Assembly (NCBI GenBank): GCA_946699065.1
Contig: CAMPDV010000058.1
Span: forward strand, 558,001-622,000
Direction: 5' to 3'
From: Loxodes magnus
Taxonomy: Eukaryota > Ciliophora > Karyorelictea > Loxodida > Loxodidae
Length of the DNA stretch: 64,000 nt
Below the pieces are notes generated by a model, which saw only the letters and a program-made list of their open reading frames with translations, was not told the origin of the DNA and searched no databases. The position numbers and the translations under genes are program-made. Position 1 is the stretch's first letter; each line of letters starts with the position of its first letter. Shown here one piece after another: positions 1-64,000 of the stretch.

Positions 1-1724
1 TTAGCAAATTTGAAATATTTAGTAAATTATAGACTTGCATCGTAGATGGTCCCATAAAAAGTAATTAATTGTTACTTTAATAGATGTAGAAAAAATGTTT
101 GATAGCATATCTAGGAAATTACTTTTTGATCATCTTAGAATACTTAGGCTACCTTTGGACCTAATATTGGCACTAGAATCTTTTTACGATAATGTTGATG
201 CTAAGTTTATAATTGATGGATATCTTACAATAACAATTAAATATAACAATGGAGTATTATAAGGAAGTAGCCATGCACCTGTACTTGCAATTTTATACTA
301 TGATATTGTTATAAGATATTTAGAAGATAATAAGAAGAAATTAGGATTTCAAATATTATCTAAAACTTTCGTAGTACGAGCCTTCGCTGACGACTTAATC
401 CAATTGTCTTCTTCCTAGAAAAATGCCTAAAAATTATTACAAGCTACATCTACAGTTTTTGATTGAGTAAAACTTACAATTAATGTAGCCAAATGTGAGG
501 TAATAGAATTCTTGAAAAAATCAATGAAAAGAAAGCTAACCTTCTATTAATATAAAGCTCAATAGGATTCCAATTGCTTAAAAAGATGAAGTTACCTATC
601 TAGGATATTAGTTAGGAATAAAATAAAATTACAAATTACATTGTACAGCAGTACCTACCAAATACAGAGTAGCTATTTAAAAAGCTACTGCAATACTTTC
701 TAAATATGGATTATTATCCCCTCTCAGCTTCAAAACACTTTGTAGAACTTTTATTTTGCCTAAAGTTGAATATGGAAGTGATATTACTCCGTGAGCTACT
801 ATTTCTGGAATTAAAGGAATAAAAAGCAAGATAAAAAAATCGTAAAGACTTATCTCAAGATAGGCGTTTAGATCTTAAGAATTCACATTCAATGAGTCAT
901 GCTTTATTGACCTAAACTGGCTTCCTTTTACACATATAGCAACTAAAAATTTAATGCACTTTTATTAAAAATTAATGTAATATAGCAAAGAAAATCCTAA
1001 CTCAGATACTGCTTTTCTATTAGAAAAATGCACTAAATTTAATTTAACATACTAGAAACATATAAAGAAATGTATCGATTTGTATAATTTTGACATGTCA
1101 CATGCTTAGAATAAGATGGATTTTTATAAGCTCACAGAATAAAAAATAAAGCATAAATTCTTAATGGAATGTCTCACTAGGAATACACTTATACCAGCAG
1201 CAAAAAGAATTATAGACTAAATAGAAAATAATTAAAGTGTATTTCCTGAAATTACTAATACCAAATATAATAAACACTATATTAGAGAGACTATTTCTAT
1301 TTATAAACTGAAGACTTTTTCTTATAATTTTCAATAAGAACTTAGTAATCGCCACATTAACGTTAGATATAGCATTATTTGCTTATGTGGCTAAGACTTT
1401 GATGAAACTGATCATATTTTTGATTGCTAATATTATGCAGACATTATTGAGGAACTTAAAAGTCATAAAGCTTTTAAAGAAAAAGACAAGAAGAAACTAA
1501 TTCTTTATGACTAAAACTATATAAACAAACATTTTTCAAATAATCAAATTCCTAAAATAGACAAATTAATCAAAAATTTTCATTCTAAATTACTAAAAAA
1601 GCATATTGAAATGTTTGAACTACAAGATGAGCTTTTAGAAGAGTTTCTAGAAGGAAAAAAAGACAATATTCATCAAGACAATAAATAAAAATATACGATA
1701 GAGAAAGAATTAGAAGAAGCTTGA
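1..1724 (+). CDS. LINE ORF2 reverse transcriptase, C-terminal part, 5' end outside window
   Basis: Non-LTR reverse transcriptase read with TAA/TAG=Gln and TGA=Trp. Visible RT motifs are VTLIDVEKMFDSI (catalytic Asp region) near 71-110, NGVLQGSSHAP near 250-280 (the Q of the QG motif is TAA), FADD at 383-394 (the catalytic DD box), then DWVKLTINVAKCEVIEF with Trp from TGA at 464-466, and TYLGY near 595-610. A C-terminal cysteine-histidine knuckle CLCGQDFDETDHIFDC lies near 1379-1427. The frame ends EKELEEA followed by TGA at 1722-1724, a plausible true stop. At least two single-base frame changes (near an A run at 56-60 and near 580) suggest an aged copy or sequencing indels. This RT differs clearly from the one at 55393-57888, so at least two LINE lineages are present. 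The endonuclease domain would lie upstream of the window. Confidence 0.85.
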
Positions 1725-1854
1725 TTGACATTTACAAACTTTTATCTTTCAACATATTTGTAATATTTATAGTCTAAGCTATATTTATTGCAACTATTCT
1801 CAATATTCTTAAATATTGAAACTATTATATTTTAATTAATTAATTAATTAAGAA

Positions 1855-2510
1855 TTTAAATTTATAAATTTAGATAGTTTCTTTGCTTGTAGAATACCAG
1901 TCAAAGTCTATCTTTATTTAAAATAAAAAAGTATGCACTAATTATTAAATGAAACTAATATGATATTTGACTGAACACATCTATCAATAGATATTCCTAA
2001 ATGTTAAAATGTCTAATTAAAAAAAGAATCATAGTTATATCTTAATTTGAAGATTGGAATTTAAGCAACTAATAAAAATAAAAAATGATTTGTTTAGGAG
2101 TATTTCTGCCCTAAAAATTAATAAAAAAAACCATTGTAAAGAAAAGCCTCTAAATATGTAACGGCAATTAAAAAAAGTTGCTTAGTAATTGCATAGGTGA
2201 AAAATTTATACCAAGACATTTCAAAAACATTTTAATACTAATAATACTTCCATAAGCAGAATATGGAGACGAGATTGTATCCGGAAATATGCAAAATAGA
2301 ATCTCTGTTTTAATGAACAGAATCAATGCAAGGAGGAGATTTTCAGCTTGGAAGACATTAAAAACAAATGGATAAACTTTAATTAATTTTTTTATAGATT
2401 TAATTAAATACCTTTCAAGCTTATTATGGCTTTGTGCCTACCTAGTTAAAGAGATGAGAAGTGGAATACAATTGATTTCTATTAATTTTTAATTTTTATG
2501 GAATATTATC
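1855..2510 (+). repeat. Direct duplicate of 60015-60650, holding a LINE RT remnant
   Basis: This stretch matches 60015-60650 in the same orientation, with many substitutions and small indels. Landmarks in both are ACCAGTCAAAGTCTATC, TTTCTGCCCTAAAA, AACGGCAATTAAAAAAAGTT and TATTATGGCTTTGT. Inside it, about 2070-2360 reads as a decayed RT thumb region: ILPQAEYGDEIV resembles ILPKVEYGSDIT of the LINE at 1-1724. I read it as a LINE fragment copied together with its flanks, not an active gene. Confidence 0.6.
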
Positions 2511-4330
2511 TTCATATGCTATAAGTAATCTCATTAGATTTAATTAATTTTTCTCCTTTTGGATTAAATTTTAGCAATATAATTGTAAATATAATATCTT
2601 TATAATTAAATTGCTTAAGCATAATCAATTTTCTTTCTAAGATAAACTTAAAAATTAAATGAATTTAAAATTTAAGCTTAATTTAGCAAGTAGTTTTAAG
2701 GAAAAGGATAATTATTAATTTTAATAGTAGTAGATAGTAATTTCTTAAGTTAATGAATAAAATAAATATATAATACCTAAGCATAAAACCTTTATTGATT
2801 AAAGTTATAAATTCATTATAAACTAAAAATTTAAGCATTGCTAAATAAGAGATTCTTCTTTTTTATCACTTTTTAAAATAGCCCTTCTTAAAAACTGAGT
2901 ATAATTATTATAAACTAGCAACTAATAAATAGTAAATCTATCATCTTTTAATTTTTTATTAATTTTCAAAGATTCTTCAATTATTTAGAAACTTTAAATT
3001 GTCCCTTAAAATCTAAAGAATGAAATTTAACCAACTCTATGAAACATAATTTTAGACTAAAATTCAATTAAATTAAATCCAAAAAGCAATAAAAGTAAAA
3101 CTTAAATTAAAAATATTTGAGTGCTAAAGATTGCTAGAGTAGTGAATAAATAAAAATCACTAAATATAATATTATTAATTAAAAAAAGCTGCTTAACTTT
3201 TTCTTTCCACTGATAATTTGTATAGTAATACTTATTTTCCATATAAGCACATTTAGCATTTATAAATAAACTTAATATTTCCTTACAGTAATTAATTTTC
3301 ATAGCGACAAAGCTGATATGCTCAATGAATATAATTTAATAATTTAGCTTTAAATTAAATAAAGCTAAAATATATTTCTTTTGCTTATTATCATACTAGT
3401 TCTTAAATTTTATTTTTAGCAAATTTTAACTCTTTAACAATTTTAAGCAAGCTATTCAGTTAGAGTATGTTTGTTGAGTGCCAAACAATCTTTTAAAAGC
3501 TAAAGTTTAATAATAATTTTTAAGAAGAAATTCTTAAAGGAGATATATAAGAAATTTAAGTATTAATTTCACATTATATTTGCTAAGAGATTAATATGAA
3601 ATATATTAGCTATTAGTAGATTAAAAATCATTAAACTTGCTAAAGTTAAATATAATCATATTTATCATTCGGACTTAATTTTCGCTCTTTATTACTTGAT
3701 TTAAAAAATATTTTTCGTTCAAAGGATAAAATTAAACTATGGTATTTTATAAAATTTACATAGATTTATGAAATAATAAACTTTAATAATCATTCAATTT
3801 GAAACACTATATAAGCAATATCTATACTGATAAATTTAGTTAAAAACCAAAAATCAAGTCTTATTTAATTAATTTATAAACTGAAAGCTATTTTTGCTTA
3901 TCTGCAAGTAAAAATTATTAGAAAAAGATAAAATAATTAAATGATTAAGTAGCTAGCAAAATAGAAATTTAAAACTAAGAATAACTAAAATTTTAAGATA
4001 TTTGTATATATTTTCTTAATTATACTCCTGCAATTAAAGGACTTAATTTTATATAGATTTATTTATATTTTATGCTATAAAATATATTAAATTTATTTAA
4101 CTTACAATAAGCAAAATTTAACGGAATTAATTTTAGTTAAGTTCTTTTCTTATTGATATTTAATTGAACCGTAATTTATGTATTGATGGCTTAATTGAGT
4201 CGCGAAATTAATTAGATATCTTTTTTTAATTAAACTTCATTTGTATCATTCAAAATGAAAAATTAATAAATTCAACTAGTTAAAGTTTCATTAATTCTAT
4301 TATAGTTCGTTCTTCGACTTAAAAGTAAAA
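2511..4330. other. AT-rich stretch, nothing recognised
   Basis: About 1.8 kb of AT-rich DNA. Short ATG frames occur (one at 3102-3302 on the minus strand), but they show no motif, no shift in composition and no relative elsewhere in the window. I see no RNA gene or repeat here. Confidence 0.5.
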
Positions 4331-4339
4331 GTTTATTTT

Positions 4340-4760
4340 GCTATATAATTAGTACTTCTCCTAATTCTCTCTGTCTTGCATTTAATCTCAAATCTTGCTT
4401 CTTTCTCCAAATTTTCGAGCTTATGAGAGTTAAAATTCAGTAGCTCTTTCTTTCAATTCCTAAAGTTAATATTTCGTCAGATGTTATTTTTTCTTCTTTT
4501 TTGCCTTGATCATTTCCGTCACAAATTTATCGACTGCTACAATTATATTATCTTTTTCTTGGCCTATGAAATGATTTTTCTTGTCTTTATATTTCAATGG
4601 GAGTCCTTTTGAAGTCTTTTGAATATTTTCTTCAATTTATTGGAGTCTTAACCATAATAAAACTCAATTTTTCTCCTTTGCTCTCTTAATGCTTAAATAT
4701 ATTTCTCAAATCATGTCATTCTCTCATAGAATCCGGCTTTAACTCTTCAAACTACCATAT
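4340..4760 (-). pseudogene. Decayed gag-like ORF1 remnant
   Basis: On the minus strand the stretch is charged and Lys/Glu-rich, with predicted coiled-coil character (LEKEARFEIK, REQRRKIE) and a segment FYYGQDSNKLKKIF that lines up with the zinc-knuckle region of the ORF1 genes elsewhere in the window (compare CYYCKSKWHLLQNC). The metal-binding Cys and His positions are replaced, so the knuckle would not bind zinc. The region is slightly less AT-rich than its surroundings, as are the other ORF1 copies. The assignment rests on this weak alignment, so it could be an unrelated charged gene remnant. Confidence 0.35.
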
Positions 4761-4899
4761 GGGTAAATTTTAATAACTAAATATTAAGGGATATTTGAAA
4801 TAAAATTTATAATTTTTACAATTTTTTATTATTTATAACTATTTTTTTGTGATATAGAAGGTTTCTTTTTAAAATGAATATCCCTTAATCATTATATTT

Positions 4900-5514
4900 A
4901 TACTTGATTGAAACTAAATCAATCATATTAAAAAAAGTATTATGTTTAGCACTTAATAGATTCCCTTATTTTAACTTCTTTGTTTATTGAAGTATTTTTT
5001 ATATAAAGTAAACCTTCTCTTGTGCTGTAAATTTTAAATATATCTTATCTCCATTTTTCTATTATTTTCTTTAATTTTATTGAAATTAGAAGCGACTCTG
5101 TAATTTATGCCCTGGCTACTTGCTGTATCAGCATATTAATGTTCTTCAGTAAGGAATCTCTTATGTTGGAATTATTATTCTATTTCCATCTGATTGTTTA
5201 TTTATTAGAGTTGCTCTAACTTACAGCATCTAGAATTCTAAATATCCTTTATTATCTATTCTTCCTATAAGATTCTTCATTAAATTTGCTGCAAGAACAG
5301 GTTTAAAGCTAATTCCTATCTTAAACTAGAATTTTCAGATTAAAAAAATTCAACAATCTTAATCAGATCTTAAGTCCGTTGATAAAGCTTACTAATAGTC
5401 TTTGCTAAGCTTTGCTTCTCAGTCTTAAGAAGGTAAAAATTGTTGGATATATCCTGCTAAAATTTTTAGGTCTTGTTGAAGAATTTCTGCTATTTCTTAG
5501 GTACTATTTTTCAT
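4900..5514 (-). CDS. Unknown protein, three-copy family, copy 1
   Basis: Starts at ATG 5514-5512 (MKNSTQEIAEILQQDLKIL) and stays readable for about 200 codons with TAA/TAG=Gln and TGA=Trp. Segments include FKPVLAANLMKNLIGRIDN and KFTAQEKVYF. The middle matches 37195-37500 on the plus strand, both as DNA and as protein; the C-terminus of that copy (HDSEDP region) is missing here and the frame fades near 4900. The predicted product is soluble and has no signal peptide or clear membrane segment. I do not recognise the family. Conservation between copies suggests a former or current host gene, not chance. Confidence 0.45.
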
Positions 5515-5747
5515 AATTTTATTCTTATATGCTATTTTTTATTATAATTTCAGTATCCATCTACTGTTATTTTATTTTATTTTATTTTAAATTAAACATT
5601 TATTTTTATAATTTTACTCTTATTTTAATAATTATCCTGCTTTATAAAAGCTAACTAAAAAAAGTTCTAAAGTGATTTTTATTAGATTAAATTATTTATA
5701 TTAAATAACTTTATATTTTTCTTTATTAACAAGTATTTAACTTTTTT

Positions 5748-6065
5748 TTAAAATTAATTTCAACTAAAAAAGTTTTTGGAACGGAAACTCCTTTCCTATT
5801 GCACGACCCGACGCTCTCTTTTTATGGAATAACGGGGATATCCTGTTGTGCTCCAGGCACAGCTGCTAGGGAGCTCCATCGCTATGAGCAGCCAGGCTTC
5901 AAACCCCTACCAAGAGTGGATAATCTCAAAGACACCGTTCCCTTCAGAAAATGATTCTGACCAGGGAGTTTCTCAGCGACAGGAAAGGAACTTGTTCCTA
6001 GCCATAAAATCAGAAAGTGTTGTCACGAAGGTCATTCTCAGCTCCCACCATCTTTTCAATTATTT
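5748..6065 (+). mobile_element. Structured GC-rich SINE, copy 1, with perfect target-site duplication
   Basis: A 318-bp GC-rich island flanked by a perfect 14-bp direct repeat, TATTTAACTTTTTT (5734-5747 and 6066-6079). The duplicated segment at about 39190-39220 shows the same sequence uninterrupted, an empty site. The body is nearly identical to 27865-28177 and 36871-37183. It folds well: GGAAA/TTTCC near its start, GGAAC/GTTCC near 5988-6000, and TCCCT/AGGGA enclosing TCAGAA/TTCTGA near 5940-5972. GCTTCAAACCC near 5896 is one base from a Pol III B-box consensus, but a T5 run near 5818-5822 could stop Pol III in this orientation. The short frame 5848-6072 within it is not a gene. The transcribed strand is uncertain. 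Confidence 0.85.
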
Positions 6066-6125
6066 TATTTAACTTTTTTATGTTTAAGAGATTATGTTTA
6101 TAATTTTATTTAAATAAGAAAAAGT

Positions 6126-6175
6126 TCCACATCCGGATGAAAGCCGAATATCCTAACCAGCTAGACTAATGTGGA
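6126..6175 (-). pseudogene. tRNA-Glu pseudogene with 22-nt deletion
   Basis: Matches the intact tRNA-Glu at 39261-39332 from both acceptor ends (TCCACAT and ATGTGGA), but the T arm and variable region (22 nt between CCGG and TGAAAGCC) are gone. It keeps the D arm and the anticodon arm with TTC. Without a T arm and B-box it should be neither transcribed nor functional. It sits in the duplicated segment 5545-7760, just beside SINE copy 1. Confidence 0.9.
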
Positions 6176-7794
6176 GTTATTAAATCTTTCTACATTTATT
6201 TAAAAGATAAAAGTGAAATATTAATTTAAAATAATAGAGAACTTAATTTATATCCTTTTAATTAATTTTACTTTTATCAATCAAATATAAAATTTAGAAT
6301 ATATTTAACTTTATTTAATTTAATATTTTCCTTATTTTCTTTAAATTTGTTTTAATATTTAAGTTTTAGTTTTTTGTATTTATACCTTAAGATACTTTTT
6401 GATTTATTGTTTATATTTAATTAATAAATTCATATTATTTTATCAATCTTTTTTATTTTTAGAACTTTTAATCTTTTACTTAATAATACTTTAAAAATTG
6501 ATAGCAGTATTAAAATTAAGGAAGCTTATTTATGATAAACTGTAAGATTAGATTTAAATAAAAATTAAATATTTATATAAATAGCATAATAGTTAGATAT
6601 ATACTTATTCATCATATAGAAAAGAGTATAAAATAAAATAGTTTAATTTATCAATAAATATTAGAGCTTAGCTATTGTAATATAGACAAGGGTAGAGTAT
6701 ACAAATATATTTATTAATAGATTTTTCTTAATTATTTACCTAGTTTATTTTATTCTTAGATATTGCTATAAAGTCTATAGTAGCTATAAAAAAATAAAAA
6801 TAAAAGCTTAAAATAAAGAAGGTACATATAATGAAGAATGATATGAGAGCTTATTGAAAATTAAAACTTATGTTCTAATATCATTCTATTTTTTTAATTT
6901 CTTCCAATTTTATTTTATTTAATATTTACTTATATTTTTATATTTTATGTGATAGTTATATAATACAAATGAGAAGAAAAGCTAGTTAATTAAAAATTAT
7001 TTAAATAAAATAAACAAAATTAATAAAGTGCAAATAATAAAATCCTTAATTGTTTCATGTTAAAATAAGAAAAATAAATGTGAAATTGATGAAAGCGAAA
7101 ATTGATTTAGTTCATTCACTATAAATAACTAAAAAATATATAAGAACTTTATTCTTGATGAATTACAAAGATTTAGGAGAGACATAAGAAATAATTTGAT
7201 AATTCTTCTTTTAAATAATTATGATATAAATAATCTAAATTAGCTTTGATGTTTTATTTTCTTGAATTAATAAGAAAAAAACAGCATCTTTCTTCGTGAT
7301 AAAGATTATTTTAGCAGCTTTAAATAAAACATATCTGAAAGCAAACTACCCAATTTTTTTATAATATTTTTGAAAATAAAACAAAGCGTAAATATAAAAT
7401 AATATTTTAAGATTCTATATAATTAAATTATCATTAAAATCTAAATAAGCTACTTTATAATAAAAAATAAAGAGATTGATAAATATTAACACATATATTT
7501 GCTCAAAAAAGCTTTGAATTAATATATATTAGAAAAAATTTAAATAATTTAATGTAATAGTTATAAACAAATTTAAGGGATTAAGTTAAAATGCTTGTAT
7601 TAATAAGAAAATTTGAATTTTTAAATTTAAATCTTTGCAATAAATTTATTGCTGGTAATTTAAATAAGCAAAATAAAAATTTAAATTATTTTAGTTAAAA
7701 TATAATAGTTAATTTAATATTTTATATAAAAGATTTAAAAAGAAAATTATTCTTTTTATTTATCGAATATTTTTCAACTTATTAAGATTAAATG

Positions 7795-8170
7795 AATAAC
7801 AACATACAAAAATATTTTTAGAATCACGTTGAAGATTCTTAGTCACCTGTAATCATTATCTTAATCCACTTCGGATTCTCATCTTTAAATGTTTGCCTAA
7901 TATATTTGGTACCAGTGGTTAGTTGTTCTAAGATTTAATATTAATTTTAAAATTTTTATAGATGACTTTAGAAAGTTTGTCATTTTGCTAATGATCACTA
8001 AATAGCGTTTTATACTCTTAGCTTATTTTTCCTTTAATGAAATTATTAAAAACTTTCTCATTTATAATAAGCTAGAATTATATCCCTACTTTAAGTTTCT
8101 TCTTCAATTTTATCTTCCCTTTATCTCTTTTCTTCACAGCAAATATTATTTCTCATTTTTTAAAAGTGGC
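7795..8170 (-). pseudogene. CDPK-like pseudokinase remnant, middle part
   Basis: On the minus strand, ESEVDQDNDYRWLRIFNVI aligns with ESEVFQDNHYKWLKILKHN of the 60.8 kb remnant and with DQDNHFKWLKIFKHHG of the intact gene at 46799-48685. The flanking frame is broken and neither the N-terminal myristoylation motif nor the EF-hands follow. It is a truncated relative of that family. The upstream limit (about 8170) is approximate. Confidence 0.55.
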
Positions 8171-8836
8171 AGCAATTTTAATTTATCTACTTTAAATCAG
8201 AGAAATAAATGAAATTCTTATTATTCAATGCATATTGACACTGATAAAAGCTAGAAGCTTTACTTTATTTATCAAATAAACAAATACGAAATCTATAACT
8301 ATCAGCTAACATTTTCTCATAAATCCTCTAAATTAGCTTTAATATAAATATCGATTTGTAAGTGAATAAGAAGTAATTTAAATAGCTATATTAAAAGTAT
8401 AAATGTATATTCTTAATTTAATAGCTACTTTTATCTAACCATCAGACAAAACCTAATTTCATAAATAATTATATAAGTCAAAGTATAATAAGCTATTTAG
8501 ATTAAATACACTATATTGCCTTTTAGCATATCAAAATTACATAACTACAGTTGACTCTTTAAAATTAATGCTTTTTAGTAAAGAATTATAAATTATAAGC
8601 TTTTGCTTACTTAAGATAGTAAGAACTAATTCCTGCTTTTTCCTAAATTTACTTTTCCTCTCATCAATCGTTATTATGCTTGATTTGCAAGTTAAGATAG
8701 AAAAAATTAAAAAGCCATAAAAGTAATGTAATTTCATCAAAACTTCAATCCTTTTATAACTTCTGACTTAATAAAGATAAACCTTAAATTTTTCCAGTTA
8801 ATATCCTATATAAGGAAAAAAATTACGGATTTCAGA
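8171..8836. other. AT-rich stretch, nothing recognised
   Basis: Between the kinase remnant and the kelch-like gene. A 67-codon minus frame at 8537-8740 has a hydrophobic start but no relative in the window and is probably chance. No RNA, hairpin or repeat was noticed. Confidence 0.4.
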
Positions 8837-9740
8837 ATGGAATTCTTTCAGACTCAAGTAAGTAGTATCCCAGAATGCAACAGAAATACGAGGATCGAAA
8901 AAGCTGCAGAAAAAGATCTATGAGGCAGTAACGCCTTCCTTAGAGGAGATTTTGTGTATGTTTCAGGAGGTAAGGAATATGGAAGCTAAATCAAACATTT
9001 TTAGGTGATTAAAATAAAATATTTATAAGTGTAAGTCTCGTGTGATATGTTATTTCCAAGAAGTGGTCATGGAATTATTACAAGAACTATATAAAGTAAC
9101 AAATACATTACATACTTTTAGGAAATATATTACATGAGAAGATTAATAAAAATGTGAGATTTTTGATAAAAATGAAGGAAAATGTAAAGAACTTGAAAAA
9201 ATAGTTTTCAAATACAAGAACTTTAGATACATTATAGAAGGGGAGAATTTGATAGTACTCGGCGGTATTTAGAAATAGTATTAGAGAATCATTTTAGGTA
9301 ATTACTATAATTTTCAGTTAAATACATGGGGAATCTTTAAAAAAATCTATCCCCGTGGGATCTTCAGTTAGTTTAATTAAAATAATCGAAGCAATTTATA
9401 TATTTGGCGATTATCTTGAAGGAGTTTATTATGTCAAGTGAAAAAAAGCAGATCCACAATTTGAGTTTATTTCAACAGAGAAGTATCCAAGTGAGCCTTG
9501 CTTTAAAAATCCGATAATTTAAGATAATTATATATACGTATATGATGGTAAAAAGGTATCTAGTTATGATTTAGAAAGGTAAAATTGGGACATCTAATAC
9601 TAAGAGGATAAAAAGAAATTAATCCCCTGAAGAAATGTTTGCTTTTTATGAAAAGCTTAATAAAAATCAAGAAGATATTTTGTAGGGAGTAAAATAAAAT
9701 AGAGAAGACATTTAACTTATTTATTCATTAGCTCGTTAAA
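8837..9740 (+). pseudogene. Kelch-repeat-like protein, frameshifted
   Basis: From ATG 8837 the frame reads MEFFQTQVSSIPECN, then GDFVYVSGGKEYGS and RSGHG, the GG and R-x-GHG signatures of kelch beta-propeller blades. Further blades appear after frame changes: LIVLGGI with LNTWG near 9245-9330, and NYIYVYDGKKVSSYDLERQNW near 9525-9590. A charged C-terminal tail (SPEEMFAFYEKLNKNQEDIL) follows. Kelch proteins act as protein-interaction platforms. At least two frame changes (near 9080-9170 and 9390) have no convincing 15-17 nt intron to explain them, so I call it a pseudogene; undetected introns are the alternative. The end is uncertain; an in-frame TGA lies at 9992-9994 if the last frame is right. 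The assignment rests on short motifs. Confidence 0.5.
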
Positions 9741-10547
9741 TTTTATCTAGCTAAATCAAATATTAGCAAATAAGAAAATTTATTTAAACTTTAAAAGCTT
9801 TACTTTAAACTCTAGTCTTTTCTCTTTAAGCATAAATCAAATTTCATATTGCTACTTAAAGTATTTTAAATTAACTAGTTTTTTTAATGTTTTAGCTTAA
9901 AATAAAATAAAATAAAATAAAAGGATTTAAGGTATTGATAAACATACCTTTTATTTAAATTGTCAGGAAATTAATTTTTTGGAATTTCTCATGAAAATGA
10001 TTATGTAGTACGTTCTAAAAAATTAAGATTATATTTTTTAGCAAACTAAAATATTTGTTTTATACCAAATAGAAAATTCCCTAAATTTAAAGATACTCGC
10101 ATCATAATAACTCTGGAAAGAGAGTACAAGTTCTTATGCATAGAATATTTAATTAGCTTAGTTGTTTTTATTTTTAATATATTAATAATTCAGCTTCATT
10201 AATTTATCCTTAGAATTAATTAATAAAATGATTTTAGATACCTTCTATTATCTATTAAATTAAGAATGAGTTATACATAATATCTTCATTAAACAGTAAA
10301 GCTTCTAGTAAGTTTATTATACATAATCTGTGAAGTTAATTAATTTTACACAAATGAACTATCAACGCTAAAAATATTGTAGGCTAACAATTTTTATATA
10401 GCACCTCATTGCTAAAATTTTAACTGCATAGCGCAATAGAAGTTATAAATAAGTTAATTACTTGTTTATTTTATCTGTTTTAGCATAAATTAACATCTTC
10501 CTATTTAGCACCTAGTAAGATTTTGTTTTTATTTATGTTTTTTAAAA
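9741..10547. other. AT-rich stretch with an AAAAT microsatellite
   Basis: Contains a short (AAAAT)n run at about 9897-9922, of the kind that ends retroelement tails here. Otherwise it is AT-rich with no gene that I can support. Confidence 0.5.
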
Positions 10548-10565
10548 TTAACTTTGTATAACTTA

Positions 10566-11507
10566 TAAAAAAAATATGGTAGAAGGTTTCAAAAAGGGCT
10601 TCTATACCACCTCTTTCTAAGCTAAAAAGGAAGAGAGGAAGCAGGAAACCTAAATTTCTAAACACCACACGTCATCTTCCAAAACCAAACCTTCTTCTTA
10701 AACCATATAGGAGCAACTCTAAAAAACACCCCCCAGACAACCCTAGAAACACTAACATGCAACAATATCGACTGAGGACCTTCCCAAGAAGCAAAAGATT
10801 AGTAACTTTCAGGCCTAGATTAGGACATTTAACCCCTACATGGGCCTCGGAGATCTCAATAAAGAACAAATCTTAGGAATGACGAAGGAGGAAATGGCTA
10901 AGCTTATCTTAGCATTAACAGGAAAAAATAAAGATCTGGAAAAACAGATTGAAGAACTAGCTTAAGAACAACAAGAGCATTTAGAAGATGAGGAAACCCA
11001 TGCTCCTAGAAACTTAAACCAGGCTGCAATGAATATCAGAATTGACGAATTCGATAGGCAGCTGGAACAATTATACGAATCGAATGAAAATATTCATATC
11101 AAATTGGAAAAATTAGAGACAAGTGTAAAATAATAGGCTATGAAATCCATCCCAATGGAGATCGAATAAGAGAATAATAAGCCAATTGAGCAAACTAAAG
11201 AGAAATATTTTAGGAAAAAATGTTACATCTGCAGGAGAACAGATCACCTATGGAGACGATGCTGGAAGAGAAAGGAGATTTAATAGAAAATATGGAATGG
11301 CCTAACCTAATTTTACCCAACCAGGAATGGAGAAATTTATAAGAAGAAAGCAAGCTATATGAAGAGACAACCATTCCGAAAACTTGACAGTGAAGGGAGG
11401 AGTAGACCACCTAGAGATCAAGTTCCTATTGGTTGGATAGGGAAGTAGGAAGCTTTTAAGTAGACGATCCTTCTTTAACACTTTAATTTAATTTAATTTA
11501 ATTTAAT
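10566..11507 (+). mobile_element. Complete ORF1-only retroelement with 18-bp target-site duplication
   Basis: Bounded by a perfect 18-bp direct repeat TTAACTTTGTATAACTTA (10548-10565 and 11508-11525). It carries one gag-like ORF starting 10 bp inside the 5' end and finishes in an (AATTT)n tail at about 11483-11507. No reverse transcriptase or endonuclease is present. The target-site duplication and simple-repeat tail are hallmarks of target-primed reverse transcription, so the unit is a non-autonomous element presumably moved by a LINE in trans. Its 5' sequence is shared with the element at 61216-62177. Confidence 0.85.
10576..11482 (+). CDS. Gag-like ORF1 protein, coiled coil plus CCHC zinc knuckle
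   Basis: Open from ATG 10576 (MVEGFKKGFYTTSFQAKKEE) to the tail with no in-frame TGA, about 300 residues. After a basic, Pro/Gln-rich N-terminal region (residues 1-88), a second possible start MGLGDLNKEQIL at 10840 leads into a coiled coil (residues about 95-170, e.g. KDLEKQIEELAQEQQEHLED). Then comes the motif IPMEIE and a perfect CX2CX4HX4C knuckle, CYICRRTDHLWRRC (11221-11262), followed by a basic tail. LINE ORF1 proteins of this build bind nucleic acid and form RNPs with element RNA. No TGA closes the frame before the target-site duplication: either the stop is lost or termination depends on the nearby 3' end. Neighbours are AT-rich and unrelated. Confidence 0.8.
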
Positions 11508-11525
11508 TTAACTTTGTATAACTTA

Positions 11526-12633
11526 AATTTGTTTAGTTCCCTTAATAAATAAAATATCTTTAGCTTTATATAGTAAAATCTTCTATTAGTAACTAAAATT
11601 AATTGTTTATATTTTATTTCAAAAACCAATTATATTTATACATTTAAGCATAGCTCAAATTTATAAAGCTAATGCCAAAAATTTAGCTGGCAGAGATTTT
11701 TATATCTTTTAAAAGTTTCTTTTAGACAAAGCTTATAAGAATAAATGAAATTTAATTATAGTTTTTCATTAGCTGCTTTAAATTTTACAGCTTACACTTA
11801 GCATTTCAATCTCTTATATTTCTAATTGTCTGATCTAAATCTGGTTTACATAATATCAACCAATTACTTTTAATAGTCTCTTAATTGTTAGCTATTATTA
11901 ATTAAATTAAATTAATAATTGTGAAGCTTATAATAAACCTTTGACTATGCTCTATATGTTTTTTGTTTACTATCACTAAAGAAATATAAGGTGAATCATC
12001 TATTTTAAGAAATTGATTTATATAATAGTTTGCATAATTTAACTTCTATTGATTGTTTAGCTTCACCTATCAATTTTAAGAAAATTGTCTTAATCTACTA
12101 ATTTTCGATTTAATTACCTTTTTATATGCAGACTCGTTTATTACTTCTCTCGAAATTATCTGTTTATTAAATTAAATAGAGCAAGCTTAATGAAATTGTA
12201 AACTTCACTAAAAGTTTATTTAAAGCTTTTTTAATATCTCTATTGAATTTTTAGGATTCAAATAAATAAATTTTCTCATTATAGTGTACAAAACGAATGA
12301 ATATAAAATCAGTCTGTATTCTAGTAAAATAAAGGTAAATAATTAAGTTCTTTCATTTGATTAATTAAATCTCATTAGCTATTCCTTTAAATTGCTATTC
12401 AAATGTCTATCGTTAGATTTATAGTTAACTTACAGTTATAAATTATCTTTACACTACTACCTAAATTTAGCATAATGCTTAGTATCTCTTTTGATGAACT
12501 TAGCTAAATTTTATTTTTACTTTAATTTAAAGAGAAAAGATAAACTTGCTATTTGGATAACTTACTTAAGCTACTTCGAAATCCGCTTTGATTATTCATT
12601 TTAGTGGCTTTTATTAACTAAAATCCTTATTTA
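11526..12633. other. AT-rich stretch, nothing recognised
   Basis: About 1.1 kb between the ORF1 element and the 3' end of the ZIP gene. I see no coding motif, repeat or RNA gene. Its right end should hold the ZIP 3' UTR. Confidence 0.5.
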
Positions 12634-13947
12634 TCAAAATGTAAGTAAGAGGATATAAATTCTATGGAAAGAGACTGTGAAGTTAATAATCATATAAAAG
12701 AATATTTTTTAACAATACTCTTCCCCTTTAGGGCCTGTATTTCCTATTATATCAAGAGACAAAATGAGAATTACTCCTGCATAAAATCCAGCTAATTTCT
12801 TTTTTACATGCTTACCAGTTTTAATTTCCTCATAAGTCATCTCCAAAGTGCTTACATATAAGAAAGCGCTTGTAGCCATTGATAGTAATATTCCTTCTAA
12901 TGTTTTGTTAGTAACTTGTACAACATAGCCTATTCCGGCTCCTATTTGACAAATTACTATAATTGGTAATTATATAAAAAACTAGCCTAACTTTCCAGTT
13001 CCATTTTTCTTTAATGTAAAATCCTAAACTTAAAAATTACAAGTAATAAATTTTCAGACCATTAATGGGTTAAAAATCCTATCATAAGCTATACTATTCC
13101 ATCTGGTGAATCTAAAAGTCCTAGTGCTATTCCTTCTAAAACTCCATCCAACAAAATAGCTAACATAAGAATAAATCCTGTAATTGGAAATTTTGCTTTT
13201 TGCTTTTTTTGCTCTTTAGACTCTAATTCTGTGGCGTCTTTATCAGATTATTTATTTATTTTGAGATTATTAAGTTACAGCTCATTTGTTAACTATGTCT
13301 AAATTTCACTAAGTTGTTAGATTGATTCATGTACTTAGCAGCTTTAGAGTTCAATAGTTTATTAGCTCTACATTTCTATTGTTTATTATGGGTTTAAGTT
13401 TCTCTTATTATCAGGCTAATTACTATTTTCTTATTATAATTGAATAACTACTTCATTTTAGAGAGATTCCCTCTGCATTGAACATTGATTCTATTGCTTA
13501 TTTTTATCACTTTTCTTGTATTCTACTTCGTCTCTTTCTGTTTCTACTGGACTTTAGATTGCTTAATGCTTTTCTTGCTCATTCTCTTGTTTCTTTTCTT
13601 GTTTCTTATCTTTTTCTTCTTTCTCTTCTTCTTCTTCATCCTTCTAACCAAATAATTTATCAATACCAAATATTAAGACAAAAGTGAGAAGACAAATTAA
13701 GTAAGTCCAAGGGTAATAAACTCCTTCACCCATTAGACATCCAGTTGATCTTTATAGTATACTATTAATTCCCTCTGATAACAAAATTCCACCTGCAAAA
13801 CAGTTCGCCATAGATAAAGGAACTGATTATATGCTTTTCACATTCCTGAATAAAGACTTACCAGTACATAGGCACAAATGTTCTAATAAAGTTTTCAATC
13901 ACCATGAAAACTTAAGTTAAGATAGCTAACATTTTATATGTTTCCAT
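12634..13947 (-). CDS. ZIP-family (SLC39) divalent metal transporter
   Basis: ZIP proteins carry Zn/Fe and similar ions into the cytosol across membranes. With introns at 13846-13861 (16 nt) and 13024-13040 (17 nt) removed, the frame is 427 codons from ATG 13947 to TGA 12636-12634. Helix 1 is MLAILTQVFMVIENFIRTF; next come NCFAGGILLSEGINSIL and YPWTYLICLLTF, a long acidic/Gln-rich cytosolic loop (DEEEEEKEEKDKKQ onward, about residues 110-240) typical of the loop between helices 3 and 4, then FILMLAILLDGVLEGIALGL (helix 4), THQWSENLLLDF (helix 5), GIGYVVQ, EGILLSMATSAFLYVSTLEM and AGVILILSLDI. Helix 4 has Asp-Gly where the family usually has His-Ser/Asn, which could change metal preference. 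A longer start at 14135 is possible through a 98-nt GTAAGT...AAG intron (13983-14080). No frameshift is needed, so it looks functional. Confidence 0.88.
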
Positions 13948-14135
13948 CTTTCTTTTAATTATAACTTTAGCATTTAGTTTTCCTTAAATACATTCAGGTA
14001 TAATAAAATTATGTGGGTATAAAAGAATAAAACGTCTTTTAATTATTTAATTATTGCTTAAAAAGTTAAATTTAACTTACAAAACGTGGGATTTTATTTT
14101 ATCATACTAGCCAAACTTTGGAAGACCTGCTCCAT

Positions 14136-15755
14136 TTTATATGTTTTCGAAAACTCTGCAATGATTAAAAATATTTATTTTAGTTGTTTGGAAAGAAACC
14201 AAAGATACCAAAGTATTATATAAATAAATATCTTAGTAATTCCAGTTTTATGCTCCTATTAAGGCTTAAATTAAAGATTTATTAATTTTATTTTCTATGG
14301 TAGCAAGCCTCTGACATCCTTATTTAGCAATCCAAAGTAAATAAAAAATAAAAGGTATAATTAATTATATTATTAATGGGTTTCTTTTACAAAGCATCTT
14401 ATTTTACTTCTGTAAACAATTCAAATACCAAATATTATATCAATAAATATAATAGAGCTATAAATACTCTTCTACATGTGGATGTAAGAAAGATAGAAGC
14501 GTAATTTTGTTCCTTAGTATTAATAATTTCTCTAGGAAAGCAAATCACGAAGGATAAACGAGTAATGAGCAATTTAATAATTTGAATGTGTTTAGAACTA
14601 TTCACCTTTCTTAAATTAATTTACTTGGTATACTTTTTTAAAATAAAGCTTCTTTAATTAAAACTAAATTACTATGAATGCATATTTCTATTATACTAGT
14701 TGCCATTTAGTTTGACTTACTTTTAATATATCTAGCAAAAATTGCAAAATTTTACCAAAATTTAGATTTTTTCAGTAGAAACTAAATAAAATGTAGTTAT
14801 ATTATGGTATTCAGAATATTTCTTTGCTACCTTAATAAATTGATATAATTAAAATAAAGCATATGCTTTAAATGCTTAAGCAAACTTTAATATTCGCTTA
14901 TTGTCTAAATAAGCTTTTCTAGTTTTATTAGAAATTTATTCTTTCAAATACTTTAATTAGCCAGGAGTATTTATCAACAGTAAAATTATCAATAAATTTT
15001 ATAAGCTAATTTATATTTGATTCTGATAAAGCCTAATTAACTAGCTTAGTCATAGATGATATCTAAAGTAAGATTAGATATAATTTCTCATTGCTTTATA
15101 TGCTGATACATTTTATCCTAATTATTTATAATTAAACTAATAATTAAACTATTTATTAATAGTATAAGCTTCTTAGCTGAGGATACTTAATGTAATAGTT
15201 GTATATTTTACAATTTTCTATGGAAAAGAGATTTTATAGATCTTATAGAAAATGGAAATATGAAGGATTGTATTGGTACTATATTCATCTGATTTTGTTA
15301 TAAGCAATTTACTTTTACTTTAATCATTTTAGTTTGAAAAGTTTTAAGATTATACTCTATTATTACCTTCTAATTCCAGAATCAAAACATTAAAAGACTT
15401 TAAGTGCATCTAACTAATAGATAGTAAATTAAACTTCAAATCGAAATAAAATATTCAGTTAAATTAAAAACAAGCAACTATAGAAAGTACTTGATTTACT
15501 TATAATAGATAAATAGTTTCAATAATATTAGCTATTTTTATTTTTAATTAATGTCTTTTCTAATTAATTTATATTTAATTGTATTAATTTATAATAATTC
15601 CTAGAGTTATATCAAATAATCATTTTATTAGTTAAGTCTTTATTGAAAGTAATATGCTTTTAATTAATTTTTATACTTACATAGATTAATTAATTCAAGT
15701 AAAGTTTTACTTTCGGATAGAAGGTTGAAAAGTTTTTAAAGTTAATGGATTCTCT
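14136..15755. other. AT-rich stretch, nothing recognised
   Basis: Upstream side of the ZIP gene, presumably including its promoter, but no defined promoter element can be named. The rest is AT-rich with no motif-bearing frame. Confidence 0.45.
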
Positions 15756-15759
15756 TTTT

Positions 15760-16330
15760 CTAGGAATTTATTGTCCTCCGTTCGACGTTTATTGCTTCCC
15801 TCTTCAGATCTTCCCTTAGCTTGATTAAAAAAAGTTGTTACCATGTATCAGAACAAACTTCAAATCGCTCTTTTCATATTCTATTGCTGCTTGCACTTCC
15901 GACATAGATGTTATTGACTTTTGTAAATGAAGTTAAATTTTTTTATTATTTTTGTTTTCTCAATTTCCACTAGGATAAAACCACTCTATTAGTATTCTTG
16001 TCAGAATTATTCAAGTTTTCTTTCAATCTCTGTATTAATTAATCTTAACTCATCCAATTTTTTCATCTCGCTTTTGAATATCTCAAATGTCTTTTTCCAT
16101 TGTCTGAACCCTTTCCTTTACAATTTATTGTCCTGTTATGTTTCTAAATTTTACGCGGAAATGAGATTCTCCATCTTCAATATGAATCTCAACTTCTTCT
16201 TTTTGTTGTATTTTATCTTCTTCCAATGGTCAGACTTTTAGTTTTATCTTTCAGATAAATTCTCGCTTTTAATTTTGATCATGCTTGCTATCGTTTTTCG
16301 TCCAAGTCTCCCGCCTAGTGCTCTTTTCTC
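15760..16330 (-). pseudogene. Gag-like ORF1 remnant
   Basis: Minus strand: acidic coiled-coil segments EEDKIQQKEEVEIHIEDGE and VQTMEKDIWDIQKRDEKIG (Trp from TGA), then a decayed knuckle KSQQHLCRKCK that lines up with HLWRRC-type knuckles while the first two Cys positions are lost. Base composition is less AT-biased than the flanks, as in other ORF1 copies. Several frame changes are needed. The limits are approximate and I found no target-site duplication. Confidence 0.5.
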
Positions 16331-17092
16331 TTTTCAGGTGGTGAGTTAGGAGAGTGATCCTAGCCTCTTTACTTTAGGTTTTAGAATTCGTGTGTCTATG
16401 TTTTTAGTTAAACTTAAATAAAGCAAATATTCTTATCTAAAATATGGAGATTTTCACTCTTACTTTATGTATTTTATTTTTTTAAATAGAAACTGTAATT
16501 TCCCAGCTTATTCCATATGTCTCTTGAATTAAGTGATATAAGATTGATCTAATTGCAACCTGATAATTTTTAAGATATATTTAATTTCTATTTCTTATCT
16601 TATAAATACAACTTAATCATAAACTCCTTGAGTTCTATTTCAAAATCCTTGAATTTTTTGAGGAAATTTAAAATAAATAATTTCATAAATTTTAAGATTG
16701 AATAATTAAACTATTTTGAATGAAGCAAATTCAGTTTTATCTAAATTGTTCTATCTGAAAATGAAATTAATTTCTATTTTAGATATTTAAAATTATGCAT
16801 CTAATTATCAGATTATATAGCCTTAGATTTTACTTTTTCTAATGTAAATGGAGCATTAATTACAATTCTATTATCTAAAGAGTTTTATTCATTCTTTATC
16901 TTGACTAAATCTTAAGAACAATTATTGAAATAAAAAATTTAAAAATCAAGCTTTATCTCAATCAAATCTCAACTATCTATTTTTATTCCTTTCACTATAA
17001 TTTTAAAATATTAAGATTTATCTTTATGTTCGTTTATTGAATAACCAATTTATAAAAAATAAGGTATAAATAAATAATAAATAAGCAAAAAT
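16331..17092. other. AT-rich stretch, nothing recognised
   Basis: Apart from a short less AT-rich part near 16290-16345 that may belong to the ORF1 remnant, the interval is AT-rich with no supported feature. Confidence 0.4.
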
Positions 17093-17545
17093 GTTTATAG
17101 AATGCGTAGCACCATTTTGGTGCGCAGATCTTTTAATATTAATATGCAAAATTTAGAAAAAAAATTCTCATACTTCTTGTTAAAATTATGGTAGTCCAGT
17201 GAGTCACGTCAGCTTCTCTAAATGGGGAATCTACTTATTAAAGATTATACTCGAATTTTGAATCTTGAATCTTGAATCAAATGCTCCAATTTTTTCTTGA
17301 ATAATATCCAAGTAAGAATTAGTAATTAAGTCATTAGAAGGCCCGTTAGTCAAACGTTCATACTGATAGCGAGAATTCTAAATCAAGTGTGGCTTGCAAT
17401 TTCTGAGCTTGTCCACCCTTCCTCGTGGCATCTAGTGATAGATTACTCGCAATGCAGTAAATTATTTTCCTGGCCCTAGCCTTTCTAGGATGTAGTTGAT
17501 TCCTGCCTTTTTGGACCCGCGAAGAATACTGCTTTAAATTCTGAC
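17093..17545 (-). mobile_element. Chimeric retroelement: ORF1-like 5' end joined to LINE 3' hairpin
   Basis: Minus strand. Its 5' end starts ATG (17543) MSEFKAVFFAGPKRQEST, matching the 5' end of the ORF1 element at 25558-26464 (MLGFKPGFFAAPKKQELT), including CCTAGAAAG-CTAGG. The middle does not continue as ORF1 but matches 18420-18750 (plus). It ends in the shared 3' hairpin (17093-17133: GATCTGCGCACC, loop AAAAT, GGTGCTACGC) and a TTTATTTATT-rich tail (about 17060-17092 on the plus strand). So this unit of about 450 nt combines an ORF1-type start with a LINE-type end. Target-site duplications cannot be judged in the AT-rich flanks. Confidence 0.65.
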
Positions 17546-18094
17546 ATGTTTTATTTATTTAAATATTAATTTATTATTTTAAATTTATAATTTGCAATCA
17601 TTAACATAATCAATAGTCAACTTAGATTTAAAAATTCAAAACTATAATATAAAATATATTAAAGTTACTAATTATTTTTACTAATACTAATACTTTGCTA
17701 AAATGTGATTAGGTTGCAACTTAATTTATTAATTATTTTATTTTGAACATAGCAACTTAATTTTATTTTCTAGGTATAATATTTATTAATAATAGCTTTA
17801 AATTAAAAATATTTGTATATTTATATAAAATGATTAAAAGTAAGTTCTTTTAATTTAAATATATGCTTTATAAATACTTTATAGTTAATTATAATTTTTT
17901 TCCAAGTATATCTAAGTTAATTAAAAGAAGGCTATCAAAAAGTCGCAGATGATAATTATTAAAGTTTTTTTAACTTTTTCTCATCAACATTATGCATTAT
18001 TAATATAATCTTTGTTGAAGAATACTATAACTATTATAACATTAATATTATATATAAAAATAAATAGGTAGCAGCAATCATCCAACTGAAATTT
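17546..18094. other. AT-rich stretch, nothing recognised
   Basis: Very AT-rich spacer between two retroelement fragments of opposite orientation. No supported feature. Confidence 0.45.
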
Positions 18095-18400
18095 ACTTAA
18101 GATCTGCTACTAGGAAGTACTTATGGGCGAAGAACTGAACAAGAATCTTGATAGGAGCCAAGAGAGAAGACAAAGACAAAAGAGGCATCAAGTAACATTA
18201 TTGATGAAAGATACCAGATACTAAGGTCTCTTAGGAAGCATTCCGATCACGCTCAATAGAAGACGAGACTCACAAAGGATGTTATCACTGTGGAAGTCTT
18301 AAGAAAATAATTTTTTTGACTTTAAAAATCTTTATTAAAGAGCTGCGCTCTATAATCTTATTTATTTAGTTATTTATTTATTTGTTATTATTTATATAAA
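18095..18400 (+). mobile_element. SINE-like element, family 2, with LINE-type 3' end
   Basis: About 260 nt of GC-richer sequence beginning near CTACTAGGAAGTAC and matching 55050-55310 on the opposite strand (shared AAGAATCTTG, GGAGCCAAG, TAAGGTCTCTT). It ends in a shortened copy of the shared hairpin (AAAGAGCTGCGCTCTATAATC, internal part deleted, 18337-18357) and then a TTATTTATTTAG-like tail. No coding frame is conserved between the two copies, so it is probably a non-coding RNA-derived SINE that borrows a LINE 3' end. Confidence 0.6.
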
Positions 18401-18409
18401 ATATGGATG

Positions 18410-18830
18410 TGGGCCGCGGTTAGGAGAATTAGTAGATAATTTGATGCAGTGTATACTACATTGCAGTAATCTAGCACTAGATACCACCACGAAGAAGGGT
18501 GGACAAGCTCGCAAAAGCAAGTCTAACTTTCTCGAGGGTTCTCTCTATCAATATAAACGTTTTACTGATGGGCCTTCTAATGATTTAATTACTAATTCTT
18601 ATTTGGATATTATTCAAGAAGACTGGAGCAATTGATTCAAAATTTAAGAATAATTTTTATAAGCAGATTCGTCAATTGGAGAAGTTGACGTAACTCATTG
18701 GATGGCTAGAATGACAACAAGAAGAATGAGAACACTTTTGTTAATATTAATATTGAAAGAGCTGCGTGCCAACGAGGTGCTACGCACTCTATAATCTTAT
18801 TTATTTGTTCACCATTTATCTCTAGAAAAT
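18410..18830 (+). mobile_element. Retroelement fragment with coding remnant and 3' hairpin
   Basis: Inverted, diverged copy of the middle and 3' part of 17093-17545. Both read GGQA followed by RFTDGPSNDLITNSYLDIIQ or its degraded counterpart, and then LEKLT. The hairpin lies at 18755-18795 (AAAGAGCTGCGTGCC, loop, GGTGCTACGCACTCT) with a TTATTTATTTG tail. The short frame at 18441-18635 is part of this remnant; its opposite copy has frame changes, so I do not call a separate gene. The 5' end (GGGCCGCGG near 18411) is unlike the other copy. Confidence 0.55.
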
Positions 18831-19195
18831 TCGACAGGAAATTTAAACTATAAAAAATGTTTAGCAACTATTAAAAAAACTATAAGACAAAAATATTAAA
18901 AATAAAGAAATTAAAGGATTTTAGTTTTAATGATGTGATTCGACAATGAATATTTTTAAAAGCTGATATCAGGTATCTTATTTTGATGTATTACTGAATA
19001 TTGTAATTAATTTTTCATTTTTCGTATAAATATAAATATAAATCATTATTTTTATTTAAAAGCACTATAAATTAGTTATAAGGATTGATTTAGTAACTAA
19101 ATATTATCATTAATAAAGAGCAAACTGTTATTGAATTAGATAGGATATTAATGAGATAGATCATAAGTACAATGTACTAAATCAATTATTAATTT
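18831..19195. other. AT-rich stretch, nothing recognised
   Basis: Spacer between the retroelement fragment and the GC-rich island at 19200. No feature supported. Confidence 0.4.
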
Positions 19196-19199
19196 TAAA

Positions 19200-19450
19200 T
19201 TTTTTTGACAGCCTAGCTTTCGCCGTACGTCATTCTCTAAACGGCCTCTTAAGGAACATAAACGGAGATATTTAGCTTATCATTTTCTGCTAATAGGGAT
19301 AGTCATATGCATTGGATTCTTATTCTTTTAACATAGATTTCAATCCCTACCCACACCGGATAATCTTTAGATGAGTTTCCTTCAAGACCTTGGATCCTAC
19401 CTAGAATCTCCCAAGGATTGGAGGTACAATGAGACGAGTAAAAAATCTTG
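19200..19450 (+). mobile_element. Diverged relative of the structured SINE
   Basis: A 250-nt GC-richer island. Its core TTTCAATCCCTACCCACACC plus GGATAATCTTT matches the core of SINE family 1 (TTCAAGCCCCTACCAAGAGC plus GGATAATCTCAA), with further resemblance just after it. The first halves differ. TTTCAATCCC again looks like a Pol III B-box. I infer an old copy or a sister subfamily; the boundaries are approximate and no target-site duplication was found. Confidence 0.45.
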
Positions 19451-19859
19451 CTCCCGCAATTCTTTTAATTATTATTAGCAATAAATTTATATTAATTTAA
19501 TGATATCTACTTAGCAGCCATTTAAAATATAACTTTTCAATTAATTAGTTATTCTTAGATGTAAGCTTTGAATCTAAAGAAGAATTTATAGTATTAATAG
19601 TGAATATTATTATTAAAATTTAGATTATAGCTTTGATTGTAAAAATTACTTTAATGCTCCAAAAGTTTATTAAACTTTTATAAATATAATTTATTTAATC
19701 TTTTCATATTATAAAAATATCTATTATTTTAGCTTTCTCAAATTTTCTTATTTTTATTACTTTATTATTAATTATTAAATTTTTAACTTCTTGTCTTATA
19801 TAGAATTTCAACTTAATATTAACTTTTTCTATTCCTTGATTCAATTAAAAGTGCTAAGA

Positions 19860-20490
19860 TTATTAGATTAAGGCTTCTTTTTTTAATTTAAGTTAATAAG
19901 CATAAATCTATTTAAGATATAAATTTATAAACTAAGCATCTCTACTTTTCTCTCATTCTTTACTTTAGAATGCTTCAGTCTCTTTTTCTTTAATGTCTTG
20001 AATTCCTGATTAATTTTACTGATCATAATTACTATAACCTGACAGTCTAGTTAGAATTAATCCTCTACTTCAACTTGATTACTTTCTATTTTTATTTTTA
20101 TCTTATATTTTTGTTATTTATCGAAATTTAAGAGATATACACGGATAAGAAAATCTAAAAGGAACGAGAATATGAGCATTTATTTGATCTTTACCGGCAT
20201 ATACTCATATATCTTAATTTTCTTAATTAAAAGATTTGTAAAATACTTAAACTCCTTGCTAGATATCCTCGTAATTAATTCTTATCAATTACACAAGTTC
20301 TGAAAGAATCATATCATTATTTTCATTTCTAGTAACTTCGATGTCCCTATAAATGCTTTTACTACTTAACTCCAGTTCGATTTGCTGAAAAATAGTAGCA
20401 GTAATGAAGTTTAGAATGTTCATTGTTATTTATTTTAATTTTATTAATTTAAATAGGCTGTTTATTTAGTTATATTTCAACTAATATTTA
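19860..20490. repeat. Inverted duplicate of 53190-53820
   Basis: Diverged inverted repeat with an arm of about 630 bp, 33 kb from its partner. Shared landmarks on the coding (minus) strand are TTGAAATATAACTAAATAA, CTAGAAATGAA, AAATGCTCATATTCTCGTT and TCAGGTTATAGTAA. It includes the unknown ORF described at 19990-20423. Confidence 0.75.
19990..20423 (-). CDS. Unknown ORF, duplicated (copy A)
   Basis: Minus strand from ATG 20423: MNILNFITATIFQQIELEL, then YRDIEVTRNENNDMILSEL and VYAGKDQINAHILV, with no frame break for about 100 codons or more (one TGA read as Trp). Copy B at 53261-53720 matches but has a one-base difference near its 20th codon. Substitutions that keep residues (EATRNEY/EVTRNEN, NAHILV in both) suggest former protein-coding constraint. 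A loose resemblance to galactosyltransferase-like sequences is too weak to name it. The C-terminal limit is unclear. Confidence 0.4.
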
Positions 20491-21841
20491 ATATAGCCAT
20501 ACTTGATTACGAGTTAATATATTTTCCTTTATACATTTATTTCATTAATATTCTTGTAGCCTATTTATAATGTTTGTTGAAAGAAGCATGAATAAAAGAC
20601 TTGAATTATAATGAAAATGATGCTTATTTTATTTATAAGGAATATTCTAAAACTTTCTTTATGATTCAATTTACTTTGGAAGATTTCTTTTATTTTACTA
20701 ATACTTAATAATTTTAAAATTCTTTAAGTCTTATAAATTTTCTCCATGTTCTACTATAATTTGATTTTAAATTGTCTGAAGTTTAAATTGTTATATAAAA
20801 AGGATTAATATGAGTATATCTAAGTTGGTAATTTTAGGAGATAGTTGAATTAAGCATTAAGCTTAAAAAAGCTTTAAGATAAATATAACACAAAAAGTCA
20901 ATTTTTTCAACTTTTTAAGTTGTTTGCTTGTTGTTCTTTGTAGTTATTTTTAATTAAAAATCCACCTTTTGAATTTTTGTTTCTTTAAGTATGTAATAAA
21001 TGAATTTTAGCCCTTTTTGTCTTATTGGATTTGAAAATTTGTCAAAATTAATTTTAATAGCAAACTATTTGATCCAAACTTAAAAAACACTCTCTATCAA
21101 AGTATTTTATTGCCTTTTTAATTTATTTTTATACTTTAAGCTATGGGTGAGTTATATATGATGAAAAAATGTTGCTAAATGATTAAAAATAACTTGTATT
21201 TTCTAACTTAAAAATGGTAAAATTGAAACAAAGATCTAGCAATAATTTTAAACTAATGGAATAAATGAAAATACTAAGAGTTTTAGATAAGCTAACTGAT
21301 TTTAATTAAGTTACTTATCTTAAATCTTATATTTTATTTAAACTATACTAATAAGTAAATCATTAAAAGTATAAAATCAGAGGAATATGGAAACATTTAA
21401 TTATAACTATTCCATTAGTCACTTATATTTATTAAGATGTAACTTTAGAAAAACCAATATTAAATATGAGAAATAGAACTTTATTTAGGAAACTCAATGA
21501 ATAAATTAACTTTACTTTAAATTAATTATTTTAATAATAATTTTAATTTCTAATATCTTCATTTCATAGTTCATTGTATATCTAACATTATTTAAACTTT
21601 AACTAACTATTATAAAATATTAAACTTTAATCTGTTTCATCTGAGGCTTTACTTTCTATAGAAAAGCTTAGATTTTGTTCTTAATTTTTAAGATAATCAT
21701 ATATCCTTTAATTTAAGAGGATTCATAAATAAAAATTACTAATTAATTATAAGCAGCTAGATATATTAAAGAGGCTACGTTTAGATGATTCATCTCAAAG
21801 CTCTTTAATAATATTATATTTGCTGTGTTATATACATTTTT
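20491..21841. other. AT-rich stretch, nothing recognised
   Basis: About 1.3 kb with no motif-bearing frame, no structured island and no duplicate noticed in the window. Confidence 0.45.
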
Positions 21842-22075
21842 TAAATTCACATGAAAAATCAATTAGTTTTTCAGCATCTATTATCTTATGCATTTTACTA
21901 AAGTCTCCTTCACGAAATTTATAGAAATTATTTATATCAATCAAGAGATTCGTAATTTTCCTCCTTTTTTATATTTTATTCTCATCGAACTTTCAATTTA
22001 AACTTCCTCTATCTTTTATTCCTGTTCTTGTTGTTATTTTTTTCTATTCTCAACACAACATGCAGTGGTTCCCTT
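21842..22075 (-). pseudogene. CDPK-like pseudokinase, N-terminal fragment
   Basis: Minus strand. CCVENRKKQQQE and, after one frame change, LLIDINNFYKFREGDFSK align with CCVENRK and LLIDMNNFYKFREGDFSK of the intact gene at 46799. The start codon has become AAG (22075-22073), so the N-terminal Gly of the myristoylation site can no longer be exposed. The match ends abruptly after CEF (21842). It is a dead, truncated duplicate. Confidence 0.8.
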
Positions 22076-24430
22076 AAAAAAGGAAATTTAATACTTAGTT
22101 TAAATTATATTAATTAGATTAAAGATAGTTAGATAGTTAAACAATCCTTTAACTTATTAGCTTTTTATTTCTATTAAGCTTATTTGCTTTATAGGAAAAG
22201 ATTGAGAGAAATTAAATGCTTATAAGTATTTTTATTTAATTAGGGGTATCTTCATTGCCCTTATTAGGAGTAATCTACTATTTTAGATTAAAATAGGATG
22301 GAATTAAGCTAATCTAGTCAGCATCTGAAATGATTAAATTATAATCTCATTGAAAATGATTTTTTAAGAAGCTTTGCAAGCTAAGAAAACTCAATTATAA
22401 ATAACTTGCAACTTTAATAAGAAGAATTAAATGTACTTTAGTTGATATAAAATTAATAATTATTATAGGTAAATGATACATAGTCAACTATTAATGCAAC
22501 AAGAATTGCTATATTTAATTTTTCTCTTGTTTCGCTAATTATGTAGACAAATAAAGATAATCATAATCAATTTGTGATGTAAGATTAGCAAAGTAAAGTC
22601 TTAAGCATATCAATTTGCTGATTTAATTGTAAATTTCTAAAAGCTACTTACAATAGTTTATACTCAATAAATAGTAAAAAATAATTTTAAGCAAAAAGAG
22701 ATTAAGAACTATTCTCTCATAATCATTTTAATGTAAATCTAAGTAGATTTATTGCAAATATAAGTAGTGTCTTAATATAAATAATCTCAGATAAATAAGA
22801 GTTTAGAGAAGTTTCATTTTTGATAAAATGTATGGATTTGCTTGTACATTTATTCTAAAACATATAATTAATCACTATTTCATATAATTTATAATTGATA
22901 TCTCTAGTATATTTTAAATAAGGTAAGCTAAATATTATAAAGAAGTTGTTTAAAATAGAAACATAGTACAAAATTGTTTAGATTATATACACAAACATTT
23001 AAAGTTTTTATTTGGATAATCTTTGATGGCACGAAATGATTTTATATTTGAGTATAAATAATTGAAAAAATGTATTTTCATTAGTAATTGTATAGCTAGA
23101 TTATTTGGGTTATGCATATTAGATTATTATTAGCCTTTATTATTTTTTGGTTTATTAATTTAAAATTTAACATAATATAAGAAAAATTAAAAAGACTTAT
23201 CTCAATCACATCTCTTAATAGTTAATGAAATGAAATTTGCTTTTACATAAGAAGATATAAAGTTTAATAAAACTATTTCAATTTCTTAAGATTTATAAAA
23301 TTAATTAAAATTAACAAATCAAGAATCCAAGAAACCATAAAGCAGAAACTTAAATTATGTAAAGCAAGGAAATTAGAAATTATAATCTTATTTTATCTAA
23401 GATAGTTAAGATGCCTCCTATTAATATTATCAAATAAAGAAATAAATATAGTATAAGATGCTAAGGAATTCATATATTTTTAATTAAGGAAAAGGTGAGA
23501 GATAAATAAATTGCATTTTAGCAAAATCAAATCAAAAAGCAAATTACATTATTTCAAATTTTAGCAGACTAGAAATAATTATAGAAAAATAAAATTACTC
23601 AAATCTGATCAGCTAAATAATTTTAAAGAGAAGATAATAATGATTTTAAAGAATTAATAGTGGAGATTCTTATAAACTAAACAATAATTCAGCATATACT
23701 ACCATGGATTTTATCTCTTTAATTATCCTTTGATAAGCATGGATTTTAATATGAATGAAATTCAGTTTTAATTTATTAAAATATGAAATTTAATTACATT
23801 AACAATTCTTAATTACCTAAAGATTCTAAGGATGAAAACATCAATTTAAGCTATTGATAAGGTAAGCTAGATCGTATGAGTTAGGAGATAAATTTACTAA
23901 TTTAATATAAAAATCAGGGAAAATTAAATTTTACATTGATTTTTAAATTAAGATTGTTTTTCGATTTAGAAAAAATTACATAAGAAATCTCTAAAATAAT
24001 TATTAATTAATTTCTTATAAATTTACATTTCATTCTCAAAATATACTTAGATCTTTATGCTGTCAAAATCTTTAAAATAAAAACATCATCAAATGTTTTT
24101 TAATATAAGGTTCAATGATAAAGAAAAAACTATAATAATTGAAAAAATCAAAGGAGAATGGAATATTTTATTCAAAATAAGATATTTTCAGTAAAATTTT
24201 TCTATTATATTTCATATGTTTCAATCTTTTCTTCTGTTTATCTTTAATTTAATCTACTCTTTTTCTTTCTGATTAATTTTTTTTGCTAATATAAAAAATA
24301 AAAAAACTTTAAACTTTTCTATTAAATCTTTTTAATTGGTACTATACTAAGTACTATCAAATTTATTACTCTCAATGGCTGGTATAATCTTAAAAATAAG
24401 CATACTAAAATCATGATGAATTTATCAACT
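22076..24430. other. AT-rich stretch, nothing recognised
   Basis: About 2.3 kb, uniformly AT-rich. I see no gene, structured RNA or repeat that I can support. Confidence 0.45.
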
Positions 24431-24439
24431 ATAAATTCA

Positions 24440-25230
24440 ATTAAAAATTGGGAGTTTTAACCAGTTCCGGCAACAATTTTTTAACGTAGTTGGATTCCAC
24501 GACCACCTTTTCGGAATGGATGACAACTAATTCTCTTTTTCCTTAAAAAGGTCCATTCTATCCTCAATTTCTTTTTGTAAACTTTATTATTAACATATAT
24601 AATATTGCTAGATATCTTCATTTTTTTATTTATTCTTGCTTCTTAATTTTTTTGAAAGTATAACATTATTTGAGTAAATGTCTTGACGATTTACAATAAG
24701 AAATTTTTTTCCAATTTTTTTATTTTGGCTTTTCCAATATAAGTTTTTCTAATTTTTTTATTCTTGGTTATTTTTAGACTTTAAATTACTCTGTTTTCTT
24801 TTTTGTCTGCTTAAGCTTTATCTTTCTTAGATTCATCAATTATTTTTGTTGCTTCCTAAGTTTAGCTGATTATGGTTATTTTTATAATTGATCTTCTGTT
24901 AATTCTTTATTTTGTACTAGTTATTTTCTCAAATAATTAATTTCAAAATATAGAACTTCTATATTTGTCATTAATTCTTTTTATCTCTGAAAGTTTGAAT
25001 ATTATATAATTCTACTAGTCTAAAATTTATTTCAATTTTCAAATTACTCCCATGTTACTCACTTTTGATTTATATTGGTGAAATACTTTCTGAAGCTCCT
25101 TGTAATCGTTTGCCTTAAAAAGAAGAATATTCAAATGACTTTTGATTTTTTTAATTCTCTTCGTGCATTTCTCAGTTAGTTTTAAGATATTTAATTAATT
25201 TCTGATTTCCCGCCAAATTTTAACTTTTTA
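24440..25230 (-). pseudogene. ORF1-only retroelement remnant, family B
   Basis: Minus strand. Lys-rich coiled-coil text leads to a knuckle region KISYCKSSRHLLKQC (around 24667-24711), very close to CYYCKSKWHLLQNC of the intact element at 28737-29569, but the first Cys is Ile. Past the ORF, the 3' end repeats the two hairpins of that element in degraded form (CGTGGAATCC with CTACG, then TTGCCGGAACTGG, 24455-24520). It is a decayed copy of the same family. The 5' limit and target-site duplication were not resolved. Confidence 0.6.
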
Positions 25231-25557
25231 GCATGATGGATTTACTTAAATAATGTTTTAATAATATAAATAAATTATTAAATCCATTAAGAACTATGAT
25301 GCACCTAATTTTTAGTTTATTACTTTAGATAAACTTTCATAATTATAATTTTGATATTTTTTAATTAGATTATTTGCTTCAAAAGTTTAAAATTTATTAT
25401 AATTTAGATATCTACTTTTATAAGTGAAAGAGTAAAAATTAAAAAAAGAATATTTAGAAAATATTCTTAATAGGGTTATTTGGAATTCTTAGGAAAGAAA
25501 ACCAATATAATAAATATAAGATTTGAATTAAATTTATTTCCAAAATTATTAATATAA

Positions 25558-26464
25558 ATACATAATTTAAGTGTTTGGCGTTCTTGGTGGTATTTCAACC
25601 TCCTTCCCGCCAGCCTCTAGATTGCTCTAGAGACTTACTATAAAATTCTGAAAGTCTCTACAATTCTTCTACTTTCCATTCATACTGTCTTTTAATTCTT
25701 CTTTCACCTAGATGCTTGATTTTTTTTTCTTGTAAATTTCCCCAAATTTGTTACAGTATAATCTTTCTCTTGATAGCTTTATTTATTATTGTTTCTTCCT
25801 TTTGTTCTCCAACTAATTCTAATAGTTTCAATATTCTTACTTGAAATTGAGAAATTTCTAGCATCTTTTCCAGAGATGCTTCTAAGAGCTACAATAAGAA
25901 CATATTTTTGCTTGTAGTTTAGGTTTAAATCTTGAGTTATTTTCACCTTCAATAATAATTGGATCATTCCTTTATTTTTTCAATTCCATTTAAAGCTGCA
26001 AATTGTACTGAATTTCTTCTATTTTTCTAATTTACTAATCAGTTTTTTCTGCTTCTATTGTTAGTTTTGAGGTTGACTGCTCTAGTCTTGTGATATATTT
26101 CAAAATGCGCTAAGGTCTCTTTCTTAGGTCATGAGTCTCGATTCTATTTCCTCTGCAAGTTCAAGTCTTTCCATTAACTTCTTATTGTCTTTCTTCAGCT
26201 TTTTTACCTCTTCCTGGAGGCCTAGCACCACTTTAATCAGTTAATCATAGCATATTTACTATTATGTGATGAGATTCGAGATTTCTGAGCGCATAATGTT
26301 CTTAGCCTATTTCATAGGCTTTTCTTCAGAGGTGGGAGATTCATATGATGGGTGACTTTTTTGTTACCCTTTTCCTGGTCCTAGGCTTTCTAGGATATTG
26401 TTAACTCCTACTTTTTAGGAGCCGCGAAGAATCCTGGTTTGAATCCTAACATATTTTTTGATTA
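25558..26464 (-). mobile_element. Complete ORF1-only retroelement with 23-bp target-site duplication
   Basis: A perfect 23-bp direct repeat (25535-25557 and 26465-26487, beginning TATTTCCAAAATTATT) encloses a minus-strand element of 907 bp. It carries only a gag-like ORF1 and no RT. The long perfect duplication points to target-primed insertion and a fairly recent event, although the ORF already has a frame change. The 3' end is AT-rich without an obvious simple repeat. Confidence 0.85.
25680..26452 (-). pseudogene. Gag-like ORF1 with frame change, family D
   Basis: Starts at ATG 26452 (MLGFKPGFFAAPKKQELT). The conserved coiled-coil block reads VVLGLQEEVKKLKKDNKKLM, then EEIESRLMTQERDLSAFWNIS, where Trp is TGA at 26100-26102; the sister at 61216-62177 has TGG there. 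The knuckle CSYCSSQKHLWKRC (CX2CX4HX4C, near 25855-25896) is perfect but lies in another frame, so at least two indels separate N-terminus, coiled coil and knuckle. The protein as built would be broken. The family role is RNA binding within a retrotransposition RNP. Confidence 0.75.
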
Positions 26465-26487
26465 TATTTCCAAAATTATTAATATAA

Positions 26488-27849
26488 TTTTCTATAATTC
26501 AATACTTTTAAAGAAAAAAGCAAATCTTTCTTAAGTTATTTCCATTATTTTTTTCTTAGCAACAAAATATTATTTTAATTATTAATTGTACAAAGGATTG
26601 TCATTTTTGTATAGATCACAATAAAATTAAAATTAAGGAAAAACAAATATATGCAAAGAGCTTTGATTCTTACATAAATAAGAAATTTATAACTAAAAAT
26701 AGGCAGCAAAATGAAGAAAATTTAAATAAATATGAATATAAAATCCAGAGTTAAGCAAAAAATTAAAAGAAAATAGTAAGCGAATAATTTGCGTGTGATA
26801 AATCTTAAAATGATAATAAAAATATTACAATCAGTATGGAAATGAAAATAACATTAATTACTTAGAAGAAATATAATTAAATGTTTACATTAGCATAATT
26901 AGCTAGATATATACATATATTTTTAGGATGCTTAAAATATATTAAAAATATAGTTAAAAATGGTGAAAATAAAAGCATATACATATGATAAAATAATTCG
27001 AAAATGAAATTATATCATATCTAGAATAGAAAAAAGTTAAATTTTCCAAAAATAAAATAATCATTTAGATAAAATATATTAAGTTATTTTATAAATCCAA
27101 ATATATAAGCAAGCTATGATAAGATTCTATAAATAAGGCTATTACAAAGTTAATTTTTTGCTCCATTAATCTTAAAATAAAGAGGAAAAATAAAACAAAC
27201 TGTATTACAAGCAAGAAATAAAAATAATTATAAGATAAAAGATAAATTAGAAATAATATTGAATAAAATTAAATCTTTATTAATCTATTTAAAAATATTA
27301 TTAACTTTATGACAAAAATTAAATTATGAATAAATAAATCATAAAAATTAAAACATTAGTTAAAAACTAAAAATACTAAACTTAATTAAAAATAAAATAA
27401 TTTAGATGCTTATATTTTAAAAATTAATTATTAGTAAACCATTAAAGGCAATCTTAGAAATGGAATTAAATTATATAAAATTTTAGGTATTTTTAATAGA
27501 ATTAAATATAAAAATTATTTAAACCTATTTATCACTAAAAATTAAATTAATTATAAAAATAATTATAAAAAATAATAGCATTTTAACATAAATTAAATAT
27601 TAATTTAAACTTGAATAATAAAAAAAAACTTTAAAGAAGTAAAATTTGGACCTTTTCTAATTTAATATTGCTTAAATGTGAAAAATATTAAGATTTTATA
27701 AAAATTAAATAAATAATTAATAACAATAATATAAGATAAATAATTTTTAATAATATAATTTTCTATCAAAAAATCACTTTAAAAAGAAATTATAAATAAA
27801 ATAAAACTATTTTATAAAAGAAAAAAATCACTATTTTTTATTGAAAATT
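26488..27849. other. AT-rich stretch, nothing recognised
   Basis: About 1.3 kb of extremely AT-rich DNA between the target-site duplication of the ORF1 element and that of SINE copy 2. No feature supported. Confidence 0.5.
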
Positions 27850-27864
27850 TTTGTATGTATTTTT

Positions 27865-28177
27865 AAAATTAATTTCAACTAAAAAAGTTTTTGGAACGGA
27901 AACTCCTTTCAAATTACACGACCCGACGCTCTCTTTTTATGGAATAATGGGGATATCCTGTTGTGCTCTAGGCACAGCTGCTAGGGAGCTCCATCGCTAT
28001 GAGCAGCCAGGCTTCAAGCCCCTACCAAGAGCGGATAATCTTAAAGACAGTGTTCCCTTCAGAAAATGACTCTGACCAGGGACTTTCTCAGCGACAGGAA
28101 AGGAACTTGTTCCTAGTCATAAAACCAGAAAGTGTTGTCACGAAGGTCATTCTCAGCTCCCACCATCTTTTCAATTA
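27865..28177 (+). mobile_element. Structured GC-rich SINE, copy 2, with perfect target-site duplication
   Basis: 313 bp, nearly identical to 5748-6065, flanked by a perfect 15-bp repeat TTTGTATGTATTTTT (27850-27864 and 28178-28192). Same stems as copy 1: GGAAA/TTTCA-side hairpin near the start, GCTCT-A-GGCACAGC...GGGAGC in the middle, TCCCT/AGGGA enclosing TCAGA/TCTGA, and GGAAC/GTTCC. B-box-like GCTTCAAGCCC lies near 28011. The two short ATG frames here (27851-28069 and 27999-28205) are not conserved as protein in the other copies. Its downstream flank is duplicated at 36460-36855. Confidence 0.87.
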
Positions 28178-28192
28178 TTTGTATGTATTTTT

Positions 28193-28585
28193 AATTACAT
28201 ATTAAGGGGTAGATGGAAAAATACTTTTATCAAAAAATTAAAAAAATTAAGAAATGAAATATTTTTTAATTGTAACAGGTAATAATAAAATATAATAAAT
28301 AAATTTAATTTGCTTTTACTAAGAGTTAGAAACAGTAAAAAGCATAAAGAAAAATAATAATCTCATTAAATTATAATTAAACTAAAATAAGAACATTAAA
28401 TTCGTTGATAAATTAGCTGAAAAAATAAATCAAAAATTTTAGATAAATATAGCTTTATATCATCGAAAAATATTTTAATGTCATTTAATTAGTAGTAGCC
28501 ACAATATATTAAATATTCACTGAAAGGCTAAATTTAAATTTAGGATGTAAAATTTTGAATTAATTAGTTTATAATAATTATAAAT
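28193..28585. repeat. Inverted duplicate of 36460-36855
   Basis: The flank of SINE copy 2 matches, in inverse orientation, the flank of SINE copy 3, over about 390 bp (shared GTAGTAGCCACAATATATT, AAAAGCATAAAGAAAAATAA). Copies 2 and 3 therefore arose by segmental duplication of one insertion, not by two retropositions. The interval is otherwise non-coding AT-rich DNA. Confidence 0.85.
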
Positions 28586-28736
28586 AATGAAAGGTTATTT
28601 AATTTGTTTTTTATTGTTTGCTATAAAGGTAAAAAAGCTAGTAATCTTATTTTCAATGATTTAAAAATTAAATAAATAAAATTTTAAAGAATGTTTCCAT
28701 TAAATCAATTATTATATTATAATATACTTTATGTAT

Positions 28737-29569
28737 AAAAAAATGGAATAATCTATTCGCCTTTCCAAAAACCAAATTAAGAACGCAAAAAGGAAAGCTG
28801 CGAAACAAATGCAGAGACAACAACAAGAAGAAGATAAATCAAGTTCCTCCTCTGAAGGAAAAATCATAATCGGAACAATAGAATCGAATCCAGTAAAGGT
28901 ATAAAAATAATCCGAAATATAAATATAGCTTGACCAAATGAAAACAATAATACAAAATTATTAGGAAACAATTTACAACCAAGGGGAAAAAATAAGAGAA
29001 CTAATGAATACTATCGAAGATTAAAATAACGAGCTTCTAATAATTAGACGATAATTGATTTAGAATAATCTAGTCACGGAATAGTAACTATATGAATAAT
29101 CTCAATCGAATTTTAAGCAAGAACAAAATATGATTATCGAAAATGTTTCTACATAAGCAAACGTTTAAGAAAAATAGAATGACTAAAAGATTAATATAGA
29201 TTTAATCAAAAGAATCGATTAACTTGAAAAAAAAGTATTTCTGAAGAGATTCAAGAAAAAACAAGGCAAACAATGCTATTATTGCAAATCAAAGTGACAC
29301 TTATTACAAAATTGCGATTAGTGAAGATAAATTTAGATAAAAGAACAATAAAGAACGTTAAGCATACTCAGCAGACTCTGAATAACCTAAACAGGGATTT
29401 ACAAGAGAAAACTATTCACATAAAAGACAGAAGATCCTCTGTGGTTCCATCCACATAAAAAAATGGCGTGGTATCCATCCACGCTAAAAAAATGGTAGCA
29501 AAAACCTGGTTGAAAATCCAGGGAATGCTAAACTTTAATTACTTTTAGTTTACTATTATTATTATTATT
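28737..29569 (+). mobile_element. Complete ORF1-only retroelement with 16-bp target-site duplication
   Basis: Bounded by a perfect AATATACTTTATGTAT (28721-28736 and 29570-29585). The 833-bp body begins AAAAAA then ATG, encodes one intact ORF1 and ends with two hairpins and an (ATT)n tail (29553-29569). Hairpin 1 is GCGTGG/CCACGC (29466-29484). Hairpin 2 is TAGCA-CCTGG against CCAGG-TGCTA (29496-29530). No RT or endonuclease is present. It is the best-preserved ORF1-only element in the window. Confidence 0.9.
28743..29513 (+). CDS. Intact gag-like ORF1 protein with CCHC knuckle, family B
   Basis: 256 codons from ATG 28743 to TGA 29511-29513, in one frame with TAA/TAG=Gln. It starts six bases into the element. 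The N-terminus is basic (KNQIKNAKRKAAKQMQRQQQ) and is followed by a Ser-rich acidic patch, then a long coiled coil (residues about 60-165, e.g. EKIRELMNTIEDQNNELLI and RIDQLEKKVFLKRFKKK). A perfect CX2CX4HX4C knuckle CYYCKSKWHLLQNC (29277-29318) has its Trp encoded by TGA, and a basic tail follows. The expected role is RNA binding and multimerisation with the element RNA. The terminal TGA stands immediately before the 3' hairpin, fitting a code in which TGA is read as stop near the transcript end. Confidence 0.87.
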
Positions 29570-29585
29570 AATATACTTTATGTAT

Positions 29586-29917
29586 TTGCTTATTAAATTT
29601 ATAATAAAGAACATTTGGCTATCTATAGGAATAATATCTCTTATAACCATCCATTATTTGTATAGTTGCTAAATTTATAAACAGTTCTAGGTCTAAATTA
29701 TTCAAAGCTATATTCAAATTATATTTCTTAAACCAGCAACTTAAAAAAAATTATAAATATAGACAAATAAAAAATAAATATTATGTATAAGCATCACATT
29801 GCAACTATATAAAAGGTGTACTTTGAACTGATTAGAAATGATTTTTATTAAAAGTATAAATTCTTTAAATAATTTAGTTTTGAAAGATAAAATATGATTA
29901 TGGTTATTATGTGAATA
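29586..29917. other. AT-rich spacer
   Basis: Short AT-rich spacer between two ORF1 elements. The 72-codon minus frame at 29741-29959 runs across the start of the next element and is chance. Confidence 0.45.
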
Positions 29918-30770
29918 TAAAATGGCTTCTAAGAAATAACAGAACTTTGAACAAAACATTTAAACAGGAAAATTCTCTAAAAAATAAAAAAGAGAAATAA
30001 TTACAATGAGTGAAAGTGAGAAATACGATTGATATGACAAACATTAACCACTTGGAAATCCAGAACTAAAAAAACTTCCGACACAAACTCAAATAGAAAT
30101 ATTATCTAAGTCATTAAAAGAGTTTATGTTCAAAAATAGATACCTCACTGATAAAGTAGAAAAATTAGAAAAACTAATAACGTCTTTACTTGAGAAACAA
30201 CATTAATCATCATAAGAAATAAAAAACAAACTGGAACAAAGAATTCTTTAAATTTAATAATATATTCAGGTTACGACGTTTTCGTTTTAACAGAATTAAT
30301 CAGATCCTATGGAAATAGAAAATGAAGCCTCAAATTAAAATAAACAATAAACGTTTATTTAAAATAAGTAGTAAATTTAAATTAAATAAGTGTTACAGGA
30401 ATAATAGGTTAAAAGAAGAATAAAATGCTACGTGTGCAATAAATAACACCAATGAAAATACTGCTACTAACTAAGCGAAATTTAAAGAAAGAATAAATAA
30501 GATATTTTTAGAAAACTATTTAGGATATATCCAACATAAAGCGGAAAAATTTATAGAAAAAAATTCTTTAATTCAAATCTTAATCCTTGGAGAAATAATT
30601 AGGAAAGCTACTTGCAAGATGAAAACTTTCAGAATATTAAAGGATGGTGCGCTAATGAAGTGCAGCACCGCCTAACTAAGCCTAGTAGAAATTCAAGACA
30701 AACTAATGGAGACAAGCTGATAGAATAGGTCAGATGGCTGACTACTAAGGCTTTAATAAAGCTTTTTAAC
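29918..30770 (+). mobile_element. ORF1-only retroelement, family C, copy 1
   Basis: Matches 42110-42972 on the opposite strand almost base for base from TATAAAATGGC to GACTACTAAGGCTTTA, while the flanks beyond do not match. The unit therefore behaves as one mobile element of about 850 bp that starts just before the ORF1 ATG. Its 3' end has hairpins GGTGC/GCACC (30645-30669) and GTCAG/CTGAC (30730-30743). No clear target-site duplication could be fixed because of the AT-rich tail. Confidence 0.75.
29922..30770 (+). CDS. Gag-like ORF1 protein, family C, copy 1
   Basis: Open from ATG 29922 (MASKKQQNFEQNIQTGKF) to the end of the element with no frame break; TGA codons at 30033 and in the knuckle read as Trp. 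Coiled-coil-prone segments SLKEFMFKNRYLTDKVEKLE and QEIKNKLEQ are followed by DPMEIE, the conserved hexad seen before the knuckle in the other ORF1 genes. The knuckle is CYVCNKQHQWKYC (near 30430-30468), with three instead of four residues between the second Cys and His. No TGA closes the frame within the element. The copy at 42110-42970 shares this frame, so it was probably functional recently. Confidence 0.75.
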
Positions 30771-30789
30771 TTTAAACTTTTTTAATGTG

Positions 30790-32100
30790 ATAAATAGATA
30801 TCAATATTATATTTGTAAAAATGTTTAGTTAAAAAATTAAAGCAAAGCAATAAAATATAAAAATAGGCATTTATAATGATGCCTGCTATAATATATCTTC
30901 TTTATTTTGCTAAATTTAATTCTTTTAAAAAATAAATAGAATTGAAAATGAGTTTTAGTTGTATAATATCATTAGCATTCCAAAAATTAACAAAATATCA
31001 TAAATTTAAATAAATATTTTATTTCAATAATTTTTCTAAAAAACCAAAGTGAAATATAAAATAATTTTTACTCTAATTATATCTTTTTTATTTAATAGAA
31101 GCAATGAAAGATAAGAAAATCTTTTATATTTATATTAGACGAGCAATCAATAAATAAATTATTTTTAAAGATATAGTTAAGATAATTACTTATTAATGAT
31201 ATTTAAGGAATATAATAAACTAAAACATATCAAAGCTTTATAAAGTATTAGTATTTCTAAAATATGATTGAATGTTATGCTATCATATTCAAACTTCTAT
31301 TTATTCTCTATAGTTAAATTAATTAATTTACCTTATCTTATAATTCTATTCTGAGTTTATTTAATTTGATGCTATTTAATTATAGACACCAGCGTAGTTT
31401 TATTAATTTAGTCATGCAGAAAAAGTTTAATTTAAGTTAGAGTTTTAATATAAATGAATTAGGCGTATTTAAGATCTATTTGCAGTTTAAGTTCAAAAAG
31501 ACTTTCATTTATTATTTTGCTAATCATGATTAAACATCAGCTAGTTAGTTGAATTATCTTGCTTTCAAATAAAAATGGATTTATCTAGGTAATTAGTAAA
31601 TTAACCTAAATTAGAAACTTAAAGATAAAAGAGCTAAATTTTAAAGAGCTACAGTTAGAAGTTAAGCTTAAATTAAATAGAACTAGAATTAAAAGGAAGA
31701 TACAAATTAGATTTTAATACATATAATTAAAAAAATATAAGCAACAGCTAGAGTAAACATCATTTTTAGTACTGAGATTAATGCGAAATTTCTAAAAGCC
31801 TTTATTTTATAAGAGATATAGTTAATGATAAATAATAATAGCCTAATCCTATTAAATGGATGTAGTATAGTAATCACTAATTTTCATAAAAGAAACTAGG
31901 ACCACTAAGAAAAATTGATTTCAAATATAAAATCAAATTAAATGATCTAATAAGTTCTTCTAAAAACTAAAGTGTAGATCATTTCAGTTAATACAAGGAA
32001 CACAAAAAGAAAAAATAGTAATAATATTTTCTTCAAACAGAACCTTGCTTTACAAGTGAAGATTCACCTCTAAAATAAAATTAAGCTAATTATTATAATG
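30790..32100. other. AT-rich stretch, nothing recognised
   Basis: About 1.3 kb. No coding motif, repeat or RNA identified. Confidence 0.4.
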
Positions 32101-32113
32101 ATAACATATAAAT

Positions 32114-32760
32114 AATGACTACCAAAGAAAAATTATAAAACCTAGAAAAGAAATCCTCAGATAGAAAAGCATAAAACCTAAAAAAGTTAGCAAAAGTACA
32201 GAAAAAAATAGAAAAACGAAATTCTTAAATAAAAGAGACACATCATTGATGCAAAATAGGATTGATAATGATTAATCTTCTTTGGAAAAAGTTTTTAAAA
32301 AAAAATAAGAAAAATGAAGCAAGAAATTATTCTTCAGTTAAAAGCATAAAAAAAATTAAGATAAATAAAAAAGCCACAATACCAAAGCTTCAAATGGAAA
32401 ATAGAGAGACTATAATTATATAGAATGAAAGTCTTCAAGAAAACAATTCTATTTCAAAGAATCTAAAGATAAAAAAGCGGTTTTCAAAGTGATGGAAATT
32501 TCAATATAACTTCAAGAAAGATATAAAATAAAAAAGAGAAAATGAAGAAAAAACGAAACCAATTAGCAAAAATCTTAATTTTACATGTAAGTTTTGAAAA
32601 ATCAAATTAAAAAGAGAATGCTTAACGGACAAGATTAAAATTCTAATTAATCCTCCATTGATTAGCCTAAAGAAGAAAATGAGGATTAATCCCAAGTAAA
32701 CTATAACAATATTTTTCTTAAAAACTTAGCGAAATATAAAAAAAAATAGCTATATAATTT
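32114..32760 (+). CDS. Hypothetical Lys/Asn-rich protein
   Basis: From ATG 32114 (MTTKEKLQNLEKKSSDRKAQ) a frame of about 200 codons reads as a highly basic, low-complexity protein with short coiled-coil stretches (LKKLAKVQKKIEKR) and a CKFWKIKLKREC pair of cysteines near 32586-32621. AT-rich DNA easily encodes Lys/Asn-rich text, and no stop codon limits it, so the frame could be chance. There is no relative in the window. It may instead be a decayed ORF1 of another family. Confidence 0.3.
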
Positions 32761-32899
32761 ATAGTAAGTTCAAGAGACTCATCAATCTCTGTTATAAGAT
32801 AGACTTAAGGTTACTATGAAGAAAATGTAAGAGATAGCCTTATCATGAGTAGCTAAAAATTTACAAGAACTATTGTGATTTTTAGGTATTATTATGCAA

Positions 32900-33605
32900 A
32901 TATATAAATTTGATAAAGGGAAATTGAAATTTTCAATCGGAGATTTTATAGTAAATGATACTTAAACTAATTAAAAAGCTCATAAAGGATGTTCATAATA
33001 TACCTCAAAACCTTTTATACTTCTTATATTGTGTCTTTTTCACGAAAAAGATTTAGTTACCTGAAAAATTTTTAACTAATTTTGAAAAAGAAAGATGCTT
33101 ACAAGCAAACGACTGAAATAAGTAAGTTTAACTATACAGTTGTAAGGATAAATCAAAGAGTAGGTAAATAATGCATATTATATTTTTCTTTATAACTAAA
33201 TAACTAATTACTAAAATCTTGATTTAATAGGAAAAATATAAAAGTTATGCAATTAATTATGAAGAACTTGATCCTAAAAATAACAAAATAATAGCAAGTT
33301 TCATCTAGGTAGCTATTCTAAATTTATTCTTACAAGTAGGTAAAAGTGAATAAGAAATAAGAATATTCACAAGAATATAGAAAATTATTTTTATACCCAC
33401 TCTGGAAATGTAAATTATAATATAGAAATTAAATGATGGAGTTTCATATAAACTTATTTCATTAAATTAAACAAATCCTTTACTAGAAAAGGTAAATGAA
33501 GGTATGGTGATAAGTAAAGCTATATAAAAATTTGGAGAAGAAGTTATTAGAGTTATAGAGAAAAATAGTACTAAAAATTATTTCCCTCTTTTTCACTTTA
33601 AAAAA
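32900..33605 (+). CDS. Possible Sec23/Sec24-like COPII fragment
   Basis: A better-than-average coding stretch: after a possible 3' splice site (ending near 33230) the frame reads YAINYEELDPKNNKIIASF, IQVAILNLFLQVGKSEQEIR, IF, then VSYKLISLNQTNPLLEKVNE and FGEEVIRVIEKN. The block FIQ-A-L-----GKSEQEIRIFTR loosely resembles the FQ-ALLYT---GERRIRV strand of Sec23/Sec24 coat proteins. Upstream, 32900-33110 also reads as protein (FILLILCLFHEKDLVTW), but the joins are unclear. With no outside comparison this is a weak guess; a different conserved family is equally possible. Confidence 0.3.
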
Positions 33606-35610
33606 TATTAATTAAGTAATTATTTGAGGCTTACTTTTCCTTTCTTATTTCAATAATTTTAAATTAACTTTAAGAAAAAATCCTAAAGTTAGTTTTATTT
33701 ATTTTTTCTTCAATTTAAAATTCTTACTATAAAGACATAAAAGCAAAATCTACTTATAAAAAGCTTAGGTTACATCGTAGTTAGAATAAAAAGTAAACTA
33801 TACAAGAACTTAAAGAAGGAAATAGTAAGATTAAATAAATAAGCATTTATCTTAAACTAGTTAATTAGTAATAATTAGATAATAATAAAAATATAAAAAC
33901 ACATATCATTATTAATTAATCTTCAGGTTACTTTCTTTAATTGCTTTGCTTTTATTTAATCAAATTAAAATTTAAGATCACCTGTAGAATATTTGACTAA
34001 CATTTATTAAATTAAAAATTAAGAAATTCAAAGTAAAATAAAATAAGAATCTAGAGATCACTATACTAGTAAAGTAGAAAAATAATTGTTTTAAATAATT
34101 AAGAAATAGAAGCTAAATAATAAAGCTAAACTTAGTTAAAAAAATACTTGCAAGAGTTTAGAATAATTAGTAATTTTGTATAATAGTGGATAATAATAGC
34201 CTCTCATACATAAGTATTTTAAAACTTGTTTCCTAATTAATTTGAAGATTCAACTTTAATACATTTAAATAAGCTTACAGGGGTTATAAAATCCAATTAT
34301 TAGAAATAATAAGTTTACTAATATAAAATTAATTAAAAGAAAATCAACAAATACATATTAAATTTTTGAAATCGTTAATCTAAAATAGCAGCATTAGTTA
34401 ATAACAAGGCTAATATCTAAGTAAATATTATAAATATAAAATTAATTAATTTTAATTAATAAAAAATAAAGCAAATTTATACTAAAACTATAAAAGCTTT
34501 TATTAATTTAAAGAAAAATAAACATCATTATTTATATATCTTTTTGAACTTGAAGCTTCTTGAAATAAACTTAACTAATATCTAATAATTTATATAACTT
34601 AAATAGCATGCTTCTTTAAATAAAGTCTATTTTATTCAAAATAATGCTCATATAGCATCACCGTTAGTAAGTTTATGTATCAAATCAGTCTAAATCTTTG
34701 TTGCTTAATTGAAACAAAATTTATTTGTAAATACTAAAATGGATGATACAATTGTAAATAAGTTTGAATACAAATGAGATATAACTTTTACATAGTAAGC
34801 TACAATGAAAAAAGAAGAAATAATAATAAATTAAGAATAAAAGAAATTTAATTAATAAAATAACTTTAGTTATTATACAAAAGCTACTATACAAAATAAT
34901 TAAGGAACTATATTTTCTAAATTTAGTCTATTAATTTTTACAATTAATAAGAAATTATAAAAATCTATAATATATTCATTAACAAATTAAATAAATAATA
35001 AAAATTATTATTATGCATGGTATAAATATATGAATCAAGAATATTATTTAGTTAAACACTTTTATTCTTTAAGCTAAATATATAAAATTTACAATTCGTT
35101 AATAATTACAGTAAATCTAGAAATTAATAAGGTTTTATTTATAGCAAAAACATAATAAAGGTAGTTATGTAAAAGAATATATCTATAGATATATAAGCTT
35201 TTAATGAAATTTCTTAAAATTAAACAGTTAAGCAATTGAATTAGTATATAAGGCTTAAAGATAATTTATTTAAATTGCTTATCTTAAATAAACTAAGCTA
35301 TTTGTAAATTTAGCTTTAATTTTAGAATTAAGATAGTCTTTCAGCAAGATAATCAAAATAAATTGCATTAATTTCTTATAAATTGTTATTTGAGAATTAA
35401 TTGCTGACAGTGCTAATTACCTTTTTGAATTTGTTTAGTTTATTGAAATTAACTTATTATTATAATATCCAAAACAAGTATTATAAAAAGCTAATTCGCG
35501 AGTAAAATAACCTAGATAAATTGATGTATAAGTGTATTAGAGTGCTAATAAAGACTTGTTAAATAGAAAATAAAATCTAAGTAATTTCAAATTAATTTAT
35601 TATATTAAAT
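33606..35610. other. AT-rich stretch, nothing recognised
   Basis: About 2 kb of very AT-rich DNA with no supported feature. Confidence 0.45.
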
Positions 35611-35615
35611 AAAAA

Positions 35616-36450
35616 ATGGCACCTAAGAAATAATAGACCTCTATTAACGAATACTTGAAAAAATAAGAATAATCTAATTTAATTGAAGAATAGCCTTAAT
35701 AAGATAAAGATTAATAATCTAAGGAATCCTTTGCATAATCAGTTCAGCAAAGGAAATCAAATATCCAATATGACTTGAAAATCAAAGATAAAAAATAGAA
35801 AATTTAGAAAACTTACTAGAAAAATTACTGGAATAATTAAACCTATAATTCCCATCCATAGATGAATCATTAAATAAAATCTAATCGCAAATAGTAATTA
35901 AATTGGAATAAATTGATAAATAATTTAACGAAGTCCCTCAAATGTTCCAATTTCATTTTTCTTAAATTGAATATCAAATAAAGCAACTTTAAGAAAAACA
36001 AGAATAATAACAAGTAATAATTTAAAAATTATAAGATTAATAAGATTAATAATAAAATATCCCAATGGAAATCGAATCGGAATTCTAATAATAAGAAATA
36101 AATAAGATTAATTATTATCGCAAAAAGATTCGGTGCTATTTATGCTAGAAAAATAATTGCTGGAAAAAATGCTGGAAGAAACAAGAAATTGAAAAAATTA
36201 ACAAGTAATAAATATTAGACTAACTTTTCAGAATATGACAAACAAGAACAGGATAAGTATACAGAAAGAAATTCTACAACTCAAGAAACCACGATTTTTA
36301 TAAAAATGGAAGAAGAAACTATAACGATAATTAGTGGATGAGGGAGAGACAAGAATGGCGGACTAATGTAGTCCTACGCAGTCCTTTAGTTCAGGAAAGA
36401 GCAGGAACAAAAACAAGTGAACCCTGGAGCTCTTTTCTAAGACTATAAAC
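35616..36450 (+). pseudogene. ORF1-only element, family C relative, one frame change
   Basis: Starts MAPKKQQTSINEYLKKQEQ, like MASKKQQ of the 29922 gene. After one frame change near 35760-35790 it continues KIENLENLLEKLLEQL and IEYQIKQLQEKQEQQQ (coiled coil), IPMEIESEF, and a knuckle-like CYLCQKNNCWKKC near 36132-36170. There Cys replaces the usual His and the spacing is CX2CX4CX3C, so zinc binding could persist as a four-Cys site. The tail is basic and Arg-rich. A GGACT/AGTCC hairpin (36362-36376) lies near the 3' end. It abuts the duplicated flank of SINE copy 3. Confidence 0.6.
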
Positions 36451-36459
36451 TTAATTTTT

Positions 36460-36855
36460 TTTTAATTATTATAAACTAATTAATTCAAAATTTTTACATC
36501 CTAAATTTAAATTTATCCTTTCAGTGAATATTTAATATATTGTGGCTACTACTAATTAAATGACATTAAAATGTTTTTCGATGATATAAAGCTCTATTTA
36601 TCTAAAATTTTTGATTTATTTTTTCAGCTAATTTATCAACGATTTAATGTTCTTATTTTAGTTTAATTATAATTTAATGAGATTATTATTTTTCTTTATG
36701 CTTTTTACTGTTTCTAACTCTTAGTAAAAGCAAATTAAATTAATTTATTATATTTTATTTTATTATTACCTGTTACAATTAAAAAATATTTCATTTCTTA
36801 ATTTTTTTAATTTTTTGATAAAAGTATTTTTCCATCTACCTTTTAATATATAATT
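36460..36855. repeat. Inverted duplicate of 28193-28585
   Basis: Partner of the repeat described at 28193. The duplication continues through the target-site repeat and the whole SINE to about 37183 and stops there, since the second target-site repeat expected beyond the SINE is absent. That places one duplication breakpoint at the SINE 5' edge. Confidence 0.85.
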
Positions 36856-36870
36856 AAAAATACATACAAA

Positions 36871-37183
36871 TAATTGAAAAGATGGTGGGAGCTGAGAATG
36901 ACCTTCGTGACAACACTTTCTTGTTTTATGGCTAGGAACAAGTTCCTTTCCTGTCGCTGAGAAAGTCCCTGGTCAGAGTCATTTTCTGAAGGGAACGGTG
37001 TCTTTGAGATTATCCGCTCTTGGTAGGGGCTTGAAGCCTGGCTGCTCATAGCGATGGAGCTCCCTAGCAGCTGTGCCTGGAGCACAACAGGATATCCCCT
37101 TTATTCCATAAAAAGAGAGCGTCGGGTCGTGCAATCGGAAAGGAGTTTCCGGTCCAAAAACTTTTTGTAGTTGAAATTAATTA
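36871..37183 (-). mobile_element. Structured GC-rich SINE, copy 3, one target-site repeat lost
   Basis: Same element as 27865-28177, inverted, with the inner target-site repeat AAAAATACATACAAA kept at 36856-36870 and the outer one missing. The first hairpin has changed together on both sides (CGGAAA/TTTCCG, one pair longer than in copy 1), which supports a real stem. The frame 36843-37085 is not a protein gene. It directly truncates the unknown gene at 37195. Confidence 0.85.
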
Positions 37184-37194
37184 ATTAAATCCTT

Positions 37195-37690
37195 CCTTGT
37201 AGCAAATTTAAGGAAGAATAGATCAAAAAGGATATTTTCAATTCTATATACTGTAAGCTAAAGCAACTCTAATTAATCAAACAATTTGATGGAAATAAAG
37301 CAACAACTTCAACATAAAATATTCTCTACTCAAAAACAATGATATGATGATACTACAAGCGGCTAGGGCATAAAATACAGAATAACTTCTAATTTCAATA
37401 AAAATAAAAGAGAATATTAGAAAAATAATGTTTAGATATTTTTAAAATATACAGCACAAGAGAAAATTTACTTATGAAAAAATAATCCAAATAAACAAAA
37501 AAACTTCTTAAATTTATTAAGCAATAATGAGCTTAAAGAAATATTGGGATTTGAATTATAGGAATAAATCAAAAAAAGCAATCTAAAATCTATCAAAACT
37601 CATGACAGTGAAGATCCAAACAATTTTGAGGTGCCGCTATTTTCATACAATGAACTAATATATGGTAAACAAAATAAAGATAACAGGTGA
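37195..37690 (+). pseudogene. Unknown protein, three-copy family, copy 2 (5' truncated)
   Basis: Begins abruptly next to SINE copy 3, at a position corresponding to mid-gene of 4900-5514 (AGCAAATTTAAGGAAGAATAG against GCAAATTTAATGAAGAATCT). After an indel, TAQEKIYLWKNNPNKQKNFL leads to a well-formed C-terminus with ELKEILGFELQEQIKK, HDSEDPNNFEV and FSYNELIYGKQNKDNR, then TGA 37688-37690. The C-terminal block recurs at the end of the window (63840-64000). It lacks its N-terminal half. Function is not recognised. Confidence 0.5.
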
Positions 37691-39480
37691 CGCCTCAATA
37701 ATAAATTATGGTATATTATATTATAATCGATTGGATTTGCTTAAATCAGATAATTAAAGCGATGATTTATATTAATTTTTAACTAAGTAATGCAATTACA
37801 TATTAAACTTATAATTTTATAAAAAATTTTCTTAATAAGGTTATTATTACTTAAATGCTTTTTATTATAGCAAGTAATTATAAAAAAATAATAATAAATA
37901 TCCTTAAATTTACTATAGAATTACATCACTAGATATCTTTTAATGATAAAGTTTATGATATATATCAAATTGCCTTTTTATAATTATTATGAATATTATT
38001 TATTTTCTTTTATTTTATCATTTAATAAGTTTATGGTTTATTTAATTAATGTATATGAATTACTTCTCCTTTCTACTTTCCTAGTTTCTTATAGAAAAAT
38101 AAATTAAAGAGGTTTCTATGTTTTTATTTTTTCTAAGTGGCTAGAAATTTATTATAATCTGAATAAAATTTATAAATAATTTGCTGCTAAATAACATTTT
38201 AAATTTTGATATTTTATATAATTATACTTAGCTTAACTTTAAGTAAAGATAATATCTACAGTCATTATAACCATTCATTAACTAAAGCATTTCTATTCAA
38301 ATTTTTCAATTACCTAAATTTTCGTATTTTCTAGTTTACTTATTTTAATTAACTTTAATAGCCAATTTTTATTTTTAGTGTTTATCTTTTTTCAACTTAG
38401 TTATTTTCACGCTTTTTGTTTAAAATCTCCAAACAAAATGTTAAAACAATTTGACAAAAGTTTAAATAGAGAAAGTATGAAATAACAGTATATGCTTAGT
38501 TGCTTTAGTTGTTAATTAAAACTTTTATTGAGAAGTTAGCTATTAATCTTATTATTTAGTAAATTTTCAAAGGAAATCAAATCTAAAGAGATTTTATGTT
38601 TAAAATAATATTTTAAAATTTATTAAGCATCAATCTTCAAGTTAAAACATAAACATTATATTATAATTTAAAAATTAGACTTTACCCTTTTAATGGTATT
38701 TATTGAGATAATCTAATCTTTAAGCAAATACTAAAGCCATTTATAAACATTTCTAAGTTAAATTCTTTTAAAAAATGTTCCCATTAATTTTTTAGATTTA
38801 AATGCTTATTGTATTTTTTTATGTGATATTAAATTTTAGGTAGCTTAAATTTAATTCATCAATATATTTAAATTTTATATCTATCTTGCGTAAATAATAA
38901 TTTTACTTACTAAAAGTGTTTATAAAAAGAAATCTTAATTTTTATTTATTTTACAAGTTCAGATAAATTCATATAAATCTATCTTCTAAAAACTCAATCT
39001 TAAAAAAAGCATTCAATTGTTTCACTTTCAGTATCTATCTACTGTAATTTTATTTAATTTTAACTATTTAAAATTAAATATTAATTTTTATAATTTTACT
39101 TTTATTTTAATAATTATCCTGCTTTATGAAAGTTATCTAGTGATGCTTATTAGCTTAAATTATTTATATTAAATAGCTTTATATTTTTATTAACAAGTAT
39201 ATAACTTTTTTATGTTTAAGATATTATTTTTTAATTTTTTATTTACAATAAGAAAAAAGTTCCACATCCGGGACTCGAACCCGGGTCTTTCGGGTGAAAG
39301 CCGAATATCCTAACCAGCTAGACTAATGTGGAGTTATTAATTCTTTCTACATTTGTTTAAAAGATAAAAGTGAAGTAAAAATTTAAAATAATAGAGAACT
39401 TAATTTATACCCTTTTAATTAATTTTACTTTTATCAATCAAATATAATTTTTAGAAAATGTTTAAGTTAATTTTACTTAA
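37555..39480. repeat. Inverted duplicate of 62510-64000 (continues past window end)
   Basis: Long diverged inverted repeat whose outer arm runs off the right edge of the window. Landmarks in both arms are ATAGGAATAAATCAA, ACTCATGACAGTGAAGATCC, GCTTAGTTGCTTTAG-like AT-rich text, the complete tRNA-Glu, and TCTACATTTGTTTAAAAGATAAAAGTG. Between the gene remnant (to 37690) and the tRNA (39261) lies about 1.5 kb of AT-rich DNA without a recognisable gene. Confidence 0.8.
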
Positions 39481-40870
39481 TATTTTCCTTGACTCCTTTA
39501 AATTTGTTTTAATATTTAAGTTTTAGTTTTTGTATTTATACCTTAAGATACCTTTAGATTTATTTATTATATTTAATCAATAAATTATTAATTTTTAGAA
39601 TTTTAAATCTTTTTCTTAATAAAATGATAAAGTATTAAAACTAAGGAAGCTATCTATGATAAACTGCGAAAGATTAGATTTTTGATAGCAACTAAATATT
39701 TATATAAATAGCATAATATTTGGATATATACTTATTCATCATATGAAAAGGGTATAAAGTAAAATAGTTAAATTTATCAATAAATATTAGAACTTAGTTA
39801 TTATAAATATAGACAAGGATAGTGTGTACAAATACATTTATTAGACAGAATTTTCTAATTATTTACCTAGTTATTTTATTCTTAGATATTACTATAAAGA
39901 CCATAGTAATTTATAAAAAATAAATAAAAAGAAAAGCTTTAAATAGAAGATTCATATATAGAAGAATAAAATTTGCATTTATTGAAAATTAAAACTTATC
40001 TTCGAATATCATTCTATTTTTGAGTTTTTTCCAATTTTATTTTATTTATATTTGATGTGAGAAATTAAATTATATAAATTAGAAGAAAAGCTAACTAATT
40101 AAAAATTCAATTAAAATAAGATAAACGAAATTAAAAAAGGGGAAATTATAAATTCCTGGATTGTATCATCCTAAAATAAGAAAATAATTGTGAAATTTAT
40201 GAAGGTTAAAGTTAACCTTAAATTGGTATAGTTCATTTGCACTATAAATAACTTAAAGTATATAAGAGCTTTATTCTAGATGAATTGGAAAAACTTAAGA
40301 GAGGTATAAGAAATAATTTGATCGTTCTTCTTTTAAAATAATTATGATATAAATAATCTAAATTACCTTTTATTATTTTCCTTACTTGATATTAATAAGA
40401 AAATAGACAACATCCTTCTTCGTAATAAAGATTATTTTAGCGGCTTTAAATCATACATTTCTAAGAAATATACAAAATTTTTGATGATATTGTGGAAAAT
40501 AAAACAGAGAGTAAATATAAAAATAATTTTTAAGATTATTAAGTTATTATTAAGATCTAAATAAGCTAATTTATAATTAAAAATTAAAAAATTGATAAAC
40601 AGTAGCAAATGCATTTATTTCAAAAGCTTTGAATTAATATCTATTAGAAAGACTTTAAATAATTTAATGTAATAGATATAAACAAATATAAGAGAGACAG
40701 TTAAAATGCTTGCATTAATAAGAAAATTTGAGATTTTTTTAATTTAATCCTTTGCAGCTAAATTTGTTTGCTGGTTATTTAAATAAAGAATTTAAATAAT
40801 TTTAGTTGAAATATAGTAATTAATTTTAGATTAAATATAAAAGTTAAAAAGGAATTTTTTTTATTTTTAG
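39025..40870. repeat. Segmental duplication with 5545-7760, direct
   Basis: Partner of the repeat at 5545. This copy keeps the intact tRNA and the SINE-free site (AAGTATATAACTTTTTTATG near 39195-39214), which shows the pre-insertion sequence. The 60-codon frame at 40432-40614 has a degraded counterpart in the other copy and is not supported as a gene. Confidence 0.8.
39261..39332 (-). tRNA. tRNA-Glu (anticodon TTC)
   Basis: A 72-nt minus-strand cloverleaf, identical to that at 62630-62701. The acceptor stem pairs TCCACAT with ATGTGGA; the anticodon arm is TTCGG-CTTTCAC-CCGAA with anticodon TTC; the T arm is CCCGGGTTCGAGTCCCGG with a perfect B-box. It has no intron and no encoded CCA. A T6 run just beyond its 3' end (39253-39258) fits Pol III termination. 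It decodes GAA/GAG and travels within two different segmental duplications. Confidence 0.97.
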
Positions 40871-42109
40871 GATGTTTTTGTTTTTTATGCAATTGAACGA
40901 ATAGGGATTTCTAATTCTAGATTTTGGTTGTAGATTCTAAATTTTTTGAATAAGCGTAAAAAAATATTTTTTTAATGTTATTACACATAATTTATAAAAT
41001 TTTAAAAATGATACCCCTGTTATATATTTTAATTATAAACTCACTAAAAATAATCAAAAAATTATAAATAAAAAGTTAGATTCATAATTTTCTATATATA
41101 ATATGATTTAAAAAATAATAAATTGTAAACATAAGATTTTATTATTAATTCTTAATCTTTTCATTAATTATTTTATTTATAAATAGAATATAATATTTTC
41201 TTCATTTTCTCTATTTATCTCCAATTTTTAAAATAAAAAATAATAAAAATATTAAAAATTCTTTATGTACATCTCATCTTATAATATTAAATATATTTTA
41301 AAAGAATCAGTTTTGCACAATTTTTATTGGGAAAAATACTTTAATATGTAAATTTTTTGAAAAATGAAAATTTAAAATATTAAGGCAAAAATTGAATATC
41401 TTTAAACTAATAAATTTAAAAGCAATTTTAATTTAATAATTCAACTAAAACTTATTGTAGAATTGCATGAAAACATAAAATAATTTATGAGTAAGTTTTT
41501 ATGTTTAAATATTTCATTCTAATTTAAGGGAATCTTAGGAAGATTAAAAGAAAAGTAGCAATATGTAATTTTTTATAATTATTTATATATAAGAATTTAT
41601 TTAATTTAAATTAATAAAATTTTATTAATTATTATATTTTTATTCAATTTATGCTTTTTCTCTTTTTTATTAATTTTATTTATTCTGATTGAATAAAGCA
41701 AAATATTATACTATTAATTCATCTAGCAAAAATTAAAAAAAGGATATTAAGAACTATTTTTTCAATCGCAATTAAAAATATCGTTCTTTATAATTTTATA
41801 TCATTAATAGATAAGCATATGCAAAAAATATTCGTTATTTTACAACTTAAAATGAATATTTTATACTTTAATTTTAACAACTTCATTATACTAATGAATT
41901 TATTCTATTTCCATTTCATTTAGATTTTAACCTTAAAATCATTAAAAATTTTAATTTTCTAAATTATTTAAATTTTATAAAGTTTAAACTCACCAATATC
42001 TATTAAATATCTATAATTAAAATTTTTAATTAAATTATTAATACGATATAATCAATAAAAATACCAAAAGAATAAGAAGGAATCAAGAAAAACATAAAAT
42101 TAGATAAAA
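40871..42109. other. AT-rich stretch, nothing recognised
   Basis: Uniformly AT-rich, with no supported feature before the family C element. Confidence 0.45.
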
Positions 42110-42972
42110 AAGTTAAAAAAAGTTAAGAAGCTTTGTTAAAGCCTTAGTAGTCAGCCATCTGACCTATTCTATCAGCTTGTCTCCATTAGTTTGTCTTGAA
42201 TTTCTACTAGGCTTAGTTAGGCGGTGCTGCACTTCATTAGCGCACCATCCTTTAATATTCTGAAAGTTTTCATCTTGCATGTAGCGTTCCTAATTATTTC
42301 TCCAAGGATTAAGATTTGAATTAAAGAATTTTTTTCTATAAATTTTTCCGCTTTATGTTGGATATATCCTAAATAATTTTCTAAAAATATCTTATTTATT
42401 CTTTCTTTAAATTTCGCTTAGTTAGTAGCGGTATTTTCATTGGTGTTATTTATTGCACACGTAGCATTTTATTCTTCTTTTAACCTATTATTCCTATAAC
42501 ACTTATTTAATTTAAATTTACTACTTATTTTAAATAAACGTTTACTGTTTATTTTAATTTGAGGCTTCATTTTCTATTTCCATAGGATCTGATTAATTCT
42601 GTTAAAACGAAAATGTCGTAACCTGAATTTATTATTAAATTTAAAGAATTCTTTGTTCCAGTTTGTCTTCTATTTCTTATGATTATTAATATTGTTTCTC
42701 AAGTAAAGACGTTATTAGTTTTTCTAGTTTTTCTACTTTATCAGTGAGGTATCTATTTTTAAACATAAACTCTTTTAATGACTTAGGTAATATTTCTATT
42801 TGAGTTTGTGTCGGAAGTTTTTTTAATTCTGGATTTCCAAGTGGTTAATGTTTGTCATATCAATCGTATTTCTCACTTTCGCTCATTGTAATTATTTCTC
42901 TTTTTTATTTTTTAGAGAATTTTCCTGTTTAAATGTTTTGTTCAAAGTTCTGTTATTTCTTAGAAGCCATTT
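42110..42972 (-). mobile_element. ORF1-only retroelement, family C, copy 2
   Basis: Inverted near-identical copy of 29918-30770. Its ORF1 starts at ATG 42970 (MASKKQQNFEQ), keeps the same frame and the DPMEIE plus CYVCNKQHQWKYC block, and lacks a closing TGA inside the element. The few differences are mostly single substitutions (e.g. the equivalent of QSS becomes QQS-like text near 42680). The flanks differ from copy 1, so the two are separate insertions and not one larger duplication. Confidence 0.75.
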
Positions 42973-45900
42973 TATACATATATTAATTAAATAAATTAAA
43001 TAGGAAAGTTAAATGATTTGTATTTTAACAAAATTGCAAATGCTATATAAATATTTAACACTGAATTAAGTTGTAAATTCCAATTAATAACTTTTTAATT
43101 TCTTATTTATATTTTTATTCCTTAATCATTTAATATACCTAATTTCAGATTTAAAAATATAATTTTTAATTAAAATAAATAAAAATCATCAAATAATTAT
43201 AGCCTCTTAAAATTCTAACTAAATCTAGTATAGAAATTTAAGAAGATCTTTAATTATCTCAAATTAAAATCTTATACTAAATTAAGTTTATACAGACTTT
43301 AGCGTATTGAAGAAAATTTAGATTAATACAACAAAAAAATTATCACAATTTACTTTATTCTGAACAAATTAGAAGAAATAGGATAAGTATAAGCTAATAC
43401 TGAAAAGATTTCGGAAATTTGTAACAAAATACCATCAAATCAATTTATTAAAAAATAAAGAAGAAAATTAGGTTAGATTCTTATTTTTCATAAAGAAGAA
43501 AGATAATTTAAAGCTTTTTTTTTGCGAAAATATATGAAACAAGCAAAAAGAATGCTTAATTTTCTTTAGAAAAAAAATATGGAAGTGCATTTTTATTTCA
43601 CTTGAGACAGAAGGTTATCCGAGAAAAATAATATAAAATTCAAAAGAATATAGAATTACTTGTAATAGCGTGAAATAAAATTAGATAATGTTGGGTCTAA
43701 CCAGAAAAGCGATGCAAAAGAAAATAAGCTGAAAAATTAAATTATAGCTATAGTCGAATGAAATTTGCATTTCTTTTTATGAAAAATATTTATTTTTTAA
43801 TTGGATTAAGTAGTGAAATCATGTATTGTGATATCCCTCTAGTAAAATTAAAAAAATAATTTTTATTACTATTTTTCAAGGTTAATTAATAAAAAAATTA
43901 TTTCTTTATCGAAAGTTTTAAAAGCAAAAATATTTTATTTGTTTTATTTTGGAATATTTTATTCTTTTGTTTTTATCTTAATTTAAAATGAAGAAATTTT
44001 ATTCATTTAAGTAAAAAAATATAAAATAGCTTTCATTTAAAAATATTTGATAAATCTAAAATGTCTTTTAGACTTGTTTAAATTAGTTTTTATTATTTTT
44101 TTAATTTTTAGTAATAAAAAAGTGTTTATTTTTCTTTATAATAATAAGTTACAATAAATAATTTACAAGTATGTAAAATGATTTATATTATATTAATATA
44201 ATTTAAAGCTTTATATTCTAAAATTTAATATTATATTCTAAAAATTCAATACTAAATATGCTAATTTTGATAATTATAGATATAAAACAATTATAATTTA
44301 GTTTGTAATTTATAAAAATTTGATAATTGTTTTTAAGTTTATATCTTATAAAATAATTATTTCTAGAAAAATATATTCCTAATTATTTTTTAGTCCCTAT
44401 TTAATTAAACATTTGTATATATTTATTTTATTAAGATTTTTATTTAATAGAATTAAATATCTCAGCAACGTTCTTCTCTGTATTTTTATTGCAAAAATTG
44501 AATTTTGTAATTATTGGTGTTCTAATAAATTTTATTATTTACTCTTAAATAATAATTTAGACTTAATTCCCTGGTACTTAAAAAGAATTTATGATTACTA
44601 TATCTAAACTTTATTATCATGATGAAGAGGATTTAATAATTATTTTTCTTAAATTTATTAACTTTAAATATTTCATTCATAATAAGTAATTTATGTCTAG
44701 TTATATTTTTAAGGTTCTTTGATGTGATTAAATTTAATATTTTAATTAATTAATTAACTTAATTTATATGATTGTTCTTGTAAAGAATAATTAAGTTCTA
44801 AAGTCTGCAATATAAGCTGTATAATTGTTTAATAATAATACTAATAATATTTTAAAATCACTATAATATTCTCTTTAAGGTTGTTGATTTATTTTTACTA
44901 AATTAGTTTTTCTACAATCATTTTTAATCCAATAAAATTTAGATTATACACTATGCTTTTTATTTTATTTTTGTTAAAATGAAATGTATATAAACTCTGA
45001 CTTGTATAAGTATTCTTAAAATTTATTTATTTTTTAACTTTTTAAATTATATTTATTTCTTTAATTGATATTATTAATAAGAAGCACTTTAACTTTTTTA
45101 GATAAAATCAAACTTTATATCCCTATTTTCTCATTATTCATAATTTAAGATTTTTATTTATCATTTTTTCATTTTTATTTTTTCATTTAATTTAAGAAAA
45201 CCAAATCTTATCATATCTCTTAAGGTATTACAAGCATATGGAAAAATAAATTTAGCTCAATTTAAATTATGGGAGATGGAGATGAGATAAAGCTTAGACA
45301 TAACTTATTTTTACATTTTTAGCTCAAATAAGTTTTTACATTTAGATCTTAAATTTAAAAAATTTTAAGTTAATAAACCTAAAAAATAATTCATCATTAT
45401 CAAATACTACTAATAATACTATTTTATATGAATAAAGAAATTATCTAATTACACAATTATAAATAGTTATAAATGGAAAATAATAATAATAGATTTAAGC
45501 ATCTCTGTGATTTGAGTATTTGGTATATAACTGCTTAATTATGTTGAATTTAATATGTGAATTATGCTTAATACAAAATTTTTCTTCAAACGCTCCAAAT
45601 GCTCCTTGTCAATTTTTTCTTATAAAGGTAATTGAAAAATTTCTTCTTAAAACTTTTCTTTCCCGTTTTAGTAATTAATTGATTCCCCGTTTTTCAACTT
45701 GAGCATTTTCATTTTTCCTTAATTAATTCTTTATGAAGAATTATAAATAATTTATATAATTAGGAGTTAGGTGCTTGAAAGTTCTAATTGATGTAATTTT
45801 AATAATAAAGATGAATGATAATTTTAAATAGAATACACAAAATATAAAATCACTCCATGTCATTTAAGGTTATCGATAATAAAACTCCTAAATGATAGAG

Positions 45901-46798
45901 ATTATAATTTAATAGATTTATAATCCTACTCTATTTCAATTATTAAGCTATATATTTGACTTATCTAAATAATCTTAAATATTCCTAAGATTATCGGTCA
46001 TTCATTATATAAATTTAAAGTTTATATCTCTTTGATATATAAGTGTAAGCAATCTTAATAAATTTATCTAAATTCTTGCTAATAAACTTTATCTAGAGAT
46101 TAATTGATTAAGGAAATATTTACAGCTTGAGAAAAATAAATTTAATATTAAGCACTACAATGATAATAATAAATCAATAATTTATATCTTTTGCTAAAAA
46201 TGCTTATATTATAAATTTGATATAATTATTGCAAGTAGCTATTAAAATCTATTAATTATTATTAGATTGATATACTTAAAACTTTGCTTGGCTAATATAA
46301 TATTCCAAGTTGCACTTACTAATCTTTATTATTTATGTTGATTCCCGAAGTTAGAGAAAAGTTTAATTTAGCATTAGTAGTAAATTAGTTATCAGCTTTT
46401 TTGTTCTATTAGTTATAAAGCACTTAAAAATAATACAATTTCCCTTATTAAATTTGCAAAATGATAAGCATAAATGTTCTTTTTAGCTAATAGAGATACT
46501 TTATAAAATAATTTTTATAGATCCTTATTAATTTTTAGATGCTTATTATATTCACTTAATCTTATCTTTTATAAACCTACAATATTAAATCACTAATTTA
46601 TGCATCAAAAATTACTTGATAGACAAAAAAGTTCTTATAAAAAGAGATGTTTAGTTCTTCTTGGTGTCTCATCAATTAAATACACTTAATAGAAATAAAT
46701 AATTAAGAATTGAAAGTGATTATTTTACTATCTAATGATATTAAGTCTAAGGAATTTATTTAAATTATGTGTACAATTTTTATAAATTAAATTTAAAT
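42973..46798. other. AT-rich stretch, nothing recognised
   Basis: About 3.8 kb. The 64-codon frame at 44413-44607 is hydrophobic but has no relative and sits in ordinary AT-rich DNA. The last few hundred bases should hold the promoter of the pseudokinase gene, but I cannot point to a specific element. Confidence 0.45.
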
Positions 46799-48685
46799 AT
46801 GGGAAGCTCTCTATGCTGTGTTGAGAATAGAAAAAACGAGACAGAGCAAGGGCAAGAAAAAGAGGAGCAGGTTCAAGTTGGAAATTCTACAAATAAAAAA
46901 GGCTAAAAGAAGAATATTTCGAATTTGCTAATAGATATGAATAATTTCTATAAATTTCGTGAAGGAGATTTTAGTAAATTGTATAAGATAGTAAAAGAAA
47001 AAAAACCACTTGATTTAGCTTGTGAATTTCAAAGCGATGCTAATGAAATGCAAGAGCTTGGAGCGCTTTATAGGGAAGTTATACATAGAGAAAGTGGAAA
47101 TTAATTCACAATGCAAGCTTATGATATCAACAGTTCAGCCTTAGATCAAGATAATCACTTTAAATGGCTTAAAATTTTTAAGCATCATGGAATAGCTCGT
47201 ATGGAAAAATTTTATCAAAATGAAAAATTTTTCATTCATATTTTAGAACACTTCGAAGGACACATTCTGAAATAATTTATGAATAGATGAAACATTAGCA
47301 GTGCAAACTGAAAATAGCAAATTCAAATAAGTAAGGAAGATATTTAAAACTTAACACTTCAAATATTACAAGTCCTTTCTTACGTTCATGAATAGAATAT
47401 TATCTTATTTAATATAGATTCCTTGTCATTAATGATGACATAATATAACTAAATCAGTAACGTTAAATTTGTGAATTTTAGAAACACAACTGAAATATCT
47501 CAACTTAAATGTAGACTAAATAATCTTGATCTTTAAACTCGTTATTACTGTGCTCCAGAAATTATAAACAAGGAGTAAGTAACAACTGCAGTTGACGTTT
47601 GAGCTTTGGGAGTTTTACTTGGTGACATAATTCTGCTAAAATAAGAAAGCTTTTCCGATCAAATACTCTAAATAATGCAATCAAAAGAAATTTTTAAGAT
47701 TAAAGAAAGACAAATTAAGCTCTTAGTAAAGAATAAGATTTAAGACTATTTTTAGAGTTAGATAATTTTAATGTTTTTAACTTGAGACTATAAACACAGA
47801 GTTACAGCTACATAAGCCATCTAGCAGTAATTTTAGCAATATAAAACCAAGCTAGATAAATAGGATTTGAAAATGATAGTATAGTAATTGAAAAAATACA
47901 CAAAACTTAATATCCTCTAGAAGTGCTTATTCCAGAATTTTGCCTTAGAATATATTGATAAAGAAAAATAGAAAAAAATGCTTGAATTATATAAGAAAAT
48001 TGATCATGACAATAATGGATTTATAAGCAGAGATGAATTAAATAAAATATTTCTGAGTTATGATCCCAAGAAAAGTTAAGAGAAAATTACCAAGCAAATG
48101 AAATAAATTTTCGATGTTTTAGATGCTGATAAAACAAATAGCATAAGTTTTCAAGGTAATATTGTAATACAGAGTTTTTTAGTGCTATTTTATACGAAGA
48201 GTTAAATTAACAATAAGTGGAAGAAGCATCAAAAGTGATGTTTTCCTATTTGGATTAGGTAATTAATAATTTAGAATTTCAGTGGAGATATCTAAATGAA
48301 GGATCTGAAGTCAGCTTTTCTTTTAAAAAATAAGCTTGATATTTTAAAATTAAAGCAAATATTTTAATAGTTAGATAAGGAAGAAACTGGGAGCGTGAAA
48401 TATCCTGACTTCAAGCAAGTGATTATGATCAATCTAAAGTTTAATTAACTTTAAAAAATTCTTAATAAAAAGTTAAGTAGTATTTAAATTGAATTCCAAT
48501 CTTTCTTCTAGGACACATAATATAATATAAAGAATAAATGTAGTTTACAGTAAGTTTATCTTATCAATATAAATTTATTAATATTTCTCGTCTTAATTAA
48601 AAATAAATTTGGTGAAGATTTTATCTGTTTAAATCTTAATTATCAATTAAAACATTAGATAAAGTAACTTTGTACCTGCATTTGA
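46799..48685 (+). CDS. CDPK-like EF-hand protein with degenerate (pseudo)kinase domain
   Basis: Exons 46799-48155, 48173-48258 and 48275-48685; introns of 17 nt (48156-48172) and 16 nt (48259-48274), both GT...AG, restore one frame of about 617 codons. MGSSLCCVEN offers a Gly2 myristoylation site and Cys6/Cys7 for palmitoylation, suggesting membrane attachment. The kinase-like domain (residues about 75-345) keeps CAPEII (APE motif), DVWALGVLL (Trp=TGA at 47600-47602) and the DYKHRVTATQAI end motif. It lacks the VAIK Lys (MQAYDI), the HRD-DLKPEN loop (ILFNIDSLSLMM) and DFG (VNFRN), so catalysis is unlikely. Four EF-hands follow: DHDNNGFISRDE, DADKTNSISFQE, DQNFSGDIQMKD and DKEETGSVKYPD; the first looks best able to bind calcium. 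A calcium-responsive scaffold role is inferred. The 3' end (TGA 48683-48685) is less certain. Three pseudogene relatives lie nearby. Confidence 0.9.
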
Positions 48686-51600
48686 TAATTTTTATAGTCA
48701 GTTGCTATAATTTAATTTTAGTGTATATGCTTCTAGTTTATATTTTAATAAGCTTTCCTTTTATGAGTTATATTTATTTAAACTAAAACAGAGATTTTTA
48801 ATTCTAAATATTTTCATATTTTATCTAATTTTTTAAATAAAGTCTTTATGCATATTATATAAATAAGCTTTAATACCACAATAGAACAGACATAATTTTC
48901 TACTATACGAATGATGTTTAGATTTTAATTAATTTTACAATTTTTATTACATGAAGCTAGCATTTTTTTATAGTTTATATGACTTAAATATCCTTCAAAT
49001 AAAAAATAATTAATTAATTTTAAGACTCAAATAAGCGAGCAAACATATCAATATTTAAATAAGAATAAAATTACCTTAACTACCAACTGCTTTCTTAAAA
49101 TTTATTTTTAAGGAGATTATATTTATTGTAATCTAACTTAAATTATTACATTTCATAGCATGAAAATATAAAGATTCAAATAAAATATAAAGTACTTATT
49201 TTGCTAGTGTAAACTTATTAAAAAGTCAATATGTGTATCTAAAACTTTAATTATTCTAAGTGTTATGTTTCTACTATGCTAGTTAGTTAAAGGGTTTTAA
49301 GCTATTTTATCTTTGATAATGAAATTATTTCTATTTTTATGTAATTTAGCAAAAATATTTCCCAATTAGCTAACTTCACAAAACTTAGCAATCCTTATGT
49401 GTTAAAGCAAAAAAGTATTGATTCTGACTTGCTAGTATTTAGAAATTAATAATTATCTAAATTCTTTGTAAATTTAGAAATTTACAGGAGTTTATTAAAA
49501 TAGCAAAGTTTATCTCATTTTTTGAAAGATAGATAGATCTAAGTCTATTAATAAAGAAAGAACTAAATCTCTTAAAATAAATATTAATATACTTGACTAG
49601 AGCATCTTGAAGGTATGTATAATAAAATGAAGCTATAGCATAATTTCATTTAATTTCAATCTAAACTATTAAATTTTACTCATTGAATAAAATAAACTTT
49701 ATTATAAAATAAGCAATAATAAGAAATAATTAAGCATAGACATCAAATTAAAATAATCATAATATGAATCTAATATAACCATTTTATACAACCTGCCCCA
49801 TAAAAAGAAAAAAGAAGAATAATTATTATATTATAATAATATATTTACTCATTCTCCTTAAATTAATTCTCTAGATACTTATAAATTTATTATTTTTAGA
49901 TTATAATGAGATTTAGTTATTTTATTATAAAGCTTCAAATTATTTTTCCTAGGAATAATTTAATGTTTTAGATTCTAAGAGACTGGATTTAGAAATTTAA
50001 TATTTATTTATTTATTTTCTAAATCCTAGTTTATTTTCAATAAATATCTAACATTTATACATTAAGGATATATAATAATTATTTAGTTGTTATTAAATCT
50101 AAAGAAATTTCTCTTTATATAAGTAAATTTGGTTTAATAAATTAATAATAGAGGTTTGAGGTTCAACTTTGATAAGCTTTCTTAGTTAGACTAATCTCAT
50201 TAAATATAAATATAAAGGTTTGATTCCAAAGATTAGAGATATTGGTATTTACTGTTATAAAAATATCTATTAATCCTTTTTCTAAATTACTTATTATTGG
50301 GTCCAGTCTAAGAATTTAGTTATTTTGAAATTAAGTTCCGTTTTTAAAAGACATCATATTAATTAAATAATTAGATACAAGCAGCTTTCTATACCAATTT
50401 ATATTGCTAGAATTTATTTTAAATGAGATAAATATTCATTCAATGCTTTTCAACTTGCTATAAATAATTTACAACTAATTTTATATAATTTAAGGCTATC
50501 GAAGTTAAAAAATAACTTTATTTTCTTCTCTTAATTAGCTGCTTAATCCAATGCAGAGTTGAAATTTAATGAAATTACTTCAATCATAGAATGTCGCAAG
50601 TATATTTTGTTTCCATGCTTTGATGTTTCTTTATTTTAGTCTCTTATCTGATATTTTGTCTTATATAAATATTCAATTTAATCTCCAATTTTCGTATAAA
50701 AGCCTGAATTAATAAAAATTTATTTAAGCTTGGTTAAAATCAAATTGAAATATACTAAAAGCTTATTTGAAAATAATTCTTAAACTAAAAAATGAGTAAA
50801 ATCATTTATTCAGTTATAATAATAATTATTTTATTAGATTGCTATATGGTTAATAAGGACCTAATGCGTATATATAAATGCTTAATAAAATATCTTTGGA
50901 ATTTCTATTTTATTTTTCTTTTTCCTTCTGATAGATTTTTTATTTTTATCCAAGAACTTATAGCATTTTTTATTTTGGCATTTGATCCCAAAATATGAGT
51001 ATAATATTTAAAAGCAAATCTAGTTAAAAGATCAAAATGATTTATTAGTCATTGCTCGATTTAATATTTTGATTTCAATTTGAGGAATTTTCTATAGCAA
51101 AGCACTTAAATCAATAAATAGATTAACTTGGCATTCTATGAAAATAATTTAAAATAACTTAAAGAACAATGAAATAGCAAGGACCTAATAATAATTTTAT
51201 ATATCAACATGTTTGCTCTGCTAAATAATGAAAAAATAAAAAGGTTTCCTTATCACTTTAATTAAAGTTATCAGATATGTAATTTAATTTAAAATTTTGC
51301 TAAAAGATGCTATTTATTACTAGCCTGTTATAACTAAAATATTACTATTTTATATGATAAAATTAAGAAGTTATAGCTAAACTTTTTGGGTAGAATGCTA
51401 TAAACATTATTATATAGGTTTATTATTCTAGCTAAGGTTGAAGTATTTTGTTATTTATCTATTGAAAATAGATACTAAAGCTAATTATATAAGTGAATAT
51501 ATTAATGCATTCGTTAAGGTTTAGAACATTAATTTATATCTCTTTTAATTTATTAGTTTATTAAGAATGAAAATGAGAAATTAGAAAGGTGCAAGCAAAC

Positions 51601-53189
51601 GCTATTAAATTTTAATTTAAAATGTAAAAAGAAATTTAAGGATATTTTGAAATTAAATCTTATTAAACTTTAAGCTGGGATATTAGATATATGCACTTAA
51701 AATTTAACCTAGCTATAGCAAAATTTAATACTGTTAATTATTTTGGGATGAATCAGCGAGATGGATTTTCTTTAATTTATTTATTGTTTATAATTAAATC
51801 TAAGTTTTCTTTAATTTCTGTGACCTTTAATCTAGAATATAATGATCATCTAATAAATTTAAAATTTTAAAATAAAAGATTTTTTAATTTCTTTGACTGT
51901 AAGAATTGTTTCCTTCAATTATATACATTAATAAATATTGTTTATGTATTTAAATATAGCCTTGATCTCATTAATTTTCAATTACTCTTGCTATAGTAAT
52001 AAATTTAGATAAAAAGATGTGCTTTTATAGAGAATGTAAAATCCAGATAAAATAAACAAAGAAAAGATAATTATAATAATTATAATTCTATACAATTATA
52101 TTCTTTAAAATAGAGCATATTTAACTCCCTCTAAAAATTTTTTCTTATCATCATATCATTTATTTTTTATCTTTAACTATCTATATTACATTTATCCTAT
52201 CTTTTAGCATCATAAAGGTTGCTTTAAAATTTATATTTTCTGTTTTTTATATATATTTTTAAAATTTCATCTTATAATATTCAGAAAACTAATAGAATGG
52301 CTATAACTAAGTGTATTTAGATATTCTTAATTTTGCTTTTTAATTTATTTTCTTATTAGTATATTTTACCTAAAAATAAAGTTTAAATTAAATCAAAGCA
52401 AACTCGAACTAGCAAATTTAAATAAAGCTCTTAGTATTTTTTATTAATGTGTTAGCTGATTTTAATTCTAAATCTTTATTTAAATATATCAGCCTTTAGG
52501 TCATAAAAATTAATCATATCTAGATTTTATATTCTTTATCTATTTAAACTATTATTGAGCTTAAAGTTTAATAATCAACAAAATCTTTCTAAAAATCAGA
52601 AATCATTGTGGTATAAAGATTGAAGGATGAAATTAAGAGAAAAGGATTAAAAATTATTAGATTTTAAATAAAGAAATTTGAAATTATGAAGATTAAAAAT
52701 GCTAAATTTCATTTATTAAATGAAGAACAAAAATCTGTATGGAGGTATTTTAATTAAAAATAAAGCTTCAAGCGATAAGTAGATAACTTATAAATTTCAA
52801 CAAGTTGGTTGACATCTAACTCTCTTATCAAAATGCTTCGTATAACTTTCGCATAAACTAACTTAATTACACTTAAAATTATTCATTTTTATAAAATAAC
52901 TTTATATTCTAACTATTTAGAACCAAATTAAAATAGATCTTATAGAGTATTTATTACAATTAATATTTTAAATACTTAAGGAATAAATAATATAAAAGCG
53001 ATCTTTCGAAGTAGGACAAAAGAGAAATATAGTTGCAGATAAGGATTATAATAAAAAATCGCAATTTTCATTAAAATTACGCTCATAAATCATGTCTCTT
53101 TCACCAAAAAAATATAAAAAGGGAACAAAAATTTTTAATGAAATGAACCTTCTAAGGTATAAATATAAGATTCGTAAACCAAATATGGC
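48686..53189. other. AT-rich stretch, nothing recognised
   Basis: About 4.5 kb of AT-rich DNA downstream of the pseudokinase gene. One 68-codon hydrophobic frame (50792-50998) has no counterpart and I do not support it. No structured island, tRNA or repeat was noticed. Confidence 0.45.
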
Positions 53190-53820
53190 TTTATATAAAT
53201 AATAGTTGAAATATAACTAAATAAGCAGCTTATTTAATTAATAAAACTAAGATAAATAGCATGAAAATTATAAACTTTATTATTGCTACTGTTTTTCAAG
53301 GAATTTGAATTGGAGCTAAGTAGTAATGACATCTATAGGGACATTGAAGCTACTAGAAATGAATATAAGGACATGATTCTTTTAAAGTTGTATAAGTGAT
53401 AAGAATTAATTATGAGAATGCTTTGCTAGGAGTACACATACTTTACAAATCTTTTAAAGAAAAAATTCAAATAAATTAATATATTTGGATAATCATCCAA
53501 TAAATGCTCATATTCTCGTTATTTCTATATTTCCTTATCCATACTTGGCACTTAAATTTTGATAGATAATAAATAAGAGAAAAAGGAAAATATATAGCAA
53601 TCAAGTTGGAGTAGAAGATAAACTCTTAACTTAGCTTTCAGGTTATAGTAACTAAAATCAGTAAAGTTAATCAGAAATTCCAGATATCGAAAGAAGAGAC
53701 TGGAGTATTAAAGAGTAAAATATGAAAGAAAATAAGAAAAGCTTAATTATAAACTTATAATTAAAAATAGATTTATGTCTATTAACTTAAATAAAAAAGA
53801 AACCACAAATAAATAGCTTT
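53190..53820. repeat. Inverted duplicate of 19860-20490
   Basis: Partner of the inverted repeat at 19860, carrying copy B of the unknown ORF. Confidence 0.75.
53261..53720 (+). pseudogene. Unknown ORF, duplicated (copy B, frame change)
   Basis: ATG 53261 gives MKIINFIIATVFQ, parallel to MNILNFITATIFQ of copy A. One extra base near 53300 then shifts into FELELSSNDIYRDIEATRN and EYKDMILLKL, with NAHILV near 53503-53520 in yet another frame. The pattern of kept residues with indels suggests that this copy decayed after duplication. Function is unknown. Confidence 0.4.
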
Positions 53821-54109
53821 AGTAATTGCAATAAATGCAAGGAATGCAAAATTGATTTATAAGCTGAAATATTATCAAAGGTAGAAGTTAGGAAATTAAT
53901 AATTAATAAAGAAGTAATAAAAATAAAAAAATTTAGGAAAATGGAATAATAATTATTTGCATATCATAGGAAGATTTAGTAAATTATACTAATAGAATTA
54001 TTATTAATAAAAAGAAGAGAAAATAAATGTTTGATAGTTTAAGAAAAAAATTTTAGTACCACCTCCTAAGAGTAGGAAAGTAAGCATGAAGCGTCAATTC
54101 ATACATTCA

Positions 54110-54800
54110 CGTTGTCTTTTAAAAAATAATCTTTTTAAAAATTTAACACTAACTTATCATGGACCAGAAAAAGATACCATGAAAGCCTCTCACCAAATCG
54201 AGACTCCAACATAAGAGGAAAAATCTAGAAAATAGGTTAAGAACATAATGCATCAAGAAGTCGCAGAATTCACCACTGAAAAATTATTTTCTATGAACAG
54301 CTAGTTAAAGTGATGCTAAACATCCAGGAAGAGGTGAAAAGGCTAAAGAAGGACAAAAAAATTAGAAGGGATTTTATATAAACAAGATGAGGTTGATTCA
54401 AGACTTATATCATAGAAAAGGTATTTAAATGCTTTCAGAAGCATTTCATAAGATCAAAGTAATCAATCTTAAAGCTAGCAATAGAAGCAGACAGAAATTG
54501 GAAATAGAATAGAGAAAAAGAAGAAAGTTAGCCAAAATTACAAATTAAAATGAAGAAAAGAGAGCAAAAATGTGACCCAATGTCGATTGAAGAGGAAATA
54601 TAAGAAAACCTTAAAGAAAATGGAGGTAGATGGGGATTAGGAAAAAATGCTTCTATTGTGATAGATCATGGCGTTTATATCGGAAATGTTAGAAATTTTA
54701 GTAGAAAAAAAACTGAACTATTGATTCAAGAAAAACTAAGAAAGGAACAAGGAAAAGCAAGATTAAACTGAATGTATTTCTGTTTGAGTGAATGAATTAT
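54110..54800 (+). pseudogene. Gag-like ORF1 remnant, family D
   Basis: MDQKKIPWKPLTKSRLQH near 54158 matches the upstream part of the 25558-26464 element. VMLNIQEEVKRLKKDKK (54312-54362) matches its coiled coil. A damaged knuckle CFYCDRSWRLYRKC (around 54650-54691) keeps three Cys but has Arg where His should be. Several frame changes separate the blocks. It is a dead ORF1-only copy; its ends and target-site duplication were not resolved. Confidence 0.6.
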
Positions 54801-55001
54801 AATATCAAGAAAGATGCGATAAGATAAGAACAAAAAGAGAGGAAGGAAAACCTGGAAAAGCCCGAGTTCCCAATCTCACTAAAATTGGAGATTTCAAATA
54901 TTTTTATTTAACAGCAGGAAGCATGAATTTCTGTCTTCCTTTGGGGTCAAAATACCTAATAATGGAAAACTTAAATTTAAAATTATTATAAAAAAAACTA
55001 A

Positions 55002-55310
55002 GATTATAGAGCGCGTAGCACTACGATAGCGCGCAGTTCTTTAATTAAAGTCTTTTAAAATTTAAAAGCGTAATACGATACATTCTTCCCTGTGCTAGCA
55101 TCCCTTGGAAATTCTTTTCTCCTATAGGGCCAGTGTCGGAGTACTTCCCTAAAGAGACCTTAATCTCAGGCTTCGTTCAGCATATTGTTACTTAATGCCT
55201 CGGTCTTGACATACTTGGCTCCAGCCAAGATTCTTGCTCATGTCTTCATACGGGGTACTTCCTAGTTACTGAGTTTCTTACAATCATAGCTAGCGGATTT
55301 CTCCTCCCTA
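55002..55310 (-). mobile_element. SINE-like element, family 2, with full 3' hairpin
   Basis: Minus strand. The body matches 18095-18357: ACTAGGAAGTAC, AGCAAGAATCTTGG, GGAGCCAAG, TTAAGGTCTCTTTAGG. The 3' hairpin lies at 55002-55042, where the inner stem is GCTA/TAGT instead of CACC/GGTG, a compensated change. The tail is AT-rich. It abuts the 3' end of the LINE at 55342. It has no conserved coding frame. Confidence 0.65.
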
Positions 55311-55341
55311 TTTAAAATAAATTATATAAATAAATAAATTT

Positions 55342-55382
55342 GATTATAGAGCGCGTAGCACCTCGTTGGTGCGCAGCTCTTT
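55342..55382 (-). other. LINE 3'-terminal hairpin
   Basis: Shared terminal stem-loop immediately after the ORF2 stop. The 5' arm is AGAGC-T-GCG-CACC, the loop AACGA, and the 3' arm GGTG-CTA-CGC-GCTCT, followed by ATAATCAAA and a TTTATTTATTTATA tail. Similar hairpins occur at 17093-17133, 18755-18795, 55002-55042 and 57905-57946, and a shortened one at 18337-18357. By analogy with stringent LINE/SINE pairs it is a candidate recognition site for the element's reverse transcriptase. Confidence 0.75.
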
Positions 55383-55392
55383 AATAAATGTT

Positions 55393-57888
55393 TCAATACA
55401 TGTCTATTTCTTCAAGTAAGCCTTCAGGTAATAAAAATTCTTCTCTTATTAGTTCCATATCTTCATCATTTTCTTCTTCAATATCTCTTGTTCTTCTGTC
55501 TTCTATCTATCTACATTTTATTGATTCTTTGTTACAAGCGTCCATTTTTTTTTTACATACTTTGCTAATTTTCGTTTCTAATTCTTTTCTTCTTAATCAA
55601 GCTTTTATAAACTCATAAAATTTATCCTTTTCCTGCTCTATAATCTTTTCCTATTTCTTTTTTTCATTCAATTTTCTTTTCTAAGTATCCATTTTTTCTT
55701 TTTTCTAATATGTTTTTGATATAATCTTTTATTATCAAGTTAGTTTTAGCTCTTTTCTACTCTTCTTAGGTTCTAATGAATTTTTCGAATTTTGCCGTAC
55801 CTCATATTATATCAAATAGTTTCATTCCTTATCTTTCTACTCCTATTATTCTTAACTTTCTAATACATATTTATCTATTTTCTTTGTATTCTGAGCATTT
55901 TTCTATGATATGCCTTTCGTTTTCTCTTGCATAATTACAGAAAGGGCATTTGCTTGTCGCAACTAGGTGTCTTTCTTTTAAACAATCCTGACTCCCATTA
56001 CATCTCGTTCTTATTCTAAATATGTAGCCTATTTCTTCTTTTCTATTTTTATTGTATCTCAGGTAGTTGGGTGGTCCTATTACATATTCATCAAATCATG
56101 CTTTTCTATACTGTAGAGTTGTTATCATTTACTCCATTCTTTCTATATCTTCTATGTATACTCTATGTTCTCAAATTGCACTATTAATGTTTTTCTTCCC
56201 TTTTTGATTATTATTACCATCATCTATAAATATATTTTTGTCTTCAATTTTTAATTCTAATTTTATTGTCGTGCAATATTGTTCAAAAATAAAGTTCTCT
56301 TCTTTACTTAGGTCGAACATTAATCCATCTGCTGTTTTTCCTTAGTTACCTATTAGTCTGCCTCTTAATCTCAGCGTTTTCTGCCATAGGTAATGTTTAA
56401 ATTTCATAAACTGTAACTCGTATTCTAGCATCTCATTTTACACTTAGAAAGGGGCATCTATGATTGCTCGTAAAGATCTTCTCTATATTATTTCTAATTG
56501 TTCCATCACTTATTTTCCTACAAATTATTTACAATATGGGATCACTTCTGTCCCATAGCTGAATACTGAGCTTACAAACGTTTTTATCATTATTTCTGCA
56601 TTATATGGTGTTAATCCCTTATTCATTGTTATTTTACCCAGTATTCATGTTTACATCTTTTATGCTGCTTCTAGTCTGTTCTCCATGTGTTTTTCAAAGC
56701 TGATGGTCTCTTCTATAATATGCCCTAGGTACTAAAAGGACGTTACTCTTTCGATTCTTAAGTTTCCCACCTCAATAGTATTGCCTATATTTTCTCAGTC
56801 TCTATTTTCTGCTGCTTTTTATATCATTCATTTTGTTTTATCTGCAATTTCCAGTTTGTATTTTTCTGCCCATGAGGTTAAATTTTTGATTACTTCCTCT
56901 AATTATTCTCATTCACTTATTAAGGCTAGGTCATCTGCATATGCAAAACATCCTGCATATATTTCTTGTGTTCATCCCTCTTAGTTTTTAAAGTCTATCG
57001 TAATTCCTAGCTTTTAATCTTCCAAGCTATGGAGAAGTCTTGCTATTATTAAGTTAAATAGTCTTGGCGACGTTATGGTTCCCTGTTTTAGTCCTTTATT
57101 TGTCGCGAATGATTTTGCTATTTATTCATTGATTTTAAGTTTAATTTCTTCTTCACAGTAGAAGTTTGCTAGGAGTTTAATTATCTATTCCGGTACTTTT
57201 AGATCGTTTAGGATTTATCATATATCTTTTCTTTGCACCGAGTAGTATGCTTTTTTAATATCAACAAATATTACGAAAACATCTTTTTTGTTCCGTATTG
57301 ATCATTCCTATACTGTTCTTAGGTTGAAAATTTATAGTGAGCATGATTTTCCTTTTTTAAAGCCATATTAATATTCGCTTTCATCATTATGCAGATATCC
57401 TTATAGTTGCTAGAAAATTCATGCATCTACTATTTTTAAAGCATGATTCAGTAAAGAGATTGGTCTATAATTCATCGGGTTCATCTGTCCTCCTTTTTTG
57501 TATATTAATATTATGTATTATTATTTCATCTCTTAAGGTATTACTCCCTCTTAAATCATCTTAACTATCATTTTACATGTTACTTTTGTTATTTTTTCCC
57601 GCCTGCTAATATTGTGCCTACTTGTATTTCATCAGGTCCTGCTGCTTTTCATTTCGCCAATTAGTCGATGATTTCTCAAATTTCATATTCGTTTACCACT
57701 ATTTATCTCTTGTTTAAGAATTTATTTGGTAGCGTATTATCGCCATCTTCATACAGTTTCTACCATTCATCCCTGAAAGTATTAACATCTTCTTTTAATA
57801 AGGGTACTCATTAATTATTTTTTCTATTAAGTAAGCTTTTTAGTTTCTTCCACATATCTGTTAGACTTCCTTTATTTGCATTGTCCAT
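55393..57888 (-). CDS. LINE ORF2: reverse transcriptase with C-terminal zinc knuckle, endonuclease missing
   Basis: Minus strand from ATG 57888 (MDNANKGSLTDMWKKLKSLL) to TGA 55395-55393 (EGLLEEIDMY-stop). RT motifs in order: KAAGPDEI; MNYRPISLLN; VFVIFVDIKKAYYSV; NKGLKQGTITSPRLFN; the catalytic box FAYADDLALIS (YADD at 56942-56931); WAEKYKLEIADKT; and FQYLGHII. A C-terminal knuckle CPFCNYARENERHIIEKC lies near 55903-55957. Many TGA codons read as Trp. Two frame changes fall in homopolymers (A6 at 57592-57597, A10 at 55545-55554) and may be sequencing errors or real decay. The usual N-terminal endonuclease domain is absent: the ORF starts directly after the tail of another hairpin-ended unit (57905-57946), so this is probably a 5'-truncated LINE. 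Its ORF1 partner is not adjacent. Confidence 0.88.
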
Positions 57889-57904
57889 ATAAATAAATAA
57901 ATTT

Positions 57905-57946
57905 GATTATAGAGCGCGTAGCACTCTCATTGGTGCGCAGCTCTTT
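57905..57946 (-). other. 3'-terminal hairpin of a neighbouring retroelement unit
   Basis: Same stem-loop as 55342-55382, with a loop variant (CACC-AATGAGA-GTG), followed by the same ATAATCAAATTTATTTATTT tail, which runs straight into the ATG of ORF2. It marks the end of a unit whose body should lie at about 57950-58400, and shows that hairpin-ended units are stacked head to tail on the minus strand. Confidence 0.7.
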
Positions 57947-57949
57947 AAA

Positions 57950-58080
57950 AAAATGTTTCATACTGACAAGAATGTTTGTTACTGATAAAATTATCAGATA
58001 CTAATAAACCTTGTTCAATACTGGTATAATTATTCAGTACTGATAAAAATGTTCAATACTGATATAATTTTAGAATACTC
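57950..58080. repeat. Short tandem repeat, TTCAATACTGATAAAAATG-like units
   Basis: Four to five imperfect units of about 19-30 bp containing TACTGATAAAATTATCAG, TTCAATACTGGTATAATTAT, TTCAGTACTGATAAAAATG or TTCAATACTGATATAATTTT. The units vary in length, so this is a degenerate minisatellite between the hairpin and the larger tandem repeat. Confidence 0.6.
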
Positions 58081-58101
58081 GTAATCTTTAATACTTGCTG
58101 G

Positions 58102-58360
58102 AGGTCCAAGGACATGACAGGATTGTGTCTCGTTGCATCACCAAAGCAGAGGACGACATGTGTCAATTATGGGTACTTAAATTCCCCACCTCTGATGAAG
58201 CTCGCAATATTATTTCTTTTTAGTTCCAGTATTAAAAATAAACGAAACCAAGTCAAGTCAACGTCGAAGGTCTAAGAATCTTATGTCTCGAGGCCAAACC
58301 AAAGCAGAGGAAGACATAAAGTAGATTATGGGTACTTAACTTCCCCAACCTCTGATGAAG
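58102..58360. repeat. Two tandem GC-rich hairpin units, period about 163 bp
   Basis: Two copies (58102-58200 and 58266-58360) of a unit containing CCAAAGCAGAGGA, GACAT, ATTATGGGTACTTAA, TTCCCC and ACCTCTGATGAAG. Within each, CAGAGG pairs with CCTCTG around an inner GGG/CCC stem, so each can fold into one hairpin of about 50 nt. The spacer between copies (about 65 bp) is AT-rich. No coding frame is conserved. It may be the body of a structured retroelement ending at 57905 on the minus strand, or a structured RNA gene pair. Confidence 0.55.
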
Positions 58361-58439
58361 ATGACCTTGTTGTTCACCTTCGAGCAACTATGACGGTTTT
58401 AAAGAAATATATAATAAAATAGAGAAACTTATCAAAGGA

Positions 58440-59230
58440 TTTATGCTATAAAAAAGGAAGAAGAAGACAGAAAGGATGATAGCAATCCACTTCTTACATC
58501 CACTCTTCCAAGATAGACAGGCAAGCATTAACATCTTTTTCTACTTAAAAAGAAATACCTCCAATAAAGTAATAATTCTGTAAGAAAATTTACTAAAATG
58601 AAAACTGATTGATCTAAGCAAAGGACAAGTCTTTGGAATGGAATAGAAGAGATCTTTGAAAATGATTTTTCGACTAGAACTGTCATTGAAATGAAAACAG
58701 AGTTGAATTAACTCTTACATGAAATTAACCTTCATGCTACGAATTTAAATTTGCATAATCCCTTTACCAATTCCAAGGAATAATAAGAAGCTAAAATGTA
58801 GAGCTAGACGGAGATTTATGAATAGTGCAGCGACAAAGCGAAAAAGACTATATGAAGCAAGAAAAGATAAACCAAGACCAAGAAACAAGAGTGAAGAAAA
58901 CAGAAACAACCTAAAATAAAATGGAATAATAAAGCCTTATAATATCACATAAGAAATTCTAATAAAATAGAAAGAGTTTAATCAAGAAAAAAAATGTTCA
59001 AGAAGAAATGTTACAATTGTAGCAACATATGATATCTCTGAAGAAACTGAAATTAAAATAATATGATTAGCAAGAAGATTTGAAAAAACTTCACTATCTT
59101 TTACTTATTAGGATTTTAAGACTACGGAAGAAGGAAAAATATCAATAAACATAGATAAACCTAGAATTGAACTGGCTTATGATAGAGAATCCGGGGACCT
59201 GATTGCTACTTTAGGGGAGATAATTTTTAA
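58440..59230 (+). pseudogene. Gag-like ORF1 remnant with damaged knuckle
   Basis: Plus strand. From ATG 58598 (MKTDWSKQRTSLWNGIEEIF) the frame continues with coiled-coil-prone text (TVIEMKTELNQLLHEINL), a Lys/Gln-rich stretch, and CYNCSNIWYLWRNW near 59010-59049. That aligns with CX2CX4HX4C knuckles, but His is Tyr and the last Cys is Trp (TGA). Otherwise the frame is long and unbroken. It is probably an old ORF1-only copy; the element ends were not determined. Confidence 0.5.
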
Positions 59231-60014
59231 AAGAAGCATTTTCTTTTTTGATAAAATCTTTGAATTTGAATTGAATAAAATTATAATAAACCTTTGAAAT
59301 ATTTTGAATAATTTTTACTATAAAACATAAATTTTAGTAAAGATGTAATTATTATGGCTAAAACATCATATTTTTTATTTAAAATTTAAATTGAAGAATA
59401 ATTAACGAAATATAAAATTATAAATTGAATTGCTTATATAGATTTGATATCGTTTAGATAGTATAAATATATTTATAGCATCATCTATTACACTAATATG
59501 AATTCTAAGATCAATACAAGTTGCTCTTAAATATTAATTATATATAGTTACTAAATTCTTTATAGCTGATTAATAGTACTTTAAAATTAGACTAATCTAT
59601 TATAATTGTATAAAAAACGATTAAAGGGATTATAAAATTAAGGAATTTATAAGAGACCTAATACCAGCTTCTAAAATATTATCAAAAATAGTTATAAGAT
59701 GCTAAAACTAAAATTTTTTAATTTTCTTATTTTATAAATTTATTAGCTTGTAGTTGTTCCTTAAATAGTTCTTCTATCTTTTTAATTTTAGTTACATTAA
59801 AATAACTAATATATAGATGTAAGTTATGATAATTTAAAATGGAAATTGAATCTTTCTATTGAAAGATAAATTTATCATTTCTTATACATAGAAAATATTT
59901 GATAGAAACTTTAATATAGCAAAGGAGTTTTTAAGGGAAAATTACAAGAATCAGTGTTAGCTCTATTTTTTAAATACATAGTGATTAGTTATTTTGAATA
60001 TAAAAATCTTTTAA

Positions 60015-60650
60015 TAAGATTTAAATATATAAATTTAGATCTTTTCTTTGTTTGTAGGATACCAGTCAAAGTCTATCTTTATTTTAAAATAAAAAAAGTA
60101 TGCTATAATTATCAAATGAAATTAAAATGGTTTTTGACTGAACAAATTTATCAGAAAATATTCTTAAGTGTTAAGCTGTCTAATTAAAAAATAGAATTAT
60201 AGTTATAACTTAATTTGAAGATTGGAATTTAAGCAATTAATAAAAATAAAAATTATTTATTTAGGAGTTTTTCTGCCCTAAAAAATGATTTAAAAGTCAT
60301 TGTAAAGAAAAGTCTGTAAATATCTAACGGCAATTAAAAAAAGTTGCTAATTAATTGCTTAGGTGAAAAACGTGACACTAAGACATTTCTAAAACGTTTT
60401 AAGAATTTTATTATTTTAATAAGAAGAATATGGAAACGAGCTAGTATCCTGAACTATGTAAAATAAAATTTCTGTTCAAATTAACAGAATCTTTACTAGT
60501 ATGAGATTTTAAGCTTGGAAGACATTAAAAAAATAGATAAACTTTCAATTAATTTTTTTATTGATTTAATTGAATACCTTTCAAGTATATTATGGCTTTG
60601 TACCTGCCTTATTAAGAGATAATAAGTAGAAATATAATTGATTTCGCATA
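60015..60650 (+). repeat. Direct duplicate of 1855-2510, with LINE RT remnant
   Basis: Partner of the repeat at 1855; the same decayed RT thumb segment lies near 60310-60470. The 77-codon frame (59954-60187) and the 93-codon minus frame (60496-60777) overlap this remnant and are not independently supported. Confidence 0.6.
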
Positions 60651-61215
60651 ATAATAAATGAGGAAAACTAAAAAAAATTAATATCGAAAAATTATCTAAA
60701 AGTATAAAATTTATAAAGCTATTAATGATAAAGTGGAACATTTTGCCAAAATCATCTATCAAAATTTGGAATATCATTTTAAAATTTGGAGGATTGTATA
60801 ACTGGTGTCAAACATATATTTCAGATATTTTAAAGAGGAGAGTCTGAAGTATTTTAAGATAATCATTACAAGTGACTAAAAATCTTAAAGCATAATGGAA
60901 TAGCTAAAGTCCAAAAATTTTATTAAGATTAATTAACGTTTTTATCTCATTCTAGAGTATATTTAAGATTCTTTAGTAAATTTATTAAAAAATTTACTAG
61001 CTAAAAAAATTACCTTAGAAAAAACGACCAAATAAAAGATAGAAGCATTTGAATTAATAATATTACAGGTATTTTCTTATGTTCACGAGTAAAACATATT
61101 TCTAATTCATGTAGACCCTAATTCAATAGTTTTAGCTTAATAATAAACAATTTAGCAAGTTAAATTCATTAATCTATTTAACAATACTTAGAAAAATTCC
61201 CTAAAAACCTTATTA

Positions 61216-62177
61216 TTATTATTATTAAAATAGTTATTTTTGGAAATTTTCGAGGATTTTCACCTCTTCATGCCGTTCCCAGATTGCTCCGGGATTAAAA
61301 AAAATGTTTATAAGTTTCTACTCCTCTCCCACCCACTTTTTCTTGTTATCTCTAACTATATCTTCTGTTCAGCAAAGGTTTCTTCCTATAAATATTTCCA
61401 AACTAGTTCATGAATAGTCTCTCTCTAATTTTCCTTTTTTATAGTTGTTTCTTTTCTTTTGCTACGCTTGCTGTTTCCTTTATTTTATCCAATACTAGTT
61501 CTTAAAGTTTAGGAATTACTCATTTCTTCTTCATAGGTGTTTCTCTAAATTACAATAATAGCACCTTTTAACTACTTTGATTGGTTTAACCTTCTTCTTG
61601 TCAATTACCTCTATCAGCAATGGATCACCTCTTTGCTCATTAAGTTTTATTTGCTGTTGCAGGTTCTCTTCTATTTCTCTAAACTTGTTGCCTAGCTCCA
61701 TCTATTTCTATTGCTGATTTTAGGATTAGCAGTTCTAACTCTGTGATATGTTCCAAAATGCACTTAATTCCCTTTCTTAGGACATAAATCTTGACTCGAT
61801 TTCCTCTTGCTTGCTCAGATTCTCCATTAGCTTGTCATTGTCCTTCTTTAGTCTCTTGACCTCTTCTTGGAGGTTTAGTACAACTTTGATGAGGTGTTCC
61901 TTGCTCATCTGGTCAGAAGGATTAAATTCCGACACCTCCTGGCGTAAAGCCGACTTTGCCTGCTTTCTGGATTTCTCTAGTGAAGTCGGTGCTTCACTAT
62001 GCTTGCTTTTCTGAGCCTTCTTCTGTTCCTCTTGTTAAATTCCAAATTGTTAAGGTTGTTAATATTAAGAAAAATGTTAAAATTGTGAAGAAAACGACTG
62101 CCAAGAAGTGGTTTCCTGCTTCCTCCCTTCTTTTTTGACTTAGGAAGAGGTGGTATAGAAGCCTTTCAACTTTTTTT
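61216..62177 (-). mobile_element. ORF1-only retroelement inserted in a pseudokinase remnant
   Basis: Minus strand. It lies between imperfect repeats CCTAAAAACCTTATTA (61200-61215) and CCTAAATCCTTATTA (62179-62193), which I take as a mutated target-site duplication, with an (AAT)n tail on its 3' side (61211-61226 in plus coordinates reads TTATTATTATT). Its 5' end GCTTCTATACCACCTCTT matches the start of the element at 10566-11507. A single ORF1 fills it and no RT is present. Confidence 0.75.
61290..62165 (-). CDS. Gag-like ORF1 protein, family D, knuckle Cys lost
   Basis: The best block starts at ATG 61908 (MSKEHLIKVVLNLQEEVKRL) and runs through a coiled coil (KKDNDKLMENLSKQEEIESR), ELSAFWNISQ (Trp TGG at 61753-61755) and a second coil to CYYCNLEKHLWRRN near 61525-61566. 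In that knuckle Trp is TGA (61531-61533) and the last Cys is Asn. Upstream, the same frame reads back to about 62130 (KHSEAPTSLEKSRKQAKSA) without an obvious ATG; the ATG present in the 10576 sister is lost. RNA binding by the knuckle is probably impaired. The short plus-strand frames 61811-62014 and 61956-62138 are antisense shadows. Confidence 0.7.
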
Positions 62178-62629
62178 TCCTAAATCCTTATTAAGAGTTT
62201 AAATATTTAACCTAAATTTTACTGAGCTCCTAAAATTATTTAAAATCAATAATTACTACTGTAGCTGAATTTAAGCAAAAATAAATAATTGTCTTTTAAT
62301 TATCATAAATATGATGGAATAAGAAATGTGATTTTTTTTCTAGCATTAATTTATTATGAACAAATTGCTTATGTAAGTTTGTCTTTCTTAATTCAGTTAT
62401 TAATATATGCAGTAATGAAATAAATTATTTAGCTTTTTTCTTTCTTAGATTAACTTCTAATTTTTTTTAACTTTTCGATACTTAAATATTCAACTACTTT
62501 CAAGATACTGTAATAAAGTATTTTATATTTGATTGGTAAAAGTAAAACTAATTAAAAGAATCTAAATTAAGTTCTCTATTATTCTTTTTCTCTTTTATCT
62601 TTTAAACAAAAGTAGAAAGAATTAATAAC

Positions 62630-62701
62630 TCCACATTAGTCTAGCTGGTTAGGATATTCGGCTTTCACCCGAAAGACCCGGGTTCGAGTCCCGGATGTGG
62701 A
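62630..62701 (+). tRNA. tRNA-Glu (anticodon TTC)
   Basis: A 72-nt cloverleaf: acceptor TCCACAT/ATGTGGA, anticodon loop CTTTCAC with TTC, T loop GGTTCGAGTCC. Identical in sequence to the minus-strand gene at 39261-39332. TTTT at 62704-62707 can end Pol III transcription. It has no intron. It lies inside the inverted duplication, so the two genes share a recent common ancestor and have been kept identical while their flanks diverged, which indicates function. Confidence 0.97.
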
Positions 62702-63839
62702 ACTTTTCTTATTTTAATAAAAAATAAAAAATAATATATTAAACATAAAAAGTTAAATACTTGCTAATAAATAAAATAATAATTTAAACCTAAAATATTG
62801 ATGGAAAACTTTAAAATAATTTAACTTAGAAAGGTTTATAAATGGTTTTGGTATTTGCTTACAGATTGGATTATCTCAATAAATACCATTAAAAGAGTAA
62901 AGCTTATTTTTTAATTATTATGAATTTTTTGCTTTACATTGAAGAATGATCCTAAATAAATTTTAAAATATTATTTAAAATATAAAAATTTTTAGAATTG
63001 ATTTCCTTTGAAAACTTATTAAAGAGAAAGATTAATAGCTAACTTCTGAATAAAATTTTTAATTAACTACTAAAGCATCTAAGCATATATCGTTATGTCA
63101 TGCTTTCTCTATTTTTACTTTTGTCAAATTTTTTTCTCATTTTGTTTGGAGATTTGATACAAAAAACTCAAAATAAAAATTGATTATTAAAGTTAATTAA
63201 AATATCTAAACTGGAAAATACGAAAATTTAGGTAATTGGAAAATTTGAATAGAAATGCTTTAGTTAATGAATGGTTATAATGAATGTAGATATTATCTTT
63301 ACTTAAAGTTAAACTAAGTATAATTATATAAAATATCAAAATTTAAAATTTTTTTAATAGAAAAATATTTATAAAATTTTATTTTAGATTATAATAAATT
63401 TCTCGTCACTTAAAAAAATAATAAAAGAGAAATATCTTTAATTTATTTTTCTATTAAAACACAAAAAAATGAAGAAGAAACATCCGTATAAATTAAATGA
63501 GCAAATCATAAATTTATTAAATGATAAAATAAAAGAAAACAAAAATTCTTAAAAATTAAAAAAGATTATTTAATATATATCATAAGAATCTTCACCATGA
63601 AAACATTTCTAGTGATGTAATTCTATAGTAAATTAAAGGATATTGATATTATTTCTTTTATCATCACTTGTTATGATAAAAAACATTTTAAATAATAAAA
63701 ACTTTATTTAATAATTTTTTTTAAAACATGGAGCTTAAAATGCAGTTGCATTTACTAAGTTAAAAAAATCATATAAGCCGACTTTCTAATAATCTGATTT
63801 AAGAAATACATTCAATTATAGCATTACATAATATGATTT

Positions 63840-64000
63840 ATTGTTGTAGTGTCACTTTTATTGTGGTATTACCTTTATTTGGTGTACCACATGTAGTTTA
63901 TTGTCTGAAAATAGTAGTTACCTTAAACTTGCTTGGATCTTCACTGTCATGAGTCTTAATATATTTAAAACTCCCTTTCTTGATTTATTCCTATAGGTCA
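63840..64000 (-). pseudogene. Unknown protein, three-copy family, copy 3 (partial)
   Basis: Minus strand at the window edge: LQEQIKKGSFKYIKTHDSED then PSKFKV matches LQEQIKKSNLKSIKTHDSED of copy 2 (37195-37690). The closing TGA position of copy 2 is not preserved; the match dissolves near 63860. The upstream part is outside the window, so whether this copy is intact cannot be judged. Confidence 0.45.

Follow-up and report, generated by a model that had tools for sequence, protein, structure and literature searches.

In the present study, we propose that a group of short elements in the genome of the ciliate Loxodes magnus are very probably non-LTR retroposons that are complete and compact (0.83-0.95 kb), are non-autonomous and use the machinery of LINEs in trans. 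The common unit consists of a leader of a few nucleotides, one open reading frame (ORF), whose product is a helical, gag-like protein of the CCHC type, and an A+T simple-repeat 3' end, and the ORF for endonuclease (EN) and reverse transcriptase (RT) that marks an autonomous LINE was not found within it. One member, element C, has recently inserted in its entirety at numerous genomic sites, where it is flanked by target-site duplications, and several divergent families with the same layout exist. The window analysed here is a stretch of 64,000 nucleotides (C58:558001-622000; GC content 23%) in an assembly of 705,730,643 bases (705.7 Mb) and 7,843 contigs, and its features are collected in Table 1; labels beginning with L denote loci elsewhere in the genome.

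Table 1. ORF1-only elements, parts of element C and LINE copies in the window, by window position.
Feature	Position	Strand	Remarks
Element A	10566..11507	+	ATG 10576; (TTTAA)n tail; duplications 10548-10565 and 11508-11525
Element B	25558..26464	-	ATG 26452; frameshifted; duplications 25535-25557 and 26465-26487
Element C	28737..29569	+	Complete 833-bp ORF1-only retroposon; ends set by duplications, genome copies agree
ORF of C	28743..29513	+	256 codons; ATG 28743; three internal TGA as Trp
Left target-site duplication of C	28721..28736		17 bp counting 28720
Right target-site duplication of C	29570..29585		From 29569 counting tail base
Hairpin CCTGG-TTGAAAAT-CCAGG of C, near 3' end	29505..29522	+	TGA in loop
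Element D1	29918..30784	+	Single frame; without convincing duplication
Element D2	42105..42974	-	97% identical to D1, flanks differ; without convincing duplication
Element E	35607..36460	+	Frameshifted; end-to-end relative in L056 (97%)
Element F	61215..62200	-	B-like body, A-like 5' block; frameshifted near end
Element G	54030..54990	+	Decayed B/F relative; bounds approximate
Element H	24420..25250	-	Decayed C relative; bounds approximate
I	17068..17552	-	Apparent chimera: 5' end B-like, 3' hairpin tail of RT1 type; putative single unit
J	58931..59104	+	Weak ORF1-like fragment, E 2e-4
RT1	55320..57940	-	LINE copy; RVT_1 present; EN and ORF1 not detected
RT2	1..1844	+	3' part of second LINE family, 96% to L061

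According to main-text parts of the Loxodes genome paper, TGA is read as Trp or stop in karyorelict ciliates (PMC11441545). In the window, conserved frames contain TAA and TAG throughout, both read as Gln, and TGA is either Trp or stop. The RT1 region contains 13 TGA versus 2 TGG, with TGA at Trp-like positions, and 3-9 in-frame TGA per place were observed at 150 of the 150 RVT_1 places listed genome-wide. A reading of TGA as stop, under which most ORF1 copies looked broken, was dropped given the TGA at Trp-like positions in RT1 and at these RVT_1 places, together with the 17-bp intron of a ZIP gene (see below). Since TAA, TAG and TGA are all potentially coding, an open frame is no evidence here, and frames were assessed by their collinearity with those of related elements: A, C, D1 and D2 are collinear with their family in one frame, and B, E, F, G and H shift frame. 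Element A has no in-frame TGA inside it, and the end of its ORF is therefore unclear. Several other features were observed in the window. An EF-hand kinase-like frame at 46971-48132 (+), without a PDB sequence match, has TGA where the kinase motif carries Trp. Two tRNA-Glu(UUC) genes, at 39259-39332 (-) and 62630-62703 (+), lie inside repeats that are about 90% identical, and a GC-richer block of about 330 bp is present in three copies (5747-6081, 27862-28195 and 36853-37189; 92-95% identical), for which no Rfam match was obtained with the window or with one copy as the query. A ZIP transporter gene (Pfam) at 12840-13898 (-) has a 17-bp GT-AG intron, which restores a single frame and was the sole solution among the GT-AG stretches of 14-29 nt tried; a mode of 17 bp is given for Loxodes magnus introns in the same parts of the genome paper (PMC11441545).

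The original prediction, made from the letters of the window, described three elements enclosed by perfect duplications of 18, 23 and 16 bp and containing neither RT nor EN, and both statements are confirmed. The direct repeats are exact at the ends of A (18 bp, 10548/11508), B (23 bp, 25535/26465) and C (17 bp, 28720/29569, of which 16 are flush), and no RT or EN domain was detected in the three elements by Pfam in six frames. The repeats were compared with 40,000 random placements per element at the same spacing in the window, with A, B and C left out. Repeats as long as those observed did not occur for B (0/40,000; null maximum 15) or C (0/40,000; null maximum 13), and repeats as long as the 18 bp of A occurred in 18 of the 40,000 placements, all from one AT-only 18-mer at 27699/28662. 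Because AT-only coincidences of 18 bp do occur in the window, at this site and at 35589/36737, the placement at the element ends is the deciding point. The latter pair was considered as a duplication of E and was set aside because its right copy lies inside another repeat, and no clear duplications were found at D1, D2 or the D copy in L040.

In element C, a 6-nt leader is followed by a single ORF, which encodes a CCHC knuckle, and the element ends in (ATT)n; the TGA at 29511-29513 was taken as the stop of the ORF, leaving 56 nt of the element 3' of this codon. The 3' region of C folds better than 200 of 200 shuffles. Among the eight ORF1-only elements, the 3' end folds better than nearly all shuffles in two (shuffles doing as well: B 3/200, C 0/200), and a conserved 3' hairpin was consequently dropped as a general feature.

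A DNA search for C produced 3,087 first-look candidates genome-wide, an unverified count. The best 40 of these candidates, the window copy included, are 831-833 bp long with at most one mismatch; 24 are at full score and the others are 1-2 bases shorter or carry one mismatch. All bodies measure 810 bp and show no indels; 31 are identical and 9 carry a single substitution. The tails contain 4-10 ATT units, i.e. a simple-repeat tail of variable length, and an A-rich stretch of variable length separates the duplication from the ATG in the copies of C. The 40 copies correspond to 36 distinct sites, as four repeat a site and are perhaps haplotigs. In the flanks of these copies, target-site duplications of 10-22 bp, with tail bases that match the target counted in the length, were observed at all 36 distinct sites, which agrees with the mobility as complete units put forward in the original prediction. 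The duplications reach at least 15 bp at 24 of the 36 sites, compared with 34 of 1,260 mismatched flank pairs; the remaining 12 are shorter than 15 bp and individually weak, given that mismatched pairs reach 10 bp in 244 of 1,260 cases (19%). The high level of this null reflects matches of the (ATT)n tail to A+T-rich flanks. The sites are dispersed, each with its own duplication, and head-to-tail telomere arrays were not found. No RT was detected with an RT profile around any of the 8 copies with 1.5-kb flanks, the 31 other copies having been fetched with shorter flanks. As the 40 copies are the best-scoring ones, they reveal recent activity, and the age distribution of the family is not readable from them. 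At one locus (L031, C325:299118-300331), a full copy of C adjoins an inverted partial copy at 73%.

The same layout is seen in other families. Searching the window by tblastn with A, B and C recovered D1, D2, E, F, G and H as well as two weaker fragments, I and J, so that the predicted "seven or more" further solo copies become six to eight, depending on how I and J are counted. A profile built from seven copies recovers its own members by construction and gave 0 matches at full model in the reversed window. Whole or nearly whole relatives were found by blastn for D (L040, 96%), E (L056, 97%), F (L042, 72%), B (L040, 88%; L057, 74%; L042, 75%) and C (L052, 68%; L050, 67%), together with a relative of A (L054, 97% from base 143). 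In L040, the D element at 7228-8090 splits an RT1-like LINE (10000-8089, 7224-6814), which has an uninterrupted form in the window, and the ends of D are thus precise. In L060, another D element begins some 85 bp past the 3' tail of a LINE of the RT1 type; from these two cases, a site preference of D near RT1-type LINEs is possible.

The association with RT was surveyed in 19 places of 10 kb each (190 kb), chosen blind by contig number and round coordinates. This sample contains 14 ORF1-type loci by the window ORF1 profile and 5 RT loci by the LINE profile, a ratio that is rough because the profiles are not equally sensitive. At 0 of the 14 ORF1-type loci was an RT found on the same strand in the first 1 kb downstream, in agreement with the expectation that an ORF2 does not follow; at greater distances, an RT fragment lies 3.6 kb downstream of the ORF1-type locus in L050, and the C-like element in L045 is followed by an EN fragment 2.0 kb downstream. 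The window itself has two RT regions by the LINE profile, as originally reported, and one RVT_1 region by Pfam. The further claim that the ORF1-only form dominates has its support in the 14 versus 5 loci of the 190-kb sample; first-look RT counts genome-wide are large (RVT_1, 3,403; RT2 family, 8,524), and we therefore make no claim that ORF1-only elements outnumber RT copies in the whole genome.

Selection on the ORF was examined in pairs of elements. Between C and its relative in L050 (67% identical DNA), which are collinear over the ORF and both have C-type ends, the protein identity is 0.54 over 245 codons in a protein-guided alignment that favours this value somewhat, compared with a mean of 0.370 and a maximum of 0.437 when the same changes are redistributed (0/1,000 reach the observed value). 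The differences by codon position are 89, 55 and 125, and dN/dS is estimated at about 0.08, dS being close to saturation; the L050 relative has no TGA at the position of the C stop. In the F-B pair, from a nucleotide alignment, the differences by codon position are 22, 15 and 51, and non-synonymous changes number 41 versus 60 expected (0/3,000); F-G has 28 versus 39.5 expected (0/3,000). For both pairs the true frame is the lowest of six, and one antisense frame comes next (0.004 and 0.015) because its third position mirrors the sense third position. B-G gave a P of 0.0065 in one frame, with B frameshifted. D1-E gave a P of 0.025 and is not decisive, as a wrong frame was lower at 0.0055. The P values for C-H (0.065), D1-C (0.076) and A-F (0.61) give no indication of selection, and A-B has too few sites. 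No selection was detected in the closer pairs, including D1-D2 (11 non-synonymous changes versus 11.9 expected), E-L056 (dN/dS 1.0, with null values as high in 757/1,000), D1-L040 (248/1,000), D2-L040 (348/1,000) and A-L054 (368/1,000). The codon comparisons of C with its L050 relative and among B, F and G thus demonstrate purifying selection on the protein in these diverged pairs and not in the closer ones. The pattern is compatible with source elements being under selection and copies decaying neutrally once inserted.

The protein encoded by these elements matched no Pfam family above cut-off. The alignment of seven copies has a common knuckle region and an IYxKK motif in most copies; A, B and C have the exact CX2CX4HX4C spacing, which in D is shorter by one residue, and the His at this place is missing in E. 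No protein homologue of A was found at E up to 0.01, and none was found with the seven-sequence alignment as the query at E up to 1, a weak negative since the protein database may hold few sequences in this code. The AlphaFold model of D1 is poor (pTM 0.25) except for a long helix at 54-126. Accordingly, of the gag-like description in the original prediction, the CCHC knuckle is seen in A, B and C, and the "coiled coil" would correspond to the D1 helix in this poor model.

Three LINE loci were read for comparison, of which L059 and L060 contain ORF1, EN and RT, and L061, the representative of RT2, contains EN and RT. The ORF1 pieces in L059 and L060 are homologues (31% over 204 aa, 5e-34), each with a knuckle. 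No similarity was found between them and A, C or D1 (best E 0.75), and this LINE type of ORF1 had no match at E up to 1e-5 in the 254 kb of sample and window. Conversely, the ORF1-only profile matched none of the three LINEs, and its sole match in L060 is the D element past the LINE 3' end. In L061, neither type of ORF1 was matched, with 4.4 kb upstream of the RT included. No LINE with a 3' end common to A-F was convincing among these three loci, and the donor may belong to another family; a short likeness between the 3' ends of C and L059 was seen by eye and was not counted. RT1 is a possible type of donor. Short repeats at 17068-17138, 18345-18383, 18751-18809, 54975-55051 and 57887-57960 also carry the hairpin tail that ends the RT1 LINE at its 3' side; some of these look SINE-like, and two pairs in the window have bodies unrelated to RT1, and those in the sample were not told from truncated LINE ends. 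In addition, RVT_1 recurs about every 2.5 kb at C5131:5395-26349 and C20:2028-7877, as would be seen with RT-bearing units arranged in tandem.

Herein, we propose the following course of events. The element RNA would be transcribed, the encoded protein would bind this RNA, and the EN and RT of co-resident LINEs, acting in trans, would insert it through target-primed reverse transcription, a process established for non-LTR elements. The indications of this process are the duplications, the simple-repeat tails and the intact 5' starts; elements without an RT of their own must use one in trans, and trans-mobilisation is plausible because short repeats carry the RT1 LINE 3' hairpin at several places. 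That the protein is selected suggests that it may act on the RNA encoding it. The original prediction of a LINE parasite that borrows RT is supported by the duplication-bounded sites of C, the lack of downstream RT in the sample and the selection; neither of the two contrary outcomes named with it, copies being mostly pieces of longer elements or duplications failing elsewhere in the genome, was observed, and we infer rather than observe that a particular LINE is the lender.

Several other explanations were weighed against this reading. The elements might derive from longer ORF1+ORF2 LINEs as fragments or by internal deletion, and incomplete LINE pieces (RT1 and RT2) are common. The ORF starts of A and L060 both carry FKKGFYTTS, and A and L060 share 26 bp at 88% (E 0.001), a match that chance hits in this comparison equal or exceed; the position at the ORF start is the one suggestive feature. 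However, the 36 duplication-bounded sites hold the same C unit, diverged copies agree in their ends, the ORF1 of L059 and L060 is dissimilar and the profile finds nothing in L061, so that this origin is disfavoured for C and is highly improbable overall. An origin as retrocopies (processed pseudogenes) of host zinc-knuckle mRNAs would account for the very short leader and for the 56 nt after the stop of C, close to the values given for Loxodes magnus 3'-UTRs (mean 53, median 41) in main-text parts of the genome paper (PMC11441545). Such retrocopies would be expected to have neither (ATT)n or (TTTAA)n tails in place of poly(A), nor numerous near-identical copies sharing a 3' end, nor multiple families with the same layout and selection between diverged families, and we consider this explanation very unlikely.

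It might also be argued that the elements are SINE-like RNAs in which the ORF is incidental. The short repeats with the RT1 LINE 3' hairpin, in the window and the sample, do suggest trans-mobilisation, and close pairs of elements appear neutral. Nevertheless, a SINE would have no protein under selection, whereas C-L050, F-B and F-G display protein-level selection and the knuckle region and IYxKK are common to most families, making an incidental ORF highly improbable. A rather unlikely extension is a split system, in which LINEs with no knuckle-type ORF1 that can be recognised, such as the RT2 family, take the RNA-binding protein from ORF1-only elements and lend RT in return; if true, these would be separately mobile, mutually dependent halves and not a host and its parasite.

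Under the preferred reading, non-autonomous retroposons mobilised by LINEs in trans, a ciliate genome holds several tiny gag-only families beside abundant LINEs, one of them with many near-identical copies. This makes testable the question of why an element that borrows its RT keeps a selected gag-like protein, and whether this protein serves its own RNA only. If it also serves LINEs, the boundary between parasite and partner shifts.

The closest known kinds are HeT-A and HAL1, which are similar in working, and defining features of each are lacking here. HAL1 ends in poly(A), whereas C ends in (ATT)n. HAL1 (half-L1) of mammals is non-autonomous, encodes only ORF1p and has arisen several times, as described in parts of PMC5753468. 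The encoding of ORF1 alone is the point of likeness; HAL1 is an L1 derivative with the L1 ORF1p, whereas the protein here is unlike the ORF1 of L059 and L060 and gave no match in L061, so that homology to the ORF1 of a partner LINE was not found in the three LINE loci examined. The REP LINEs of Tetrahymena, another ciliate, likewise have an ORF1 with a potential zinc finger, but they also have an ORF2 with RT and endonuclease (parts of PMC6564038), in contrast to the ORF1 alone of the present elements. In main-text parts of the Loxodes genome paper (PMC11441545), the ORF1-only class is not mentioned. In the portions of the literature covered, ORF1-only elements lead to HAL1, and the gag-only non-LTR kinds found are HeT-A and HAL1. 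HeT-A, a telomeric non-LTR retrotransposon of Drosophila, encodes a Gag protein without RT and needs RT from elsewhere (parts of PMC5537684), as the present elements would. It builds telomeres, whereas C is 0.83 kb long with an (ATT)n end and occupies 36 dispersed sites with duplications. HeT-A is at least as close to these elements as HAL1, the sole comparison drawn in the original prediction.
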